IMG/VR virus record: IMGVR_UViG_3300005337_000025
Coordinates: 1 to 46,755 of that record
From: a virus
Strand: one strand, 5' to 3'
DNA: 46,755 bases
Shown: positions 1 through 46,755 of the stretch, in pieces
How the letters are laid out: the number at the start of each line of letters is the position of its first letter
How positions within the stretch are numbered: position 1 is the stretch's first letter
Notes under the pieces: generated by a model
What the model was told of the DNA's origin: nothing
Database searches by the model: none
The model's input: only the letters and a program-made list of their open reading frames with translations
Position numbers and translations under genes: made by a program

Positions 1-42
1 CCCCCCCGTCCTTGGGCATGGCGGGCATGGGTCAAAAAGATC

Positions 43-88
43 GGCACGGTCATTGCTTAGCGCAGCAGCAGGCACGGTCAATGCATAG
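43..88. repeat. Two imperfect 18-bp direct repeats
   Basis: Two copies of GGCACGGTCAWTGCWTAG lie at 43-60 and 71-88, with two mismatches and a 28-bp period. They sit just upstream of a strong promoter-like sequence, so they could be binding sites for a regulator. Function is inferred only. Confidence 0.5.
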
Positions 89-111
89 TAATTAAACCAG
101 TAAGTAAATAG

Positions 112-140
112 TTGACAGAGTTAGATTGTCTTGGTATAAA
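112..140 (+). promoter_or_regulatory. Sigma70-like promoter reading toward DUF932 gene (antisense)
   Basis: A perfect TTGACA at 112-117 is followed by a 17-bp spacer and TATAAA at 135-140. This is the best sigma70 match I found in the window. It would start RNA near base 147 and read into the 3' end of the oppositely oriented DUF932 gene. No plus-strand gene follows for 1.4 kb, so the product would be an antisense or non-coding RNA unless the promoter is repressed or unused. Confidence 0.55.
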
Positions 141-167
141 CCCGACCCTTTTTATAGGGTCGGGTTT
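138..167. terminator. 12-bp perfect inverted repeat (terminator or operator)
   Basis: The arms AAACCCGACCCT (138-149) and AGGGTCGGGTTT (156-167) are perfectly complementary around a 6-base loop. The repeat lies 27 bases past the stop of the minus-strand DUF932 gene, so it can serve as that gene's terminator, although it lacks a long U tract. It also overlaps the -10 and start point of the plus-strand promoter at 112-140, so an operator role is equally possible. Confidence 0.6.
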
Positions 168-193
168 GGATTTGACTTTCCTTGTTTGTTGTG

Positions 194-1270
194 TTAGTCC
201 GCCACGCTTTCCAGCAGGGCCCCCGCCCTCGCCTCGATATCGGTGCGCGCGTCAGTGTTGGCGATGCTGTGGGCAGCGTCGGTCATCCCCTGGACGAGGC
301 CCCAGACAGACCGGGGATTGTAGCCTCGGGGATCTTGTTCAGCGGCCTCGTATGCCTTGCTCGCAACGGGAGTCGTGAACCCGCGCGCACGCATCCACTC
401 GATCACCGATTTCTTATCTCGGCCGACTACCTTGGCTTTCGCCGCTCGCACCGTTGCCGCGATCTGACCCGTGCCAGCGTTGGCATACTGTGCCAATTGC
501 GGCACGGCGCTGGCGACGAATCGATGTGGGCCGCCGGAGGTATGGCGGATCGTGATTTGCTTGAAATCTTTCTGCCCCCAGATGATGCGATTATCACAGA
601 CGTAGTCGTACGTGAACGTCGCCAGGCCGAACGTTGCCGCGCCTACCTCAGAGTTCCACACATAGAACCCCCGGCGCAGAACTTCGCCATCCGCTTCGAT
701 GGCTTGTTCGTTGACCAGGAAGATGAACACGTCACGATCGCTCGCGTACAGAGTGGTGGCTCGCTTGGGGTCTCGAACAGAGTACGACGCGGCGGGCACC
801 TTCCAGGTATCCAGGTCGATGCGCTCGCGGACGGCGCTGACAACGTCGGCATCCCAGATCCGTCCGTACGTCGGAGACGTTACAGCGGACACCACGGTAC
901 TCCCGTTGCGATGGATCAGCAGCTTGGCGTCATTGGCCTCGTCTCCAGCCTCGTGCGTCTCCATTGACCACTGGAGAGGCCCGACGGCCAATTGCGCCGG
1001 AAGGGTCCGCAGATACCCCGCCGGGGCCTTAGCACGCTGGCACAGTTGGGAAAATGACCAGTGGTTGAGGGAGATCGGATCGCTCTGTCCGTCAGTGATG
1101 GCGATTCCGTTGTCGTCGTCCGCCGTCACCTGCATAGCGTCTAGCGCGACGTCGCGGACGGATGACTCCACCTTGCGCCGCGACACCTTCGCGTAGAGTT
1201 CATCAACCGTCAGGAAGCGCTGATCGTCCGGACGGCTGATCCACTGATTAGAAACCTTCATATCGTTCAT
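194..1270 (-). CDS. DUF932 domain-containing phage/plasmid-like protein
   Basis: A 358-residue protein of the DUF932 (phage/plasmid-like, TIGR03299-type) family. Family features visible are an N-terminal segment in which a small-molecule or DNA response region is followed by SLNHWSFSQLCQRAKAP, a central block containing SPTYGRIWDADVVSAV, and a C-terminal block with TFTYDYVCDNRIIWGQ. The biochemical role of the family is not settled; members are common in phages and plasmids. The start was set at the ATG at 1270 because GGGAGA lies about 10 bases upstream; the open frame extends further without a better site. The gene stands alone, divergent from the small-gene cluster that follows, and an inverted repeat lies after its stop. 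Confidence 0.85.
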   Translation of the reverse strand: MNDMKVSNQWISRPDDQRFLTVDELYAKVSRRKVESSVRDVALDAMQVTADDDNGIAITDGQSDPISLNHWSFSQLCQRAKAPAGYLRTLPAQLAVGPLQWSMETHEAGDEANDAKLLIHRNGSTVVSAVTSPTYGRIWDADVVSAVRERIDLDTWKVPAASYSVRDPKRATTLYASDRDVFIFLVNEQAIEADGEVLRRGFYVWNSEVGAATFGLATFTYDYVCDNRIIWGQKDFKQITIRHTSGGPHRFVASAVPQLAQYANAGTGQIAATVRAAKAKVVGRDKKSVIEWMRARGFTTPVASKAYEAAEQDPRGYNPRSVWGLVQGMTDAAHSIANTDARTDIEARAGALLESVAD

Positions 1271-1404
1271 TTTTGTTGTCTCCCTTTTACGTTGGCGGCG
1301 AAACCGGCGGAACCATTCCGCGAGTCGCGTCCGACGCCTAAATCTAGCTTCATGTTTTATGCCATCGATCCGCGGACGCACAAGTCCTGATTTTCCGCGG
1401 TCAC

Positions 1405-1418
1405 TGGAGAATTCTCCA
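1405..1418. promoter_or_regulatory. Perfect 14-bp palindrome TGGAGAATTCTCCA
   Basis: The two halves TGGAGAA and TTCTCCA are exact reverse complements. The palindrome lies just upstream of the weak minus-strand promoter candidate for the DUF932 gene, so it is a possible operator. Its core AATTCTCC recurs about ten more times in the window (see findings). Confidence 0.45.
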
Positions 1419-1502
1419 CATCGGCCAAGTACAAAACCGCCACACATTTCCGCCTCATGTGGCACTTTGGTTGGTGCGTTCTGCCTCACTCTTGCCATGC
1501 CC

Positions 1503-1525
1503 GCCGCGCAATCTCGCGGCTTTTT
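1503..1525 (+). terminator. Intrinsic terminator or leader attenuator
   Basis: GCCGCG (1503-1508), a 6-base loop and CGCGGC (1515-1520) form a GC-only 6-bp stem followed directly by TTTTT (1521-1525). It would stop plus-strand transcripts about 50 bases before the first gene of the small-gene cluster. It can insulate that cluster from the antisense transcript predicted from the promoter at 112-140, or attenuate a leader. Confidence 0.6.
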
Positions 1526-1575
1526 CGATGGCACACAACATGCTGTGTTGTCTAAGCGAAAGGGAGGCCAAGACG

Positions 1576-1968
1576 ATGCAAGCAATAATTACGACATACA
1601 TTTCGCCGCTCCAGGATGGCAGCGCGCAGATCCGCGCCAGATGCGACGCGCGCACCATCTACGTTGCCTATGACGAGAGGGGAAGCGTGGAAGGCAATCA
1701 CGTTGCCGCCGCGCGTGCGCTCGCCGAGGCTATCGGGTGGGTTCCGCCTTATTACGGGCCCATGGTCTCCGGCACCGAACCGGACGCGTCCGGGCACGTC
1801 ATGTGCCATGTCTTCGCGGAACGGCCGCGAGTCGTCATGTCGTCCGAAAACCTCATGGAGCGCGCGCGCTACCTACTCAATCGGGTGGCACTGGGCAATG
1901 CCATCGACGTGACCGACCTGGAACGGTGGCTCGCCGACGAACGGCATGCGCGGGGGGTTACGCCGTGA
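1576..1968 (+). CDS. Hypothetical protein, 130 aa
   Basis: I do not recognise this 130-residue protein. It starts MQAIITTYIS, is soluble, mildly acidic, and has no signal peptide or obvious catalytic motif. The middle contains a helix-rich stretch (residues about 40-55) and a C-terminal helix ending near residue 125. The start at 1576 was chosen because AAAGGGAGG stands 9 bases upstream; an upstream in-frame extension to 1459 overlaps the terminator and is unlikely. It is the first gene of the plus-strand cluster and its stop overlaps the GTG start of the next gene (GTGA), so both are probably translated together. Small phage proteins annotated in similar positions are often involved in DNA modification interference or host takeover, but nothing here shows that. 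Confidence 0.75.
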   Translation: MQAIITTYISPLQDGSAQIRARCDARTIYVAYDERGSVEGNHVAAARALAEAIGWVPPYYGPMVSGTEPDASGHVMCHVFAERPRVVMSSENLMERARYLLNRVALGNAIDVTDLERWLADERHARGVTP

Positions 1969-2465
1969 AAATTCTCCCACGTCGCACGTCCAGGGGCGTA
2001 GAGATCGGCCCCCCAAACACGTCATTCGGGCGTTCGCTTGTGCTCGTAAACCCGACCGATCGTGACTGGACGCGTCACCGATTTGTCCTGTCATTTGGCG
2101 CATGTGGCGCCACTCACCTAATGGTGTGGTCGAATGACCTGGGCGCCGCTCTAGAAACCGCCGCGGAATGGCTGGCCAAGTACGCTCCCGGTCATGTCAT
2201 GGCCGAATGGAGTGACGAGCACAGGGAGTTAATTTCCGAAGTGTGCGAGGGGAAAGGAATCGCGTTTCCTGAGGGGTTCGAGACACTTGACGACGACGCC
2301 AAATGGGCAATCACTGACGAGGCGGAGGCGGATTTGACCCGCACGGAATCCGGTCTTTTGACGTCTTACGAGTGGGGTATTTCGCTGGAAGATCCCACGC
2401 GGGCGGAGCTAGACGCGTTTCTGTATCCGCCTGGAATCGACTGGACGGCAGAGCGCGCGGCTTAG
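1965..2465 (+). CDS. Hypothetical acidic protein, 166 aa
   Basis: A 166-residue acidic protein with no family I can name. It starts at a GTG that overlaps the preceding TGA (GTGA junction), with a GGGGGG stretch as ribosome binding site; upstream in-frame extensions would run through the previous gene. Visible features are a beta-rich N-terminal third and a C-terminal region dense in Asp and Glu (DDDAK, DEAEAD), which is compatible with a nucleic-acid mimic or simply a small soluble protein. It is the second gene in a coupled pair. Confidence 0.65.
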   Translation: MKILPRRTSRGVEIGPPNTSFGRSLVLVNPTDRDWTRHRFVLSFGACGATHLMVWSNDLGAALETAAEWLAKYAPGHVMAEWSDEHRELISEVCEGKGIAFPEGFETLDDDAKWAITDEAEADLTRTESGLLTSYEWGISLEDPTRAELDAFLYPPGIDWTAERAA

Positions 2466-2553
2466 GTCGAAACCTCAGGGGGCCGACCATGCCCCCAAGG
2501 GTCTGCCGGTAAAGTGCCGGCACTGAAGAGACCAGCGCAACGGGAGACCACCT

Positions 2554-2793
2554 ATGAACACACTCGCTCTGATTTCGCTTTTGCTGGCCACCCATGGCCA
2601 GACCGCTACAACCGTCCAGGCGCCCACTGAAGGCGTCGCCACGGTCACGTCTGAAAGCCTGGACGACGTCACGACCGTCACCAGCGGCGGTAGCGTCACC
2701 TACCGCGTCGACGCGGCGGGCAACGTTCGCGCCTATCACCTGGACGGATCGATCACGTGCCTCGATTCCGATGGCAGGGAATGGACGCTGTGA
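2554..2793 (+). CDS. Small exported protein, 79 aa
   Basis: A 79-residue protein with a probable signal peptide: MNTLALISLLLATHGQTAT, with a likely cleavage in the Ala/Gly/Gln segment at about residue 17-20. The remainder is Thr/Val-rich and beta-like, and ends in a single Cys. GGGAG lies just upstream of the ATG. The stop overlaps the GTG start of the following gene. An exported small phage protein outside the lysis genes may act at the cell envelope, for example in superinfection exclusion; this is inference. Confidence 0.6.
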   Translation: MNTLALISLLLATHGQTATTVQAPTEGVATVTSESLDDVTTVTSGGSVTYRVDAAGNVRAYHLDGSITCLDSDGREWTL

Positions 2794-3095
2794 ACCCGTC
2801 CGAACGTCTCCGCCTGTATGGCGCCCTTCTCCGGGAGGGGATGGCCGTAGTCGCTGGCGAGGCTGGCGAGACACCTACGGCGCTTCGCTGGCTGGCTGCT
2901 GTGCAGCTTGCCCTTCATCAACCGGACGATTCGCGCCCGATCGCCATGCCCGCCGGGTCGGTCGGCGGGGTTGTCGCGAGACAATGCCCCGGATGTGGTA
3001 GCAACACGATCCGCAGGTCAACTCAATCCGGGGCGCTTCCTTGGCTATGCGCCAATTGCGAGGACTACCGCCCTGACATCATCAACGCCAGCTAA
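2790..3095 (+). CDS. Small zinc-ribbon-like protein, 101 aa
   Basis: A 101-residue protein with a helical N-terminal half and a C-terminal zinc ribbon: CPGCG at about residues 71-75 and CANC at about 91-94. Such a ribbon can bind nucleic acid or protein. I placed the start at the GTG at 2790, which overlaps the previous stop (GTGA) and has CAGGGA at a suitable distance; an ATG at 2781 is in frame but too close to that site. No precise family is recognised. Confidence 0.65.
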   Translation: MNPSERLRLYGALLREGMAVVAGEAGETPTALRWLAAVQLALHQPDDSRPIAMPAGSVGGVVARQCPGCGSNTIRRSTQSGALPWLCANCEDYRPDIINAS

Positions 3096-3115
3096 CAAGG
3101 AAAGGACACACCAAC

Positions 3116-3415
3116 ATGCGTCGCATCGCTTTCTTTCTCGCGCCCGTTCTGTTTCTCGCCGGATGTGGCGGGGGGGTAACAATCGGAGAGAACGTGATCA
3201 CGGGGTCCGGTGGCAACTGCCTGGACGATGGGATCGTCATCACTCAGGCTCTATCGTGCGCTGACTGGCCGTCTCCGTCGGTCGTGTCGTGCCGCGGTCA
3301 TATCTCAGGCGACGATCACGTGTCCGCCGTCACCGCGTGCTCCGGGTACTGGTCCGCGTCGCTGTCAGATACCGCGCCGTCTGTGGTCACGTGCGTCGCG
3401 CGGTGCCCGAAATAA
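3116..3415 (+). CDS. Small cysteine-rich lipoprotein, 99 aa
   Basis: A 99-residue predicted lipoprotein. The N-terminus has two Arg, a hydrophobic core and the lipobox LAGC, so Cys17 should be lipidated and the mature part anchored in the envelope. The mature part carries six further Cys, suggesting disulfides and a periplasmic or surface location. A strong AAGGAAAGG site precedes the ATG. Phage-encoded small lipoproteins are known in superinfection exclusion and lysogenic conversion, and lipoproteins also serve as outer spanins. This one is far from the lysozyme gene and not in its operon, so exclusion is the more natural guess, without direct proof. Confidence 0.7.
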   Translation: MRRIAFFLAPVLFLAGCGGGVTIGENVITGSGGNCLDDGIVITQALSCADWPSPSVVSCRGHISGDDHVSAVTACSGYWSASLSDTAPSVVTCVARCPK

Positions 3416-3447
3416 CCATTCACCTGTCGACAGAGGAGAATTGCCAC

Positions 3448-3696
3448 ATGCCAGACATTTGCAATGGTCGCGTTACGTGCCTGCTGCACAGGGATAACCC
3501 TGGACTGGTGGGAGTCGAACCGTGCCCTGGCATGTGCGACGAGTGCCCGGCCGCATACGCGATCGAGATCAATTCGCGCGCGTTCTGTTGGTACCATCTT
3601 GCCGTCTTTGCCGGCGGACTGTGCTCTCCGCCCGTTGGTCGACTGTTGACCGACGTTAATCGAGCACGCCAACAAAGGGAGACACACGCACCATGA
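3448..3696 (+). CDS. Cysteine-rich small protein, 82 aa
   Basis: An 82-residue protein with Cys clustered in the first 60 residues (two early Cys, then CPGMCDEC, then FCWYH). The pattern CxxxCxxC...CxxH suggests one or two structural zinc sites. There is no signal peptide, so the Cys are more likely metal ligands than disulfides. GAGGAGAA precedes the ATG at 3448; the longer in-frame extension lacks a site. The stop overlaps the next start (ATGA). Function unknown. Confidence 0.65.
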   Translation: MPDICNGRVTCLLHRDNPGLVGVEPCPGMCDECPAAYAIEINSRAFCWYHLAVFAGGLCSPPVGRLLTDVNRARQQRETHAP

Positions 3697-3926
3697 GCAC
3701 CGATCAACAAAAACACCTGTACAATGCCGTGGCAAACGCCGTGTCCGGCGGCGCCCGAATCCAGCGCGCCGACGACGCACTGGCAGTTACGCGCATCATT
3801 TACGCTATGCTCGTGGAATTCCCCGAGTCCGAGCACGTGTTGATGATTCTCAATTCGCGCGTGGCTGCCGCGCTAGGTGTCACTGCGAATCTTCCGCCGT
3901 CTCCCCTTAGCGTGGATCGGACATGA
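3693..3926 (+). CDS. Hypothetical protein, 77 aa
   Basis: A 77-residue, mostly helical soluble protein (first 50 residues helical, ending in a Pro-rich tail). It is joined to its neighbours by ATGA overlaps on both sides, and AAAGGGAGA is upstream. No family recognised. It belongs to the coupled cluster of small plus-strand genes. Confidence 0.65.
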   Translation: MSTDQQKHLYNAVANAVSGGARIQRADDALAVTRIIYAMLVEFPESEHVLMILNSRVAAALGVTANLPPSPLSVDRT

Positions 3927-4234
3927 ACTCTCTGTCTAACTCCATCTCACGTCTGCGCGCCGACGCGAAGAAAGAGGCCCGCGCGGAACTGCTGCGCGAC
4001 GCCCTAGCATTTCTCGACAGACGCTCTCGCCCGTCCAGCTTCTGGCGCCCATGGTTCCGCTCCGAGCCATCGAAGCGCAAGCGGCGCAAACCACCGATCC
4101 AGTTGTGTCCGGTTCCGCGCTGCAAAAATCGCGCGGCTCCCGTCTTTGGCATGGTGTGCGCCGCGCACAAGGGCCTCCCGAAGTCTAAGATCCGCAAGTA
4201 CCGCGAGGCACGCCGTGCGAAAAAGGTCGCCTGA
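3923..4234 (+). CDS. Basic protein with CxxxxxC...CxxH motif, 103 aa
   Basis: A 103-residue strongly basic protein. The N-terminal half is an amphipathic helix region; the middle is Arg/Lys rich (KRKRRK). The C-terminal part has CPVPRCKN, then CAAHKG, followed by a basic tail. This Cys/His pattern is shared with the protein at 41863-42114, so the two may be distant relatives with a small zinc-binding fold. The charge suggests nucleic-acid binding. It starts at an ATGA junction with the previous gene. Confidence 0.65.
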   Translation: MNSLSNSISRLRADAKKEARAELLRDALAFLDRRSRPSSFWRPWFRSEPSKRKRRKPPIQLCPVPRCKNRAAPVFGMVCAAHKGLPKSKIRKYREARRAKKVA

Positions 4235-4463
4235 CTCCTGGCTCCCGATACATCGCGACGTTGCCTACCGGGCGCGAGATATCATCCGCTGCGGTAAGTT
4301 CGTCCGGAGCCGCCATCGTCCGTGCTGGCGCGCCGACGGGCATTCCGGTCCGTGCTGCGGTGACTATCTGGTCTCGCGTCGCCTGGATCAGGAGTTCGCG
4401 ATATCCATGTTTCACGGGCGCTGGCACCACTGGCGCAAGGTGCGCCGTCCACACCTGAACTAG
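4215..4463 (+). CDS. Small basic protein, 82 aa
   Basis: An 82-residue basic protein rich in Arg, His and Trp with four Cys, two of them adjacent (CCG). The GTG at 4215 was chosen because GCGAGGC lies in front; it overlaps the end of the preceding gene by 20 bases. Features resemble tiny phage DNA-associated proteins, but no family is recognised. It is the last gene of the plus-strand cluster and its TAG interlocks with the TAG of the convergent lysozyme gene. Confidence 0.55.
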   Translation: MRKRSPDSWLPIHRDVAYRARDIIRCGKFVRSRHRPCWRADGHSGPCCGDYLVSRRLDQEFAISMFHGRWHHWRKVRRPHLN

Positions 4464-5071
4464 GCGCCTGACTTCGCAAGAGTGGCCGCCTCGCGAAACC
4501 AACTCGCGTGGTGGCCATTCGTCTCTTTGCGGGCCGTCAGAATATGACACTCAAGCGCCGCCATAACAAAGTTGGGAGGAGTCGCCCGCAGCGCGCGGCA
4601 CAGACGCGTGTACCCAGCGAGACCGCCGGGTCCCAGTGCGTACTCCATGCCCGCAAGCGCTCTGATCGCCGGCACCGGGAACCCCATGGCGCCAGGAATG
4701 ATACGCAGGAGGGACGGCAAGAATTCTCCAATCATGTCACGCCTGCATTGCGCTATCCCGAAGTCCTCCGTCAGCAACGGAGACGTCGGAATCATGTATG
4801 CCTCCGCCCGCATCCCGGACGGGAGCATTGAAACGCGCTTCCACTCCGCCATCAATTCCTCATACGTGGCGAGTTCGCGCGTGACACTGGAGTAAAAGCC
4901 ACCAAGATCGAGGCATTCACGCGCCGAGTTGACCTTGTTTCCAACCCCGCACGTCATGAAACCTTTGCCGTCGCGATACAGGTTCCTCTTGTTTCCCTCT
5001 CGATCCACGCTGTCAGACACCACCGCGTTGATGGTGTCTTCTGGCCAGGCTGGTTGGTTCGAGGCTGTCAA
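4460..5071 (-). CDS. Endolysin, GH24-type muramidase (lysozyme-like)
   Basis: Likely the cell-wall hydrolase for lysis. The N-terminal part fits the glycoside hydrolase family 24 signature: catalytic Glu25 in DREG, then YRDGKGFMTCGVGN, matching the E-x(n)-Y-x-D-x-x-G-x-x-T-x-G-x-G pattern of phage T4/P22-type lysozymes. The remaining 150 residues are helical with a GMEYALGPGGL turn, as expected for the lysozyme C-lobe. The full frame (203 residues) begins at a TTG without a clear ribosome site; GTG codons at 5023 or 5020, placing the catalytic Glu near residue 8-9, are alternatives close to the T4 arrangement. It is the last gene of the late strand, following an HExxE protein and a membrane protein, as expected for a lysis module. 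Confidence 0.7.
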   Translation of the reverse strand: MTASNQPAWPEDTINAVVSDSVDREGNKRNLYRDGKGFMTCGVGNKVNSARECLDLGGFYSSVTRELATYEELMAEWKRVSMLPSGMRAEAYMIPTSPLLTEDFGIAQCRRDMIGEFLPSLLRIIPGAMGFPVPAIRALAGMEYALGPGGLAGYTRLCRALRATPPNFVMAALECHILTARKETNGHHASWFREAATLAKSGA

Positions 5072-5089
5072 TTCGCGCGCGCTCTGTTG

Positions 5090-5776
5090 TTACAGCCTGA
5101 TTCCGCGTCGGTACGTTCGGCTGCTTGAGTTGAGCACCTTTCGTGCCCTATTCAGGAGCGTCACGCCATCGGACTTGGCCCACACATCGTGTGTACTTCC
5201 GTCCTTATCGCGGACGATCATGTATCCGTTCGGCGCCAGCTGCAGCGGACCCGGCGCGGTTCCGCACCAGTCCACGCGCTCCTTCGAGTCGGCGCGGAAC
5301 CAGTTGGGGAACGCGAAATTCGAAACGTACTCCGGCTCCGGAAGCTTCTGCCCGAATGACGTTATCTCGATGGGGTACGTATCACCCTCCACAGGGTCAC
5401 ACGCTTCCTTTGCCACGCTCCGTCCGTCAGGCATCGGAACCCACAGATTGCACTGTGGATCAACCGCCATTTCGATGCACTCGTGCGAAAGGATCGCCGT
5501 GGTGTCACTCCGCGCCAGAACCGTGCCTCTCGGTACGCCAACGAACTCATGGTACCCGGCGGCGCCATCAACGTCCAACGTGTCGGCAACGGTCATGATT
5601 CGCGCGATGTCTGCCGCGACTGGCAGATCGTGGGGCGTAGAAAAGAACATGACGGGCATGTAGCCGCCCCAAAGCGGGGCGACGTCGCGACGCATCTGCA
5701 AGTCAACCGCCAGGCACGCGCGGTCAAGCTTCGCGTCGTCCAGCGACGACTGATTCAGGACGGCTACAAATGGCAT
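5090..5776 (-). CDS. HExxE metallopeptidase-like virion or lysis protein, 228 aa
   Basis: A 228-residue protein with a zinc-protease-like helix: LSHECIEMAVDP at residues about 96-107, in which His98, Glu99 and Glu102 form an HExxE motif. The preceding AADIARIMTVADTLDVDGAAGYHEF segment and the following DPVEGDTYPIEITSFG strand resemble a small group of phage and bacterial proteins I know only as hypothetical. Whether it is catalytic is not shown; HExxE occurs in some peptidases, but a third ligand cannot be assigned. AAGGGG precedes the ATG. It lies between a membrane protein and the lysozyme, which hints at a cell-wall or virion-associated role. Confidence 0.6.
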   Translation of the reverse strand: MPFVAVLNQSSLDDAKLDRACLAVDLQMRRDVAPLWGGYMPVMFFSTPHDLPVAADIARIMTVADTLDVDGAAGYHEFVGVPRGTVLARSDTTAILSHECIEMAVDPQCNLWVPMPDGRSVAKEACDPVEGDTYPIEITSFGQKLPEPEYVSNFAFPNWFRADSKERVDWCGTAPGPLQLAPNGYMIVRDKDGSTHDVWAKSDGVTLLNRARKVLNSSSRTYRRGIRL

Positions 5777-5788
5777 GCGCCGTGCCCC

Positions 5789-6661
5789 TTACAGAGTCCC
5801 GGCGCAGCCAGCGTCGGCGGCAAAAAACACGTTGGTCGCCACCCGTGGGAGATCCGTCGACACGCCGTGCAGGACGCCACTGCCGGTGAAATCGTAGCTA
5901 CTGGGGAAGGTACGAACCACGGCCGCTACCGTCTTCTTCCCGGTCAGGTACTCCAGCGCCCGATCGTGCATCAGCTGAATTCGATCCCCGGTGTCCTTGT
6001 CCATGCTCGCCCTGGCCTCCAGTTGCAACGACGTCCGCGAAAGAACCTCGGCAACGGCACACTGGACCGCCGCCAGACCGTCGTTGCCCGCGCGCACCGC
6101 GACGGCAGCGAGGGCCGCGTGCCAGTCGCCAGTGGTGATCAGCGCAGATGCCACGTCGTCAACCAGGTGGGCCGCCAGGTCGTGGATCGCCGGGGCACCG
6201 CAATCCACTGCCACCTGCCCTGCCTCCGTCGAGATCGGCCCCGGCGGCGTACTGCCGGTCGTCTTGCAGCCGGCGACGGTTCCCAGGAAGACGAGACACA
6301 GCAGCAGCCCCAGGCCGCGAGCGAAGGCGAACACGCCAGCCCATGCGACCACGCCCCCGGGTCCACGCAGCGACGTCGTCACGTCGTTCGCCGTCCGCAG
6401 CGCGTCCTTGACCGCCACCACGGCCTCGTCCGTCTTCACCGACACCAGGGCCTTCGCCTGTCCCTCCCGCAGCGTGTACAGAGCAACCAGCGTCGCCATC
6501 AGGTTCAACGTCTTGCCGAACGTCCCGGGAATCGGCTGGATCGCTCCGCTGACCACGCCTCCCTGGTACGCCAGCGCGAGCGCGACGAGCGCCTTGAACG
6601 GAGTTCGCAGCCGCGCAGTGATCAGGTCGATTCCATCCATGATTGCCCGCAACGTGTTCAT
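5789..6661 (-). CDS. Membrane protein with internal lipobox-like sequence, 290 aa
   Basis: A 290-residue protein with hydrophobic segments at about 23-42, 52-64 and 102-132. The last one ends LVFLGTVAGC, which resembles a lipobox but sits far inside the chain. The N-terminal 100 residues have the size and layout of a holin-like domain; the C-terminal 155 residues are helical, soluble and Ala-rich. In the lysis cluster this could be a holin, or a fused holin and spanin-like protein, but no family match is certain. A strong AAGGAGAAGG site sets the ATG. Confidence 0.55.
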   Translation of the reverse strand: MNTLRAIMDGIDLITARLRTPFKALVALALAYQGGVVSGAIQPIPGTFGKTLNLMATLVALYTLREGQAKALVSVKTDEAVVAVKDALRTANDVTTSLRGPGGVVAWAGVFAFARGLGLLLCLVFLGTVAGCKTTGSTPPGPISTEAGQVAVDCGAPAIHDLAAHLVDDVASALITTGDWHAALAAVAVRAGNDGLAAVQCAVAEVLSRTSLQLEARASMDKDTGDRIQLMHDRALEYLTGKKTVAAVVRTFPSSYDFTGSGVLHGVSTDLPRVATNVFFAADAGCAGTL

Positions 6662-6725
6662 TCACCTTCTCCTTTGAATTTTGGTTACCGAGGAGAGTCA
6701 ATTGTCCGCTAGCGCGGACGCACTG
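6662..6725. other. Short gap with 6-bp stem-loop
   Basis: The gap between the gp88-like gene and the membrane protein gene contains GTCCGC-TAGC-GCGGAC (6704-6719), a small perfect hairpin after the gp88-like stop on the minus strand. There is no U tract, so it is at best a weak terminator or RNA-processing/stability element. The ribosome site of the downstream gene also lies here. Confidence 0.4.
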
Positions 6726-7475
6726 TCAATCAGACAGCAAGCGCAACTGATACTTGCCTTTGCGCTCGCCGTGCAGCGGAAACGATACGTTTCTGACGCG
6801 CTGGTCCCAGCATGCCCGACACTTCCCACATTCTCCGGCGCTGTGCCCGTCCTTGCTCCTCGTGTATGACTTGCACTCGATTGACCGCTGCCCAGCAGCT
6901 GTCACTTTGCCGAGGTTCCGATTCCCATGCCCGCGGTGAATTGTCGACGTAACGAGTCCGGCGGGAACACCAGTCGCCGGGCGGTCAATGAAGTCGGCGC
7001 TCACCCTGACGCACAGATTAGACGGGAACGCGCCGTGCGCCGCCAGGTACCTGCGAACCATGTGCGGCTCGTGAGTTGGCAACCAGTGCCTGACATCGGG
7101 GGTGGCCTGGCAGACCATGACGATACGCCGGAGATGCGCCACACTCTGAATGTCGCCCGAGTCGTGCCACCTGAAGTACGGGACGGCCGGATCGACGTAC
7201 TGGCGCACAAGAACGACCATCGCCTCCACCCACCGGGGGTCTCTCAGGCCGCGCATTCGAGCCCTGTGCGCCTTTACTACCTCGTGCTTCGTCGCGTAGT
7301 AGTTCGTCCGTGCGTAGCACTGGCCGCATGCCGTTCGCGGGTCGGCGGCCAGGTCACTCCCGCGCTTACACTGGAACGCCGAAAGGCCGAACGAGCGGCC
7401 GGGCATCTTCGACGTCTGCCCCAGCTGCGCGTCCGGCCTTCCCAGTGCGATGGTGGCCGCCTCCCGAAGGTCCAT
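6726..7475 (-). CDS. GP88-like phage protein, 249 aa
   Basis: A 249-residue protein of the gp88 type first named in actinobacterial phages. Diagnostic stretches are the start TSKMPGRSFGLSAFQC, the Cys cluster CGQCYA (residues 50-55), YFRWHDSGDIQ (100-110) and ATPDVRHWLPTHE; a second Cys cluster CGKCRACW lies near the C-terminus. The conserved Cys groups and WHDSGD suggest metal or iron-sulfur binding, and a radical-SAM-like link has been suggested for such proteins, but I cannot assign a reaction. It lies in the late operon between coupled small genes and the lysis block, whereas relatives are often in early regions. Confidence 0.75.
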   Translation of the reverse strand: MDLREAATIALGRPDAQLGQTSKMPGRSFGLSAFQCKRGSDLAADPRTACGQCYARTNYYATKHEVVKAHRARMRGLRDPRWVEAMVVLVRQYVDPAVPYFRWHDSGDIQSVAHLRRIVMVCQATPDVRHWLPTHEPHMVRRYLAAHGAFPSNLCVRVSADFIDRPATGVPAGLVTSTIHRGHGNRNLGKVTAAGQRSIECKSYTRSKDGHSAGECGKCRACWDQRVRNVSFPLHGERKGKYQLRLLSD

Positions 7476-7479
7476 GCCC

Positions 7480-7836
7480 CTACAGGTCTACATCAGGAGA
7501 CAGCGGCTCGCGCGATAATTCTTCCTGCGCGCAGTTGTTGACGAAATGCTTCGACCGCGCCGCCAGCTTCTGGATGCGCTCTAGGAGTGCGGCTGCCGAG
7601 GCAAGCCAGTGGACGTAATCAGCGCGTGACAGTCCTTCAGGAGGGATCGCCAGTCCTCGACAAGTTCCCTCTGCCTCATGGAAGACGAGCGCAAGTTCGT
7701 GGAACCCGTACTTGTCGAAGTGCCCCGGCGGGCGCGGCCATGGGTACTTGGCGACGTACTCCCCCCCCGGGTCGTCTCGTTTTCCAGATCCGCCGTGCCC
7801 TCCGCCTCCACTGCCTTCGGGTCGTTCTGCATTCAC
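7480..7836 (-). CDS. Hypothetical protein, 118 aa
   Basis: A 118-residue protein with a Gly/Glu/Asp-rich disordered N-terminus (about residues 5-30) and a helical C-terminal half containing YGFHELALVFHEAEG and WLASAAALLERI. The GTG at 7836 overlaps the previous stop (GTGA); the longer in-frame extension to 8001 would overlap the neighbour by 170 bases and was rejected. No family recognised. Confidence 0.6.
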   Translation of the reverse strand: MNAERPEGSGGGGHGGSGKRDDPGGEYVAKYPWPRPPGHFDKYGFHELALVFHEAEGTCRGLAIPPEGLSRADYVHWLASAAALLERIQKLAARSKHFVNNCAQEELSREPLSPDVDL

Positions 7837-8186
7837 TTTGCCCCCGTGGTTGTCTTTCTCTTTGCGGATTTGGTGGCGCCTTGCGCTTTCAGGTCGGCGA
7901 TCTGTTTCAGCAGTTCCCGGTAATGACCGGCCTCTATAGCATCGGATGTCTGGAACCTTTTGTAAATGGGCTCTAGCTCGTGATCTATCAATGGCTGCCA
8001 AACGACGGTCTGTACCTCGTGCTTTATGTACTTACCGGCTGAGAACACCTGCGCGGAGATAGTGGCAACTGCCGTCATCACCCCCGCAATTGCCTTTACA
8101 CGTCCGCTGAGTGGACGCTGGTACCATGCCTTATGGGTCAGGACCGGGACGCCCTCTCGCATCAATCTAACTGGTGTTCGTCCCAT
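7833..8186 (-). CDS. Small membrane protein, holin candidate, 117 aa
   Basis: A 117-residue protein with a basic N-terminus and one clear membrane segment, VKAIAGVMTAVATISAQVF at about residues 30-48, followed by a helical, Lys-rich C-terminal tail likely to lie in the periplasm or cytoplasm. Size, single span and position before the lysis genes fit a class III-like holin or an inner-membrane spanin, but neither is proven. The ATG shares an A with the preceding stop (TAATG), so it is coupled to the beta-helix gene. Confidence 0.55.
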   Translation of the reverse strand: MGRTPVRLMREGVPVLTHKAWYQRPLSGRVKAIAGVMTAVATISAQVFSAGKYIKHEVQTVVWQPLIDHELEPIYKRFQTSDAIEAGHYRELLKQIADLKAQGATKSAKRKTTTGAK

Positions 8187-9832
8187 TACTGCCCTCCGAA
8201 TGCGCCCAGCGTTCCCTTGCCGCCAGTTACGGCTACCACTGACACCTGGTACGCGCCGCTGTCCACGATTCCGCCTCTGCTAGTTCCTGTAAAACTAATG
8301 GTGGCGCCGAATGTCACGCTTCCCATTCCGACCAATGGAGACGTTCCGAGTACGGCCAGGTTGTACGGCGACGTAATCGAAATATACGCCGGATCGGTGG
8401 TCTTGCTGTTGCAGTCCGCGGACCTATTCGAACACCACGTTGTCCTTGACGTGGTCGGCGTAGAACCCTCCCACGTGCCTGCGTTGTAGCAGTCGTTGTA
8501 GTCGTCTGCGTCGTAGCTGGTGGCGGGTTGGTTCAAGTTGAAGCAGATGCGCGTGCCGCTCCCCGTGAATCGAATCGCATTATTGACTACGGTATGGTGC
8601 GTGCCCTCGTTGCCCACGAAAATTCCCGTGCCGTTGTCGAGTAACACGGAGTTGTTGCGAACCCTGACCTGGTCGCTGGTGAAGTCGGCGGGGGCGGCAG
8701 TCGCCTCGTCATCTGGAACCTTGATTGCGACGTCGGTTATGTTTTGCAGGTTAACGACGACGTTGTTTTCGATTGTCGCGTTTATGCAGCTGCCGCACAC
8801 GATTGACTCGTTGCCGACGTTTACGACGGTGTTTCCTTGGATGAGGACGCCCGTGTTGCTCTCCGCCACGTCAGGATATCCAGGCGCAATCGCTATTCCC
8901 CAGCATCCCGGCGTTATCGCTCCAAGCGGTTCGCTGACCGTGTTTCCTATTACGTACAGGTTTGTAATTCCTGTTCCGTGGATAGTGAACGATGCGCCCT
9001 GGCATCCTGTCCCCGAAGTCCATGCGGCCCTGGTTAGGACGTTATTTCTGTATATGGCGCCGTCGGCCGTGTTGCGCGTTCCGCCGTAAATGTTGTGATT
9101 CAGCTGCGCCCGTGCCGACCCGTTGTTGTCAAAAGTATTCTCGCCGACAACGGTTCCGTCGTCGATGCCGAGATACCCCTGTCCGGGGCAGTCATGGACA
9201 TAATTCTGTACGAATACGAGGTTGGAGTTGTGATACGTAGGTTGATTTCCGCCGCTGTTGTCATGTCCGATCGAGACCCCCTCGATCTCGTTGTCGCACA
9301 TTTCGACGTCATTGACCTGGTTGTAGATGAAGTACGCCTCGCCGGTTGACCCATCTCCTATGATGTGCAGTCCGTTGAACACGTACCCGCCTACCGGCGT
9401 GCTCGTAGTCGACCCGTGGGACATCGAGAACGCGAACGTGGACGTGGGATCGATGATGATCGGCCTGAATCCGGCACCGCCCCACGCGGCGGTGTACGAC
9501 ATGACGTACGCCCTACTGCTGGCCGTAGATGAACTGTTTACCCACGCCGTTCCCGTCGCTGTCCAGCTTCCTCCGTTGCAGAACTCGATTCCGTCTCCTG
9601 CGGGCATGGACCCGAACAGAGACACGGCCGTTGCGAACGTCTGCTTCGCCGTTGCTGGCGTCAGCCCGTTGGCGGCGTCGCTTCCGGCTACGCAACCAGC
9701 CTGCGCCCCAGAACCGCAGGCGCAGAAATAGTGAACCGTCCCGGTCGGCGCGGTGTGCGGGCACACGGCGCCAGCGGCGCGCGACGTGATGACGAGCGCC
9801 ACGACGATCGCAATGCGCGCCAGCTGCCTCAC
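8186..9832 (-). CDS. Exported right-handed beta-helix protein, 548 aa
   Basis: A 548-residue protein with a Sec signal peptide (VRQLARIAIVVALVITSRAAGA, cleavage near AGA-VC) followed by a parallel beta-helix. After a Cys-rich cap comes GSDAANGLTPATAKQTF, the usual opening of secreted beta-helix proteins, then many Asn-rich rungs (NNVL, ENNVVV, VRNNSVLLDN) and a terminal IVDSGAYQV motif typical of bacterial beta-helix ends. This fold suits polysaccharide binding or cleavage. The GTG at 9832 overlaps the preceding stop (GTGA). A Sec signal is unexpected for a virion spike, which assembles in the cytoplasm, so it may instead be secreted by the infected cell or recently taken from a bacterial gene. 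Confidence 0.75.
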   Translation of the reverse strand: MRQLARIAIVVALVITSRAAGAVCPHTAPTGTVHYFCACGSGAQAGCVAGSDAANGLTPATAKQTFATAVSLFGSMPAGDGIEFCNGGSWTATGTAWVNSSSTASSRAYVMSYTAAWGGAGFRPIIIDPTSTFAFSMSHGSTTSTPVGGYVFNGLHIIGDGSTGEAYFIYNQVNDVEMCDNEIEGVSIGHDNSGGNQPTYHNSNLVFVQNYVHDCPGQGYLGIDDGTVVGENTFDNNGSARAQLNHNIYGGTRNTADGAIYRNNVLTRAAWTSGTGCQGASFTIHGTGITNLYVIGNTVSEPLGAITPGCWGIAIAPGYPDVAESNTGVLIQGNTVVNVGNESIVCGSCINATIENNVVVNLQNITDVAIKVPDDEATAAPADFTSDQVRVRNNSVLLDNGTGIFVGNEGTHHTVVNNAIRFTGSGTRICFNLNQPATSYDADDYNDCYNAGTWEGSTPTTSRTTWCSNRSADCNSKTTDPAYISITSPYNLAVLGTSPLVGMGSVTFGATISFTGTSRGGIVDSGAYQVSVVAVTGGKGTLGAFGGQ

Positions 9833-10116
9833 TGGCAAAGCTCCGGGTACCTCCGGCAGTGGGCGTCGCGAGCCGGATCGTGCTCGCTCCCGAACCACTG
9901 CCGGGCATGGTGCCCAGGCGCCCCCCCGGCGCCAAGACTCGACAGCCGACGCCACGGTCCACGGCGGCCTCCGGTCTCCCACATCCCCTCTCGCCAGTGA
10001 GGATCTGACGTATCGCGACGGCTCGCCATGATGGGGGACCTGGTCGTTGACATGGCCGCCATGAACAGGCCCACCATCCCGGCACCGATCACGGCCGCTC
10101 CTACAAAATTCTTCAC
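9829..10116 (-). CDS. Small membrane-anchored protein, 95 aa
   Basis: A 95-residue protein beginning MKNFVGAAVIGAGMVGLFMAAM, a single hydrophobic segment serving as membrane anchor or signal sequence, followed by a basic, Gly/Arg/Trp-rich tail with His residues. It is joined by an ATGA overlap to the exported 244-residue protein upstream and by GTGA to the beta-helix gene downstream. No family recognised. The coupling suggests it works with the exported proteins on either side. Confidence 0.6.
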   Translation of the reverse strand: MKNFVGAAVIGAGMVGLFMAAMSTTRSPIMASRRDTSDPHWREGMWETGGRRGPWRRLSSLGAGGAPGHHARQWFGSEHDPARDAHCRRYPELCQ

Positions 10117-10847
10117 GGGCTCCCTCCGTAAAACATCGCGTTGAATGTCGGTCCTGCTCCGCTCGACTCGTCGACTGCCAATCCGAACGTCATGTGCCCG
10201 CCGAAGTCAGAACTCGTGTACGTGGCTGCCTGTGTCCCGGTTGCAGTCACACGCTTCCACTCCCACGATCCAGTAGCCGGCGCGGTGGTTACGATCGTAA
10301 AGCCACTGCCACCTACGGTCGGAGCGTCGCCTGTGTCGTTGATTGCCCATCCGATTAGCAACGCTGGCTGCGCCGTGCTGGTGAAGTTACCACTGCTCAA
10401 CGCGGAGCCACTGCCGGCTGACTGAACGGCTCCAGCGTGCCCGTCAATAGCACCGGTCGCCGCTCCGGTTATCTCTACCGCGCTTAGGACTGGGAAGTTT
10501 GCCGCTGTTCCGAACGTGACCGTAATGGTCACGGAACCTGATGCTGAATTGGTCTTAGCGAATGTACCGCCGCTGCTCGTGAACGACGCATCATTGAGCA
10601 CGTCCAGTTGCGTGTATGCGCCGTTGACATTGTCTGCAACCGAAAGCGTCGACGTGATGCCAGCAGACAACACGCCGACGACGATCGTGCTGCCAGTCGA
10701 CACCGTCAGCGACGCCGTCAGTGTCGATGACCCAGGAGCGAACGTCCCTCCAGTCGTGACAGGAGTGCCGAACGCAACAGTAGCTAGCGCCGGAGTCGAC
10801 GCGGAGACTGCGATCAGGAAGGAGAGAAGTCTTACTACGTGTCGCAT
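10113..10847 (-). CDS. Exported Thr/Ser/Gly-rich beta-sandwich protein, 244 aa
   Basis: A 244-residue protein with a Sec signal peptide (MRHVVRLLSFLIAVSASTPALA, a clean Ala-x-Ala site at residue 20-22). The mature part is rich in Thr, Ser, Gly and Ala and predicted all-beta, of a type common in phage and bacterial surface proteins; it contains SVADNVNGAYTQLDV, reminiscent of modules with the pattern D-x-x-G-N-x-Y. No enzyme motif is seen. It could be a carbohydrate-binding or adhesin-like domain. It is upstream in the same coupled cassette as the small membrane protein and the exported beta-helix. Confidence 0.65.
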   Translation of the reverse strand: MRHVVRLLSFLIAVSASTPALATVAFGTPVTTGGTFAPGSSTLTASLTVSTGSTIVVGVLSAGITSTLSVADNVNGAYTQLDVLNDASFTSSGGTFAKTNSASGSVTITVTFGTAANFPVLSAVEITGAATGAIDGHAGAVQSAGSGSALSSGNFTSTAQPALLIGWAINDTGDAPTVGGSGFTIVTTAPATGSWEWKRVTATGTQAATYTSSDFGGHMTFGLAVDESSGAGPTFNAMFYGGSP

Positions 10848-10856
10848 GCGTGTTTC

Positions 10857-12344
10857 CTAGTTGGACGTACCGGCGGCGCAGTACAGGTTCGTGCCCTTGG
10901 CCTTGCACGTGATGATATCCAGCGCGGAGGCGGCCGTGCTCAGAGTCGGAGCCGATCCTGCCGTCCCAACCGGACCGACCCAGTGCGTATTAGGACACCA
11001 CGACCCGATCAGTCGCGATCCGGTTCCGTCCTGATGAACCCATATCGTTAACCCGTTGCTGTCGCCGGACGGCATCGTGCATGTGGACGTCCCAGTCACG
11101 CTTGACGTCAGAGTAATGTCGCAATTAACGGACGCCGTAAAATCGCACAGAGCAACGTTTGCTCCGCCTTTGTTTGTCGTGGTCGTGCTGGCGAGCATGT
11201 ACCCCTTTGCTCCAGTTATCGCACCGCTGATAGCTCCGCCCGTCAGTGGCAAATACACGCCCGCCCCTGACAATTGTCCCCAGATTACGGAACCATCATT
11301 GAACAGCGTGATCACATCGCACAGGTTTGCCCCTGTGCTCAGGGTCGGTGGCGTCGACGACGACGCAGTATCCCTCCATGTGACACCGGAGAACCACCCA
11401 GAAATCAGCCGCGATCCGGTTCCGTCCTGGCATATTTCCAGGGTGTAATACCCTGGCAAGTCTGGCAGGGTACACGACGATGACGTTACAGGGCCCGTAA
11501 GCGTATCTAGATTGATCTTCTTTCCAGTTGCGTTGCTGAAGTCGCACAGGACCTGGCTGGCGCCTGTCTTGTTTCCATTGTTTAAGACGACGAATCCCTG
11601 ATTCGTGATCCCCTTCTGGGGATGGGTTGCCATATCGACGGTGCCGCCGTATGTGCTCGTCCCGTTGAACGTCCACCCGGACACGGTTGCTCCGCTCGCT
11701 AGCGGTACGACGCCGGTTCCTGTTTCGTCGTTGAGTTTTCCGGCGAGCACGGAGGACGCGAACGTGCCGATGTCTGACATCGCGCCACTGGTGGCCACTG
11801 CGGCGAGCCCTGACACGGCGCTTGACGCTATCGCGATCGTCGTGGACGTGCATACCGTCCCTAGTCCATGACTCTCGAACGTCACGACGCCAACGTGAGA
11901 GGCATCGCCGCAGGAGCCAACGGCGATGCCGGAGGCCGCCAGGCTGATGGTCGGCGTGGAACCTCCGCTCGACTGTACCGGCGCCGTTGCCCCGACGGAC
12001 GACACCCCGCCGCCAGATGCACCGAGCATGGCGTTTACCTGAGAGGGCGTCAGATCGACCTCGTTCCCCGAGGCGCCGCCGTTGTTGCCCTTGATGGTCA
12101 GGCCAGGCGCCTGCGCCAACATCGAGTTCGTGATGGCGTTCGAGTTGACGACCCAACTCGTCCCGGCTCCGCTGACCGTGATACTTCCCTTGTTACCGTC
12201 GGTGACTCCGGTACCTGACCCGCCGCCAGGAAGAGGCGTGTAGGAGCCCATCCGGCGAGACGCCGGAGCCGGAGCCGGCTTCTTTCCGCAGCCTGCCGCG
12301 AGCGCGAGCGCGACGACTGCGGCGATAATCCTCCCCCGCAGCAT
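10857..12344 (-). CDS. Tail-fibre-like protein with lipoprotein signal, 495 aa
   Basis: A 495-residue protein whose N-terminus is a lipoprotein signal (hydrophobic core, then ALAAGC, with Cys19 as lipid site) and a PAPAPA linker. The next region is typical of tail fibres: NAITNSMLAQ, then IKGNNGGASGNEVDLTPSQVNAMLG, and further on LPLTGGAISGAITG. The C-terminal third has two homologous modules of about 95 residues, each with a CDF start, QDGTGSRLI and a PTLST turn. The ATG at 12344 shares its A with the preceding TGA (TGATG). A fibre with a lipobox is unusual: either it stays in the host envelope or the hydrophobic N-terminus serves a virion-assembly role. Confidence 0.7.
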   Translation of the reverse strand: MLRGRIIAAVVALALAAGCGKKPAPAPASRRMGSYTPLPGGGSGTGVTDGNKGSITVSGAGTSWVVNSNAITNSMLAQAPGLTIKGNNGGASGNEVDLTPSQVNAMLGASGGGVSSVGATAPVQSSGGSTPTISLAASGIAVGSCGDASHVGVVTFESHGLGTVCTSTTIAIASSAVSGLAAVATSGAMSDIGTFASSVLAGKLNDETGTGVVPLASGATVSGWTFNGTSTYGGTVDMATHPQKGITNQGFVVLNNGNKTGASQVLCDFSNATGKKINLDTLTGPVTSSSCTLPDLPGYYTLEICQDGTGSRLISGWFSGVTWRDTASSSTPPTLSTGANLCDVITLFNDGSVIWGQLSGAGVYLPLTGGAISGAITGAKGYMLASTTTTNKGGANVALCDFTASVNCDITLTSSVTGTSTCTMPSGDSNGLTIWVHQDGTGSRLIGSWCPNTHWVGPVGTAGSAPTLSTAASALDIITCKAKGTNLYCAAGTSN

Positions 12345-12718
12345 CACGACTGGGCCGCCCGCTGCTTTTCGGTCATGTGCTGCGTCGGCTTCCAGACCGT
12401 CTGATTGGTGCCGCCGTTGGTCCACACGACGCGGAGGAACGGGACGCCCTCGACGGCCACGTCCACCGGACCATCGACCACCCCGGCGCCTGGCGCCCCG
12501 ATGGCATACGACTGGAATACCTTGAACCCGGTGACGCCGTCGTCGCTCTTGAGGATCTTCAGCGTGCCGGCCTGGTCATGGTCCAGCATCACTTCGTACC
12601 TCGTGAGCAAGAACGTGTCGAGGCGCGACCCGAGAAACGCCGTGTACGAGTCGAATAGAACCGTGTCGCCGCTCCCCGTCGGGAGAACCAGCGCCGCAGC
12701 CGTATTACCGATGTCCAT
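12344..12718 (-). CDS. Putative virion protein, 124 aa
   Basis: A 124-residue beta-rich protein (LFDSYTAFLGSRLDTFLL, VEGVPFLRVVWTNGG) with the character of small tail or fibre-associated proteins: alternating strands, no signal peptide, no enzyme motif. It is immediately upstream of the lipidated tail-fibre-like protein, sharing a TGATG junction, and may connect fibres to the particle or act as a chaperone. Family not identified. Its start overlaps the end of the preceding large gene by 14 bases. Confidence 0.6.
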   Translation of the reverse strand: MDIGNTAAALVLPTGSGDTVLFDSYTAFLGSRLDTFLLTRYEVMLDHDQAGTLKILKSDDGVTGFKVFQSYAIGAPGAGVVDGPVDVAVEGVPFLRVVWTNGGTNQTVWKPTQHMTEKQRAAQS

Positions 12719-14096
12719 CTTTGTCCCTTTCTTCTGCCTGCATGAGCATCATTTGAATCTCCGGAGACAGCAGTCCCAACGGAGACTCAACCCCAGAACT
12801 GTACCCGAGTCCCGTTGCCGGCTTGACGATACGTTCCATTCCAGCGCCAGCGTTGTGCATCAACGTTTTCAGGATACTGCTTTGCGCTCCACCCGTGAAC
12901 ACAGGGTCGTATCGCAACGCGCCCTCTGCGTTGCGCGCGGCGAGCCTGTCTAGCCAGTGCGAGTATTCAGGCCGCAAGTGCATGTCCATCGTCAGGGACG
13001 AATTCTCGCTCCCCGGACGTCCGTACGATGCGAGTCGACCACGCGCAGCCTCGGCCTGGCCGGGCATACCTTCCGTCGGCCCCCCGGTGCCTCCGCCCAT
13101 CGCGCTCATTCGCTCCGACGCGTCCGGGAGGTGCCTTCCCCCTGTCCGCCGCAGTTCCGAAAACGAGGGGACCGCGATGTCCTGCCGGGCCGCCTCGGCC
13201 AGCTGCATCGTTCCTTCCTCGCCCGGCGCCAGGGCGCGGCCTTCCGCGTCGAAGAACCCCCCCGCCGCCGGCCGCCGGAACCCCGGCCGGCCGCCAACCG
13301 CCTCGATGCGGTCAACGGCCTGGCCGATGTCACCGCCCGTGCGCGCTCGAACGGGCGCGCCGTTCGAAGGCCCGGCGCCGGTCCTCGCGACCGCCCCCAG
13401 CAGCGCCGCCGCAGGCAAGTCCTCTGGCTTGGCTCCCCCGACCTCCGCCGCGCTCGCCCCCTCCGCCCCGCCGATAACTGACGTCCTGGCAGCCGACCCG
13501 AGCCGACCAAAGTCCATCAGGCGGTACAGCAGCGGGACATCCGCCACCAGACCGCCCACGCCGGCCCCTGCGATGCCCGAGACGATCTGTTGGGCTCCCG
13601 GGTCGTCCAGGTTGACCATGCCCTCCTGGCGGTCAACGGCGCGCCTGTGGCCCTCCATGCCCGCCAGGTTCCGCCTGGCGGGCGCCGTGTCGTCGTCAGC
13701 GTAGCCAACCGGAGGCTTTCCGTTCGTCGCCTCCTGCTCCGCGGCATGCATGACCGTCCCCGGTTTCTCTCCGCTCGCCTCCGCGATGCCGGCTGACAGC
13801 AGCCGCTCCCTCTCCGGGGTTGGCAGTTCGCTAACATCGTCGACTCTGCCCCGCCCTCCCACGTCGAACGCCGGCAGTGCCGCGCTAGTCGGCCTGCCCC
13901 CCTCGAATGGCCGCTTCTCCTCTGGCGCCGGTTGGAATAGTTCGTCGCCCCTGCGAAGTCCGCCTCCGCGTGGGTCAACGCGCTCGCCAGTTGGCGTGGC
14001 CCCACCGGCCTTCCGCTTCGCGACTGCCGTCCGGATCTCCTCGTCGGACAGCCCGGCTTCTACCGCCTCGTCAATTAGATCCTTGAGCGGTTTCAC
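12705..14096 (-). CDS. Putative internal virion protein, 463 aa
   Basis: A 463-residue protein with a helical N-terminus (KPLKDLIDEAVEAGLSDEEIRTAV, resembling a short SHOCT/UBA-like helix pair), a long Gly/Ala/Pro/Arg-rich low-complexity middle with one Gly-rich hydrophobic stretch (IVSGIAGAGVGGLVADV, about 165-181), and an ordered C-terminus with a His/Tyr-containing block. It occupies the position of the ejection/internal protein genes in podoviruses, next to two other long Ala-rich proteins. Role is inferred from composition and position. ATGA junction with the preceding gene. Confidence 0.6.
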   Translation of the reverse strand: MKPLKDLIDEAVEAGLSDEEIRTAVAKRKAGGATPTGERVDPRGGGLRRGDELFQPAPEEKRPFEGGRPTSAALPAFDVGGRGRVDDVSELPTPERERLLSAGIAEASGEKPGTVMHAAEQEATNGKPPVGYADDDTAPARRNLAGMEGHRRAVDRQEGMVNLDDPGAQQIVSGIAGAGVGGLVADVPLLYRLMDFGRLGSAARTSVIGGAEGASAAEVGGAKPEDLPAAALLGAVARTGAGPSNGAPVRARTGGDIGQAVDRIEAVGGRPGFRRPAAGGFFDAEGRALAPGEEGTMQLAEAARQDIAVPSFSELRRTGGRHLPDASERMSAMGGGTGGPTEGMPGQAEAARGRLASYGRPGSENSSLTMDMHLRPEYSHWLDRLAARNAEGALRYDPVFTGGAQSSILKTLMHNAGAGMERIVKPATGLGYSSGVESPLGLLSPEIQMMLMQAEERDKDGHR

Positions 14097-16045
14097 TGGC
14101 TCTCACCGGATAGTTCCTTCAGCAGCCTTGCCTTGCGCTGCCCGGCGGTCTCCCCTCCACCGGACGCCGCAGGCTTCTTGGCCGGTGCAGCAGGCGCAGC
14201 CGGCGCCGCGGGCCGCGCGGATTGAACCGGAGATCGCGCCTCGTCCGGCACGTAGTAGTTGATCACGCCGTCTATGTAGTCCGGTCCCAACTCATCTGAC
14301 CACGGCAGCCGAGGATCCTTCAGTTTCGTTGCCTCGGCGTTGAACTTTGAAATGCGTTCCCTGGCGCTCTTTGCGCCAAAGCGCAGCGCGTCCGCTAGCA
14401 CCTGTTGTTCACCGTCTGACAACGCGCGCCCATCTACGTACCTGCCAACGATGCCCTTCAGCCTCTCAAGCCCGCCGGCTCGTGCTGACATTTGCTCGAC
14501 GTCTCGATTCGACAGGCTTTGGCCGCCGCCGCCGCTGACCTCTTTCGCAAGTTCGTAGGCTGCCGACGTCTGCAACAGGCCGCTGGGAGAAGAGGCTGCC
14601 TCGATCGCGCTCGCGTTTTTCGACAGTCCCTTGACGTCCTTTGGTAGGTCGAATCGATCGGCCAGTTTTGACACGCGTTGCTCGAAGTCGTTGCGCTTGC
14701 GCTCCACCAGGTTTCCCTGTCCGGTCCCCCCGGACCCGGGTGCGAACCACGGGTGATTGTTGTGCTCCTTTTGAACGTCGACATTATTGCGCCAGGTGCC
14801 AACGTCATGCATGCGACCAAGCTCCGCCTTGTCGGACGCGTCGCCAGCCTTCGTCAACTCCGCAATGGCCTTGCCGACGGGGAGCGCGCCGGTCTGAACC
14901 GCCGAGTACAATTCTCCATATCGGTCAAGCTTGTTCTGCGCGGCCATGACGATGACAGGATCGCCGACCGCCTTGGCCCGAGCCAGGTCACCTTGCAGTG
15001 ACTGGCCGACAGTCGCAAAGTCCTCGGCGTCCTTCTTTCCGGCGCTGTATCGCACGTCATTCGGCGTGGTCTCGACCCCGCCGATCCGAATGCGCGGGTT
15101 CTCCGCGTTCCTGCGTGCCGCCGCTTCCTGGTCATTGGCCGACGCGAATCGCTCGCGCTCCGCCTGTGCCTCATCGACGTACCTGCTGTCAGGCTGTGGC
15201 GGTTTCGTTTCGTCGAAGGACACCTTGCCGTCTGACCCCGTCAACTGCGTATCGCTTGTCCACTTCGGCGCATCAGGAGTGGCATACCTCGACTCGGCTG
15301 AAAACGATTGGTGGTACGGCGTCTTGTACGTGTCGGGATAGTGCATCTCGCCATCGGTCGCGTTTCGTTGCGTGCTATCTCCTCCCTTGGCAGCGATGTC
15401 CTTCCAGTACCCACGCATGTCGTAGTCCGACATTTTGTCGTCGGGATTGAACGGCGCCTTGCTATCTGCGACCCATTTGCGGAACTGCGCCTCTTCGTCT
15501 GGAGTCAGCGGGGTCTGGTACCCGCCCGCGTCGGCTTTCTTGGCGAACGGAGCATTGCGATCGAAATTGGCGCGAAGTAGCGAGAGTCGGCCTCGCTCTT
15601 TGCCTGCCTCCGCAGCGATCTCCGGGGTCTCCCGCGGACCTTCCTCGACCTGTGGCGGTAGTCGCTCGAACAGGCCTCCCTGCTGAACATCACCCGTGCG
15701 AGGATCGACCACGCCGAACTGCTCCGACAACGCCTGCGCACTCACCATGTCACCGCGCGCCACGGCGGCACGGATGGCGGCCGTGGTCTCGGCGCGCTTC
15801 TGCGTGTTGTGCAACGTCGCCTCGCCGACCTGCCGGCGCTCCTGCAAGTCGAGGCGGCGTTCCTGCTCGTCGTGCTGCTGCTGGTCGCGCGCCTCTTTCC
15901 GAGCCTCCGTCTCCCGCTGAAGCGCCAGATCCTTATCGTGCTCCGTCGAACGATTGCGGGCATCCCGGTACGCCGCGGACGCCTCGACCAACGGGTCTAG
16001 CGCCCCCTCGAATGGGGAGCGCCGTAGCATGGTGAAATCGATCAT
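14093..16045 (-). CDS. Internal virion protein with DYDxRGYW motif, 650 aa
   Basis: A 650-residue protein. Residues 30-100 form a long charged coiled-coil (Glu/Gln/Arg rich). Residues 205-280 carry a motif found in many phage internal virion proteins: DYDMRGYWKD, then HYPDTYKTPYHQSFS, then SRYATPDAPKW and KVSFDET. The C-terminal part is helical with a Pro/Ala-rich stretch near residue 610. The start was set at the ATG at 16045, after AAGGGG, because the open frame further upstream overlaps the previous gene entirely. It is likely part of the ejected protein set or the tail-core. Confidence 0.75.
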   Translation of the reverse strand: MIDFTMLRRSPFEGALDPLVEASAAYRDARNRSTEHDKDLALQRETEARKEARDQQQHDEQERRLDLQERRQVGEATLHNTQKRAETTAAIRAAVARGDMVSAQALSEQFGVVDPRTGDVQQGGLFERLPPQVEEGPRETPEIAAEAGKERGRLSLLRANFDRNAPFAKKADAGGYQTPLTPDEEAQFRKWVADSKAPFNPDDKMSDYDMRGYWKDIAAKGGDSTQRNATDGEMHYPDTYKTPYHQSFSAESRYATPDAPKWTSDTQLTGSDGKVSFDETKPPQPDSRYVDEAQAERERFASANDQEAAARRNAENPRIRIGGVETTPNDVRYSAGKKDAEDFATVGQSLQGDLARAKAVGDPVIVMAAQNKLDRYGELYSAVQTGALPVGKAIAELTKAGDASDKAELGRMHDVGTWRNNVDVQKEHNNHPWFAPGSGGTGQGNLVERKRNDFEQRVSKLADRFDLPKDVKGLSKNASAIEAASSPSGLLQTSAAYELAKEVSGGGGQSLSNRDVEQMSARAGGLERLKGIVGRYVDGRALSDGEQQVLADALRFGAKSARERISKFNAEATKLKDPRLPWSDELGPDYIDGVINYYVPDEARSPVQSARPAAPAAPAAPAKKPAASGGGETAGQRKARLLKELSGESQ

Positions 16046-16061
16046 GCCCCTTGGGTCCCCT

Positions 16062-17615
16062 CTACTTGTGCGGAAGCAGGTTGGTCGCGATGCTCCCGGC
16101 CTTACCGAGAGACGACATGATATCCGACAATTCCTGAAGGCTGACGCCGTACTTGTCCGCCTCTGCCTGTAGCCACGTATCGTCCAGTTGATTGACGGAC
16201 GACATGTCACCGTAGATCTTGCTTGCCAGTTCTGACTCCTGCTGGCTGAGTCCGGACACGGACGTAAGCGCATCCTCCAGGCGCCCCTGCCCCGTCGCCT
16301 GAAGATCCTTTTCCAGGCCCGCCTGCTCGTTAAACCTGCCCATCCGCGAAGAGTCAGACTCTCCGGCCAGGTTGAATAGGTCGTTAATGTTCCTCTCCGT
16401 CGTGGCGTCCTTGTCGTTCGCGAGCGACCGACTATCGTTCCACCTGTTCTCCTCCGACTTGTCGGCGTCGCTTGCAGCGCCTTCGCCAGCATTGAACCGA
16501 CTGAGGCTGGACGAGTCAGCATTGGCAGCCGCGTTGATACGTGCGTTCTCTCTTGCCATGTCGGCAGAGTCTGACGACGACGCCAGATCTGACAATTGGC
16601 TGATGCGATGCTCGCCCATCGTCTGGTCATCTGCCGCCAGGCCAAACGCGTCCTTTATTCTGCTCTCGTGCGCAGAATCGTTGCCGGCAGCTTCGCCAAA
16701 CAATGCGTTCATCCGGGCCAGCTTCGCGGCGTCTGCCTGCGGAGCCAGGTTGACCCACTGCTGCGCCTGCTGACCGTGCAGGTTCGCTTCGATATCGCTC
16801 TCCTGCTGTCCAGCTAGCCCGCTATTGAATCCTCCTCGCGCTGCGCTCGCGCGCTGCGCGCCTTCAATTGCGCGCTTCTCTGCGTAGTCGTAATACGGGT
16901 CCAGTTGGCCGATACCGGACTCGTACAACTTCTCCGTGTACCCAGGACCGGACAGATCCTTTCCGTGCTGCGCGTACGTGTTCTCGTACGCTCCGGGGGC
17001 ATTGAACGCGTCGCCCATTTCATCGAACAGTTTCTCGTACGAACCCTCTCCGCTAAGACTACCGGACTGGGAATCGAACACGCCACGGCTCGCAGTCGGC
17101 CCGGTCGGCAGTTCACCGAACAGCGTCTCCGCGGCACTCGGGCCAGTGAGATCTCCGCCGTGCTGGCTGTACCAGTCTGACAGCTGACCTGATCCGATGG
17201 GATCAATGTCGTTGATTGACGGGTTTTTCAGCGCATCTGCCGCTCCGCCGTGAAACATGGTCTCTACGTCGGTCGGGGTATCCATCTGGCCGACGTTGTT
17301 CTTGATCCAGTTCTCGTACGCACCTGGATCGCTTAACAATCCAGACGTCGGCACGTACGGGTTCGTCGTCGGTGGCGGCTGCGCCGTGGCAGGGGCAGGG
17401 GCCGGGGCCGGGGCCGGGGCCTTCGGAGTGGCCGCCGGAGGAGTTACCGCGGGCAGGGCGGTGGGGTTGTTCGTCGCCTGCGCGACTGCGCTGGGATTTG
17501 TATAGTCTGGCCCAGGATCGGTTGCGTTTAGACCGATCGTGGACAGAGGAATGACCTGACCAGGTTTTCCCGTGGTCGGATCATTGATTACGAGCGGCTT
17601 TGCGATGCCGCCCAT
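16062..17615 (-). CDS. Putative internal virion / ejection protein, 517 aa
   Basis: A 517-residue protein with a PAPAPAPAPA linker (about residues 66-76), then several imperfect repeats of the pattern GxYExLFxE/DLSGPGxYE (about residues 90-230), then a long Asp/Ser/Asn-rich helical region with repeated heptad-like blocks (DSSxxxRxN, about 300-430). A predominantly helical, low-complexity protein of this kind next to the DYDxRGYW protein is typical of podovirus ejection proteins. No enzyme motif. The ATG shares its A with the preceding stop (TAATG). Confidence 0.6.
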   Translation of the reverse strand: MGGIAKPLVINDPTTGKPGQVIPLSTIGLNATDPGPDYTNPSAVAQATNNPTALPAVTPPAATPKAPAPAPAPAPATAQPPPTTNPYVPTSGLLSDPGAYENWIKNNVGQMDTPTDVETMFHGGAADALKNPSINDIDPIGSGQLSDWYSQHGGDLTGPSAAETLFGELPTGPTASRGVFDSQSGSLSGEGSYEKLFDEMGDAFNAPGAYENTYAQHGKDLSGPGYTEKLYESGIGQLDPYYDYAEKRAIEGAQRASAARGGFNSGLAGQQESDIEANLHGQQAQQWVNLAPQADAAKLARMNALFGEAAGNDSAHESRIKDAFGLAADDQTMGEHRISQLSDLASSSDSADMARENARINAAANADSSSLSRFNAGEGAASDADKSEENRWNDSRSLANDKDATTERNINDLFNLAGESDSSRMGRFNEQAGLEKDLQATGQGRLEDALTSVSGLSQQESELASKIYGDMSSVNQLDDTWLQAEADKYGVSLQELSDIMSSLGKAGSIATNLLPHK

Positions 17616-17971
17616 TACAGCTTCCAGCTTTTCGGCGGTCCGAACAGTGCGTCGATCGCATCCTGCGTCGGGGCCAGTTTCGAACTGGCCAGGTTGTACG
17701 CGAAATCGCGCTGTCCCTGTCGCTCGCCCTTCAGCCTATCGACGTCCGACATGATCTTGTCGTACCCGGCGCGCTTCTCATCGTACGGAGCGTTTACGGC
17801 GTCCTTGATTGCGCCTCCGACCGCCTTGACACCCTTGACGCCCTGGTCGACGGTCCCATAGAGGCCGCCCGTAAGCAGGTTGGCGCCAGCGCCTTTCCAG
17901 TCCCCAGTAATGGCGTCGTACGCCGCATTGACTCCGGGCACCGCATTGAGAACATGGTCGTACCAGGCCAT
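17615..17971 (-). CDS. Small virion protein, 118 aa
   Basis: A 118-residue protein with a Gly/Ala/Val-rich amphipathic N-terminal half (NAVPGVNAAYDAITGDW, GGLYGTVDQGVKGVKAVGG) and a charged helical C-terminal half. Small proteins of this character occur next to ejection proteins in short-tailed phages and may interact with membrane during DNA entry. Coupled by TAATG to the next gene; GGAGCATT lies before the ATG. Role inferred. Confidence 0.55.
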   Translation of the reverse strand: MAWYDHVLNAVPGVNAAYDAITGDWKGAGANLLTGGLYGTVDQGVKGVKAVGGAIKDAVNAPYDEKRAGYDKIMSDVDRLKGERQGQRDFAYNLASSKLAPTQDAIDALFGPPKSWKL

Positions 17972-17984
17972 TTGTAATGCTCCT

Positions 17985-19406
17985 TCAGTTACTCAGGATT
18001 GTAAAGTCCTCCTCGACGCCTGCCAAGGTAAATTGCCCGCCCTCGAACATAATGCGCCACTGGCGCTTCCTGTACGATCCGAGGCTCCTCGCTATCAACA
18101 CCGGCTCTGGGTCGTCGGGCTTACCTATCTCGAACTCAATCGGCTCGCAGAATTCTCCCAGATCGTCACGGTACGACAACAGAAGCTTTGATGGCGTGGT
18201 CCCGGCGATGGCGGTTCTCACTGTGATTCGCAGGCCGTTGCACTTCTTCAGCAGCGTTGTTGAGTGACTAACGAACGCGCTGGTAGCCATGACTACAATC
18301 GGTTGGCCAAGGTCATCAGTGGCTGCCGGGTCGAGGACGGCTATGCGGCCGTCTGTCAGTCCTACGAGCCGAAGGTTTCCCTTTTCCTCCCACGTGAACG
18401 CTGACATGAATGGCATCGCCGCGAGGCTCGCCAACTCCTGATCGTACCCCCTCCACTCTGACCACGTCTTCGTGGACATTTCGTATGCAAATGTCCTCGA
18501 CACAGACGGAAACGTAAGCACGCCGTAATCGTACGTATCAACATGTGCTCGCATGCCCCAGCACGTCGACACATCAGATATCCTGGCAATTTCTTTGCCT
18601 ACCGCGGGCCAACTCGGAAATGAATATGATCGGCCGTTAGATAGGACCACTCGATTCTTGCTGTCGAGACCCATGAACTGCTCGTCCATTTCGATATACG
18701 AGTGCGCAGGCCCCCAGCCGAACTGCATCGTACGCGACGACGACACCACGACTGACGGGTCCGGCGCCAGCATCTGGACCGTCTGCGTACCGGCTGCCAC
18801 CAGTTCGTTAGCGTTCTCGTACAGCCCGACAACAGGATCTGGTTTCGTTTCTGCCTCTGCGTAGTTCAGTCCTGTCTGCCAGGTCTCCGCACCCGTGTCA
18901 CCGATGTTTGACCAGTAGATTAGCCCCGACGGATCGTTGGCGTTTCCGAACAGGCGCTGCGCGAGAGACACCATGTGCGTCATGGCGGGCGGGTTTCCGC
19001 CGAGGCGCGCCGACAGTCCGCTCCCCTCCCATTTCTGTGGTTTTCCGCCGCCGACAATAAGAACCCGCGATCGAGTAGGAACGATCACGGGACGAAGAAC
19101 TCCATCCAGCATCGTGGCGTTGTCGGCGGGGTCCGACAGGGCAACCACGTTGCCAGGCGCAAGCCATACCCAGATGCGACGGTCGGCGGTCACGTAGATC
19201 AGGCGGCCGTTCCACGACCCCATTGCGACAACCGGAGATGCCCATGGGACTGTCGAAGGGAAGTCTGACCACGCGGATATGCCGGGCCGGGGCACGAGCG
19301 CCCCAGCCCGGTCGGTCATCCCGTTCACTTGCACGGGCATGGCTCCGGCCAACTCCTCAGAAGAGGAGATCTGGCCGCCAGCCATCTTGATTGCGCCCGT
19401 GCTCAT
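17985..19406 (-). CDS. Tail hub / packaged-DNA stabilisation protein, P22 gp10-like, 473 aa
   Basis: A 473-residue protein resembling the P22 gp10 (packaged DNA stabilisation / tail hub) type. Visible family-like blocks are GRLIYVTADRRIWVW (about 65-80), LAQRLFGNANDPSGLIYWSN, VLSNGRSYSFPSW, and YDYGVLTFPSVSRTFAYEMSTKTWSEW, which look like successive blades of a beta-propeller closing the portal channel. The start is the ATG at 19406, three bases after the previous stop; an in-frame extension upstream would read the 42-bp repeats of the previous gene in a second frame and is rejected. It lies directly in line with the gp4-like gene, as in P22. Confidence 0.75.
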   Translation of the reverse strand: MSTGAIKMAGGQISSSEELAGAMPVQVNGMTDRAGALVPRPGISAWSDFPSTVPWASPVVAMGSWNGRLIYVTADRRIWVWLAPGNVVALSDPADNATMLDGVLRPVIVPTRSRVLIVGGGKPQKWEGSGLSARLGGNPPAMTHMVSLAQRLFGNANDPSGLIYWSNIGDTGAETWQTGLNYAEAETKPDPVVGLYENANELVAAGTQTVQMLAPDPSVVVSSSRTMQFGWGPAHSYIEMDEQFMGLDSKNRVVLSNGRSYSFPSWPAVGKEIARISDVSTCWGMRAHVDTYDYGVLTFPSVSRTFAYEMSTKTWSEWRGYDQELASLAAMPFMSAFTWEEKGNLRLVGLTDGRIAVLDPAATDDLGQPIVVMATSAFVSHSTTLLKKCNGLRITVRTAIAGTTPSKLLLSYRDDLGEFCEPIEFEIGKPDDPEPVLIARSLGSYRKRQWRIMFEGGQFTLAGVEEDFTILSN

Positions 19407-19410
19407 GGCT

Positions 19411-19830
19411 TCAGCCGGCGGCCTGCTGCTGCCCCTCGCCGGTCGGCTTGTCGCTCCCCTGCGCCTGCTGCTGCCCATCGCCGGTCGGCTTGTCGCTCCC
19501 CTGCGCCTGCTGCTGCCCCTCGCCGGACGGCTTGTCGCCACCCTGGCCCCCCGCCTGCTCCTGGCTGGACGCCCTGACCACCGGCCGCTCCGGGTCCTGC
19601 CTCGTGTCTTCCGGGGGGTCCGGCAAATCGTCGATGGTCACGTTGACCACGCTGCCGAGCGTGAACTTCTCGGCGTACTCCGCATCCACGTACAACGTGA
19701 ACTCGCCCTGCGGTCGCCGAGACCAGTCGGTGTTGTCACGCGAGCCGCGCGACGGGGCCATCTCGACCCGGCTCCGGCCGTCATCGCGATTCGCCACCTC
19801 GACCACCATGAACTTCGCATTCACCTTCAT
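19411..19830 (-). CDS. Virion-associated protein with C-terminal tandem repeats, 139 aa
   Basis: A 139-residue protein with an ordered N-terminal domain of about 80 residues (beta-rich, NAKFMVVEVANRDDG, EFTLYVDAEYAEKFTLG) and a disordered C-terminus made of three 14-residue repeats of the type GSDKPTGDGQQQAQ. AGGAGT before the ATG at 19830 fixes the start. The N-terminal domain may form a small ring or adaptor; the Gln/Gly/Asp tail is a flexible linker. It lies between the tailspike and the tail-hub gene. Confidence 0.65.
   Translation of the reverse strand: MKVNAKFMVVEVANRDDGRSRVEMAPSRGSRDNTDWSRRPQGEFTLYVDAEYAEKFTLGSVVNVTIDDLPDPPEDTRQDPERPVVRASSQEQAGGQGGDKPSGEGQQQAQGSDKPTGDGQQQAQGSDKPTGEGQQQAAG
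19422..19547. repeat. Three 42-bp tandem repeats
   Basis: Three consecutive 42-bp units begin at 19422, 19464 and 19506; the first two are nearly identical and the third diverges at its end. Each encodes 14 residues of the Gln/Gly-rich tail of the minus-strand gene. The unit length is a multiple of three, so copy number can change without breaking the frame. There are no spacers, so this is not a CRISPR array. Confidence 0.85.
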
Positions 19831-19856
19831 GTTCAGAACTCCTTTTTGCTTTTGGG

Positions 19857-21317
19857 TTAGCCGACGACCGACGACCGGCCGGCGCACTCGTAGAATAAGC
19901 CGCTCTGCGGGTTTTGCATGAAGGTCAAACCGATTCCGCGCCCACTGGCCGGGGCCGGTGCGCCGAGCACCGTGTCCAGGTGGTACGCTGCGGCGTCAAA
20001 CGTCCACGTCGTTGCGCCAGCACTCGCGTTGATCAGCATGAACGACACGATCTGTCCGGGGCGCTTGGTCGGGAACCCCTCGATCGTTACGACTCCTCCG
20101 TTGTTCAGCTGCTTTATCGTCATGCCACGGCTGTACACATCGTCCGGAGGCGTAACGGTCCTATTTCCCGCAGCCTCGACGTATGCGCTTCCGATAACGC
20201 GATCGTCGCCGAGAAATTCTCCGAACACATCGGTGACGCCAGTCTGCACTGACAGACTGTCGCACTGGTCAATCTTCAGGCGAAGAGAACCAGAAGGAAT
20301 GACAATCGTTGACGCAATCAACGATGTCACGTCAAACAACGTGCAATCCGCCATCGGCACATAGAACGAGTAATGCCCAGAAAGAGGGTTCATTGCTATT
20401 CTTACGTGTTCGAAGTTGGTATTTGTCACCGCGCCAGCCGCGATTATTCCGTCGGCAAAATATTGGTCAATGGCCACGTTCCTTATCAACACGCCGTCCG
20501 CGGTGCCCGCGAACGAAATCGCAGTAGCAAGTGGCGTTCCCGGGATACCTGTCGTCAGGCTCATGTCGCTCAGGTCGATGTTAGAGCACCCGTCCGGGAA
20601 CACGATCAGGTTCTCCGCCAGGTTGAACCCCTGCAAACTGGTCAAATGCCTTCCGGCGCCTTTCAGGCTCATGTTCGAGCGTGGTATTACCTGCTGAATC
20701 CTATACTTCCCTGGCGGCAGATATACGGTCGCGCCGACTCCACTGGCGTAATCAACGGCGTCCTGTAGCTGCACGGTATCGTCGTCGAGTCCGTTGCCCT
20801 TCACGCCGAAGCGCTTGGCGTTGACGAACACGTCATCAAGTTCTGACGCCACCGTTCTGCCGTACTGTACTTTGGCGCCGCGTCCAACGTACATGCCGTC
20901 GGTGCCGATTGCGCCTCCGATTGACGACGCGATTGCGTTCAAAGCCTTCAGCAAGAACGTCCTGCCGCCGGCAAGAACAGAGTCGCCGCTGACACCGGAG
21001 AACCGTGGCGATATCACCTCCACTAGGCCGGCCGATACACACGCGTCGTCTGCGTACGCGTCCACGGGCGCTCCAAGTGAGTCATAAATACTGACCCGAC
21101 ACGGCTCGTTGACGAACACCGCCAGCTTTCCGGCATCGTCGAGGCGATACGAATCTCCCTCTAGAGGCAACGGCTTTTTTGCATCGCGGTCAGAGTATCC
21201 TACTACTGGCGACTGGGTTGCTCCGATGCGCGTCAGTCTGACGAACCCTCCAGCATTTACTTCTCCTCCTGCTTTGCGCGACCCGCTGATTGCCAGCGGC
21301 GCAATGATACTTGCCAT
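19857..21317 (-). CDS. Tailspike with pectate-lyase-like beta-helix, 486 aa
   Basis: A 486-residue spike-like protein. The first 130 residues are a beta-rich particle-binding or trimerisation region; residues 163-206 match the opening of the pectate lyase superfamily 3 beta-helix in phage spikes: FVNAKRFGVKGNG, LDDDTVQLQDAVDYA, ATVYLPPGKYRI. The beta-helix continues to about residue 350, followed by a C-terminal beta-domain. Such proteins bind and often cleave host surface polysaccharide. A strong AAGGAA site precedes the ATG. Active-site acids cannot be assigned by eye. Confidence 0.8.
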   Translation of the reverse strand: MASIIAPLAISGSRKAGGEVNAGGFVRLTRIGATQSPVVGYSDRDAKKPLPLEGDSYRLDDAGKLAVFVNEPCRVSIYDSLGAPVDAYADDACVSAGLVEVISPRFSGVSGDSVLAGGRTFLLKALNAIASSIGGAIGTDGMYVGRGAKVQYGRTVASELDDVFVNAKRFGVKGNGLDDDTVQLQDAVDYASGVGATVYLPPGKYRIQQVIPRSNMSLKGAGRHLTSLQGFNLAENLIVFPDGCSNIDLSDMSLTTGIPGTPLATAISFAGTADGVLIRNVAIDQYFADGIIAAGAVTNTNFEHVRIAMNPLSGHYSFYVPMADCTLFDVTSLIASTIVIPSGSLRLKIDQCDSLSVQTGVTDVFGEFLGDDRVIGSAYVEAAGNRTVTPPDDVYSRGMTIKQLNNGGVVTIEGFPTKRPGQIVSFMLINASAGATTWTFDAAAYHLDTVLGAPAPASGRGIGLTFMQNPQSGLFYECAGRSSVVG

Positions 21318-21333
21318 TTCCTTGACCCCTTCC

Positions 21334-22011
21334 TTACAGATCTGGCAGCGTGAACTTGATGTCTCCGCCCTCGTTCTCTCGGCCGCGTGCCCACTTCACC
21401 TCGCGTTGAGCTAGACCATCCAGGTACTGCGCCTGCGTGAGCGGAAAGCTTGATGCCAAGACGATCTTGTGCGCCAGCGAGTACACGATCGCTTGAAACC
21501 ACCGCTGCGTCAGATCTGACGTTGACCCTGGATCGGCGTCTCGAATCAGTCTCTGTCGCCTTACTCTCAGGATCAGCGCCACCGACGGGATCGGCCATAG
21601 CACAAGCTTGACGGCGTTAGTTTTTTCCACCCATCCGCGCGTCGGAGTGCCGCGTGACTCCTTGTTGGAGATGGTCTGATACTCCTCCCAGGCCATCTCG
21701 GTAATCGTCGTCTCTGAGTCCTGGCCGGGCACCTTGCACATGATCGGGAACATGACCTCGATCGTGTCCTGCGGAAGAACTATCTCCGCTCCGCCAGCAG
21801 GAGCCGAAATCGGCTCCATGCGCTCCATCTGCGTTAGATTGGCCCCCCTGTTGCTCAGTGACTTCAGGACGGTATTCAGATGCTGATTAATACGTCCCAG
21901 GACTGCCGCCGGAATCTTTCGCCCCATCGCCGCAGTCGTGGCTATTTCGCACGACTGCCTGATGATCTCGTCAAGCGTCGGGTTGTACGAAAAATTCTGC
22001 GAAACGGTCAT
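21334..22011 (-). CDS. Tail accessory factor, P22 gp4-like head-tail adaptor, 225 aa
   Basis: A 225-residue protein resembling P22 gp4-type tail accessory factors: a helical N-terminus (ARxxxxxAAVLGRINQHLNTVLKSLSNRGANL), a beta-rich middle with EIVLPQDTIEVM, and a C-terminal helical part that includes LTQRWFQAIVYSLAHKIV. In P22 this protein binds the portal after packaging and carries the tail hub. Its order (between capsid/fibre genes and the gp10-like gene) agrees. ATGA overlap with the DUF3006-like gene. Confidence 0.7.
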   Translation of the reverse strand: MTVSQNFSYNPTLDEIIRQSCEIATTAAMGRKIPAAVLGRINQHLNTVLKSLSNRGANLTQMERMEPISAPAGGAEIVLPQDTIEVMFPIMCKVPGQDSETTITEMAWEEYQTISNKESRGTPTRGWVEKTNAVKLVLWPIPSVALILRVRRQRLIRDADPGSTSDLTQRWFQAIVYSLAHKIVLASSFPLTQAQYLDGLAQREVKWARGRENEGGDIKFTLPDL

Positions 22012-22325
22012 AGCTTGATATTACCGCCGTCGTCTCCCTGCATCAGCTTGTTTCGCAGCGCCGTCCCGTAAGCAGCCTCGTCCTTTCCGCCAGGTGACAG
22101 ATACTCACCCTCCTTGACCCCAGGCGGAAGCTGGTTCACCGGGATCTCCGACGTCTCCCCGCCTGGCATCAGGACGACAGCAACGTCGCCGTCGATACGA
22201 TCGACGAACGCGCCCTCCGGGGCCATGCTCATGTTCCCCTCCAATTGATCGCCGCCCCGCCCACCCGGAGACCCGAACAGTTTGCCGATCGCCTTCTCTC
22301 GCTGTTCATCTGACGTCATGTTCAA
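22008..22325 (-). CDS. DUF3006-like small protein, 105 aa
   Basis: A 105-residue protein. Residues 41-75 (FVDRIDGDVAVVLMPGGET, then EIPVNQLPPGVKEGEYL) match the DUF3006 pattern of a small beta-barrel domain: V-D-R-I-(E/D)-G-(D)-x-A-V, then L-P-x-G-V-K-E-G. The family has no known biochemical role. In this operon it could be a small structural or assembly factor. It is ATGA-coupled on both sides, between the alpha/alpha-barrel protein and the gp4-like gene. Confidence 0.7.
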   Translation of the reverse strand: MNMTSDEQREKAIGKLFGSPGGRGGDQLEGNMSMAPEGAFVDRIDGDVAVVLMPGGETSEIPVNQLPPGVKEGEYLSPGGKDEAAYGTALRNKLMQGDDGGNIKL

Positions 22326-23932
22326 TATCTCCCGTTTGCACGCTGTGGGCTCGACTTTGGAGCGTATCTGTAAATCATACCAAGTACGGCAGCGCCGTTA
22401 GCCCTGAAGTTTGACAGCCACTTTCTGGTGTCGTAGCCGGTGTACTCCTGGTCGGTGCCCGTCCACATCGCTGCGGCCTCGTTCGCGTAGATCCTCGTGT
22501 CATCCGGAATGCTACGTGCAGAGAACACGCGGCGCGCCTTTCCAAGCTCAGACTTTAGATCCTTAAAATCCTCGCCCATCGCTACCCACAGCGGGGCTAG
22601 CCACCCGGCAGAACCGAGCACGTATGCCGCCCCTGCCACTGCCGCAGGGTTCCCGTCTAAGTCAACCACTAGCATGCGATCGGTAAGACCGTATGACGGC
22701 TCGTAGTCGTATCCAAGTGCGATCAATTCCGGGTCCTGCGTAAATGACCGCAGCCATTTCCACATGGCCACAACGCGGTCGCTCGTCCCCTCTACCTCGT
22801 ACAGCGACCTAAGAGCCAGCGCAAATCCGTCTCCTGAAACCGCGCCGTCAAGTAGTTCAAAGTTACCGCTGGAAGGCGGATACCCGGGACTGACTGAATA
22901 CTGTGACAAGAACTCTCGCGGCGTTTCCATTGACAGTGGCGCCATGGCAGTGCCGGTTGCGCCATCGACGGCCGTTGCGTGGCAGTAAAACAACATCGCC
23001 TCTGACAGCATCGTGCTAAGCCGTGCCGCTACGGGCATGATGAAGTTTCCGGTCGCGGTTGGACATCCGTACAGATCGTCGTCGCCAACTTCGTCGATTA
23101 GTTCTTTTACGAACCACATCCCGACGGCGTACGACGTCATGAACTGAGATCCGAGGTTCTGTAGGATCTCTTCAACGTAATACGGCCACCCACCAACGTA
23201 TGCCCTGTTGCCAGATGCATCAACGGTGTAGGCATACGCAAATGCGTCGCAGCGTTGGTGATTGCGCATGGCATGTCCGCATCTGACGGCGGCATCGAGG
23301 TACGCCTGATCGCCGAGGATTCGGTAACACCTAAGCAGCGCCAGCCCCGCCAAGGCTGTATTGTCTGCGCGCCAGACGGCAGGGCCTGGCCCACTGGGAA
23401 GCGCGCCGTACCTCGCATCGTCGATCGTGCGGCTTGCGAACCGGCTCGTCGGGTCTCCGCACTGCAATCTGCGCAACAGGTCCCCGGCCTCGCGCAATTT
23501 CACCCTTGCCGCATCGATCCACGATACCGGGCGTTCGTCCTCGTCTACAATTCCAGCCAGGTACAGCGCCGAAAACGCAGCTGATACCGGCGCGCCCTCT
23601 GGAACGGTTTCAGGAGCAATCAGACCGCCGTTCGCTGACACTCCGATCGCCGTCGTTCCAAAATCTATCACGAGACGGAAAATTCTCGCCTCGTCGATGA
23701 GGCAGTCCGAGTTCTGCGTCATCGGCCGGGGGTGCTTGACCGGCTTGATACGCAGCGGTCGCACGCGCTTGTTGTGCGCGTCGATCTGTTCGGCTGTCAG
23801 ACCGTCGGCGTCATCCGGACATGCCCATCGGTTCTGGCCGATGTAGCGCAGGTCGGAGAAATGCCACTCATGACCGCATATGTCGCACGCGCGACGTGGG
23901 TCCTTGCGACGATAGTCGTCCGACGTTCCCAT
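22322..23932 (-). CDS. Zn-finger plus alpha/alpha-barrel (six-hairpin glycosidase-like) protein, 536 aa
   Basis: A 536-residue protein. It opens with a small zinc site (Cys16, Cys19, His21/His24, Cys38), followed by a basic linker. From about residue 85 on it is made of repeated helical hairpins (ALYLAGIV, DNTALAGLALLRCYRILGDQAYLDAAVRCGHAM, then ALALRSLYEVEGTSDRVVAMWKWL, then GAAYVLGSAGWLAPLWVAMG), the pattern of an (alpha/alpha)6 barrel as in six-hairpin glycosidases, epimerases and lyases. A carbohydrate-active role on the virion is likely but no catalytic residue can be assigned. The gene lies between beta-helix fibres and head-tail adaptors. Confidence 0.6.
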   Translation of the reverse strand: MGTSDDYRRKDPRRACDICGHEWHFSDLRYIGQNRWACPDDADGLTAEQIDAHNKRVRPLRIKPVKHPRPMTQNSDCLIDEARIFRLVIDFGTTAIGVSANGGLIAPETVPEGAPVSAAFSALYLAGIVDEDERPVSWIDAARVKLREAGDLLRRLQCGDPTSRFASRTIDDARYGALPSGPGPAVWRADNTALAGLALLRCYRILGDQAYLDAAVRCGHAMRNHQRCDAFAYAYTVDASGNRAYVGGWPYYVEEILQNLGSQFMTSYAVGMWFVKELIDEVGDDDLYGCPTATGNFIMPVAARLSTMLSEAMLFYCHATAVDGATGTAMAPLSMETPREFLSQYSVSPGYPPSSGNFELLDGAVSGDGFALALRSLYEVEGTSDRVVAMWKWLRSFTQDPELIALGYDYEPSYGLTDRMLVVDLDGNPAAVAGAAYVLGSAGWLAPLWVAMGEDFKDLKSELGKARRVFSARSIPDDTRIYANEAAAMWTGTDQEYTGYDTRKWLSNFRANGAAVLGMIYRYAPKSSPQRANGRY

Positions 23933-23951
23933 TCCCGGGGAAGCCTCTGGA

Positions 23952-24722
23952 TTAGGTAGAGAGTGTTATCCGGCAGCCGGAAGAATCGACGGCTCGCACG
24001 CCGAACATTTTGTACGTTGCGCCCACGGCGTTCACTACGATATCTGAATACCGCGACAATCTAACGTCGGAGAAATACATCTCAGTTGCAGCAGCGGTGA
24101 CGTTAATCGCGTTGCTTGCCCATCCTGCGACTCCACCGTCAACGCTAACGTCGATTATCCGCGGGGAATTCACCGCGGACGTAATCCCGATCGCCGTCGA
24201 TCCCTTCGTCACGTTTGCGACGAACGTGGACGATCTGATTGACGCCCTGTCTGCCCCCGCCGATAGGAGCACAGCCGACGTACCAAGGGCACACGCGAAC
24301 GTGCATCCCCATATGTCCATCCCCGCTGCGGTTGCTGTGAGACGCGCGGAGTTGAACGAGATGCCGTGGAACTTGAGATCGGCCGCCTGGACGTTCAGAA
24401 CGTGAACGCCGCTGAAGACAGGCGCCGCTGGCCCTGCTCCGAGCGCCACGGTGCAGACCCCCGCCTTTGCAAGGTTCTTGTCTGCCGCCAGGGTTTCGAT
24501 GTGCCCAGACGCACACAGGATAATGTCTCCGGCCGACGCCTGGTCGTATGCATACGCCCAGCTTTTCAGCGGGAATTCAAGGTTCCTCCCGAACGACACC
24601 GAGTCGATGCCAGTGAGAGACGACACCCACCACGTGGTACCTGAGAAATAGTTCCCGTCGCGCGTGGTTGCGTCGAATCCTTCAAGCGCAAGCGCGGAAG
24701 GGTAAACGGTTGGGCTGCTCAC
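23952..24722 (-). CDS. Beta-helix fibre-like protein, 256 aa
   Basis: A 256-residue protein with no signal peptide, starting at a GTG (AAAGGAATAA upstream). After an N-terminal cap (GNYFSGTTWWVSSLTG) come beta-helix rungs, including GDIILCASGHIETLA, FHGISFNSARL and MDIWGCTFACAL. This is about the size of one fibre or decoration subunit. It is similar in style to the neighbouring 317-residue protein, so the two may be paralogous capsid-surface or fibre proteins. Confidence 0.65.
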   Translation of the reverse strand: MSSPTVYPSALALEGFDATTRDGNYFSGTTWWVSSLTGIDSVSFGRNLEFPLKSWAYAYDQASAGDIILCASGHIETLAADKNLAKAGVCTVALGAGPAAPVFSGVHVLNVQAADLKFHGISFNSARLTATAAGMDIWGCTFACALGTSAVLLSAGADRASIRSSTFVANVTKGSTAIGITSAVNSPRIIDVSVDGGVAGWASNAINVTAAATEMYFSDVRLSRYSDIVVNAVGATYKMFGVRAVDSSGCRITLST

Positions 24723-24754
24723 GGCGCTTATTCCTTTTGCTCGTGCAACTGCAA

Positions 24755-24803
24755 GCCGGCGGACTAGATTCGGGGGGAGACGTCCCTAGTCTAGCCCGCC
24801 GGC
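24755..24803. terminator. Long stem-loop in late operon, no U tract
   Basis: GCCGGCGGACTAGA (24755-24768) pairs with TCTAGCCCGCCGGC (24790-24803) with one mismatch, and an inner GGGA/TCCC stem lies in the loop. It follows the 317-residue beta-helix gene on the minus strand. Because no U run follows, it may act as a partial terminator, a processing site or an mRNA 3' end protector that keeps capsid messages abundant relative to downstream genes. Confidence 0.6.
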
Positions 24804-24833
24804 CACATCCAATTACCTTCCGCGAGCCCTGGC

Positions 24834-25787
24834 CTACGTTCCGGCGGCGGGCGACACGATGCTGTTCTTGTTCGGCTCGTTCGTCTCGTACGTGCGCGAG
24901 AATCGCCACAGCGAGGACGCGCCGAGGATGAACCCCTGCGCGGTCGCCGTGCCGTTGTTCAGGTCGGCGCAGTCCACGTTGACCGCAAACCCCGTCGAGG
25001 CGACGTTGTCGATCACCACGCACGCCGTCGAGGACGCAACGGTGTTGGCGAGGACGCAGTTGCGGATGAGACCGTCCAGCGCCGCCACCGTGACATGCAC
25101 CAGGCCGTTCACCTCCGTGGCGGCGAACTGCATCAAGCAGTCCTCGATGCGGAAGTTCGAGGGGACCGTCGCCCCAACGAACTTGACCCCGTCCGTGACC
25201 GCGATCCCCGACGCGCCGTACAGTTCGCTCCGGCGCAACCGGAATCCGGTGGCGCCGGACCCAACCTCGATCCCGATCGTCGCCTTGTGCGTGCTGTCCG
25301 TCGCCATCTTCATCAAGCAGCGATCGAAGACGACGTCAGCCCCCGTGACCGCGAGCGCCTTGACGACGCCGTTGGCCTGCCCCAAGTCCAGCTTGATGTT
25401 TTCGAACACCACGCCGTTCTTGTTGATCGCCCACTGCGCCGCCGTGTTGGCGAACGAGTGGACGGGCATGTCGGAGACGCCGTTGGACACGCCGATGACC
25501 CGAACGCCCGCGACGAGGTTCGACAACTCCGTCCCGGTCGTGTGGTTCTCGACGTGTCCTGGCAACTCGCAGATCACGTCCCCGCGGTTCGGACGACAGG
25601 TCGCCATCGCCGCGTTGAGTGACTGGTAGAAGCCGTCCGGATTGCCCTGCATGCCGGGGGGCAACGAGTCCAACGCCGCCGCTCCGGCGTTGTGAACGTA
25701 CGTGACCCTGCCCCCCGTCGGTACCACCAGCAGCCCGGGAATGATCTCGCTCACTCCATCGAGCCGTTGACTGTTGATTGCGCTCAT
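24834..25787 (-). CDS. Beta-helix capsid-decoration or fibre-like protein, 317 aa
   Basis: A 317-residue beta-helix protein. The N-terminus (RVTYVHNAGAAALDSLPPGMQGNPDGFYQSLNAAMATC) resembles the opening of phage fibre proteins; the rest has rungs such as VVFENIKLDLG, VVFDRCLMKM, FRLRRSELYG, FRIEDCLMQFA and GLIRNCVLANTV. There is no export signal. Position immediately after the major capsid protein suggests a head fibre or decoration. AAGGGAC precedes the ATG. The following stem-loop separates it from the next gene. Confidence 0.65.
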   Translation of the reverse strand: MSAINSQRLDGVSEIIPGLLVVPTGGRVTYVHNAGAAALDSLPPGMQGNPDGFYQSLNAAMATCRPNRGDVICELPGHVENHTTGTELSNLVAGVRVIGVSNGVSDMPVHSFANTAAQWAINKNGVVFENIKLDLGQANGVVKALAVTGADVVFDRCLMKMATDSTHKATIGIEVGSGATGFRLRRSELYGASGIAVTDGVKFVGATVPSNFRIEDCLMQFAATEVNGLVHVTVAALDGLIRNCVLANTVASSTACVVIDNVASTGFAVNVDCADLNNGTATAQGFILGASSLWRFSRTYETNEPNKNSIVSPAAGT

Positions 25788-25821
25788 GATGTCCCTTGTG
25801 TTCGTCTCTGCGAAGCCCAGA

Positions 25822-26748
25822 TCAGATCTGGGACATCACGTAGCCGCGGAAGTTCGACCACCCCACCACCCAGCGCGCGGAGCCGGTGGCCACCTTCGTC
25901 TCGTTCACGTTGGACGAGGTGTTGCGCAGGCGCGGCGGGCGCCGCATGACGAACTGCGCCCCGCGCTTGGCGTTCGTCTTCACGAACCAGTTGGTTTTGG
26001 ACGCCATGAACGGCACGCCCACGTAGTCCTCGCTCAGTTCACCCTTGAGCGCGTTCACCGCGTTGTTGGCGGTGTCGTCCTTCTTCTCCGACTTCCAGAT
26101 CTCGCGCATCCTCCACTTGTACTCCGTCGGACCCACGACCTTCGTGGCCTTCAGGCTGCGCGTGACGTATCCCTCGGGAGAGGGCATCTTCTCGATCATG
26201 ACGAGCATGACGCCCATGGCGGTGTTCGACGGCGCCAGCGCATACGGGAGGATGTTCGACACGGTCGCGCCACCGCGAATGGGGTGACTGGCATCGCACA
26301 TCGCCTTGCCGTCCCCGCCGACGCGGCCGTTCGCGGTCGACGCGGCATCGTTCAGCAGGCCGACGGCGTCGTAGTCCTCGGTCAGCGTCTCCGCCTGCCG
26401 AAGAACACGGGTCGCGTCGTACACGATGTCGTACTGCGAGTCCTCCTCCAACTCCTCGGGGATGACGAGGCGCTTGGAGAATTTGATCGGCTCGTAGCGG
26501 GTGACGATCCCCTGGCCGTACGTGCCCAGGTCCAGATCCTCTCCCTCGCCGGTGCGGTGCCACAGATCGGTCCCCACGAATTCGACGTCGTCGAAATACT
26601 TCTTGTCCGTGGTGATCTGGTCCAGGTACATGTGGTGCAACGGCTCGTCCTCGACGCCCTGGTTGTCCCAGATCGCGCCGAGGATCTTGTGCCACACGTT
26701 GGCCCAGTTGTTGGATGCGGTTGACGTTGCGCCGCCAGACAAAGACAT
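25822..26748 (-). CDS. Major capsid protein, 308 aa
   Basis: A 308-residue protein with the order and character of a HK97-fold major capsid protein of the short (about 300 residue) type: an N-terminal arm (NVWHKILGAIWDNQG), an E-loop with YFDDVEFVGTDLWHRTGEG, a spine helix (EDYDAVGLLNDAAS) with MCDASHPIRGG, and the C-terminal A-domain with NTAMGVMLVMIEKM. It lies downstream of the scaffold gene and a decoration-like gene, as usual. Assignment rests on size, layout and neighbours. Confidence 0.75.
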   Translation of the reverse strand: MSLSGGATSTASNNWANVWHKILGAIWDNQGVEDEPLHHMYLDQITTDKKYFDDVEFVGTDLWHRTGEGEDLDLGTYGQGIVTRYEPIKFSKRLVIPEELEEDSQYDIVYDATRVLRQAETLTEDYDAVGLLNDAASTANGRVGGDGKAMCDASHPIRGGATVSNILPYALAPSNTAMGVMLVMIEKMPSPEGYVTRSLKATKVVGPTEYKWRMREIWKSEKKDDTANNAVNALKGELSEDYVGVPFMASKTNWFVKTNAKRGAQFVMRRPPRLRNTSSNVNETKVATGSARWVVGWSNFRGYVMSQI

Positions 26749-26751
26749 GTT

Positions 26752-27369
26752 CTAGACCCCCGAAGCGTTGGTGTTGAGGGAGTCGATGCCCTCGTTGATG
26801 GTGAACTTGACCCGGCAATACTGCGCCGAGTAATCCTGATCCGGAGCCTGGACGATCTCCAGGATGCGAACGTTCGCCGCGCCGGTCTGCACGCTGTTGT
26901 TCAGCGTGCGGAGGGACGTCTTGAAGACGGAATCGACAGACGTCGCGCTGGTCGCCGTCAGGTCCGTCGTGTTGAACCCCTGCTGGAACCTGGTCAGCAC
27001 GTCGGCCACGGAGGCGTCCATGCAGCCCTCGTACACGAGGCCAGGGCCCTCCCACACCTCGATGATCGGAGCGAGCGGGTTCATGATGTGAGCGCCGCCA
27101 GCGTAGGTGTACCCGGCCGGCAACATCGCGTTGTAGATCCGACGGCCATCGGTGCCGACATACGACACCGACTTGACCACGCCGAGGAGCGTGGTATCGC
27201 CGGCCTCCGCAATGATCACGGTGCCGTCGCTGACGGCCTTGACCATCTCGCCGGGCGCGATGCCAGGACAGGAATTTTGCAGCGAGAACCCGCTCGCCAC
27301 GGTCCGTCTGGTCGAACGCGCACCCTCGGCGTTCAACACACGGAAGCCCCCTCTCAACAGGTTCGACAT
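26752..27369 (-). CDS. Putative head decoration protein, 205 aa
   Basis: A 205-residue protein, mainly beta-strand. The N-terminal half includes GIAPGEMVKAVSDGTVIIAEAGDTTLLGVVKSV, a pattern seen in capsid decoration or cement proteins that place a small beta-barrel on the shell. It is next to the major capsid protein with a strong AAGGAGG site, implying high expression. Function inferred. Confidence 0.6.
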   Translation of the reverse strand: MSNLLRGGFRVLNAEGARSTRRTVASGFSLQNSCPGIAPGEMVKAVSDGTVIIAEAGDTTLLGVVKSVSYVGTDGRRIYNAMLPAGYTYAGGAHIMNPLAPIIEVWEGPGLVYEGCMDASVADVLTRFQQGFNTTDLTATSATSVDSVFKTSLRTLNNSVQTGAANVRILEIVQAPDQDYSAQYCRVKFTINEGIDSLNTNASGV

Positions 27370-27378
27370 GTGTCCTCC

Positions 27379-27945
27379 TTACTCGTCCGACTGCGTGCCC
27401 ATGACCGACGACTTGCGATCGACCGACGTGCGATAGTTCGCCACGGTCTCCGCCATCTCCTCGGTGTCCAGGCCTTCGAGGTTGATGTCTCCCTGCATCT
27501 CCAGCCGCGCCTGCTCGATATCGAGGCGCTTGCTCTCGTAGCGACGGCGCTTGGCCCGCTTCGCCTTGTCGCAGGACATGAGGACGTGTTCACCACGCGT
27601 GATGGACTTGCCCTCCTCGATGTCCTCGTCGGCGTCGCCCTTCGCGCGCACGCCGTCCTTCTTGTACGTCTCGACGACGTACCCGGGGATCTGTCGGCGC
27701 ATCGCGCTCACGGTCCCCTGGTCGGATCCGTTCGCAACCGCCCACATGTACTCCCTGCTGGGGTCGGCGTTCTCCAGCCCGAACTGGTCCCCCGGGTCGC
27801 CGCTGACGTCGGCCCAGTATTCTGGGTCCATCGGCTCCTCTTCCAGTCTGGGGACGGTCCGCTGACGCGGGATCGCCGTCATTCCGTTCCGCGAGATTCG
27901 AACCGGACGCGCACGCGTCCCGCTCTGGGATGCTTTCCTGGCCAT
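27379..27945 (-). CDS. Conserved head-region protein, 188 aa
   Basis: A 188-residue soluble protein, strongly charged, beginning with a basic tail (ARKASQSGTRARPVRISRN) and rich in Asp, Glu, Arg and Lys later. A central segment VPRLEEEPMDPEYW leads to an ordered part (SREYMWAVANGSDQGTVSAMRRQIPGYVVE). It lies upstream of the decoration and capsid genes, and similar genes of unknown role occur in head modules of phages; a capsid assembly or head completion role is plausible. AGGAG precedes the ATG. Confidence 0.55.
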   Translation of the reverse strand: MARKASQSGTRARPVRISRNGMTAIPRQRTVPRLEEEPMDPEYWADVSGDPGDQFGLENADPSREYMWAVANGSDQGTVSAMRRQIPGYVVETYKKDGVRAKGDADEDIEEGKSITRGEHVLMSCDKAKRAKRRRYESKRLDIEQARLEMQGDINLEGLDTEEMAETVANYRTSVDRKSSVMGTQSDE

Positions 27946-28247
27946 CGTGACTCCTGCTGCAAAGTCACCGCGTGAAGACCCGCGTTCCCAAGGTTGCGGC
28001 TAATAATTCCTTGGAGCGATCTACCGGACCAGGGAGCCATGCCCCTGCGGCTATGTTCTGGCTACCGTACCGTCGTTCCCAAGCGATCAGAGCGACGAGG
28101 CTGGATAATAATTAACCATCCGCGAAATCAGTTGTCAACTGCAACCCGCCGATGTGCCGCGAAGAATTGTTCACTGCCCACAGGACGTCACGTGCGCGAG
28201 CAATGCAAACGTGACCGCCATCGGCCAAATGAAATGAAACCAGGCTC
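27946..28247. promoter_or_regulatory. 302-base gap within late operon
   Basis: This gap contains no supported gene. It holds a minus-strand promoter candidate (28110-28138) and a duplicated CGTTCCCAAG (about 27982 and 28073). It is a natural place for a late promoter driving the capsid genes. I see no strong terminator. Confidence 0.45.
28110..28138 (-). promoter_or_regulatory. Candidate sigma70-like promoter before capsid genes
   Basis: On the minus strand TTGACA (28138-28133) is followed by 17 bases and TTAATT (28115-28110); TATTAT lies at 28110-28105 with a longer spacer. The -35 match is perfect, the -10 only partial. Transcription would run into the head genes from about 28103, leaving a leader of about 160 bases. 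Confidence 0.45.
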
Positions 28248-28544
28248 TCACTTTGCCACCTTCACCTTTCCGTTAACACCTCCTGGTATTACTGCCCACG
28301 GAGCCGGGTAGCTTCTCCAGTTCAGATTTGCCTTGAACTCCGGCGCTGCGGCTCTGACTGCGAGTTTAACGGCCGCTGTCTCCGCGTTCTCTGCCTGCTC
28401 GCGAAGTTCAGCCATCGAACCCGTTCCCCACCACACCCCGTCTGCGAACAGGTGGGCAACTGCGCCGCTGGCCATGATGGCGAACGTCATCTTCGATGTG
28501 GGCCCATCTGACAGAACCATCACGGCCGGCGGTGCAATCTCCAT
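28248..28544 (-). CDS. Hypothetical protein, 98 aa
   Basis: A 98-residue protein with a beta-rich first half (VMVLSDGPTSKMTFAIMASGAVAHLFADGVWWG) and a helical segment (AELREQAENAETAAVKLAVRAAAPEF). No signal peptide, no metal motif. It lies just before the intergenic promoter region and after the Acb2-like gene. Family not recognised. Confidence 0.55.
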   Translation of the reverse strand: MEIAPPAVMVLSDGPTSKMTFAIMASGAVAHLFADGVWWGTGSMAELREQAENAETAAVKLAVRAAAPEFKANLNWRSYPAPWAVIPGGVNGKVKVAK

Positions 28545-28565
28545 TTTATTTGCGACGCCCTTTCT

Positions 28566-28853
28566 CTACCTGCCGTCGTCGGCCGGCTTGCGCGACTTGT
28601 CGTCCCAGCAGCTTACCCCGAGGCCGGCGGTGTGCTGAATGACCTTTCCGATCCGCATTCGCGCGTCCTCCAGGTGGCGAACGGCAAGCATTGCTTGCGC
28701 TGCCGCCTCTCCGTGAAGCGGATCTCCAACCAACCGCCTGACCCGCTGCTCGATGGTCAACAGTTCACCTCGCATGGTGTTGCACTGCGCCTCCAGTGGC
28801 GACACTTGCGCGGGTACTTCCTGGACCGCACCGGCTGATCCCTCTTCTGCCAT
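28566..28853 (-). CDS. Helical-hairpin protein, possible Acb2/Tad1-like cyclic-nucleotide sponge, 95 aa
   Basis: A 95-residue protein predicted as two long helices (about 19-42 and 48-74) joined by a short loop: SPLEAQCNTMRGELLTIEQR, then GDPLHGEAA, then AMLAVRHLEDARMRIGKVIQ. Size and hairpin layout resemble Acb2/Tad1-type phage proteins that bind cyclic nucleotides and block CBASS or Thoeris defence. The second helix pattern (A-x-x-H-L-x-x-A-x-M) is the main resemblance. It is a by-eye match and a plain structural coiled-coil is the alternative. The ATG at 28853 follows AAAGGGAGG. It lies in the late operon before the head genes. Confidence 0.45.
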   Translation of the reverse strand: MAEEGSAGAVQEVPAQVSPLEAQCNTMRGELLTIEQRVRRLVGDPLHGEAAAQAMLAVRHLEDARMRIGKVIQHTAGLGVSCWDDKSRKPADDGR

Positions 28854-28887
28854 AATGCTGCCTCCCTTTGGTTTTCCCGTGTTTCTC

Positions 28888-29928
28888 CTACTCGTCGTCG
28901 TCCCTCTCGAACAGCGCTCCCTCGACGCGGGCGCGTTCGGCCGGACTGAGATTCGACACCGCGCCGGCAGGCAGCGCCATCGCACGCGGCTTTCCGCCCC
29001 CGCGTCCCTGGTCGCCGCGTCCGCCGTGCTGAATCCCAGCGAACGGACCGGGGCGGCCACGTCCAGGGCGCGGCCCCAGTTGCGGGTTCTCGGCTTCCAC
29101 GTATCTCGCCGCCGTCTGCAACGTCTGGTAATTGCGCGGCGCCCCCTTTGCCACCAGAAAGTCACGGTAGGCCGCGACTTGCTGGGTCAGTTCGTTGTTG
29201 TTGTCGATCCACGGGAACTCCTGGACGAAGGTGGCGTACCTGGCTGTCGCCTCCATCCGCTGCGCGTCCATCCGCGAGTCGCCGGGGTTCTGACGCGCCC
29301 GCAACAACGTCCGCACCGCCTCCGGAGTCAACCCCATCTCCTCCAGTTGACTCATCACGCGCAGCTTCGCCAGTTCGTCGTTGGCGCGCTCCAGCGTCGT
29401 CCAGTCGAAGGCACCGGTCCTCGGATCGTGGCGCTGAAACTTGTTGGTCTCCGACCGGATCAACTGCTCCGCGGTGCGGATTCTGTCGGCCAGTTTGGGC
29501 TGTGGAGTTCCACCGACCTGTCCCTGCTGCCCCTGTCCCTGCCCCTGCTGCGGCAGTTGGCTTGCGCGTGCCAGCCGCGCCTCCATGGCGCGCTCGAAGT
29601 TCGTCCAGCGCTGCTCGACCTGACTGAAAATACGAGACGTGATCTGTTCTTCCAGCGACTGAACGCCAGCGCGACGGTCGCGCCGGTCCGGCTTGCCATT
29701 GGCAGCGCCAGCGCGCCCGCCCTTGTCCCGCGCCGTGCCCCTGCTACCGGGGGCGTTCGCCGGCTGCTGATGCTGACCGCGCGCCTGCGCACCACGGCCG
29801 CCCTGTTGACCAGACTCTCCCTCGTCGTCTCCGCCCTGTCCGCCCTCCCCTCCGGCTAATTCCTCGTCCGGCTCCGGGGCGTTGATGGTTGCGGTTGCTT
29901 CGCTGAATGTCGTGTCTGCTGGCGGCAT
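28888..29928 (-). CDS. Capsid scaffold protein, 346 aa
   Basis: A 346-residue acidic/basic-mixed, largely disordered and helical protein. The first 85 residues are Glu/Gly/Gln/Arg-rich and low complexity; the middle is helical (SLEEQITSRIFSQVEQRW, ERAMEARLARASQLPQQ); the C-terminus ends in a positively and negatively charged tail (ERARVEGALFERDDDE). Such proteins with Gln/Gly linkers, preceding the major capsid gene, are typical scaffolds. No protease motif is seen, so it may be removed intact. Confidence 0.7.
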   Translation of the reverse strand: MPPADTTFSEATATINAPEPDEELAGGEGGQGGDDEGESGQQGGRGAQARGQHQQPANAPGSRGTARDKGGRAGAANGKPDRRDRRAGVQSLEEQITSRIFSQVEQRWTNFERAMEARLARASQLPQQGQGQGQQGQVGGTPQPKLADRIRTAEQLIRSETNKFQRHDPRTGAFDWTTLERANDELAKLRVMSQLEEMGLTPEAVRTLLRARQNPGDSRMDAQRMEATARYATFVQEFPWIDNNNELTQQVAAYRDFLVAKGAPRNYQTLQTAARYVEAENPQLGPRPGRGRPGPFAGIQHGGRGDQGRGGGKPRAMALPAGAVSNLSPAERARVEGALFERDDDE

Positions 29929-29985
29929 TGTCGTGTCTCCTCTTGGTGCGTGAACTTGCGGTTAATACTGTACCGTACTCGCTGA

Positions 29986-30645
29986 CTACTGGCGAGCGGC
30001 GATGCGTCTCGCCGTCGCGCGTTCCGACTTGCTTGCCGACGGATCGGCGGCCAGCGCTAGCAGCTTCTTCTTGCGCGCAGACAGCGCCTTTGGCGCCTTC
30101 TTTGCCTGCTTCATCTCTGGTAGCGACAGGCGAGCGCCGGGGATATCCCCAGTGACCCGCAGGTTCATCTTGCCGTCCATGCCCTTGACGTAATCCGCCC
30201 GCCCGTTCTCCAGCGCCTGGCGCAGATCATCGGACGCGACGATATCGGGTCGCTCCACCCACACGAACCGCTGACCCTTTAGGGCTTCCTCGGTGTGGTC
30301 CTGCATCTCGTCGCCAGCGTATCGCTTCCACTGGACGATGTGCCCCAGCGTGATTCCTTCCGACTCCAGAACCTCCAGCGCCTTCATGCCCGCCGACACG
30401 AGGACGCCTTTTACGTGCGGGCTGTCGTGCTCGTCGGGGATTACGAGCGTGATGTCAGTTCCTGGCACCCTGTGCTCGTGTACCGGAGGCAGCCGCCAGA
30501 TCATGCACTTGGTACCGATGGGTTGATTCGTCGGTATTTCGAAGCCCCACTCCTTAGCCCGTTGGGCAAGCAATGGGAACCGTGACGAAAACTTACCCTT
30601 CGGTTCCTTTCCCTTTCGCTTTACGTTTTCGCGTTGAATCTTCAT
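29986..30645 (-). CDS. GroES-like co-chaperonin domain protein, 219 aa
   Basis: A 219-residue protein with a central segment resembling GroES: TDITLVIPDEHD, VKGVLVSAGMKALEVLESEG, LGHIVQWKRYAGDEM, and WVERPDIVASDDL, corresponding to the V-x-x-V-G, G-D-x-V-x-F-x-x-Y-A-G-x-E and D-I-x-A elements of the GroES barrel. The N-terminal 45 residues and the basic C-terminal tail (KKAPKALSARKKK) are extra. If it binds host GroEL it may assist capsid folding, as T4 gp31 does. No GroEL mobile loop can be recognised, so this is a structural suggestion. Confidence 0.5.
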   Translation of the reverse strand: MKIQRENVKRKGKEPKGKFSSRFPLLAQRAKEWGFEIPTNQPIGTKCMIWRLPPVHEHRVPGTDITLVIPDEHDSPHVKGVLVSAGMKALEVLESEGITLGHIVQWKRYAGDEMQDHTEEALKGQRFVWVERPDIVASDDLRQALENGRADYVKGMDGKMNLRVTGDIPGARLSLPEMKQAKKAPKALSARKKKLLALAADPSASKSERATARRIAARQ

Positions 30646-30865
30646 TGATGATTGTCTCCCTTGGGTCTCCCTTGATGATTGCGAGTGCGGCTTCCAGGCC
30701 CCTTGTCACTCCCGCGCAGAACCGCACCTTTGCCACGGTGCCTCCGCGAGCGGCGGACAGCGTCTTGCTACGCGCCTGCTCCAACTCCGCCAGGAGGCGG
30801 CGCACCACTGCCTCCGTCTGCGGGTCCTCGTTCCATTCCGCTCGGGAATCCGATACCGATGCCAT
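30593..30865 (-). CDS. Small helical protein, 90 aa
   Basis: A 90-residue helical protein (EAVVRRLLAELEQARSKTLSAA, then VTRGLEAALAIIKG) with a Lys/Arg-rich tail. GGAGG lies just before the ATG at 30865. It overlaps the 3' end of the portal gene by 98 bases and the start of the GroES-like gene by 53, unusually long overlaps for this genome; a later GTG start in frame would shorten the first overlap. Family not recognised. Confidence 0.55.
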   Translation of the reverse strand: MASVSDSRAEWNEDPQTEAVVRRLLAELEQARSKTLSAARGGTVAKVRFCAGVTRGLEAALAIIKGDPRETIINEDSTRKRKAKGKGTEG

Positions 30866-33086
30866 GTGCCTCCATCATCTGCGCTTGCTGTTTATAGAAC
30901 ATGCCGATGTGCGTGCGCCTGTGGCGGTCGAACAGCTGTTTACCCGTCGATGACAGGTCCTTGAAATACTCACTGGCCTCAAGATCATCCAGCGCCTTGA
31001 GGTGTTCGAGGTGGTTATCCGTCGGGAACACGTCGTGATCCTTGTCCTGGAAGAACCCGAAGTTTTCGTCAAGCTGTGACATCGGCGTCGGAGGCTTCGG
31101 GGGGGCAGGGGCGGCCGGCGGCTGCCCTAGCGCAGCCTCGAACTCGGGCTTGTCCAGCGTCTTGAACATGTCCTTTAACGCCGCGTAGTACAACTGCGCC
31201 GCGCGCGGCTGGTCCTGCTGCAAGAACGGTATCTGCACCAGCCTGTCAAGGAGAGACCCTAGAATCTGCAAACGCTCCGGTTGGCTTTGCAACCTTTGAT
31301 CTGCGGTGAATGTGAACGCAAACTCGTCCTGAAAATCCTCACGACCTGTCTTCTGCGGCCCAGCCTGATCCGGCGGAACGCCCTCTGTCACGGTCGAAAA
31401 GAATTCCTCGACGTCGTCCAGAAATAGACGGTCGTGATAGTTGTAGATCTTCACCTCTTCCGCCAACGCCTCGGTCATGATGCGGCCAATGTTGCCGAGC
31501 AAGGCCGTGGCATTGAACATGCGGTCTGACGCGGCCTTCGCCGTCTCGTTCGTAGGCCCAGCCTCTCCTGACATCGTATCGACGTCCGCTATCAGCGTGT
31601 TCGCATCCTGCTTCATCTCGCGAATGAACTTGAACAGGCCCTCCGACGGCGGGTCGAACTTGATCTGAACGACGTTTTTCATTTCCTCGCCGTCAAGTTC
31701 CGACTCGTGCCATTTTCCCGGTTCGACGGAGAATTCCCCGCGCTTTCCGGCCGTTCCTTTGGGCAGGATTCCCTGCGATGAATTGTGCAGCCGCGCGGAC
31801 GTTAGGTATTCGCCCTGCAACTTGTTGACCATCTTGTTGGTGTTGACAACCAGGAACCCAATGCCGATTCCGTAGAACCCGGCCGGGTTCGGAAACAGTC
31901 GGTAGTGGACCATTTGGTACACGATTTTCTTTTTCGGCTTCCGCGGCTCCGGAGGCATCACCGGCTTCGTCGGCTGCTGGCCGGCGGGCGCGCCAGACTG
32001 CCCGAGCATCAGCCAGTTTTTCATGTCTGATTCGTACTTCTGCGCCAGTAGTTCGGCCTGCCCCTTCGCTACCTTCGCCTGCCGCTCATAGCGCGCCATC
32101 TCGACAGGATCGTCAGTCTCGCGCACCGTGAGTGCCACCGGCAATCCTGACTTTGCATCCAGGGTAAGGATGACCGGGGTCATCCTCTCCTCGTCAGGAA
32201 GGCGCATCCACGTGTGGCATCGATAAAAATCCCGCTGGTCCATGTCGGCGTCTTCGCCGGACGATCTCTCCGGCTTCTTCACCGAGTCAATCTCGCGGCC
32301 AACTTCCTCGATCGCGTTTCCCTCGTCCTCCGCCGCCCCCCGCGCCGGGCTCTTGTACACCCTCTCTACGTATTTCTTGTCAAACACCCCGGCGTCTGCC
32401 AGTTCCTCAACCTCCCAGCGATAGAGGTGCAGGATGCGCGTCACCCGCGGAACACGCGGCATAAGAGGCTCCACGTCCGTCCGTGAGAAATGGACGATGA
32501 CATCCTCGGCGCCAACAACCTCGGCGCGCGTGCTCCGGATGGTCGGATCGTAGAATACTTCGCGAAACACAGACCCGGAGATGAACACCTGTACCAACGT
32601 CTGGTACATGCCCATTACCCACCCGGGAATTCGCTTCCTGACCTTGTAATTCATCCACCGCTCGCGCCTGCGAGCCAGATCCTTGAACCTCTCTGACGTT
32701 TCGTGAACCTGGATTATTGCCCCCTTGGCGGGGCAGATTTGGTCCCACACGCGAGCGAGAATTTGTAATACCAGGCGACACAGCAGCGGATCACGTGGCT
32801 GGTTACCGCCGGTTGTCGTCGATTTGTCCTTCATGAGGCCGGCGAACACGCGGATCTCGTCGGCTCGCTGCCTCACCCAGTCAGAACGCGACTTGTTGTC
32901 CTTGACAATCTGTCCCTTTGCCTTTTTCGACGACTCTTCGAGCCATTCCGTCTTTTTCTTGTCTTTGGCGAACTCGGTTACGAGGTTTACCGCCTCGGTT
33001 GGCACGTCATCCAGGTTTACATCATCGCCGCCGTTGCCCGGGTCGTCCTGGCTCTCATCTGGCTCATTTCCCGCATCGACGTTCAT
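30768..33086 (-). CDS. Portal protein, 772 aa
   Basis: A large 772-residue portal-type protein of the long (P22-like) class. It has an acidic N-terminus, the stretch ERWMNYKVRKRIPGWVMGMYQTLVQVFISGSVF (about 160-190), a central wing, VYQMVHYRLFPNPAGFYGIGIGFLV (about 390-415), a long stem-and-crown region with GEAGPTNETAKAASDRMFNATALL, and an acidic C-terminus ending in Pro/Gly residues. It forms the dodecameric ring through which DNA enters and leaves the head. It overlaps the terminase gene by four bases (ATGA) and lies before the scaffold and capsid genes. Confidence 0.85.
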   Translation of the reverse strand: MNVDAGNEPDESQDDPGNGGDDVNLDDVPTEAVNLVTEFAKDKKKTEWLEESSKKAKGQIVKDNKSRSDWVRQRADEIRVFAGLMKDKSTTTGGNQPRDPLLCRLVLQILARVWDQICPAKGAIIQVHETSERFKDLARRRERWMNYKVRKRIPGWVMGMYQTLVQVFISGSVFREVFYDPTIRSTRAEVVGAEDVIVHFSRTDVEPLMPRVPRVTRILHLYRWEVEELADAGVFDKKYVERVYKSPARGAAEDEGNAIEEVGREIDSVKKPERSSGEDADMDQRDFYRCHTWMRLPDEERMTPVILTLDAKSGLPVALTVRETDDPVEMARYERQAKVAKGQAELLAQKYESDMKNWLMLGQSGAPAGQQPTKPVMPPEPRKPKKKIVYQMVHYRLFPNPAGFYGIGIGFLVVNTNKMVNKLQGEYLTSARLHNSSQGILPKGTAGKRGEFSVEPGKWHESELDGEEMKNVVQIKFDPPSEGLFKFIREMKQDANTLIADVDTMSGEAGPTNETAKAASDRMFNATALLGNIGRIMTEALAEEVKIYNYHDRLFLDDVEEFFSTVTEGVPPDQAGPQKTGREDFQDEFAFTFTADQRLQSQPERLQILGSLLDRLVQIPFLQQDQPRAAQLYYAALKDMFKTLDKPEFEAALGQPPAAPAPPKPPTPMSQLDENFGFFQDKDHDVFPTDNHLEHLKALDDLEASEYFKDLSSTGKQLFDRHRRTHIGMFYKQQAQMMEAHGIGIGFPSGMERGPADGGSGAPPPGGVGAGA

Positions 33087-34699
33087 GGGATTGGCGCTCC
33101 TAAAATCAGGTCGTCGTGGACGACGTTCGGCGCAGGCTCGTCCTCGTCGAAATCGTCGTCCTCTTCTTCATCTTCTGCCATGTTTACCGGCTTTTCAAGG
33201 CACGCGATGCCGAGCATGACCCAGTCTGATTGCTCCTGGTCCTCGGATACGTCGTCTGCGTCGTTCCTATCCTGGACCATCGCCGGGATCGTCTCCACTG
33301 GGGACCGGCACCCGTCAACAAATCGAAGCATCGGTCTTGCCATCGTAGTAACCGAGTCCGCGCCTTCAAAGTCGGCCATCACGGTAGATGCCAACCGGCT
33401 TACGATCTGCGCCGCCGCGTGACGCCTCCATCCGGGCCCCTGCTTTGCGCGCTTCCATCGGAATCCACGCGCAAGGAACTCCTTTGCCTGCGTAGGAACT
33501 CCGGCGCTTTCTCCCTTCCCGAAGGATTCCACGCACAGCGGATTCCTTACTGAATTTAGTTTGCTTTGTGATCGCCGTTCGTCCCAGGTGCCGATCCTGG
33601 TCTCATACGCCTGTAGCTTCGCGGAGATATACGACGGCGTCCTGTTAACGAACCTGAAGTGAGCGAACAGGCACATCGCGCCCTGTTCGTCCATGTAGAA
33701 ATACCCGATGCTCGTTGGGGTTTTGATGCCCAACTGGCACGACCGGAATAGCCTTGCGGTAGGAGGTATAAGGTGCGGCTTGATAACATGGCGATCCGGC
33801 TCCCAGAACTCCGCCAGGTAGGTACCGGAAATTAGATCCCAGTTACCCTCTAGGAGCGCCTGACGCAATTCCGGAGTCTTCCCGATTAGCGTCGCCTCGT
33901 ATTGTCCGGACTCCATCAGCACGGGGTTATCGTCCAGTCGCGCAGGTATGAACACCTGGTCTCGCTCTACGATTCTGCCGTCGCGCAGTCTCACGCGCTG
34001 GCGCACCACGCGCTCCGGCTCTGCAATCTTCACGAACCGGCGGCGCACCCACAGCAAACCTTCACCGTCTGGATTCGATGCCGCGCATACCTGCATCAGC
34101 GGCTCCAGCACAGGATCTCCCGTGCGCAACCTGGTATCCAGGTAGTCGAACTGCGTCTCAGTGAACAGCGTCAGTTCGTCCCAGGCAATGTACACGTACT
34201 CGCGGCTCTTGTGCCGCAACTTGTCCTTCTCGTGCTCCAAGTGGGCGAACTGAAACTTGGCATCGCCAGCATTCGGAAATGTCCAAATGCCCTTCTGTTC
34301 CTGGAAGTGAGCATCCGGGTCGGCGGCCTTGAAAAATATCTCGGACAGGTTCTTTATCTGTTCAAGGTCGGGCGTCGTGCGTCTGAAATATATCCCCCAC
34401 GCGACGCTCTTGAACGTACGACCCTCCCGCTTGGCCTCCGCGTAGCGCGTCATCTCGACCTTGAGAATCCGCATCCACTTCATGAGTAGACAGAGGCTTT
34501 TTCCACCCCCGGCGGCCCCGCCAAAAAAAACCGTTCTCTCCTCTCTTGCGAAGAATTTCTCTTGCTGCCCGAGGAATGGAGCGAACACGGTCCCCTTCGG
34601 GAGGTGTTCCCGGCAGCACTTTCCGGTGTCGGCGCGGAATATCGCCCTGGACTGACACCCAGGCGATAGCTCGCAGTATCCGTGATCAACTACGACCAT
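33083..34699 (-). CDS. terL: Terminase large subunit, 538 aa
   Basis: A 538-residue packaging motor ATPase with nuclease domain. Walker A is GGAAGGGKS at residues 60-68, Walker B is YVYIAWDEL at 168-176, and SNP near 208-210 is the coupling motif. The N-terminus carries a small Cys-rich knuckle (Cys9, Cys15, Cys28, Cys29). The C-terminal nuclease part includes CQLGIKTPTSIGYFYMDEQG, where a catalytic Asp is usually found at the Gln position; this is noted as a finding. The ATG at 34699 is one base after the upstream stop; the longer frame begins at a TTG and is rejected. Downstream it overlaps the portal gene. Confidence 0.85.
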   Translation of the reverse strand: MVVVDHGYCELSPGCQSRAIFRADTGKCCREHLPKGTVFAPFLGQQEKFFAREERTVFFGGAAGGGKSLCLLMKWMRILKVEMTRYAEAKREGRTFKSVAWGIYFRRTTPDLEQIKNLSEIFFKAADPDAHFQEQKGIWTFPNAGDAKFQFAHLEHEKDKLRHKSREYVYIAWDELTLFTETQFDYLDTRLRTGDPVLEPLMQVCAASNPDGEGLLWVRRRFVKIAEPERVVRQRVRLRDGRIVERDQVFIPARLDDNPVLMESGQYEATLIGKTPELRQALLEGNWDLISGTYLAEFWEPDRHVIKPHLIPPTARLFRSCQLGIKTPTSIGYFYMDEQGAMCLFAHFRFVNRTPSYISAKLQAYETRIGTWDERRSQSKLNSVRNPLCVESFGKGESAGVPTQAKEFLARGFRWKRAKQGPGWRRHAAAQIVSRLASTVMADFEGADSVTTMARPMLRFVDGCRSPVETIPAMVQDRNDADDVSEDQEQSDWVMLGIACLEKPVNMAEDEEEDDDFDEDEPAPNVVHDDLILGAPIP

Positions 34700-34700
34700 T

Positions 34701-35030
34701 CTACCGCCGGAACATAGCTCGCCGCTCTCGCCTTGACGCGCGCGTTTGCTTCCCGTACGTGGCAACTGACATCAAGAACGCCGCCGCCGGAAGCTGAGTG
34801 CGCCATGACCTGCCCGCGTTAGCAAGTTCGTCGATTTTGTCGCAGTCGATGAGATGAATCTCGCGTCTGCCGTGACACATCAGCGTGGCTTGAAGGAGAT
34901 TGCCAGAGTCGACTTCGTCGATTATAACGTGCTCAACTGGCCCCCCGCACGTGCGACACACTGGCTTGTCGCGGCTCAGTATGTCAGCCACCACCCTGCT
35001 TCGTCCATATTGCTTGGTTCTGGTTATCAT
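34701..35030 (-). CDS. Small CxxC protein, 109 aa
   Basis: A 109-residue protein with one CxxC knuckle (CRTCGGPVEHVIIDEV, about residues 25-40) and further Cys/His (LMCHGRREIHLIDC), suggesting a small zinc site. The C-terminus is basic (RRERRAMFRR). It sits immediately upstream of the terminase. Possible roles include DNA-binding helper of packaging. The ATG at 35030 shares an ATGA overlap with the preceding gene; the longer frame from 35069 is not favoured. Confidence 0.6.
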   Translation of the reverse strand: MITRTKQYGRSRVVADILSRDKPVCRTCGGPVEHVIIDEVDSGNLLQATLMCHGRREIHLIDCDKIDELANAGRSWRTQLPAAAFLMSVATYGKQTRASRRERRAMFRR

Positions 35031-35479
35031 TGAAATGGCGCCCACGTTGCCTGAACGCGTGCGTACCATGACACTGACACTGACGCGTCGCCGGTAACCG
35101 CCAGGACGATGTCATTGCCGTCGATCGCCAGTGTGCAATTCCACGTCGCGTCGTCCTCGTCGCTCACGGATGATAGCGCAGAGAATATTGCCGGGCTCGC
35201 CGACGTCGGCCGCCTGACGCCCAGTGCGCGCACGTAGCGGGCCGCCTTCGCACCGTCAAACGACACCCCAACTACCGTGGCGGTGACGTGCGCCGCCTGG
35301 TTGACATCAAGCGTGTCGCGCCATAGTTCGCCGCTTCCGCCCGCCGCCGTCGTGAGCGGCGTAGTGCGCGCATACCCGGCGGCGAATAGGGCATCGCGCA
35401 TGTCGTTAGCCAGCAGCACTAGATCCTTCTCGTCTGACTTTCCCTGGATCAGTCGCGCCCGGCGTACGGGCAACTTCAT
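35027..35479 (-). CDS. Putative structural protein, 150 aa
   Basis: A 150-residue protein with an amphipathic helix (KDLVLLANDMRDALFAAGY), then strands (AAHVTATVVGVSFDGAKAARYVRAL) and a C-terminal beta-rich part (WNCTLAIDGNDIVLAVTGDASVSVSWYARVQA). No family recognised. The ATG at 35479 has GGTGG in front and overlaps the upstream stop (ATGA). Confidence 0.6.
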   Translation of the reverse strand: MKLPVRRARLIQGKSDEKDLVLLANDMRDALFAAGYARTTPLTTAAGGSGELWRDTLDVNQAAHVTATVVGVSFDGAKAARYVRALGVRRPTSASPAIFSALSSVSDEDDATWNCTLAIDGNDIVLAVTGDASVSVSWYARVQATWAPFQ

Positions 35480-35649
35480 AGTACCACCGCCAGCACGAAA
35501 CAAACCACGACGAACGCCGCGAACACTGCCGGATGCAACAACGCCGACAGGACGAGAACTGCGGCGACCGCCGCATACACAAGAATTGCCGGAGACACAC
35601 CAGGCTTGACCGCCGGCCTCCGGTTACTATCCCGAATCGTCCTCACCAC
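35476..35649 (-). CDS. Small two-span membrane protein, about 57 aa
   Basis: A small protein with two adjacent hydrophobic segments (AILVYAAVAAVLVLSALL and AVFAAFVVVCFVLAVVL) and a short basic N-terminus. The GTG at 35649 (or 35646) follows AGGGGTGGG and gives 56-57 residues; an in-frame start at 35703 would overlap the previous gene by 77 bases. Possible holin-like or membrane-associated accessory protein, although its location next to packaging genes makes a lysis role uncertain. Confidence 0.5.
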   Translation of the reverse strand: MVRTIRDSNRRPAVKPGVSPAILVYAAVAAVLVLSALLHPAVFAAFVVVCFVLAVVL

Positions 35650-36142
35650 GTCCCACCCCTGTAGGGTCCGGGTATTCGCTCGCCTCTTCTTCTGCTTCAA
35701 CATCGATCACCTCTCCGCCAGGAAGGCGCTCAAGAATCTTAGGAGGAAGCCCTGACGTAATAACCGCGGGCACTATCAGGATTGCGGTTACCGCATCCTT
35801 CGGTGCTTCCGTCTTCTTCTTGATCAGTTCCTTTACGCGTTCATGAATCGCCTGGAACTGTGCCGGCCAATCCTTCTTTGGGAGGCACGAGTACACCGCC
35901 AGAACCGCCTGACGCCGATTTACGAACCCATGGAACGGCATGTTACGAATCATCGGCCCCGCGTACGCAAAGTCAGCCGTCCACTCCGGCGCCGACTCCT
36001 TTGACAGCCACTCCGCGACGGTCTGTGCCGTCACCCCAATCGTAAGCATCTGGTCAACTGCCGCATTCATCTCGGCGACAAATGCGCTGTCTTGCGCTGC
36101 GATTTCGGGTAGGCGGTCGCCGGCATTGTCCTTGGACGCCAT
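35627..36142 (-). CDS. Hypothetical protein, 171 aa
   Basis: A 171-residue protein. The N-terminal 45 residues are helical (PEIAAQDSAFVAEMNAAVDQML, TVAEWLSKE), the middle includes PMIRNMPFHGFVNRRQAVLAVYSCLPKKDWPAQFQ, and the C-terminus is acidic and disordered. Upstream of the terminase large subunit it could be a small terminase subunit by position, but no HTH or small-terminase signature is clear. ACAGGTAGGG precedes the ATG. Confidence 0.5.
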   Translation of the reverse strand: MASKDNAGDRLPEIAAQDSAFVAEMNAAVDQMLTIGVTAQTVAEWLSKESAPEWTADFAYAGPMIRNMPFHGFVNRRQAVLAVYSCLPKKDWPAQFQAIHERVKELIKKKTEAPKDAVTAILIVPAVITSGLPPKILERLPGGEVIDVEAEEEASEYPDPTGVGRGEDDSG

Positions 36143-36145
36143 GCC

Positions 36146-36283
36146 CTACCTGTTCCCGTGGTTCCACGGCTGTGTGCGACGAGATGCGCCCCATACGGTC
36201 TGCCTGTACGCGATCACGCCCGGGTACGTACACGGGATCCACTCCCACATCAGGTCCGTCCACAACGCCCAAAACACGGTCAC
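36146..36283 (-). CDS. Tiny Trp-rich protein, 45 aa
   Basis: A 45-codon frame that fills the gap between two neighbours. It starts at a GTG overlapping the previous TGA (GTGA) and ends in TAG four bases before the next start. The product is rich in Trp (six) and reads VTVFWALWTDLMWEW, then CTYPGVIAYRQTVWGA, ending basic. It is short and hydrophobic in part, and its placement in the coupled chain supports it as a real gene. Function unknown. Confidence 0.6.
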   Translation of the reverse strand: MTVFWALWTDLMWEWIPCTYPGVIAYRQTVWGASRRTQPWNHGNR

Positions 36284-36642
36284 ACGTCCACCTTCTGATC
36301 GACGCCATCGCTCGCTGGCGCCTTCGTGACGTGAATCCCCTCCGCCATCGCTCCCAGTCCGATCTCCGTCATCTTCGCCTTTACCCGCTCCTTAATTGTC
36401 GCGAGCACTTCACCTGCCACAGGCCCAATGTCGATCATGAACGCCGGCCACTTGGCCTGCGGAATCGTCTGGAACGGGATGATGCACCGGGCGCGCGCGC
36501 GCACCTGGACCTGCGCCTGGTCATCGAACACATGGAACTTCTGCCCCTCCTCGACGCCTGGCGGGCGCTCGATCCCCGGGAGCGGTACGCATTCGACTAC
36601 GAAATCACCGGGAGCGAGGATGATCTGTGTATCGTCCCTCAC
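36280..36642 (-). CDS. Hypothetical protein, 120 aa
   Basis: A 120-residue protein with a beta-rich first half (IILAPGDFVVECVPLPG, KFHVFDDQAQVQVRARARCIIPF) and a helical segment (EVLATIKERVKAKMTEIGLG). The GTG at 36642 overlaps the preceding TGA (GTGA); an open frame to 36801 would overlap the nuclease gene by 163 bases. Family not recognised. Confidence 0.6.
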   Translation of the reverse strand: MRDDTQIILAPGDFVVECVPLPGIERPPGVEEGQKFHVFDDQAQVQVRARARCIIPFQTIPQAKWPAFMIDIGPVAGEVLATIKERVKAKMTEIGLGAMAEGIHVTKAPASDGVDQKVDV

Positions 36643-36980
36643 CTGAGATGGGCCACCTCTTCCGGCGGCCGAGTCAGCGCCATCCGCGCTTCCTCCCGGT
36701 TGAACACTATGTAGTAGTGGTCCGCGAATCGCTCTCTGAACTTCTTTTCCGGCTCCGTTAAGAGCCACGAACGGTCCGCGCGTTTTTCCATCCTTGCCCA
36801 TGGTCGTCTCCCGTCTGGTTTCTTGATTTCGAAGAACAGAATTCTACCGCCAAAGCTTGCCACTGCATCTGGGAATCCCCTGCCAACGTGTCCCGTGTTC
36901 TCGACTTCGCACCCGGGAATGGTCGCCATGTCGGCGATTATCTCCCTAGCGTTGCCGTCTGCCTTCGCTCTCAGGCTCAT
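36639..36980 (-). CDS. VRR-NUC-type endonuclease, 113 aa
   Basis: A 113-residue PD-(D/E)xK nuclease of the VRR-NUC type. Motifs are GRGFPDAV (residues 33-40, catalytic Asp38), then FFEIKKPDGRRP (49-60, Glu51 and Lys53), and a helix with RxxxER near 80. Small VRR-NUC proteins are common in phages and bacteria; they act as structure-specific nucleases, possibly in replication or packaging. It is ATGA-coupled upstream and GTGA-coupled downstream and lies at the start of the packaging operon. Confidence 0.75.
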   Translation of the reverse strand: MSLRAKADGNAREIIADMATIPGCEVENTGHVGRGFPDAVASFGGRILFFEIKKPDGRRPWARMEKRADRSWLLTEPEKKFRERFADHYYIVFNREEARMALTRPPEEVAHLR

Positions 36981-37378
36981 GCGTCGCTTCCGGCGGCAAG
37001 CAGGACCGCCACGGCCGCCCGATATGCGCGCGCCAGGCCGTCCGCCCTCCTCACGGATCCATCTTTGCCGCTTACCCTGGCCTCTGCGCCCATGCGATCC
37101 GAGAACTCAATGGCCTTCTCCATTGCAGTTATCACTACTGCCCTTGTCTCTGCCGGCAGTTTTCGCCAGCGAGCATCTTCGTGCCCGTCGGCATCGTCGG
37201 CGTTGAAAGTCAGCGTTCCAAGCACGACGTTTGCCGGCAACGTATCGGCGGTAAACAACGACGACGCGTCAGCCGGCGGTTCCTCTCCATCGATCCATAT
37301 TCCGTTGATGCCGCCGCCGGACACCTTGACTAGTTCGTCTCGCATTCCGGCGGTCATCGCAACGCGAAGGATCTTCAT
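36977..37378 (-). CDS. Hypothetical protein, 133 aa
   Basis: A 133-residue protein with a helical C-terminal half (ARWRKLPAETRAVVITAMEKAIEFSDRM, LARAYRAAVAVLLAAG) and a beta-rich N-terminal half (IWIDGEEPPADASSLFTAD). No known family. ATGA overlap at both ends, so it is translated together with the nuclease. Confidence 0.6.
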   Translation of the reverse strand: MKILRVAMTAGMRDELVKVSGGGINGIWIDGEEPPADASSLFTADTLPANVVLGTLTFNADDADGHEDARWRKLPAETRAVVITAMEKAIEFSDRMGAEARVSGKDGSVRRADGLARAYRAAVAVLLAAGSDA

Positions 37379-37563
37379 GTCTCTAGCTCCTTGAGGGCGG
37401 AGTCGTACGCATCGATCATGTCAGCGTAGCGACCCGACATTTGGCTGTCATTACGCGCGTCGCAGCGCTTCCTTGCCAGCAACAATTCTTCCCGACGCGT
37501 CTGAACGTGACCAATAACCATGTCGCGCAGTTCCATCGGCACGTGCTTCCATTCCGTTGGCAT
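37375..37563 (-). CDS. Small helical protein, 62 aa
   Basis: A 62-residue helical, charged protein (MELRDMVIGHVQTRREELLLARK, then RYADMIDAYDSALKEL). TGATG junction with the HTH gene and ATGA with the following gene. It might be an accessory to the HTH protein or an antitoxin-like element, but this is not shown. Confidence 0.55.
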   Translation of the reverse strand: MPTEWKHVPMELRDMVIGHVQTRREELLLARKRCDARNDSQMSGRYADMIDAYDSALKELET

Positions 37564-37841
37564 CAGCCTCCCTCCGCTGCCTTCTTGATCAGCCTGTTTA
37601 CCGTCCGCGTCCTACCAGCAGGAATGGCTCCCCTGTCATTCCAAGTGCGCACTGTCGAGTACGACACGCCTAACTCCCGCGCTATCGCGTGAAGCGACAT
37701 GCCCGTCAGTTTCGCCAGGTCGGACGATGGTCCGGTCGAGAGAATTTTTCTCCCAGGTGTCTTTTTCTCTTGCACGATTGGGCGCGCCCAATGTATCGTC
37801 TGTTTTGCCCGGAAGCGCAAGGCCAAAAGCGAACTGGTCAC
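37563..37841 (-). CDS. HTH DNA-binding protein (start uncertain), up to 92 aa
   Basis: The C-terminal 60 residues contain a clear helix-turn-helix: LAKLTGMSLHAIARELGVSYSTVRTWNDRG, with recognition helix YSTVRTWNDRG, followed by a basic tail. A Cro-, AlpA- or small transcriptional regulator type is likely. The longest frame starts at a GTG at 37841, but a perfect palindrome and a minus-strand promoter candidate overlap that part, so the true start may be an ATG at 37700 (45 residues) or a GTG at 37775. It is the first gene of the late strand and probably controls the divergent promoters. Confidence 0.6.
   Translation of the reverse strand: MTSSLLALRFRAKQTIHWARPIVQEKKTPGRKILSTGPSSDLAKLTGMSLHAIARELGVSYSTVRTWNDRGAIPAGRTRTVNRLIKKAAEGG
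37770..37799 (+). promoter_or_regulatory. Candidate early promoter overlapping palindromic operator
   Basis: TTGCAC (37770-37775), an 18-bp spacer and TATCGT (37794-37799) give a moderate sigma70-like match reading into the early/replication genes. The spacer is almost entirely the 16-bp palindrome at 37777-37792, a classic arrangement for repression by the divergently encoded HTH protein. Confidence 0.4.
37777..37792. promoter_or_regulatory. Perfect 16-bp palindromic operator ATTGGGCGCGCCCAAT
   Basis: The two halves ATTGGGCG and CGCCCAAT are exact reverse complements. The site lies in the divergent region between the HTH gene and the early genes. It is the natural operator for a dimeric HTH repressor, presumably the one encoded next to it. 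Confidence 0.6.
37792..37820 (-). promoter_or_regulatory. Weak minus-strand promoter candidate before HTH/late genes
   Basis: On the minus strand TTGCGC (37820-37815) is followed by 17 bases and GATACA (37797-37792). The match is weak. If real, it starts RNA near 37785, inside the palindrome, and implies that the HTH protein begins downstream of 37785. Confidence 0.3.
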
Positions 37842-37860
37842 TGCCTTTTTGAGCTAAGGG

Positions 37861-37880
37861 AAGGAGGTAGGCGCATGTAG
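37861..37880 (+). promoter_or_regulatory. Start-stop minigene AUG-UAG with perfect Shine-Dalgarno
   Basis: AAGGAGGT at 37861-37868 is followed 7 bases later by ATG (37875-37877) and directly by TAG (37878-37880). The site would load ribosomes on a one-codon frame in the leader of the early operon. Phage minigenes of this kind (for example lambda bar) can trap peptidyl-tRNA or stall ribosomes. It may also stabilise the leader or be part of an attenuator with the hairpin that follows. Confidence 0.55.
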
Positions 37881-37907
37881 ATCGAGCCTTTCCATACCCC
37901 ACCGACC

Positions 37908-37940
37908 GCCCGTCCCGCGGACTTGCGACGCGGGACGGGC
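37908..37940 (+). promoter_or_regulatory. Perfect 12-bp stem-loop in early leader
   Basis: GCCCGTCCCGCG (37908-37919), a 9-base loop and CGCGGGACGGGC (37929-37940) form a perfect GC-rich stem. It lies 28 bases after the start-stop element and 24 bases before the first early ATG. No U tract follows, so termination is unlikely; it is more likely an RNA stability element, RNase site or translation control hairpin. Confidence 0.6.
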
Positions 37941-37963
37941 ACCTAACAGGGAGACACTGGAAC

Positions 37964-38533
37964 ATGCTGGACTTGGCCGAGTTTTCGAGGAAGAACATGG
38001 AACGTTGCCTGACCGCTTTCGCCCCGGGACACAGCACGAGCGGGTTCATGCTCTGCGTCCAGGAGGAGGTTGGCGAACTGTCGGGTGCCATTCTCGGCGT
38101 GACCGGCGAGAAACGGCGGAAGGCTCACAAGACGGTCGAGGACATCGCGGACGCGGTTGCCGACGCGTTCACGTACCTGGATCTCCTGGCGACCCACCTC
38201 GGCGTCCCGCTCGCGGCACTGCCGGCCGTCAGAAGGAGGACGCCGGCGGAGATGCACTCCTACACCGCTGATCACCAGTTCGCAGATCTCAAAATGTTCT
38301 GCCTCGGCGTTCAGATGGCTACGGGGCGCCTGGCCGACTGGGTCAATTCCTACGGACGGCGGCCCGAGACGGTTGGACGGCTGTTCGCCGAGCGCATCGC
38401 GTCCCTGGCCCATTGCCTTGGGCTCGTCGCATATGCGATCGACGCCGACCTCAACGATTTACTTCCCCGCGTCTTCAACATGGTCTCCGATCGCTGCGGA
38501 AGCGATATCAAGATCGCGCAGCAGTCCGCGTAA
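37964..38533 (+). CDS. MazG-like NTP pyrophosphohydrolase, 189 aa
   Basis: A 189-residue protein of the all-alpha NTP pyrophosphatase (MazG-like) superfamily. Metal-binding acidic residues are in VQEEVGELSGAI (Glu34, Glu35, Glu38) and VEDIADAVADAFTYLD (Glu59, Asp60, Asp63, Asp67). The C-terminal 90 residues are a second helical region that may complete the four-helix bundle. Phage MazG proteins can alter ppGpp or clear non-canonical nucleotides. GGGAGA precedes the ATG. It is the first gene of the early operon, under a leader with a start-stop element and hairpin. Confidence 0.75.
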   Translation: MLDLAEFSRKNMERCLTAFAPGHSTSGFMLCVQEEVGELSGAILGVTGEKRRKAHKTVEDIADAVADAFTYLDLLATHLGVPLAALPAVRRRTPAEMHSYTADHQFADLKMFCLGVQMATGRLADWVNSYGRRPETVGRLFAERIASLAHCLGLVAYAIDADLNDLLPRVFNMVSDRCGSDIKIAQQSA

Positions 38534-38554
38534 ATTCTCCACCCTTGTGCCCCG

Positions 38555-38890
38555 GTGCCGCGTGCTGTGGTCCAAAGAACAGCGACGTCAGGTGCCCGTG
38601 GTGCCGGTAAGGCTAGGACCCTCGTTCTTTCTGTCGCTTCGAATGAAGGTGAGCCGACAACACAAGTGGAGATTCCTGAGTACGAACAGTTTCGTACTAA
38701 CCTGACGTATGGTCAGGTGTATCAAATGCTTTGGTCCAATTCGGATGATCCGAAGGACTGGAAGTACAAACGCCGCGGGACTGTCCTCGGCTTTTGGCAT
38801 CAACTGAAACAGCAGCTGTACCAGCAAATGTTAGAAAGGATCGAACATGGCGACACGATCGAGCACGACGACGACGAATGGAACGACTGA
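38555..38890 (+). CDS. Hypothetical protein, up to 111 aa (start uncertain)
   Basis: The C-terminal 74 residues look real: IPEYEQFRTNLTYGQVYQML, then YKRRGTVLGFWHQLKQQLYQQML and an acidic end. The frame opens at a GTG at 38555; a GTG at 38666 after GAAGGTGAG gives the 74-residue core and is equally likely. No family recognised. It overlaps the next gene by 44 bases. Confidence 0.55.
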   Translation: MPRAVVQRTATSGARGAGKARTLVLSVASNEGEPTTQVEIPEYEQFRTNLTYGQVYQMLWSNSDDPKDWKYKRRGTVLGFWHQLKQQLYQQMLERIEHGDTIEHDDDEWND

Positions 38891-39068
38891 GGGCGGCAAG
38901 AAGACGCGGACCGCGACGGTCTGGGATCGATTCAGCGCCTCTCGCAAGATCGCGAGCATCCTGGACAGTCTCCCCGGTCAGGAACGTGACGCCGTCCTGG
39001 CGTTCGTGAGCGTTCCCCGTCAGACCACCATCCCGGCCGTCGGTCAGCCGGATCAGGACAAGGCGTAG
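38847..39068 (+). CDS. Small protein, 73 aa
   Basis: A 73-residue protein with a Thr/Ser/Gly-rich N-terminus (residues 2-20) and a helical core (VWDRFSASRKIASILDSLPGQERDAVLAFV). AAAGGA lies before the ATG. The core resembles a short dimerisation or DNA-binding helix pair, but no family is assigned. It directly precedes the ParB-like gene. Confidence 0.6.
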   Translation: MATRSSTTTTNGTTEGGKKTRTATVWDRFSASRKIASILDSLPGQERDAVLAFVSVPRQTTIPAVGQPDQDKA

Positions 39069-39073
39069 GCCCC

Positions 39074-40117
39074 ATGTCGTCGAGGGAGACGCGACGGCAT
39101 CAGGCGGTTGATGGGAAGCGAGCGGAGGACTATTTCGTAGACCCCGACTGTCTGTACATGGAGACAGACAAGCGGGCTCCGCTTTACGACCCCCGCATCG
39201 AACTGGAAGTTCTGGACTCCCAGGTCGATGTGTTCGCGCAACTTCAGCAGACCAAGGACGTCGTCGTCCGCAACAACGGCGGGCGACTGGAAGTGATCAG
39301 CGGCCTTCAGACCCTGAAAACCATCCTGAAGTACAACAAGCTCAGGAAGAAGGAAGGGCTCCCGCTTGCGCAGGTGAGAATCACCGTTCGCAAGGCGCCG
39401 ACTGACGCTGACGTCCTCTTGTTCCGCGAGGCCGCGAACCTCCGCCGTCCGTCGCTCCCCTCGATGCTTGCGACCGCTGTCTTTCAGCATCAGCAGCAAG
39501 GCATCGCCATCGAGACCAGCGTCACTTACCTGGCGCTGGACTCGGTGTCTCATGCCCAGCAGCTGCTGAAGCTGTACGAACTGCACCGTTCGGTAAAGGA
39601 CGCCGTTGACGAGGGTCGGTTGTCCCTGTCTCGCGCGGTCAAGCGGTTCAAGGGCATGGCGCTCACCGAGCAGAAGGAGAAGCTGGAAGAAGTGATTTCG
39701 GGGCGCGACCCCACCCAGCACGCGCCAAAGAAACTGAAGACTGGACGGCCGTCAATCGCCGTCGTTCGCAAGCTGTACGAGTACCCACATATCCAGGAGA
39801 AGCTGACCAAGCGAGAGGTGGAGTTGCTTCACTGGGTCCTTGAGGGCGGCGACCTGGACAACATCGTGAAGGGGCTCTCTGCCGCCGTCTCCGACGCTGA
39901 TCCGGAGCACGTGTCCCCGGGGTACGACCACGTACACGCGGACTTCATGGTTGCCGGGAAGAATTCTAACTATTGCTCCCGTTGCTGGCCGCTTGGTGAT
40001 CCGCCAAAGAACAAGGTGGTTCATGACTGCGACTTCAAGGAAGAGAAGGTCGGAGACGAAGTTGTCCCGCTGTGCTCGACTTGCCGGCAACGTGCGCCGA
40101 TGGGTGTGATTCCGTGA
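39074..40117 (+). CDS. ParB-like protein with C-terminal zinc ribbon, 347 aa
   Basis: A 347-residue ParB/Srx-fold-type protein. The N-terminal part has RLEVISGLQTLKTILKYNK, reminiscent of the ParB box region (R-x-E-V-x-x-G-x-x-R), then REAANLRRPSLPSMLATAVFQHQQQG, then a helical block with SVKDAVDEGRLSLSRAVKRFKGM like ParB HTH/spreader regions. The C-terminus has CSRCW and CSTCRQR, a zinc ribbon. Phage ParB-like proteins may act in DNA replication, as nucleases or in partitioning; no partner ParA is present here. Confidence 0.65.
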   Translation: MSSRETRRHQAVDGKRAEDYFVDPDCLYMETDKRAPLYDPRIELEVLDSQVDVFAQLQQTKDVVVRNNGGRLEVISGLQTLKTILKYNKLRKKEGLPLAQVRITVRKAPTDADVLLFREAANLRRPSLPSMLATAVFQHQQQGIAIETSVTYLALDSVSHAQQLLKLYELHRSVKDAVDEGRLSLSRAVKRFKGMALTEQKEKLEEVISGRDPTQHAPKKLKTGRPSIAVVRKLYEYPHIQEKLTKREVELLHWVLEGGDLDNIVKGLSAAVSDADPEHVSPGYDHVHADFMVAGKNSNYCSRCWPLGDPPKNKVVHDCDFKEEKVGDEVVPLCSTCRQRAPMGVIP

Positions 40118-41217
40118 GTGGCAAGGACGCTGCGTCACGGTCAGTGACCGAGGATACGTCCGACGGCTACCACACTTTTCGCGAACTGTACGACCACCGG
40201 ATCACGCTGTACCTGGCGCTATGCCGACTCGCCGCTGCGGCTGGTCGCACGATCTGGAAAAGCAAGGTCCACAGCGACGGCTCCAGTTTTGAAGGCTGGT
40301 TCGTTCTCGGCGTCGGCGAAGCGCCCGGTGAGCAAATCACCTACCACTTGCCGCTGTCGCGCTGGGACGAGGCGGACTTCCCCGAGTGTGTCCCGCCGCC
40401 CTTCGACGGTCATTCGAGCGCCGACGTGCTAGAGCGGCTGAAGCGCATCGAAGCCCTGGCAGCGCTCCCCGCCGTGACGGGGGATGCGACGAGGGACGCC
40501 CTGTCAATGGCCGACAAGTCGAGGCTGTGGGACGCGTTGCACACGCTCGTCATGGCGAGCGGAGGCAACCCGGGGAACACGTCGGTGGCACGGCAGCTTG
40601 CGGTCATCGAGACAGAGAACGCCGTGGCCGCCATTATCACCGCCCACCGAGAGCGAGCGGCACGGTCCAAATTCCCCGAAGGCATGACCATGGGCGACCG
40701 GGAACACCTCGTCGTATTTGGCGGCTCGATGTGCTGGCACGGACGCTGCCCGAACTGTGGCAATTCCGTGGAAGGCGAGTGGTTCGACGGCAGCGAGATT
40801 CGGTGCTTCGGCTGCGAAAAGGTCCTCGTAGCAGCGTGCTCCACGGATGCCGCTGGTGTTCATCACTGGTCGTTCGACGTCGTCGAGTGCGTGGTTGACG
40901 ATGACGATGACGCCGCCCCGGAGCCACCGCCCGCCGCGCGTCCGCCCGTAAGCCACGATGGCGTCGCGCCTCATCAGTTCCAAGAGGACGAAGAAGACGA
41001 CCTGTGCCACCGATGCAGGGGCGCGTCCGACGACCCCATCCATCGGCCACCGCCCGCCGCGCGTCCGGTGTGCAGAGCGTGGTGCGGAGGAACAGGAGAG
41101 AAGACGCCGATCGTCGCCGACGTGTGGTGGTCCGGTCGTCATAACTTTTGTTCGAGAGAATGCCGCAAAGCCGGCCGCCCGTTGAACCCACCGCCCGCCG
41201 TACCGGAGGGTAAGTAG
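40114..41217 (+). CDS. Phage protein with WDGH-like N-terminus and several zinc knuckles, 367 aa
   Basis: A 367-residue protein starting at a GTG overlapping the previous stop (GTGA). Residues 17-100 (DGYHTFRELYDHRITLYLALC, KVHSDGSSFEGWFVLGVG, ITYHLPLSRWDEADF) match a domain common in phages and labelled WDGH-like, with unknown activity. The second half has three zinc-type clusters (CPNCGN...CFGC, CHRCRG, CGGTG...CSREC) separated by PPPAARP-type linkers, which come from a duplicated DNA segment. This looks like a modular protein that gained zinc knuckles by repeat expansion. Confidence 0.6.
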   Translation: MSGKDAASRSVTEDTSDGYHTFRELYDHRITLYLALCRLAAAAGRTIWKSKVHSDGSSFEGWFVLGVGEAPGEQITYHLPLSRWDEADFPECVPPPFDGHSSADVLERLKRIEALAALPAVTGDATRDALSMADKSRLWDALHTLVMASGGNPGNTSVARQLAVIETENAVAAIITAHRERAARSKFPEGMTMGDREHLVVFGGSMCWHGRCPNCGNSVEGEWFDGSEIRCFGCEKVLVAACSTDAAGVHHWSFDVVECVVDDDDDAAPEPPPAARPPVSHDGVAPHQFQEDEEDDLCHRCRGASDDPIHRPPPAARPVCRAWCGGTGEKTPIVADVWWSGRHNFCSRECRKAGRPLNPPPAVPEGK

Positions 41218-41219
41218 CC

Positions 41220-41489
41220 ATGGCACGCGAGAACAAGGGACCGTGCAAGCGGCGGCGTGGTGGCGTCCTGGTTCTTTGCAATCCCCTGGCGATGTCGATC
41301 TCGTCCGGACTCGTCGGCATCGACGTTCATCAGTCGATCAACTTCAAGACGGGGAAGCTGACCAGCTACGTCGGTTGCCGCGCGGATCGCAAGGCGCCCG
41401 TGATGCTGTTCAACGCCTGCCCGTTCTGCCGGTTCGAGTACGTCATCAAGAAGCCTGAGCCGAAGCCCTCTATGCCGGTGAAGCCGTGA
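41220..41489 (+). CDS. Small CxxC protein, 89 aa
   Basis: An 89-residue protein with a CPFCRFEY knuckle near the C-terminus and an N-terminal basic segment (CKRRRGG). The middle is beta-like (SSGLVGIDVHQSINFKTGKLTSYVGC). GGAGGGTAAG precedes the ATG. A zinc-binding role is plausible; family not identified. Coupled by GTGA to the next gene. Confidence 0.55.
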   Translation: MARENKGPCKRRRGGVLVLCNPLAMSISSGLVGIDVHQSINFKTGKLTSYVGCRADRKAPVMLFNACPFCRFEYVIKKPEPKPSMPVKP

Positions 41490-41866
41490 TCACCGCGGAC
41501 CAGCTTCTCTGCCACGCCATCGGCGATTACCTCATCCAGTCCGACTGGATGGCGATGAACAAAACGAAACGGTCGTTGCCTTGTTTCGTCCATGCCCTGT
41601 CGTACGCGGGTGTGTTCGCGTTCTTCCTCACCCCGTCCGTAGCCGCCGTCGTCGTCATCGCCGCTACTCACTTCATCATCGACAGGTGGCGTCTGGCGCG
41701 CTTCGTGGTCTACGCGAAGAACTTCCCATGGGAGAAATGGGAGGACTGCATCGATACGGGTTACTACAAGAGCCGTCCGGCCTGGATGGCGGTCTGGCTC
41801 CTCATTATCGCCGACAACATCTTGCACGTCGCCATCAACGGCTTGGCGATTCGGCATCTCCGGTGA
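41486..41866 (+). CDS. DUF3307 family membrane protein, 126 aa
   Basis: A 126-residue protein of the DUF3307 type: MITADQLLCHAIGDYLIQSDWMAMNK, then FVHALSYAGVFAFFL, then VVIAATHFIIDRWRLARFVVY, then AWMAVWLLIIADNILHVAIN. The family has an HxxGDYxxQ...W start, followed by two or three membrane spans and conserved His/Asp residues. Function is unknown; phage copies exist. The GTG at 41486 overlaps the preceding TGA. Confidence 0.7.
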   Translation: MITADQLLCHAIGDYLIQSDWMAMNKTKRSLPCFVHALSYAGVFAFFLTPSVAAVVVIAATHFIIDRWRLARFVVYAKNFPWEKWEDCIDTGYYKSRPAWMAVWLLIIADNILHVAINGLAIRHLR

Positions 41867-42114
41867 GCGATTCGTCTTCCGACCTGAAACCGGAAGAACC
41901 GAATCGCTGCATCGCCGTGGACTGCGCCAAGCCTATCAAGAAGCCCATGTTGATGTGCCGGCGCCATTGGGGCATGGCCACCTATTCGCTTCGCGCCCGC
42001 GTGTCAGCGCTGTTCAAGGCCAATGACTTCGGCGCCGAGTGGGAACAGGCAACGGGAGATCTCGTCAGGCGTGTGAACGCCTTCGAAAACAACCTCAAGT
42101 CCAGGAGGAAGTGA
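41863..42114 (+). CDS. Small CxxxxC...CxxH protein, 83 aa
   Basis: An 83-residue protein with CIAVDC...CRRHWGM (residues about 14-37), a small zinc-type motif like that of the protein at 3923-4234. The rest is helical (YSLRARVSALFKANDFGAEWEQ, RRVNAFENNLKS). GTG start with GTGA junction to the DUF3307 gene, TGATG to the next gene. Confidence 0.6.
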   Translation: MSDSSSDLKPEEPNRCIAVDCAKPIKKPMLMCRRHWGMATYSLRARVSALFKANDFGAEWEQATGDLVRRVNAFENNLKSRRK

Positions 42115-42524
42115 TGTGCTTCGACGGCGACATGGCTGACGTCTGGAAGACTCGCGCGGTTCGGGCTCGCAAGCCTCATCGGTGTAATGAGTGCCGTTTG
42201 CCGATACCAGTCGGGGACGTTTACATTCACATCGACAGCCTGTTTGAAGGCGAATGGGACCACTACCGCGTCCACAATGGTTGCTATGAGCTTTCCAAGT
42301 TCATCGACAAAACTCTGTGCGGCAGTTCTGGTTTTCCAATCGGGTACTTGAGCGAGGAAATCTCCAGCCAGGACAGCGAAGACGCGCATCCGCACTTGCG
42401 CGATAACGACGACTTCGACATTTGCCCACCCGATTGCATGGGCATGTCCACCAGGGGAACGCTGGAGTGGCTGTGGGACATGATTCGCCTGCCGTATCTA
42501 GAGATTCAGCAACCAACTAATTGA
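42114..42524 (+). CDS. Cys-rich protein with zinc knuckle, 136 aa
   Basis: A 136-residue protein with a CNECRLPIPVGDVYIHI segment (a treble-clef-like knuckle) and further Cys (NGCYEL, CGSSG, CPPDCMGM). The first 40 residues include KTRAVRARKPHRC. This domain is widely found in phage early regions as a hypothetical protein. AGGAGG precedes the ATG, which shares a TGATG junction with the previous gene. Its stop lies at the promoter and dyad in front of the initiator gene. Confidence 0.65.
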   Translation: MCFDGDMADVWKTRAVRARKPHRCNECRLPIPVGDVYIHIDSLFEGEWDHYRVHNGCYELSKFIDKTLCGSSGFPIGYLSEEISSQDSEDAHPHLRDNDDFDICPPDCMGMSTRGTLEWLWDMIRLPYLEIQQPTN

Positions 42525-42549
42525 CCGTTACGCGTATCTGACGTAACGT
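42521..42549 (+). promoter_or_regulatory. Promoter candidate overlapped by inverted repeat, before replication initiator gene
   Basis: TTGACC (42521-42526), a 17-bp spacer and TAACGT (42544-42549) form a partial sigma70 match. Overlapping it is CGTTACG (42526-42532), nine bases, and CGTAACG (42542-42548), an inverted repeat. RNA would begin near 42556, so the ATG at 42561 would have almost no leader, consistent with the lack of a ribosome site there. Initiator autoregulation is a natural reading. Confidence 0.5.
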
Positions 42550-42560
42550 AGAAAACACGG

Positions 42561-43517
42561 ATGGCTGGATTCGTCAAATTCCACACGAGTATTCTTGAAT
42601 CCACTCTCTGGGAGGACCCCGACCTATTCCGTCTGTTCGCTACTGCGCTGCTGATGGCGGCGCCAAGGGAAATCAAAGAGCCGACGCCAGCGATTTCAAT
42701 ACGCAACCTGGAATTAACAGGGTTCGTTGTTCAACCGGGTTGGTACGGGTTCGTGTCTTCAGCTGGAATTGGGATTGTTTCTCGCGCTCTCATGTCGCGC
42801 GAGGTTGGGATGACAAAACTTGAGGCGCTTGCGTCTCCTGACCCGGAAAGCAGAACTCCGGCTCACGAGGGACGGCGTATGGTTCGGATCTCCGGCGGGT
42901 TCGTTGTGTTGAATTACATGCTCTACCGGGAGCGTGACGATACGGCCGCAGACCGGATGCGCAGATACCGGATGACGAAGAAGTTGGAGGCGGATGCAGT
43001 CGCCCGCGAGCGAGCCGAGGGCGTTACGAGTGACGACCGTAACGATACGCGTAACGTTACAGAGGAAACGCGTCACGTTACGCATGCAGAAGCAGATGGA
43101 GAAGCAGATCAAGATCCGGATCCGTCGCGGGCGCGCGCGATTGCTGGGGTGTGGCCTGCTGCGACGTGGTACAGCCGGTACGCTGCTGCGTGGTGTCGCG
43201 AGTACCGCACTGTGTCGTACGGGATGGGCAAGCAGGACGCGATAGCTACGGGGGAATTATCCCAGCTACTGGGTACGCTCACCATCACGGACCTGCTGTC
43301 GGCTCAGAGTCGGGCGACCGCCATGATCGCGGATTTCTTGTCAGAACAGGGCAAGGCGTCAGAGGCTCGTCACCCGTGGCTCTGGTTCGTCAGGCGTTTC
43401 AACGGGGCTCGTGTCCCTCGTCGCGGAGGGTCCAGTCGAGGCGGCAAGGGAGGCCCAAATACCACCCGCGACGCGTTCGCGGAAGCACTGGGGGTAGACA
43501 AACATGGCCAGGACTGA
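42561..43517 (+). CDS. Replication initiator-like protein (O/DnaD-type), 318 aa
   Basis: A 318-residue protein. The N-terminus (FVKFHTSILESTLWEDPDLFRLFATALLMA) is winged-helix-like, as in phage initiators and DnaD/DnaB-type proteins; the middle (YRERDDTAADRMRRYRMTKKLEA) and a linker with the internal repeats follow; the C-terminal half has a helical domain (WYSRYAAAWCREYRTVSYGMGKQDA, RATAMIADFLSEQG, HPWLWFVRRFNG). The combination and its place before a helicase-loader-like gene fit an O-like origin-binding protein. CGTTACG-type sites lie in front of and inside the gene, as iterons lie inside lambda O. Confidence 0.6.
   Translation: MAGFVKFHTSILESTLWEDPDLFRLFATALLMAAPREIKEPTPAISIRNLELTGFVVQPGWYGFVSSAGIGIVSRALMSREVGMTKLEALASPDPESRTPAHEGRRMVRISGGFVVLNYMLYRERDDTAADRMRRYRMTKKLEADAVARERAEGVTSDDRNDTRNVTEETRHVTHAEADGEADQDPDPSRARAIAGVWPAATWYSRYAAAWCREYRTVSYGMGKQDAIATGELSQLLGTLTITDLLSAQSRATAMIADFLSEQGKASEARHPWLWFVRRFNGARVPRRGGSSRGGKGGPNTTRDAFAEALGVDKHGQD
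43022..43082. repeat. Four CGTTACG/CGTAACG sites inside initiator gene, candidate origin
   Basis: CGTTACG at 43022-43028, CGTAACG at 43038-43044, CGTAACG at 43050-43056 and CGTTACG at 43076-43082; the first two repeat the inverted spacing (nine-base gap) of the pair at 42526-42548. The clustering in 61 bases inside an initiator-like gene resembles iterons of a lambda-type origin. Function inferred. Confidence 0.55.
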
Positions 43518-44148
43518 ACTCGTGGAAACTCGTGACGTTGCAGAGCGCGTTCTTACGCCCGAGGAGAAGGCAATCGCAGCATCGGTGACCGCGCTGGCGG
43601 AGACGTTCGGCCGGAACCTGACGGCGGCTGGCGCCAGGATCTACCTGGCCGCCTTGTCCGACCTGTCGGTTGCCGAGGTGGAGCGGGCCTGCATCAGGGC
43701 AGCGCAAGAGGCGAAGTTCATGCCCGTACCGTCGGAGTTACGCGTCCACGCTGGCAAGACGTCACCGGCCGAGGAAGCAGCGCACGCGTGGGACGTCGTA
43801 CTGGAGTCCATGAACCGCTATGACTACCTGCGTAGCATTGACTTCGGGCCACTGGTGAACGCAGTAGTACGCAACCTCGGCGGCTGGCAGTGGTTGTGCT
43901 CGCAGAAGGACCCGCAACTGGAGTGGACCCGGAAGGAGTTCTACCGGGTGCATGGCCTGTACCGGAATACACCGCCGGATATGCTAGTCGGACCACCCGT
44001 GGTGGGCGCTCTTGGCGGTGCAGTGGTACGCGTACTCATCGGCCCCCATGGACGGTTGAGTGCCCAGGAGCAACGCAAGCTCCTGGCCAGTCGTCCAGCG
44101 TACAGCGCGACGGTTCGACGACTCGCCGAGTCAAAATCCGAAGGCTGA
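43504..44148 (+). CDS. Helicase-loader-like protein, 214 aa
   Basis: A 214-residue protein. The N-terminal half has EKAIAASVTALAETFGRNLTAAGARIYLAALSDLSVAEVERACIRAAQEAKFMPVPSELRVHAG, a pattern found in phage replisome proteins of the lambda P or DnaB-loader kind (helical block ending in P-S-x-x-E-L). The C-terminal half is helical with a Trp-rich patch (WQWLCSQKDPQLEWTRKEFY). It overlaps the initiator gene by 14 bases. A helicase-loading role is likely from context; the evidence for the family is moderate. Confidence 0.65.
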   Translation: MARTELVETRDVAERVLTPEEKAIAASVTALAETFGRNLTAAGARIYLAALSDLSVAEVERACIRAAQEAKFMPVPSELRVHAGKTSPAEEAAHAWDVVLESMNRYDYLRSIDFGPLVNAVVRNLGGWQWLCSQKDPQLEWTRKEFYRVHGLYRNTPPDMLVGPPVVGALGGAVVRVLIGPHGRLSAQEQRKLLASRPAYSATVRRLAESKSEG

Positions 44149-44205
44149 AACGCTCTGGTTTGCGATTAGAGCGACGTTTTCGACCCGACGAAAGGGCTGG
44201 GTACC

Positions 44206-44610
44206 ATGACCGGCAAGATCTCCCCAGGAATCGCAAGCGAGGGCCCTTCCGTGCAGATCGGTGAGCTAATCAGCGTGTCGGGAGCGAGCAAATCAGAAGC
44301 TTCCGTACTGCTACTACGACACAGGGAGTACGTGCTACGTACCATATGCAGCGAGTACGGAGTCACGTTCGAACAGGTACGTGGAGGCAAGCGGTACCAG
44401 GACATACACGTTGCAAGGATGCGGTGTGCCGTCACCCTGATACGTGCGATGGGGTACAGCCTGCCACGTGCAGGGCAGGTACTTGGAGGCAGGCACCACA
44501 CCACAGTGCTCCAGATGCGCAGGACCATGGACCAATCGGAGCCAGGGTCACGTCAACGGCTGCCGATAATTCTCTGGATCCATGGCCACGACATGTCGGT
44601 GACGCTGTGA
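44206..44610 (+). CDS. Stand-alone DnaA domain IV-like DNA-binding protein, 134 aa
   Basis: A 134-residue protein equivalent to the DNA-binding domain of DnaA. Residues 28-108 fit: YVLRTICSEYGVTFEQVRG, ARMRCAVTLIRAMGYSLPRAG, and QVLGGRHHTTVLQMRR, where the GGRxHTTVL signature (residues 94-102) contacts the DnaA box. The AAA+ part of DnaA is absent. AAAGGGC precedes the ATG. It could bind the phage origin, compete with host DnaA at its boxes or regulate early genes. It is followed by a TGATG junction. Confidence 0.75.
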   Translation: MTGKISPGIASEGPSVQIGELISVSGASKSEASVLLLRHREYVLRTICSEYGVTFEQVRGGKRYQDIHVARMRCAVTLIRAMGYSLPRAGQVLGGRHHTTVLQMRRTMDQSEPGSRQRLPIILWIHGHDMSVTL

Positions 44611-45023
44611 TGCCCACGCAGGCTCATGGGCATGAGCCCCGGTACGTGGCGGACCCGGGGCCTCCCACGTGGCAGGAAGTCATCGACGGGTTCATGGAGG
44701 CCCGCCGGCTAGCCGCTCGGCAAATCCAGGTCACGGCGGAGGCACTGGGGGACTTCCCGCGGCCATTGACCGAGGACGACGTCATTCCCGCGCGAGTGGC
44801 AACGTTCTCGCTGTACTCGGCGGCAATGGCCGTCTGGTCGCACTGGCAAAACAAGCTTCGATGGGCCGAGGCGTTCGTGGCAGTGCATCCTGACCACATG
44901 CATGTTCGGATTGACGTCGAGTGCATTCACAAGAACGCATGTCGCGTAAGCGACGACGCTGGGCATTACAGGGAACCGCCGAAACGACAACGCGCAGAAG
45001 TGGGAGACGACGATGATAGCTAG
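44610..45023 (+). CDS. Hypothetical protein, 137 aa
   Basis: A 137-residue protein. A helical N-terminal part (PTWQEVIDGFMEARRLAARQIQ), then a Trp/His-containing helical region (FSLYSAAMAVWSHWQNKLRWAEAFVAVHP), then one Cys-containing strand and an acidic end (VGDDDDS). It is between the DnaA-like and RuvA-like genes, so it is likely part of the replication or recombination block, but no family is recognised. Confidence 0.6.
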   Translation: MPTQAHGHEPRYVADPGPPTWQEVIDGFMEARRLAARQIQVTAEALGDFPRPLTEDDVIPARVATFSLYSAAMAVWSHWQNKLRWAEAFVAVHPDHMHVRIDVECIHKNACRVSDDAGHYREPPKRQRAEVGDDDDS

Positions 45024-45417
45024 ACTGAACGGGCAGATTGATTCGTACTCGGAAACTGGAGTCGTGGTGATGGTGGGTGGCGTGGGGTACGAAGTTTACG
45101 TTGGGAGGAGGTTCGTCAATCGACTGATTCACGACGGAATTCCAAAGGATCCGGTGTGGCTGATCGTGTATCAGCACTACATGCAGGATAGGAATCCGGT
45201 TCTGTACGGATTCCTGTCAGAAGCGGAACGGGATTGGTTCCAGCGAATGATCAAGGCAGACGGAGTCGGTCCTGTGTCGGCGATAAACATCATGGAGGCC
45301 ATGACGTACGACCAATTCATGGTCGCCGTGGAGCGCAACGATCAACCGGCGCTACAGGTGGCGAAGGGCGTTGGACCGAAAGTGGCCGCAAAGATCGTGG
45401 AGGCGTTCAGTGGGTAG
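45013..45417 (+). CDS. Short RuvA-like Holliday junction-binding protein, 134 aa
   Basis: A 134-residue protein resembling RuvA domains I and II. The OB-like start is [45 protein letters not shown] matches the RuvA LYGF...ER segment; the helix-hairpin-helix units are [15 protein letters not shown] (80-94) and [17 protein letters not shown] (113-129). RuvA of bacteria is about 200 residues; the C-terminal domain III that touches RuvB is absent here and no RuvB is encoded. The acid pin region reads MQDR rather than the usual RED. It probably binds branched DNA during phage replication or recombination. It overlaps both neighbours. Confidence 0.75.
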
Positions 45418-45892
45418 CGTCAATAAGGTCATCATCGTCGGAAACCTCGGACAGGACCCGGACCTGAAGTACACCGCGGCTCAAAGAGCCGTGGTTAACA
45501 TGAGCATCGCTACAACCGAGGTATGGAAGGACAAGAGCGGAGTCAGACAGGAAAAGACGGAGTGGCACCGCGTCGTTGCATGGGGCGACACCGCCGAGAA
45601 CTGCAATAAGTACCTTGCCAAGGGACGCTCCGTTTACGTCGAGGGCAGGCTAGAGACGACGTCATATGACAAGGAGGGGCAGAAGCACTACACAACGAAG
45701 GTGATCGCTGACAAGGTGGTATTTCTTGGAAGCGGCCAGGGTGGTGGGAGAAGAGACGACGGACCCGGTGATAGCGATCGATACGCGGGGCAGCGTTCGT
45801 CGTCTCCGCCGCAACAGGAGCGGTCGCAGAGAGGGAGACAAGAAGAACTCGACCACATGCCCCCGCTCAGCGACGACGACATTCCGTTCTAG
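45410..45892 (+). CDS. ssb: Single-stranded DNA-binding protein, 160 aa
   Basis: A 160-residue SSB. The OB-fold is clear: [83 protein letters not shown] Gly/Arg/Ser/Gln-rich linker follows, and the acidic tip DDDIPF is intact, so it can recruit partners. The GTG at 45410 overlaps the RuvA-like stop by eight bases. It coats single-stranded DNA in phage replication. Confidence 0.9.
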
Positions 45893-45919
45893 GGAAACGA
45901 CGGCTAACATAGGACGCAA

Positions 45920-46288
45920 ATGGACGACAATGCAGATGCGATAGCTAGGCTATTCCCGGCTGACTCGTACACAAAGGAACGCAGGTCGGGAGCGTCGATG
46001 ATGTTCGATGGACAGGCGTCGTACGATGAAGCGCAACGCTGGAAGAAGATGACACCGGAAATGGCCGACGCCGACGGATGGGAGCCGGCATCGAGGTATG
46101 AGCAGGAAAACGTTGGCAAGAGCGATGACGGAATAGTCGGCGGGCCGGGCTCGATATACATGCACCCATGGTCGGACATTCATCCGTCTGACTTTGAACG
46201 ACTTGACATCAACCACGATGATCCTCAGTACAGGGTCGGACCAGGCGGAACCTTGTACAGAAGGAAGAAACAGGCGAGACCAAGGTGA
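45920..46288 (+). CDS. Hypothetical protein, 122 aa
   Basis: A 122-residue soluble protein with a helical N-terminus (NADAIARLFPADSYTKERR) and a Gly/Pro-rich C-terminus (PGSIYMHPWSDIHPSDFERLDI, GPGGTLYRRKK). No family recognised. It is next to ssb and coupled to the following gene by GTGA. Confidence 0.55.
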   Translation: MDDNADAIARLFPADSYTKERRSGASMMFDGQASYDEAQRWKKMTPEMADADGWEPASRYEQENVGKSDDGIVGGPGSIYMHPWSDIHPSDFERLDINHDDPQYRVGPGGTLYRRKKQARPR

Positions 46289-46467
46289 ACAAAACAAAAA
46301 TAGCAAAACGTGACATTGAAGAATTCCCCACGGACGACAAGCGCATGAAAGAGGCGGGCATGAACCGCGCCGCGCGCCTGGCGATGAAGGCGCAACTGCG
46401 ACGTGGCGGGTCAAAGGTGGATGCACTGAAAGCCGCCCGATCGGCAAGCCTAAAAAGGCAACAATAA
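46285..46467 (+). CDS. Small basic protein, 60 aa
   Basis: A 60-residue basic helical protein starting at GTG (GTGA overlap with the preceding stop). It contains RAARLAMKAQLRRGGSKVDALKAARSASLKRQQ, likely an amphipathic nucleic-acid-binding helix. Family not recognised. Confidence 0.5.
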   Translation: MNKTKIAKRDIEEFPTDDKRMKEAGMNRAARLAMKAQLRRGGSKVDALKAARSASLKRQQ

Positions 46468-46468
46468 C

Positions 46469-46755
46469 ATGTACTTACGAGGAAGTGATAATTCTCCGGT
46501 TCCCGGGAGGAGGACTAGGTTTAAGGGAAAAGACGCCGACGTGTTCTCTAGATTTGCACGAAACGGGTCGATTGCGCTCGAATCTGCTGTTGACAACGAC
46601 GTGGCGCGCGAGTCAGCCAGGTTCGGAATATTTGACTACATGACAGTGTCGTTCATATCTCCGAGGTCGTATCGGGCATGGCTAAGGCGCCGAGGACTCG
46701 CGACGAGTGTCAATAGGCTAGGGCCAGAGCTTATGCACTCGCGCCACGAAGATCG
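46469..46755 (+). CDS. Partial ORF running off the window, 95+ aa
   Basis: An ATG at 46469 after AAAAAGGC opens a frame that continues without stop to the end of the window, at least 95 codons. The translation is basic and begins MYLRGSDNSPVPGRRTRF, with a central DYMTVSFISPRSYRAWLRRRG segment. It carries no recognisable motif. It is coupled by closeness to the previous gene and shows that the window is cut in the early region. Confidence 0.6.
   Translation, partial: MYLRGSDNSPVPGRRTRFKGKDADVFSRFARNGSIALESAVDNDVARESARFGIFDYMTVSFISPRSYRAWLRRRGLATSVNRLGPELMHSRHED

Follow-up and report, generated by a model that had tools for sequence, protein, structure and literature searches.

Phage Proteins Predicted to Use Host Export Routes

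In phage T5, the gene for the lipoprotein Llp is located beside that of the receptor-binding protein pb5 (PMC9586334). Llp and Cor are small lipoproteins that follow the host lipoprotein pathway to the envelope, where their target, an outer-membrane transporter, is bound from the periplasmic side (PMC9586334). Xanthomonas phage PBR31 encodes gp40, an SGNH esterase that carries an N-terminal signal peptide and is similar to tail-associated hydrolases (PMC10975493).

The locus described here consists of four consecutive, coupled minus-strand genes (A, B, C and D), running from position 12344 down to 8186. It resembles the Llp/Cor systems in that a phage lipoprotein, in this case the candidate lipoprotein A, is encoded beside receptor-binding or tail genes and would reach the envelope through the host lipoprotein pathway. 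It differs in that A is 495 amino acids long, carries phage fibre domains, and is encoded together with a membrane protein and two proteins predicted to be secreted. No lipoprotein of the Llp/Cor type matching A was found in 50,697 phage records. The gp40 gene is a single enzyme gene in a lysis region (PMC10975493), whereas A–D are coupled to one another and no enzyme was recognised among the four products. Signal peptides in genes of Porphyromonas gingivalis phages are likewise a case of phage genes adapted to host secretion, but these have been reported as genes of unknown function and not as fibre-type genes (PMC10367356). No description of fibre-type proteins with export signals was found in the literature searched.

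Organization of the Locus

The window, meaning the whole stretch of DNA that was analysed, is an uncultured-phage record of 46,755 bases with a G+C content of 61%; no terminal repeats were found within it. Genes A–D come after the last conserved gene of the virion block, which encodes a 124-aa protein, and lie on the minus strand (Table 1). Gene A starts at ATG 12344, in a TGATG overlap with this upstream gene, and B starts at ATG 10847, 9 bases past the stop of A. Gene C starts at GTG 10116 and gene D at GTG 9832, both in GTGA overlaps, with GGAGGG and GGAG upstream, respectively. All four open reading frames and the junctions claimed in the initial annotation are present as described, and a further coupling had been overlooked: the stop of D overlaps the start of a 117-aa gene (TAATG). 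The product of this gene may be part of the A–D module or of lysis. The tailspike of the phage is a separate gene that has no leader by the calibrated rule described below.

Other features were noted on the minus strand. The protein encoded at 6726-7475 is a clear match to Pfam GP88, phage gene product 88 (E 8e-25). The 290-aa ORF at 5789-6661 is hydrophobic in its N-terminal part and contains an internal signal of the lipoprotein type (FARGLGLLLCLVFLGTVAGC, followed by KTTGS); it may include a second, in-frame lipoprotein gene or encode a lysis protein. The 228-aa ORF at 5090-5776 contains a HECIE motif like a metalloprotease site and has no family match. At 14093-16645, the N-terminus of an 850-aa ORF is overlong; a relative can be aligned only from residue ~520, and the true start is probably near DFTMLRRSPF.

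Table 1. Positions of the genes and predicted leaders discussed in the text (in the window unless another locus is named).
Feature	Position	Strand	Remarks
Terminase	33083-34765	minus
Portal-type protein	30768-33086	minus
Tailspike	19857-21317	minus	pectate-lyase-type domain
Head-closure protein	17985-19541	minus
Conserved 124-aa virion-region gene	12344-12718	minus	homologue in G001; upstream edge of variable slot
Gene A	10857-12344	minus	495 aa; lipoprotein-type leader, phage fibre shaft, two C-terminal domain copies
Gene A leader	12288-12344	minus	residues 1-19; ends in candidate lipidated Cys19 (ALAAGC)
Gene B	10113-10847	minus	244 aa; Sec leader and beta protein
Gene B signal peptide	10782-10847	minus	22 aa, predicted; absent from L009 homologue
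Gene C	9829-10116	minus	95 aa; N-terminal membrane segment
Gene D	8186-9832	minus	548 aa; Sec leader and probable right-handed beta-helix
Gene D signal peptide	9767-9832	minus	22 aa, predicted; cut between TSRAAGA and V
117-aa protein	7833-8186	minus	one central hydrophobic segment; TAATG coupling to D
GDSL esterase in slot of syntenic phage	L007, 1101-2240	minus	no leader

Predicted Export Signals

Leaders were called by a rule that combines a positive n-region, a hydrophobic core and a cleavage motif. When applied to 50 kb of E. coli K-12, with classes assigned from gene names and background knowledge, this rule flagged 13 of 15 exported-class genes and 2 of 21 soluble cytoplasmic-class genes. 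Over the whole window, 41 of 1204 start codons were positive, including those proposed for all four genes. Outside this run, the rule flagged one marginal first start (38555-38890) among the ~56 genes of the window, along with a small number of starts further downstream within 5789-6661 and 35627-36142. In the phages HMO-2011, Lebethron and LS06-2018-MD07, six of the 163 genes were flagged, none of them a fibre gene. By our own arithmetic, four flagged genes among 56 would be consecutive in approximately 1 in 7000 draws. The leaders of A–D exceed chance expectation.

The predicted leaders of A, B and D show the n-h-c organisation of bacterial signals, and their cleavage sites are of the AxA or Cys type. 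At the predicted cleavage points, MLRGRIIAAVVALALAAGC is followed by GKKPAPAP in A, MRHVVRLLSFLIAVSASTPALA by TVAFGTP in B and MRQLARIAIVVALVITSRAAGA by VCPHT in D. Codon statistics favour the leaders of A and D as coding; that of B lies in the best of its three frames, with a negative score over only 22 codons. A longer start for D, at 9982, was rejected on codon use. The initial annotation had considered that better starts might remove the hydrophobic segments, and codon statistics support the starts used for A and D. It had also assigned a lipobox to A. The leader and Cys19 are indeed there, but A-A-G-C lies outside the strict motif [LVI][ASTVI][GAS]C (PMC11893012) because Ala occupies position -3. 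On these sequence features, export of the A–D products is strongly suggested.

Domains of the Four Proteins

Gene A matches fibres in loci L002-L004. Its similarity to the unexported fibres of L002 and L015 begins at approximately residue 40, after the leader and linker that make up its first ~39 residues; these two fibres have other N-termini with no leader. The phage fibre shaft motif of A, TIKGNNGG, and a repeat of the GSYGSAS...NTTIAIA type are shared with the cytoplasmic fibres of L002, L004 and L015. In A, this repeat reads GSCGDAS...VCTSTTIAIA, with Cys in place of Tyr and Ala. Unlike A, the three fibres lack a leader and are nearly free of cysteine.

No match for A–D was obtained in PHROGs or NCBIfam. 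Pfam returned nothing above cut-off for the four proteins, nothing at all for A and C, and one sub-threshold match each for B and D. That of D is to Beta_helix PF13229 (E 5e-5; 23.4 bits, below the 25.9 cut-off), and a right-handed beta-helix is probable. The AF2 model of D, made without an alignment, was of too low quality to use (pLDDT 33.5). The first half of C is coding by codon use and the second half is ambiguous. The initial annotation had treated all four proteins as fibre-like. The fibre motifs of A bear this out for that protein, but the description is overstated for the run, since C is a small membrane protein whose extent is uncertain, and the match of D is sub-threshold.

The most telling comparative evidence for a predicted export signal comes from gene B. 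A homologue in the phage contig L009 (IMGVR_UViG_3300025949_000513), located immediately downstream of genes for terminase, portal and small structural-type proteins, is 61% identical over B residues 24-229. It starts VAIAFGTPSTGGGVFAPG (V-AIAFGTP) where B has ALA and then, past the predicted cut, TVAFGTPVTTGGTFAPG (ALA, then TVAFGTP). An in-frame TAA is found three codons before this start, and thus no leader is possible there. As the homologue begins at the predicted cleavage site of B, B is a phage protein to which a signal peptide is joined at the domain boundary; the order in which the two states arose is not implied. The AF2 model of B with one relative was poor (pLDDT 52.8), and its viral matches in Foldseek, to Ig-like phage proteins and to minor tail proteins of mycobacteriophages, support the fold class only. 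The view that the coupled run encodes exported or lipidated fibre-type proteins, put forward in the initial annotation, draws support from the predicted leaders, the junctions and the signal-free relatives. The infected-cell envelope, one of the alternatives raised there, is likewise supported as the likely destination.

Cysteine Content and the Virion Alternative

Proteins A and D contain 13 and 15 cysteines, respectively. Together these amount to 28 of 1043 residues, whereas the remaining proteins of the virion region have 66 in 7410 (Fisher p 5e-6). Some cytoplasmic-type proteins of the window also reach ~2%. The fibre homologues of A have 0, 1 and 2 cysteines, the first of them ending at its locus edge. 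The enrichment fits an oxidising compartment and hence export. It is not decisive, because the structural proteins of phage Milano contain 2.1% cysteine and are heavily disulphide-bonded without being exported (PMC10811340); cysteine content as proof of export was rejected on this counterexample.

Such cysteine-rich virion proteins are compatible with another reading, in which the proteins are virion fibres and use their hydrophobic N-termini as particle anchors or in assembly or ejection. The position in the virion operon would agree with it, as would the unexported proteins that fill the slot in a syntenic relative. Three of the leaders, however, have the n-h-c layout with AxA or Cys sites, the relatives of A and B have no leader, and a hydrophobic start is expected to direct a protein to the membrane. 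A virion role is considered unlikely.

A Variable Slot Closing the Virion Operon

Alignment searches with the terminase and head-closure protein found only one related syntenic phage, IMGVR_UViG_3300010371_000083. Its gene order is kept down to the 124-aa gene and is then followed by genes for a GDSL esterase and a protein of 154 aa, both leaderless by inspection. The slot is thus variable. The same four-gene order, which the initial annotation had suggested seeking in related genomes, was not found in viral and genome contigs searched with A, B or D or in the phage collection, nor with the A repeat alignment as query. A scan with the fibre-motif pattern returned five contigs, three of which were fibres already identified in this analysis. 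In a tblastn search of the phage collection with A, the sole hit was to Cellulophaga phage phi14:2 and fell on the fibre motif. As no second phage with the set was found, the module is known from one genome.

Possible Functions of the Putatively Exported Module

It is proposed, tentatively and by analogy with T5 Llp, that A–D form an accessory exported module which most likely masks surface receptors or glycans. The module would close the virion operon, and its position inside that operon suggests that the proteins are made late. A would be lipidated and held in the envelope, while B and D would be released to the periplasm or beyond; the final destination would depend on the host and hence on its envelope type. 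Once exported, the proteins could block receptors or glycans at the surface by occupying or covering them. This would keep sister phages from re-infecting the cell and progeny off the debris, an outcome that T5 Llp achieves through a different mechanism. Masking is preferred because envelope lipoproteins are known beside receptor-binding genes and because A carries fibre-type domains. A and D have no BLASTP similarity to the tailspike of the phage, and comparing profiles of the A repeats and of the C-terminal part of the tailspike revealed no kinship. A receptor specificity shared with the phage thus gains no support from these comparisons.

The main rival, close behind receptor masking and nearly as good an account, is that the proteins act in lysis or in breakdown of the envelope or matrix. 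Exported carbohydrate-binding or carbohydrate-degrading proteins, with D as a beta-helix lyase and B as a binding domain, would loosen the envelope or capsule at lysis or ahead of it. The genes downstream look envelope- or lysis-like, given the hydrophobic segment of the 117-aa protein and the internal lipoprotein-type signal in 5789-6661. The slot of the syntenic phage contains a GDSL esterase, and the signal-bearing esterase of PBR31 has been assigned to lysis (PMC10975493). However, the family libraries recognised no catalytic family in A, B or D, and the esterase of the syntenic phage has no leader at its inspected N-terminus. A cannot be a one-protein spanin either, as its C-terminus (...DIITCKAKGTNLYCAAGTSN) has no membrane segment by inspection. 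Lysis or depolymerisation is rated as rather doubtful.

The products could also be released decoys, modifiers of the biofilm or matrix, or cargo acquired by chance and kept without selection. The open frames, the predicted soluble and secreted state of B and D, and the few relatives found are in keeping with this. The coding signal is clean overall and the coupling tight, which argues against junk, and there is no specific pointer to a matrix. These possibilities are judged improbable.

Receptor masking remains the preferred function, and a broader idea concerns the origin of such proteins. Fibre- or tail-type proteins may have been turned into envelope proteins by the addition of lipoprotein and Sec signals, so that the phage's own adhesive domains would be displayed as a coordinated module on the dying host and control adsorption. 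This is possible, with considerable doubt. If it is true, adhesins of the virion can be re-used by a phage in the cell envelope, and the two forms of B, one carrying a signal and one lacking it, offer a simple system in which such re-use could be tested. The case also cautions that a fibre annotation alone does not place a protein in the virion.
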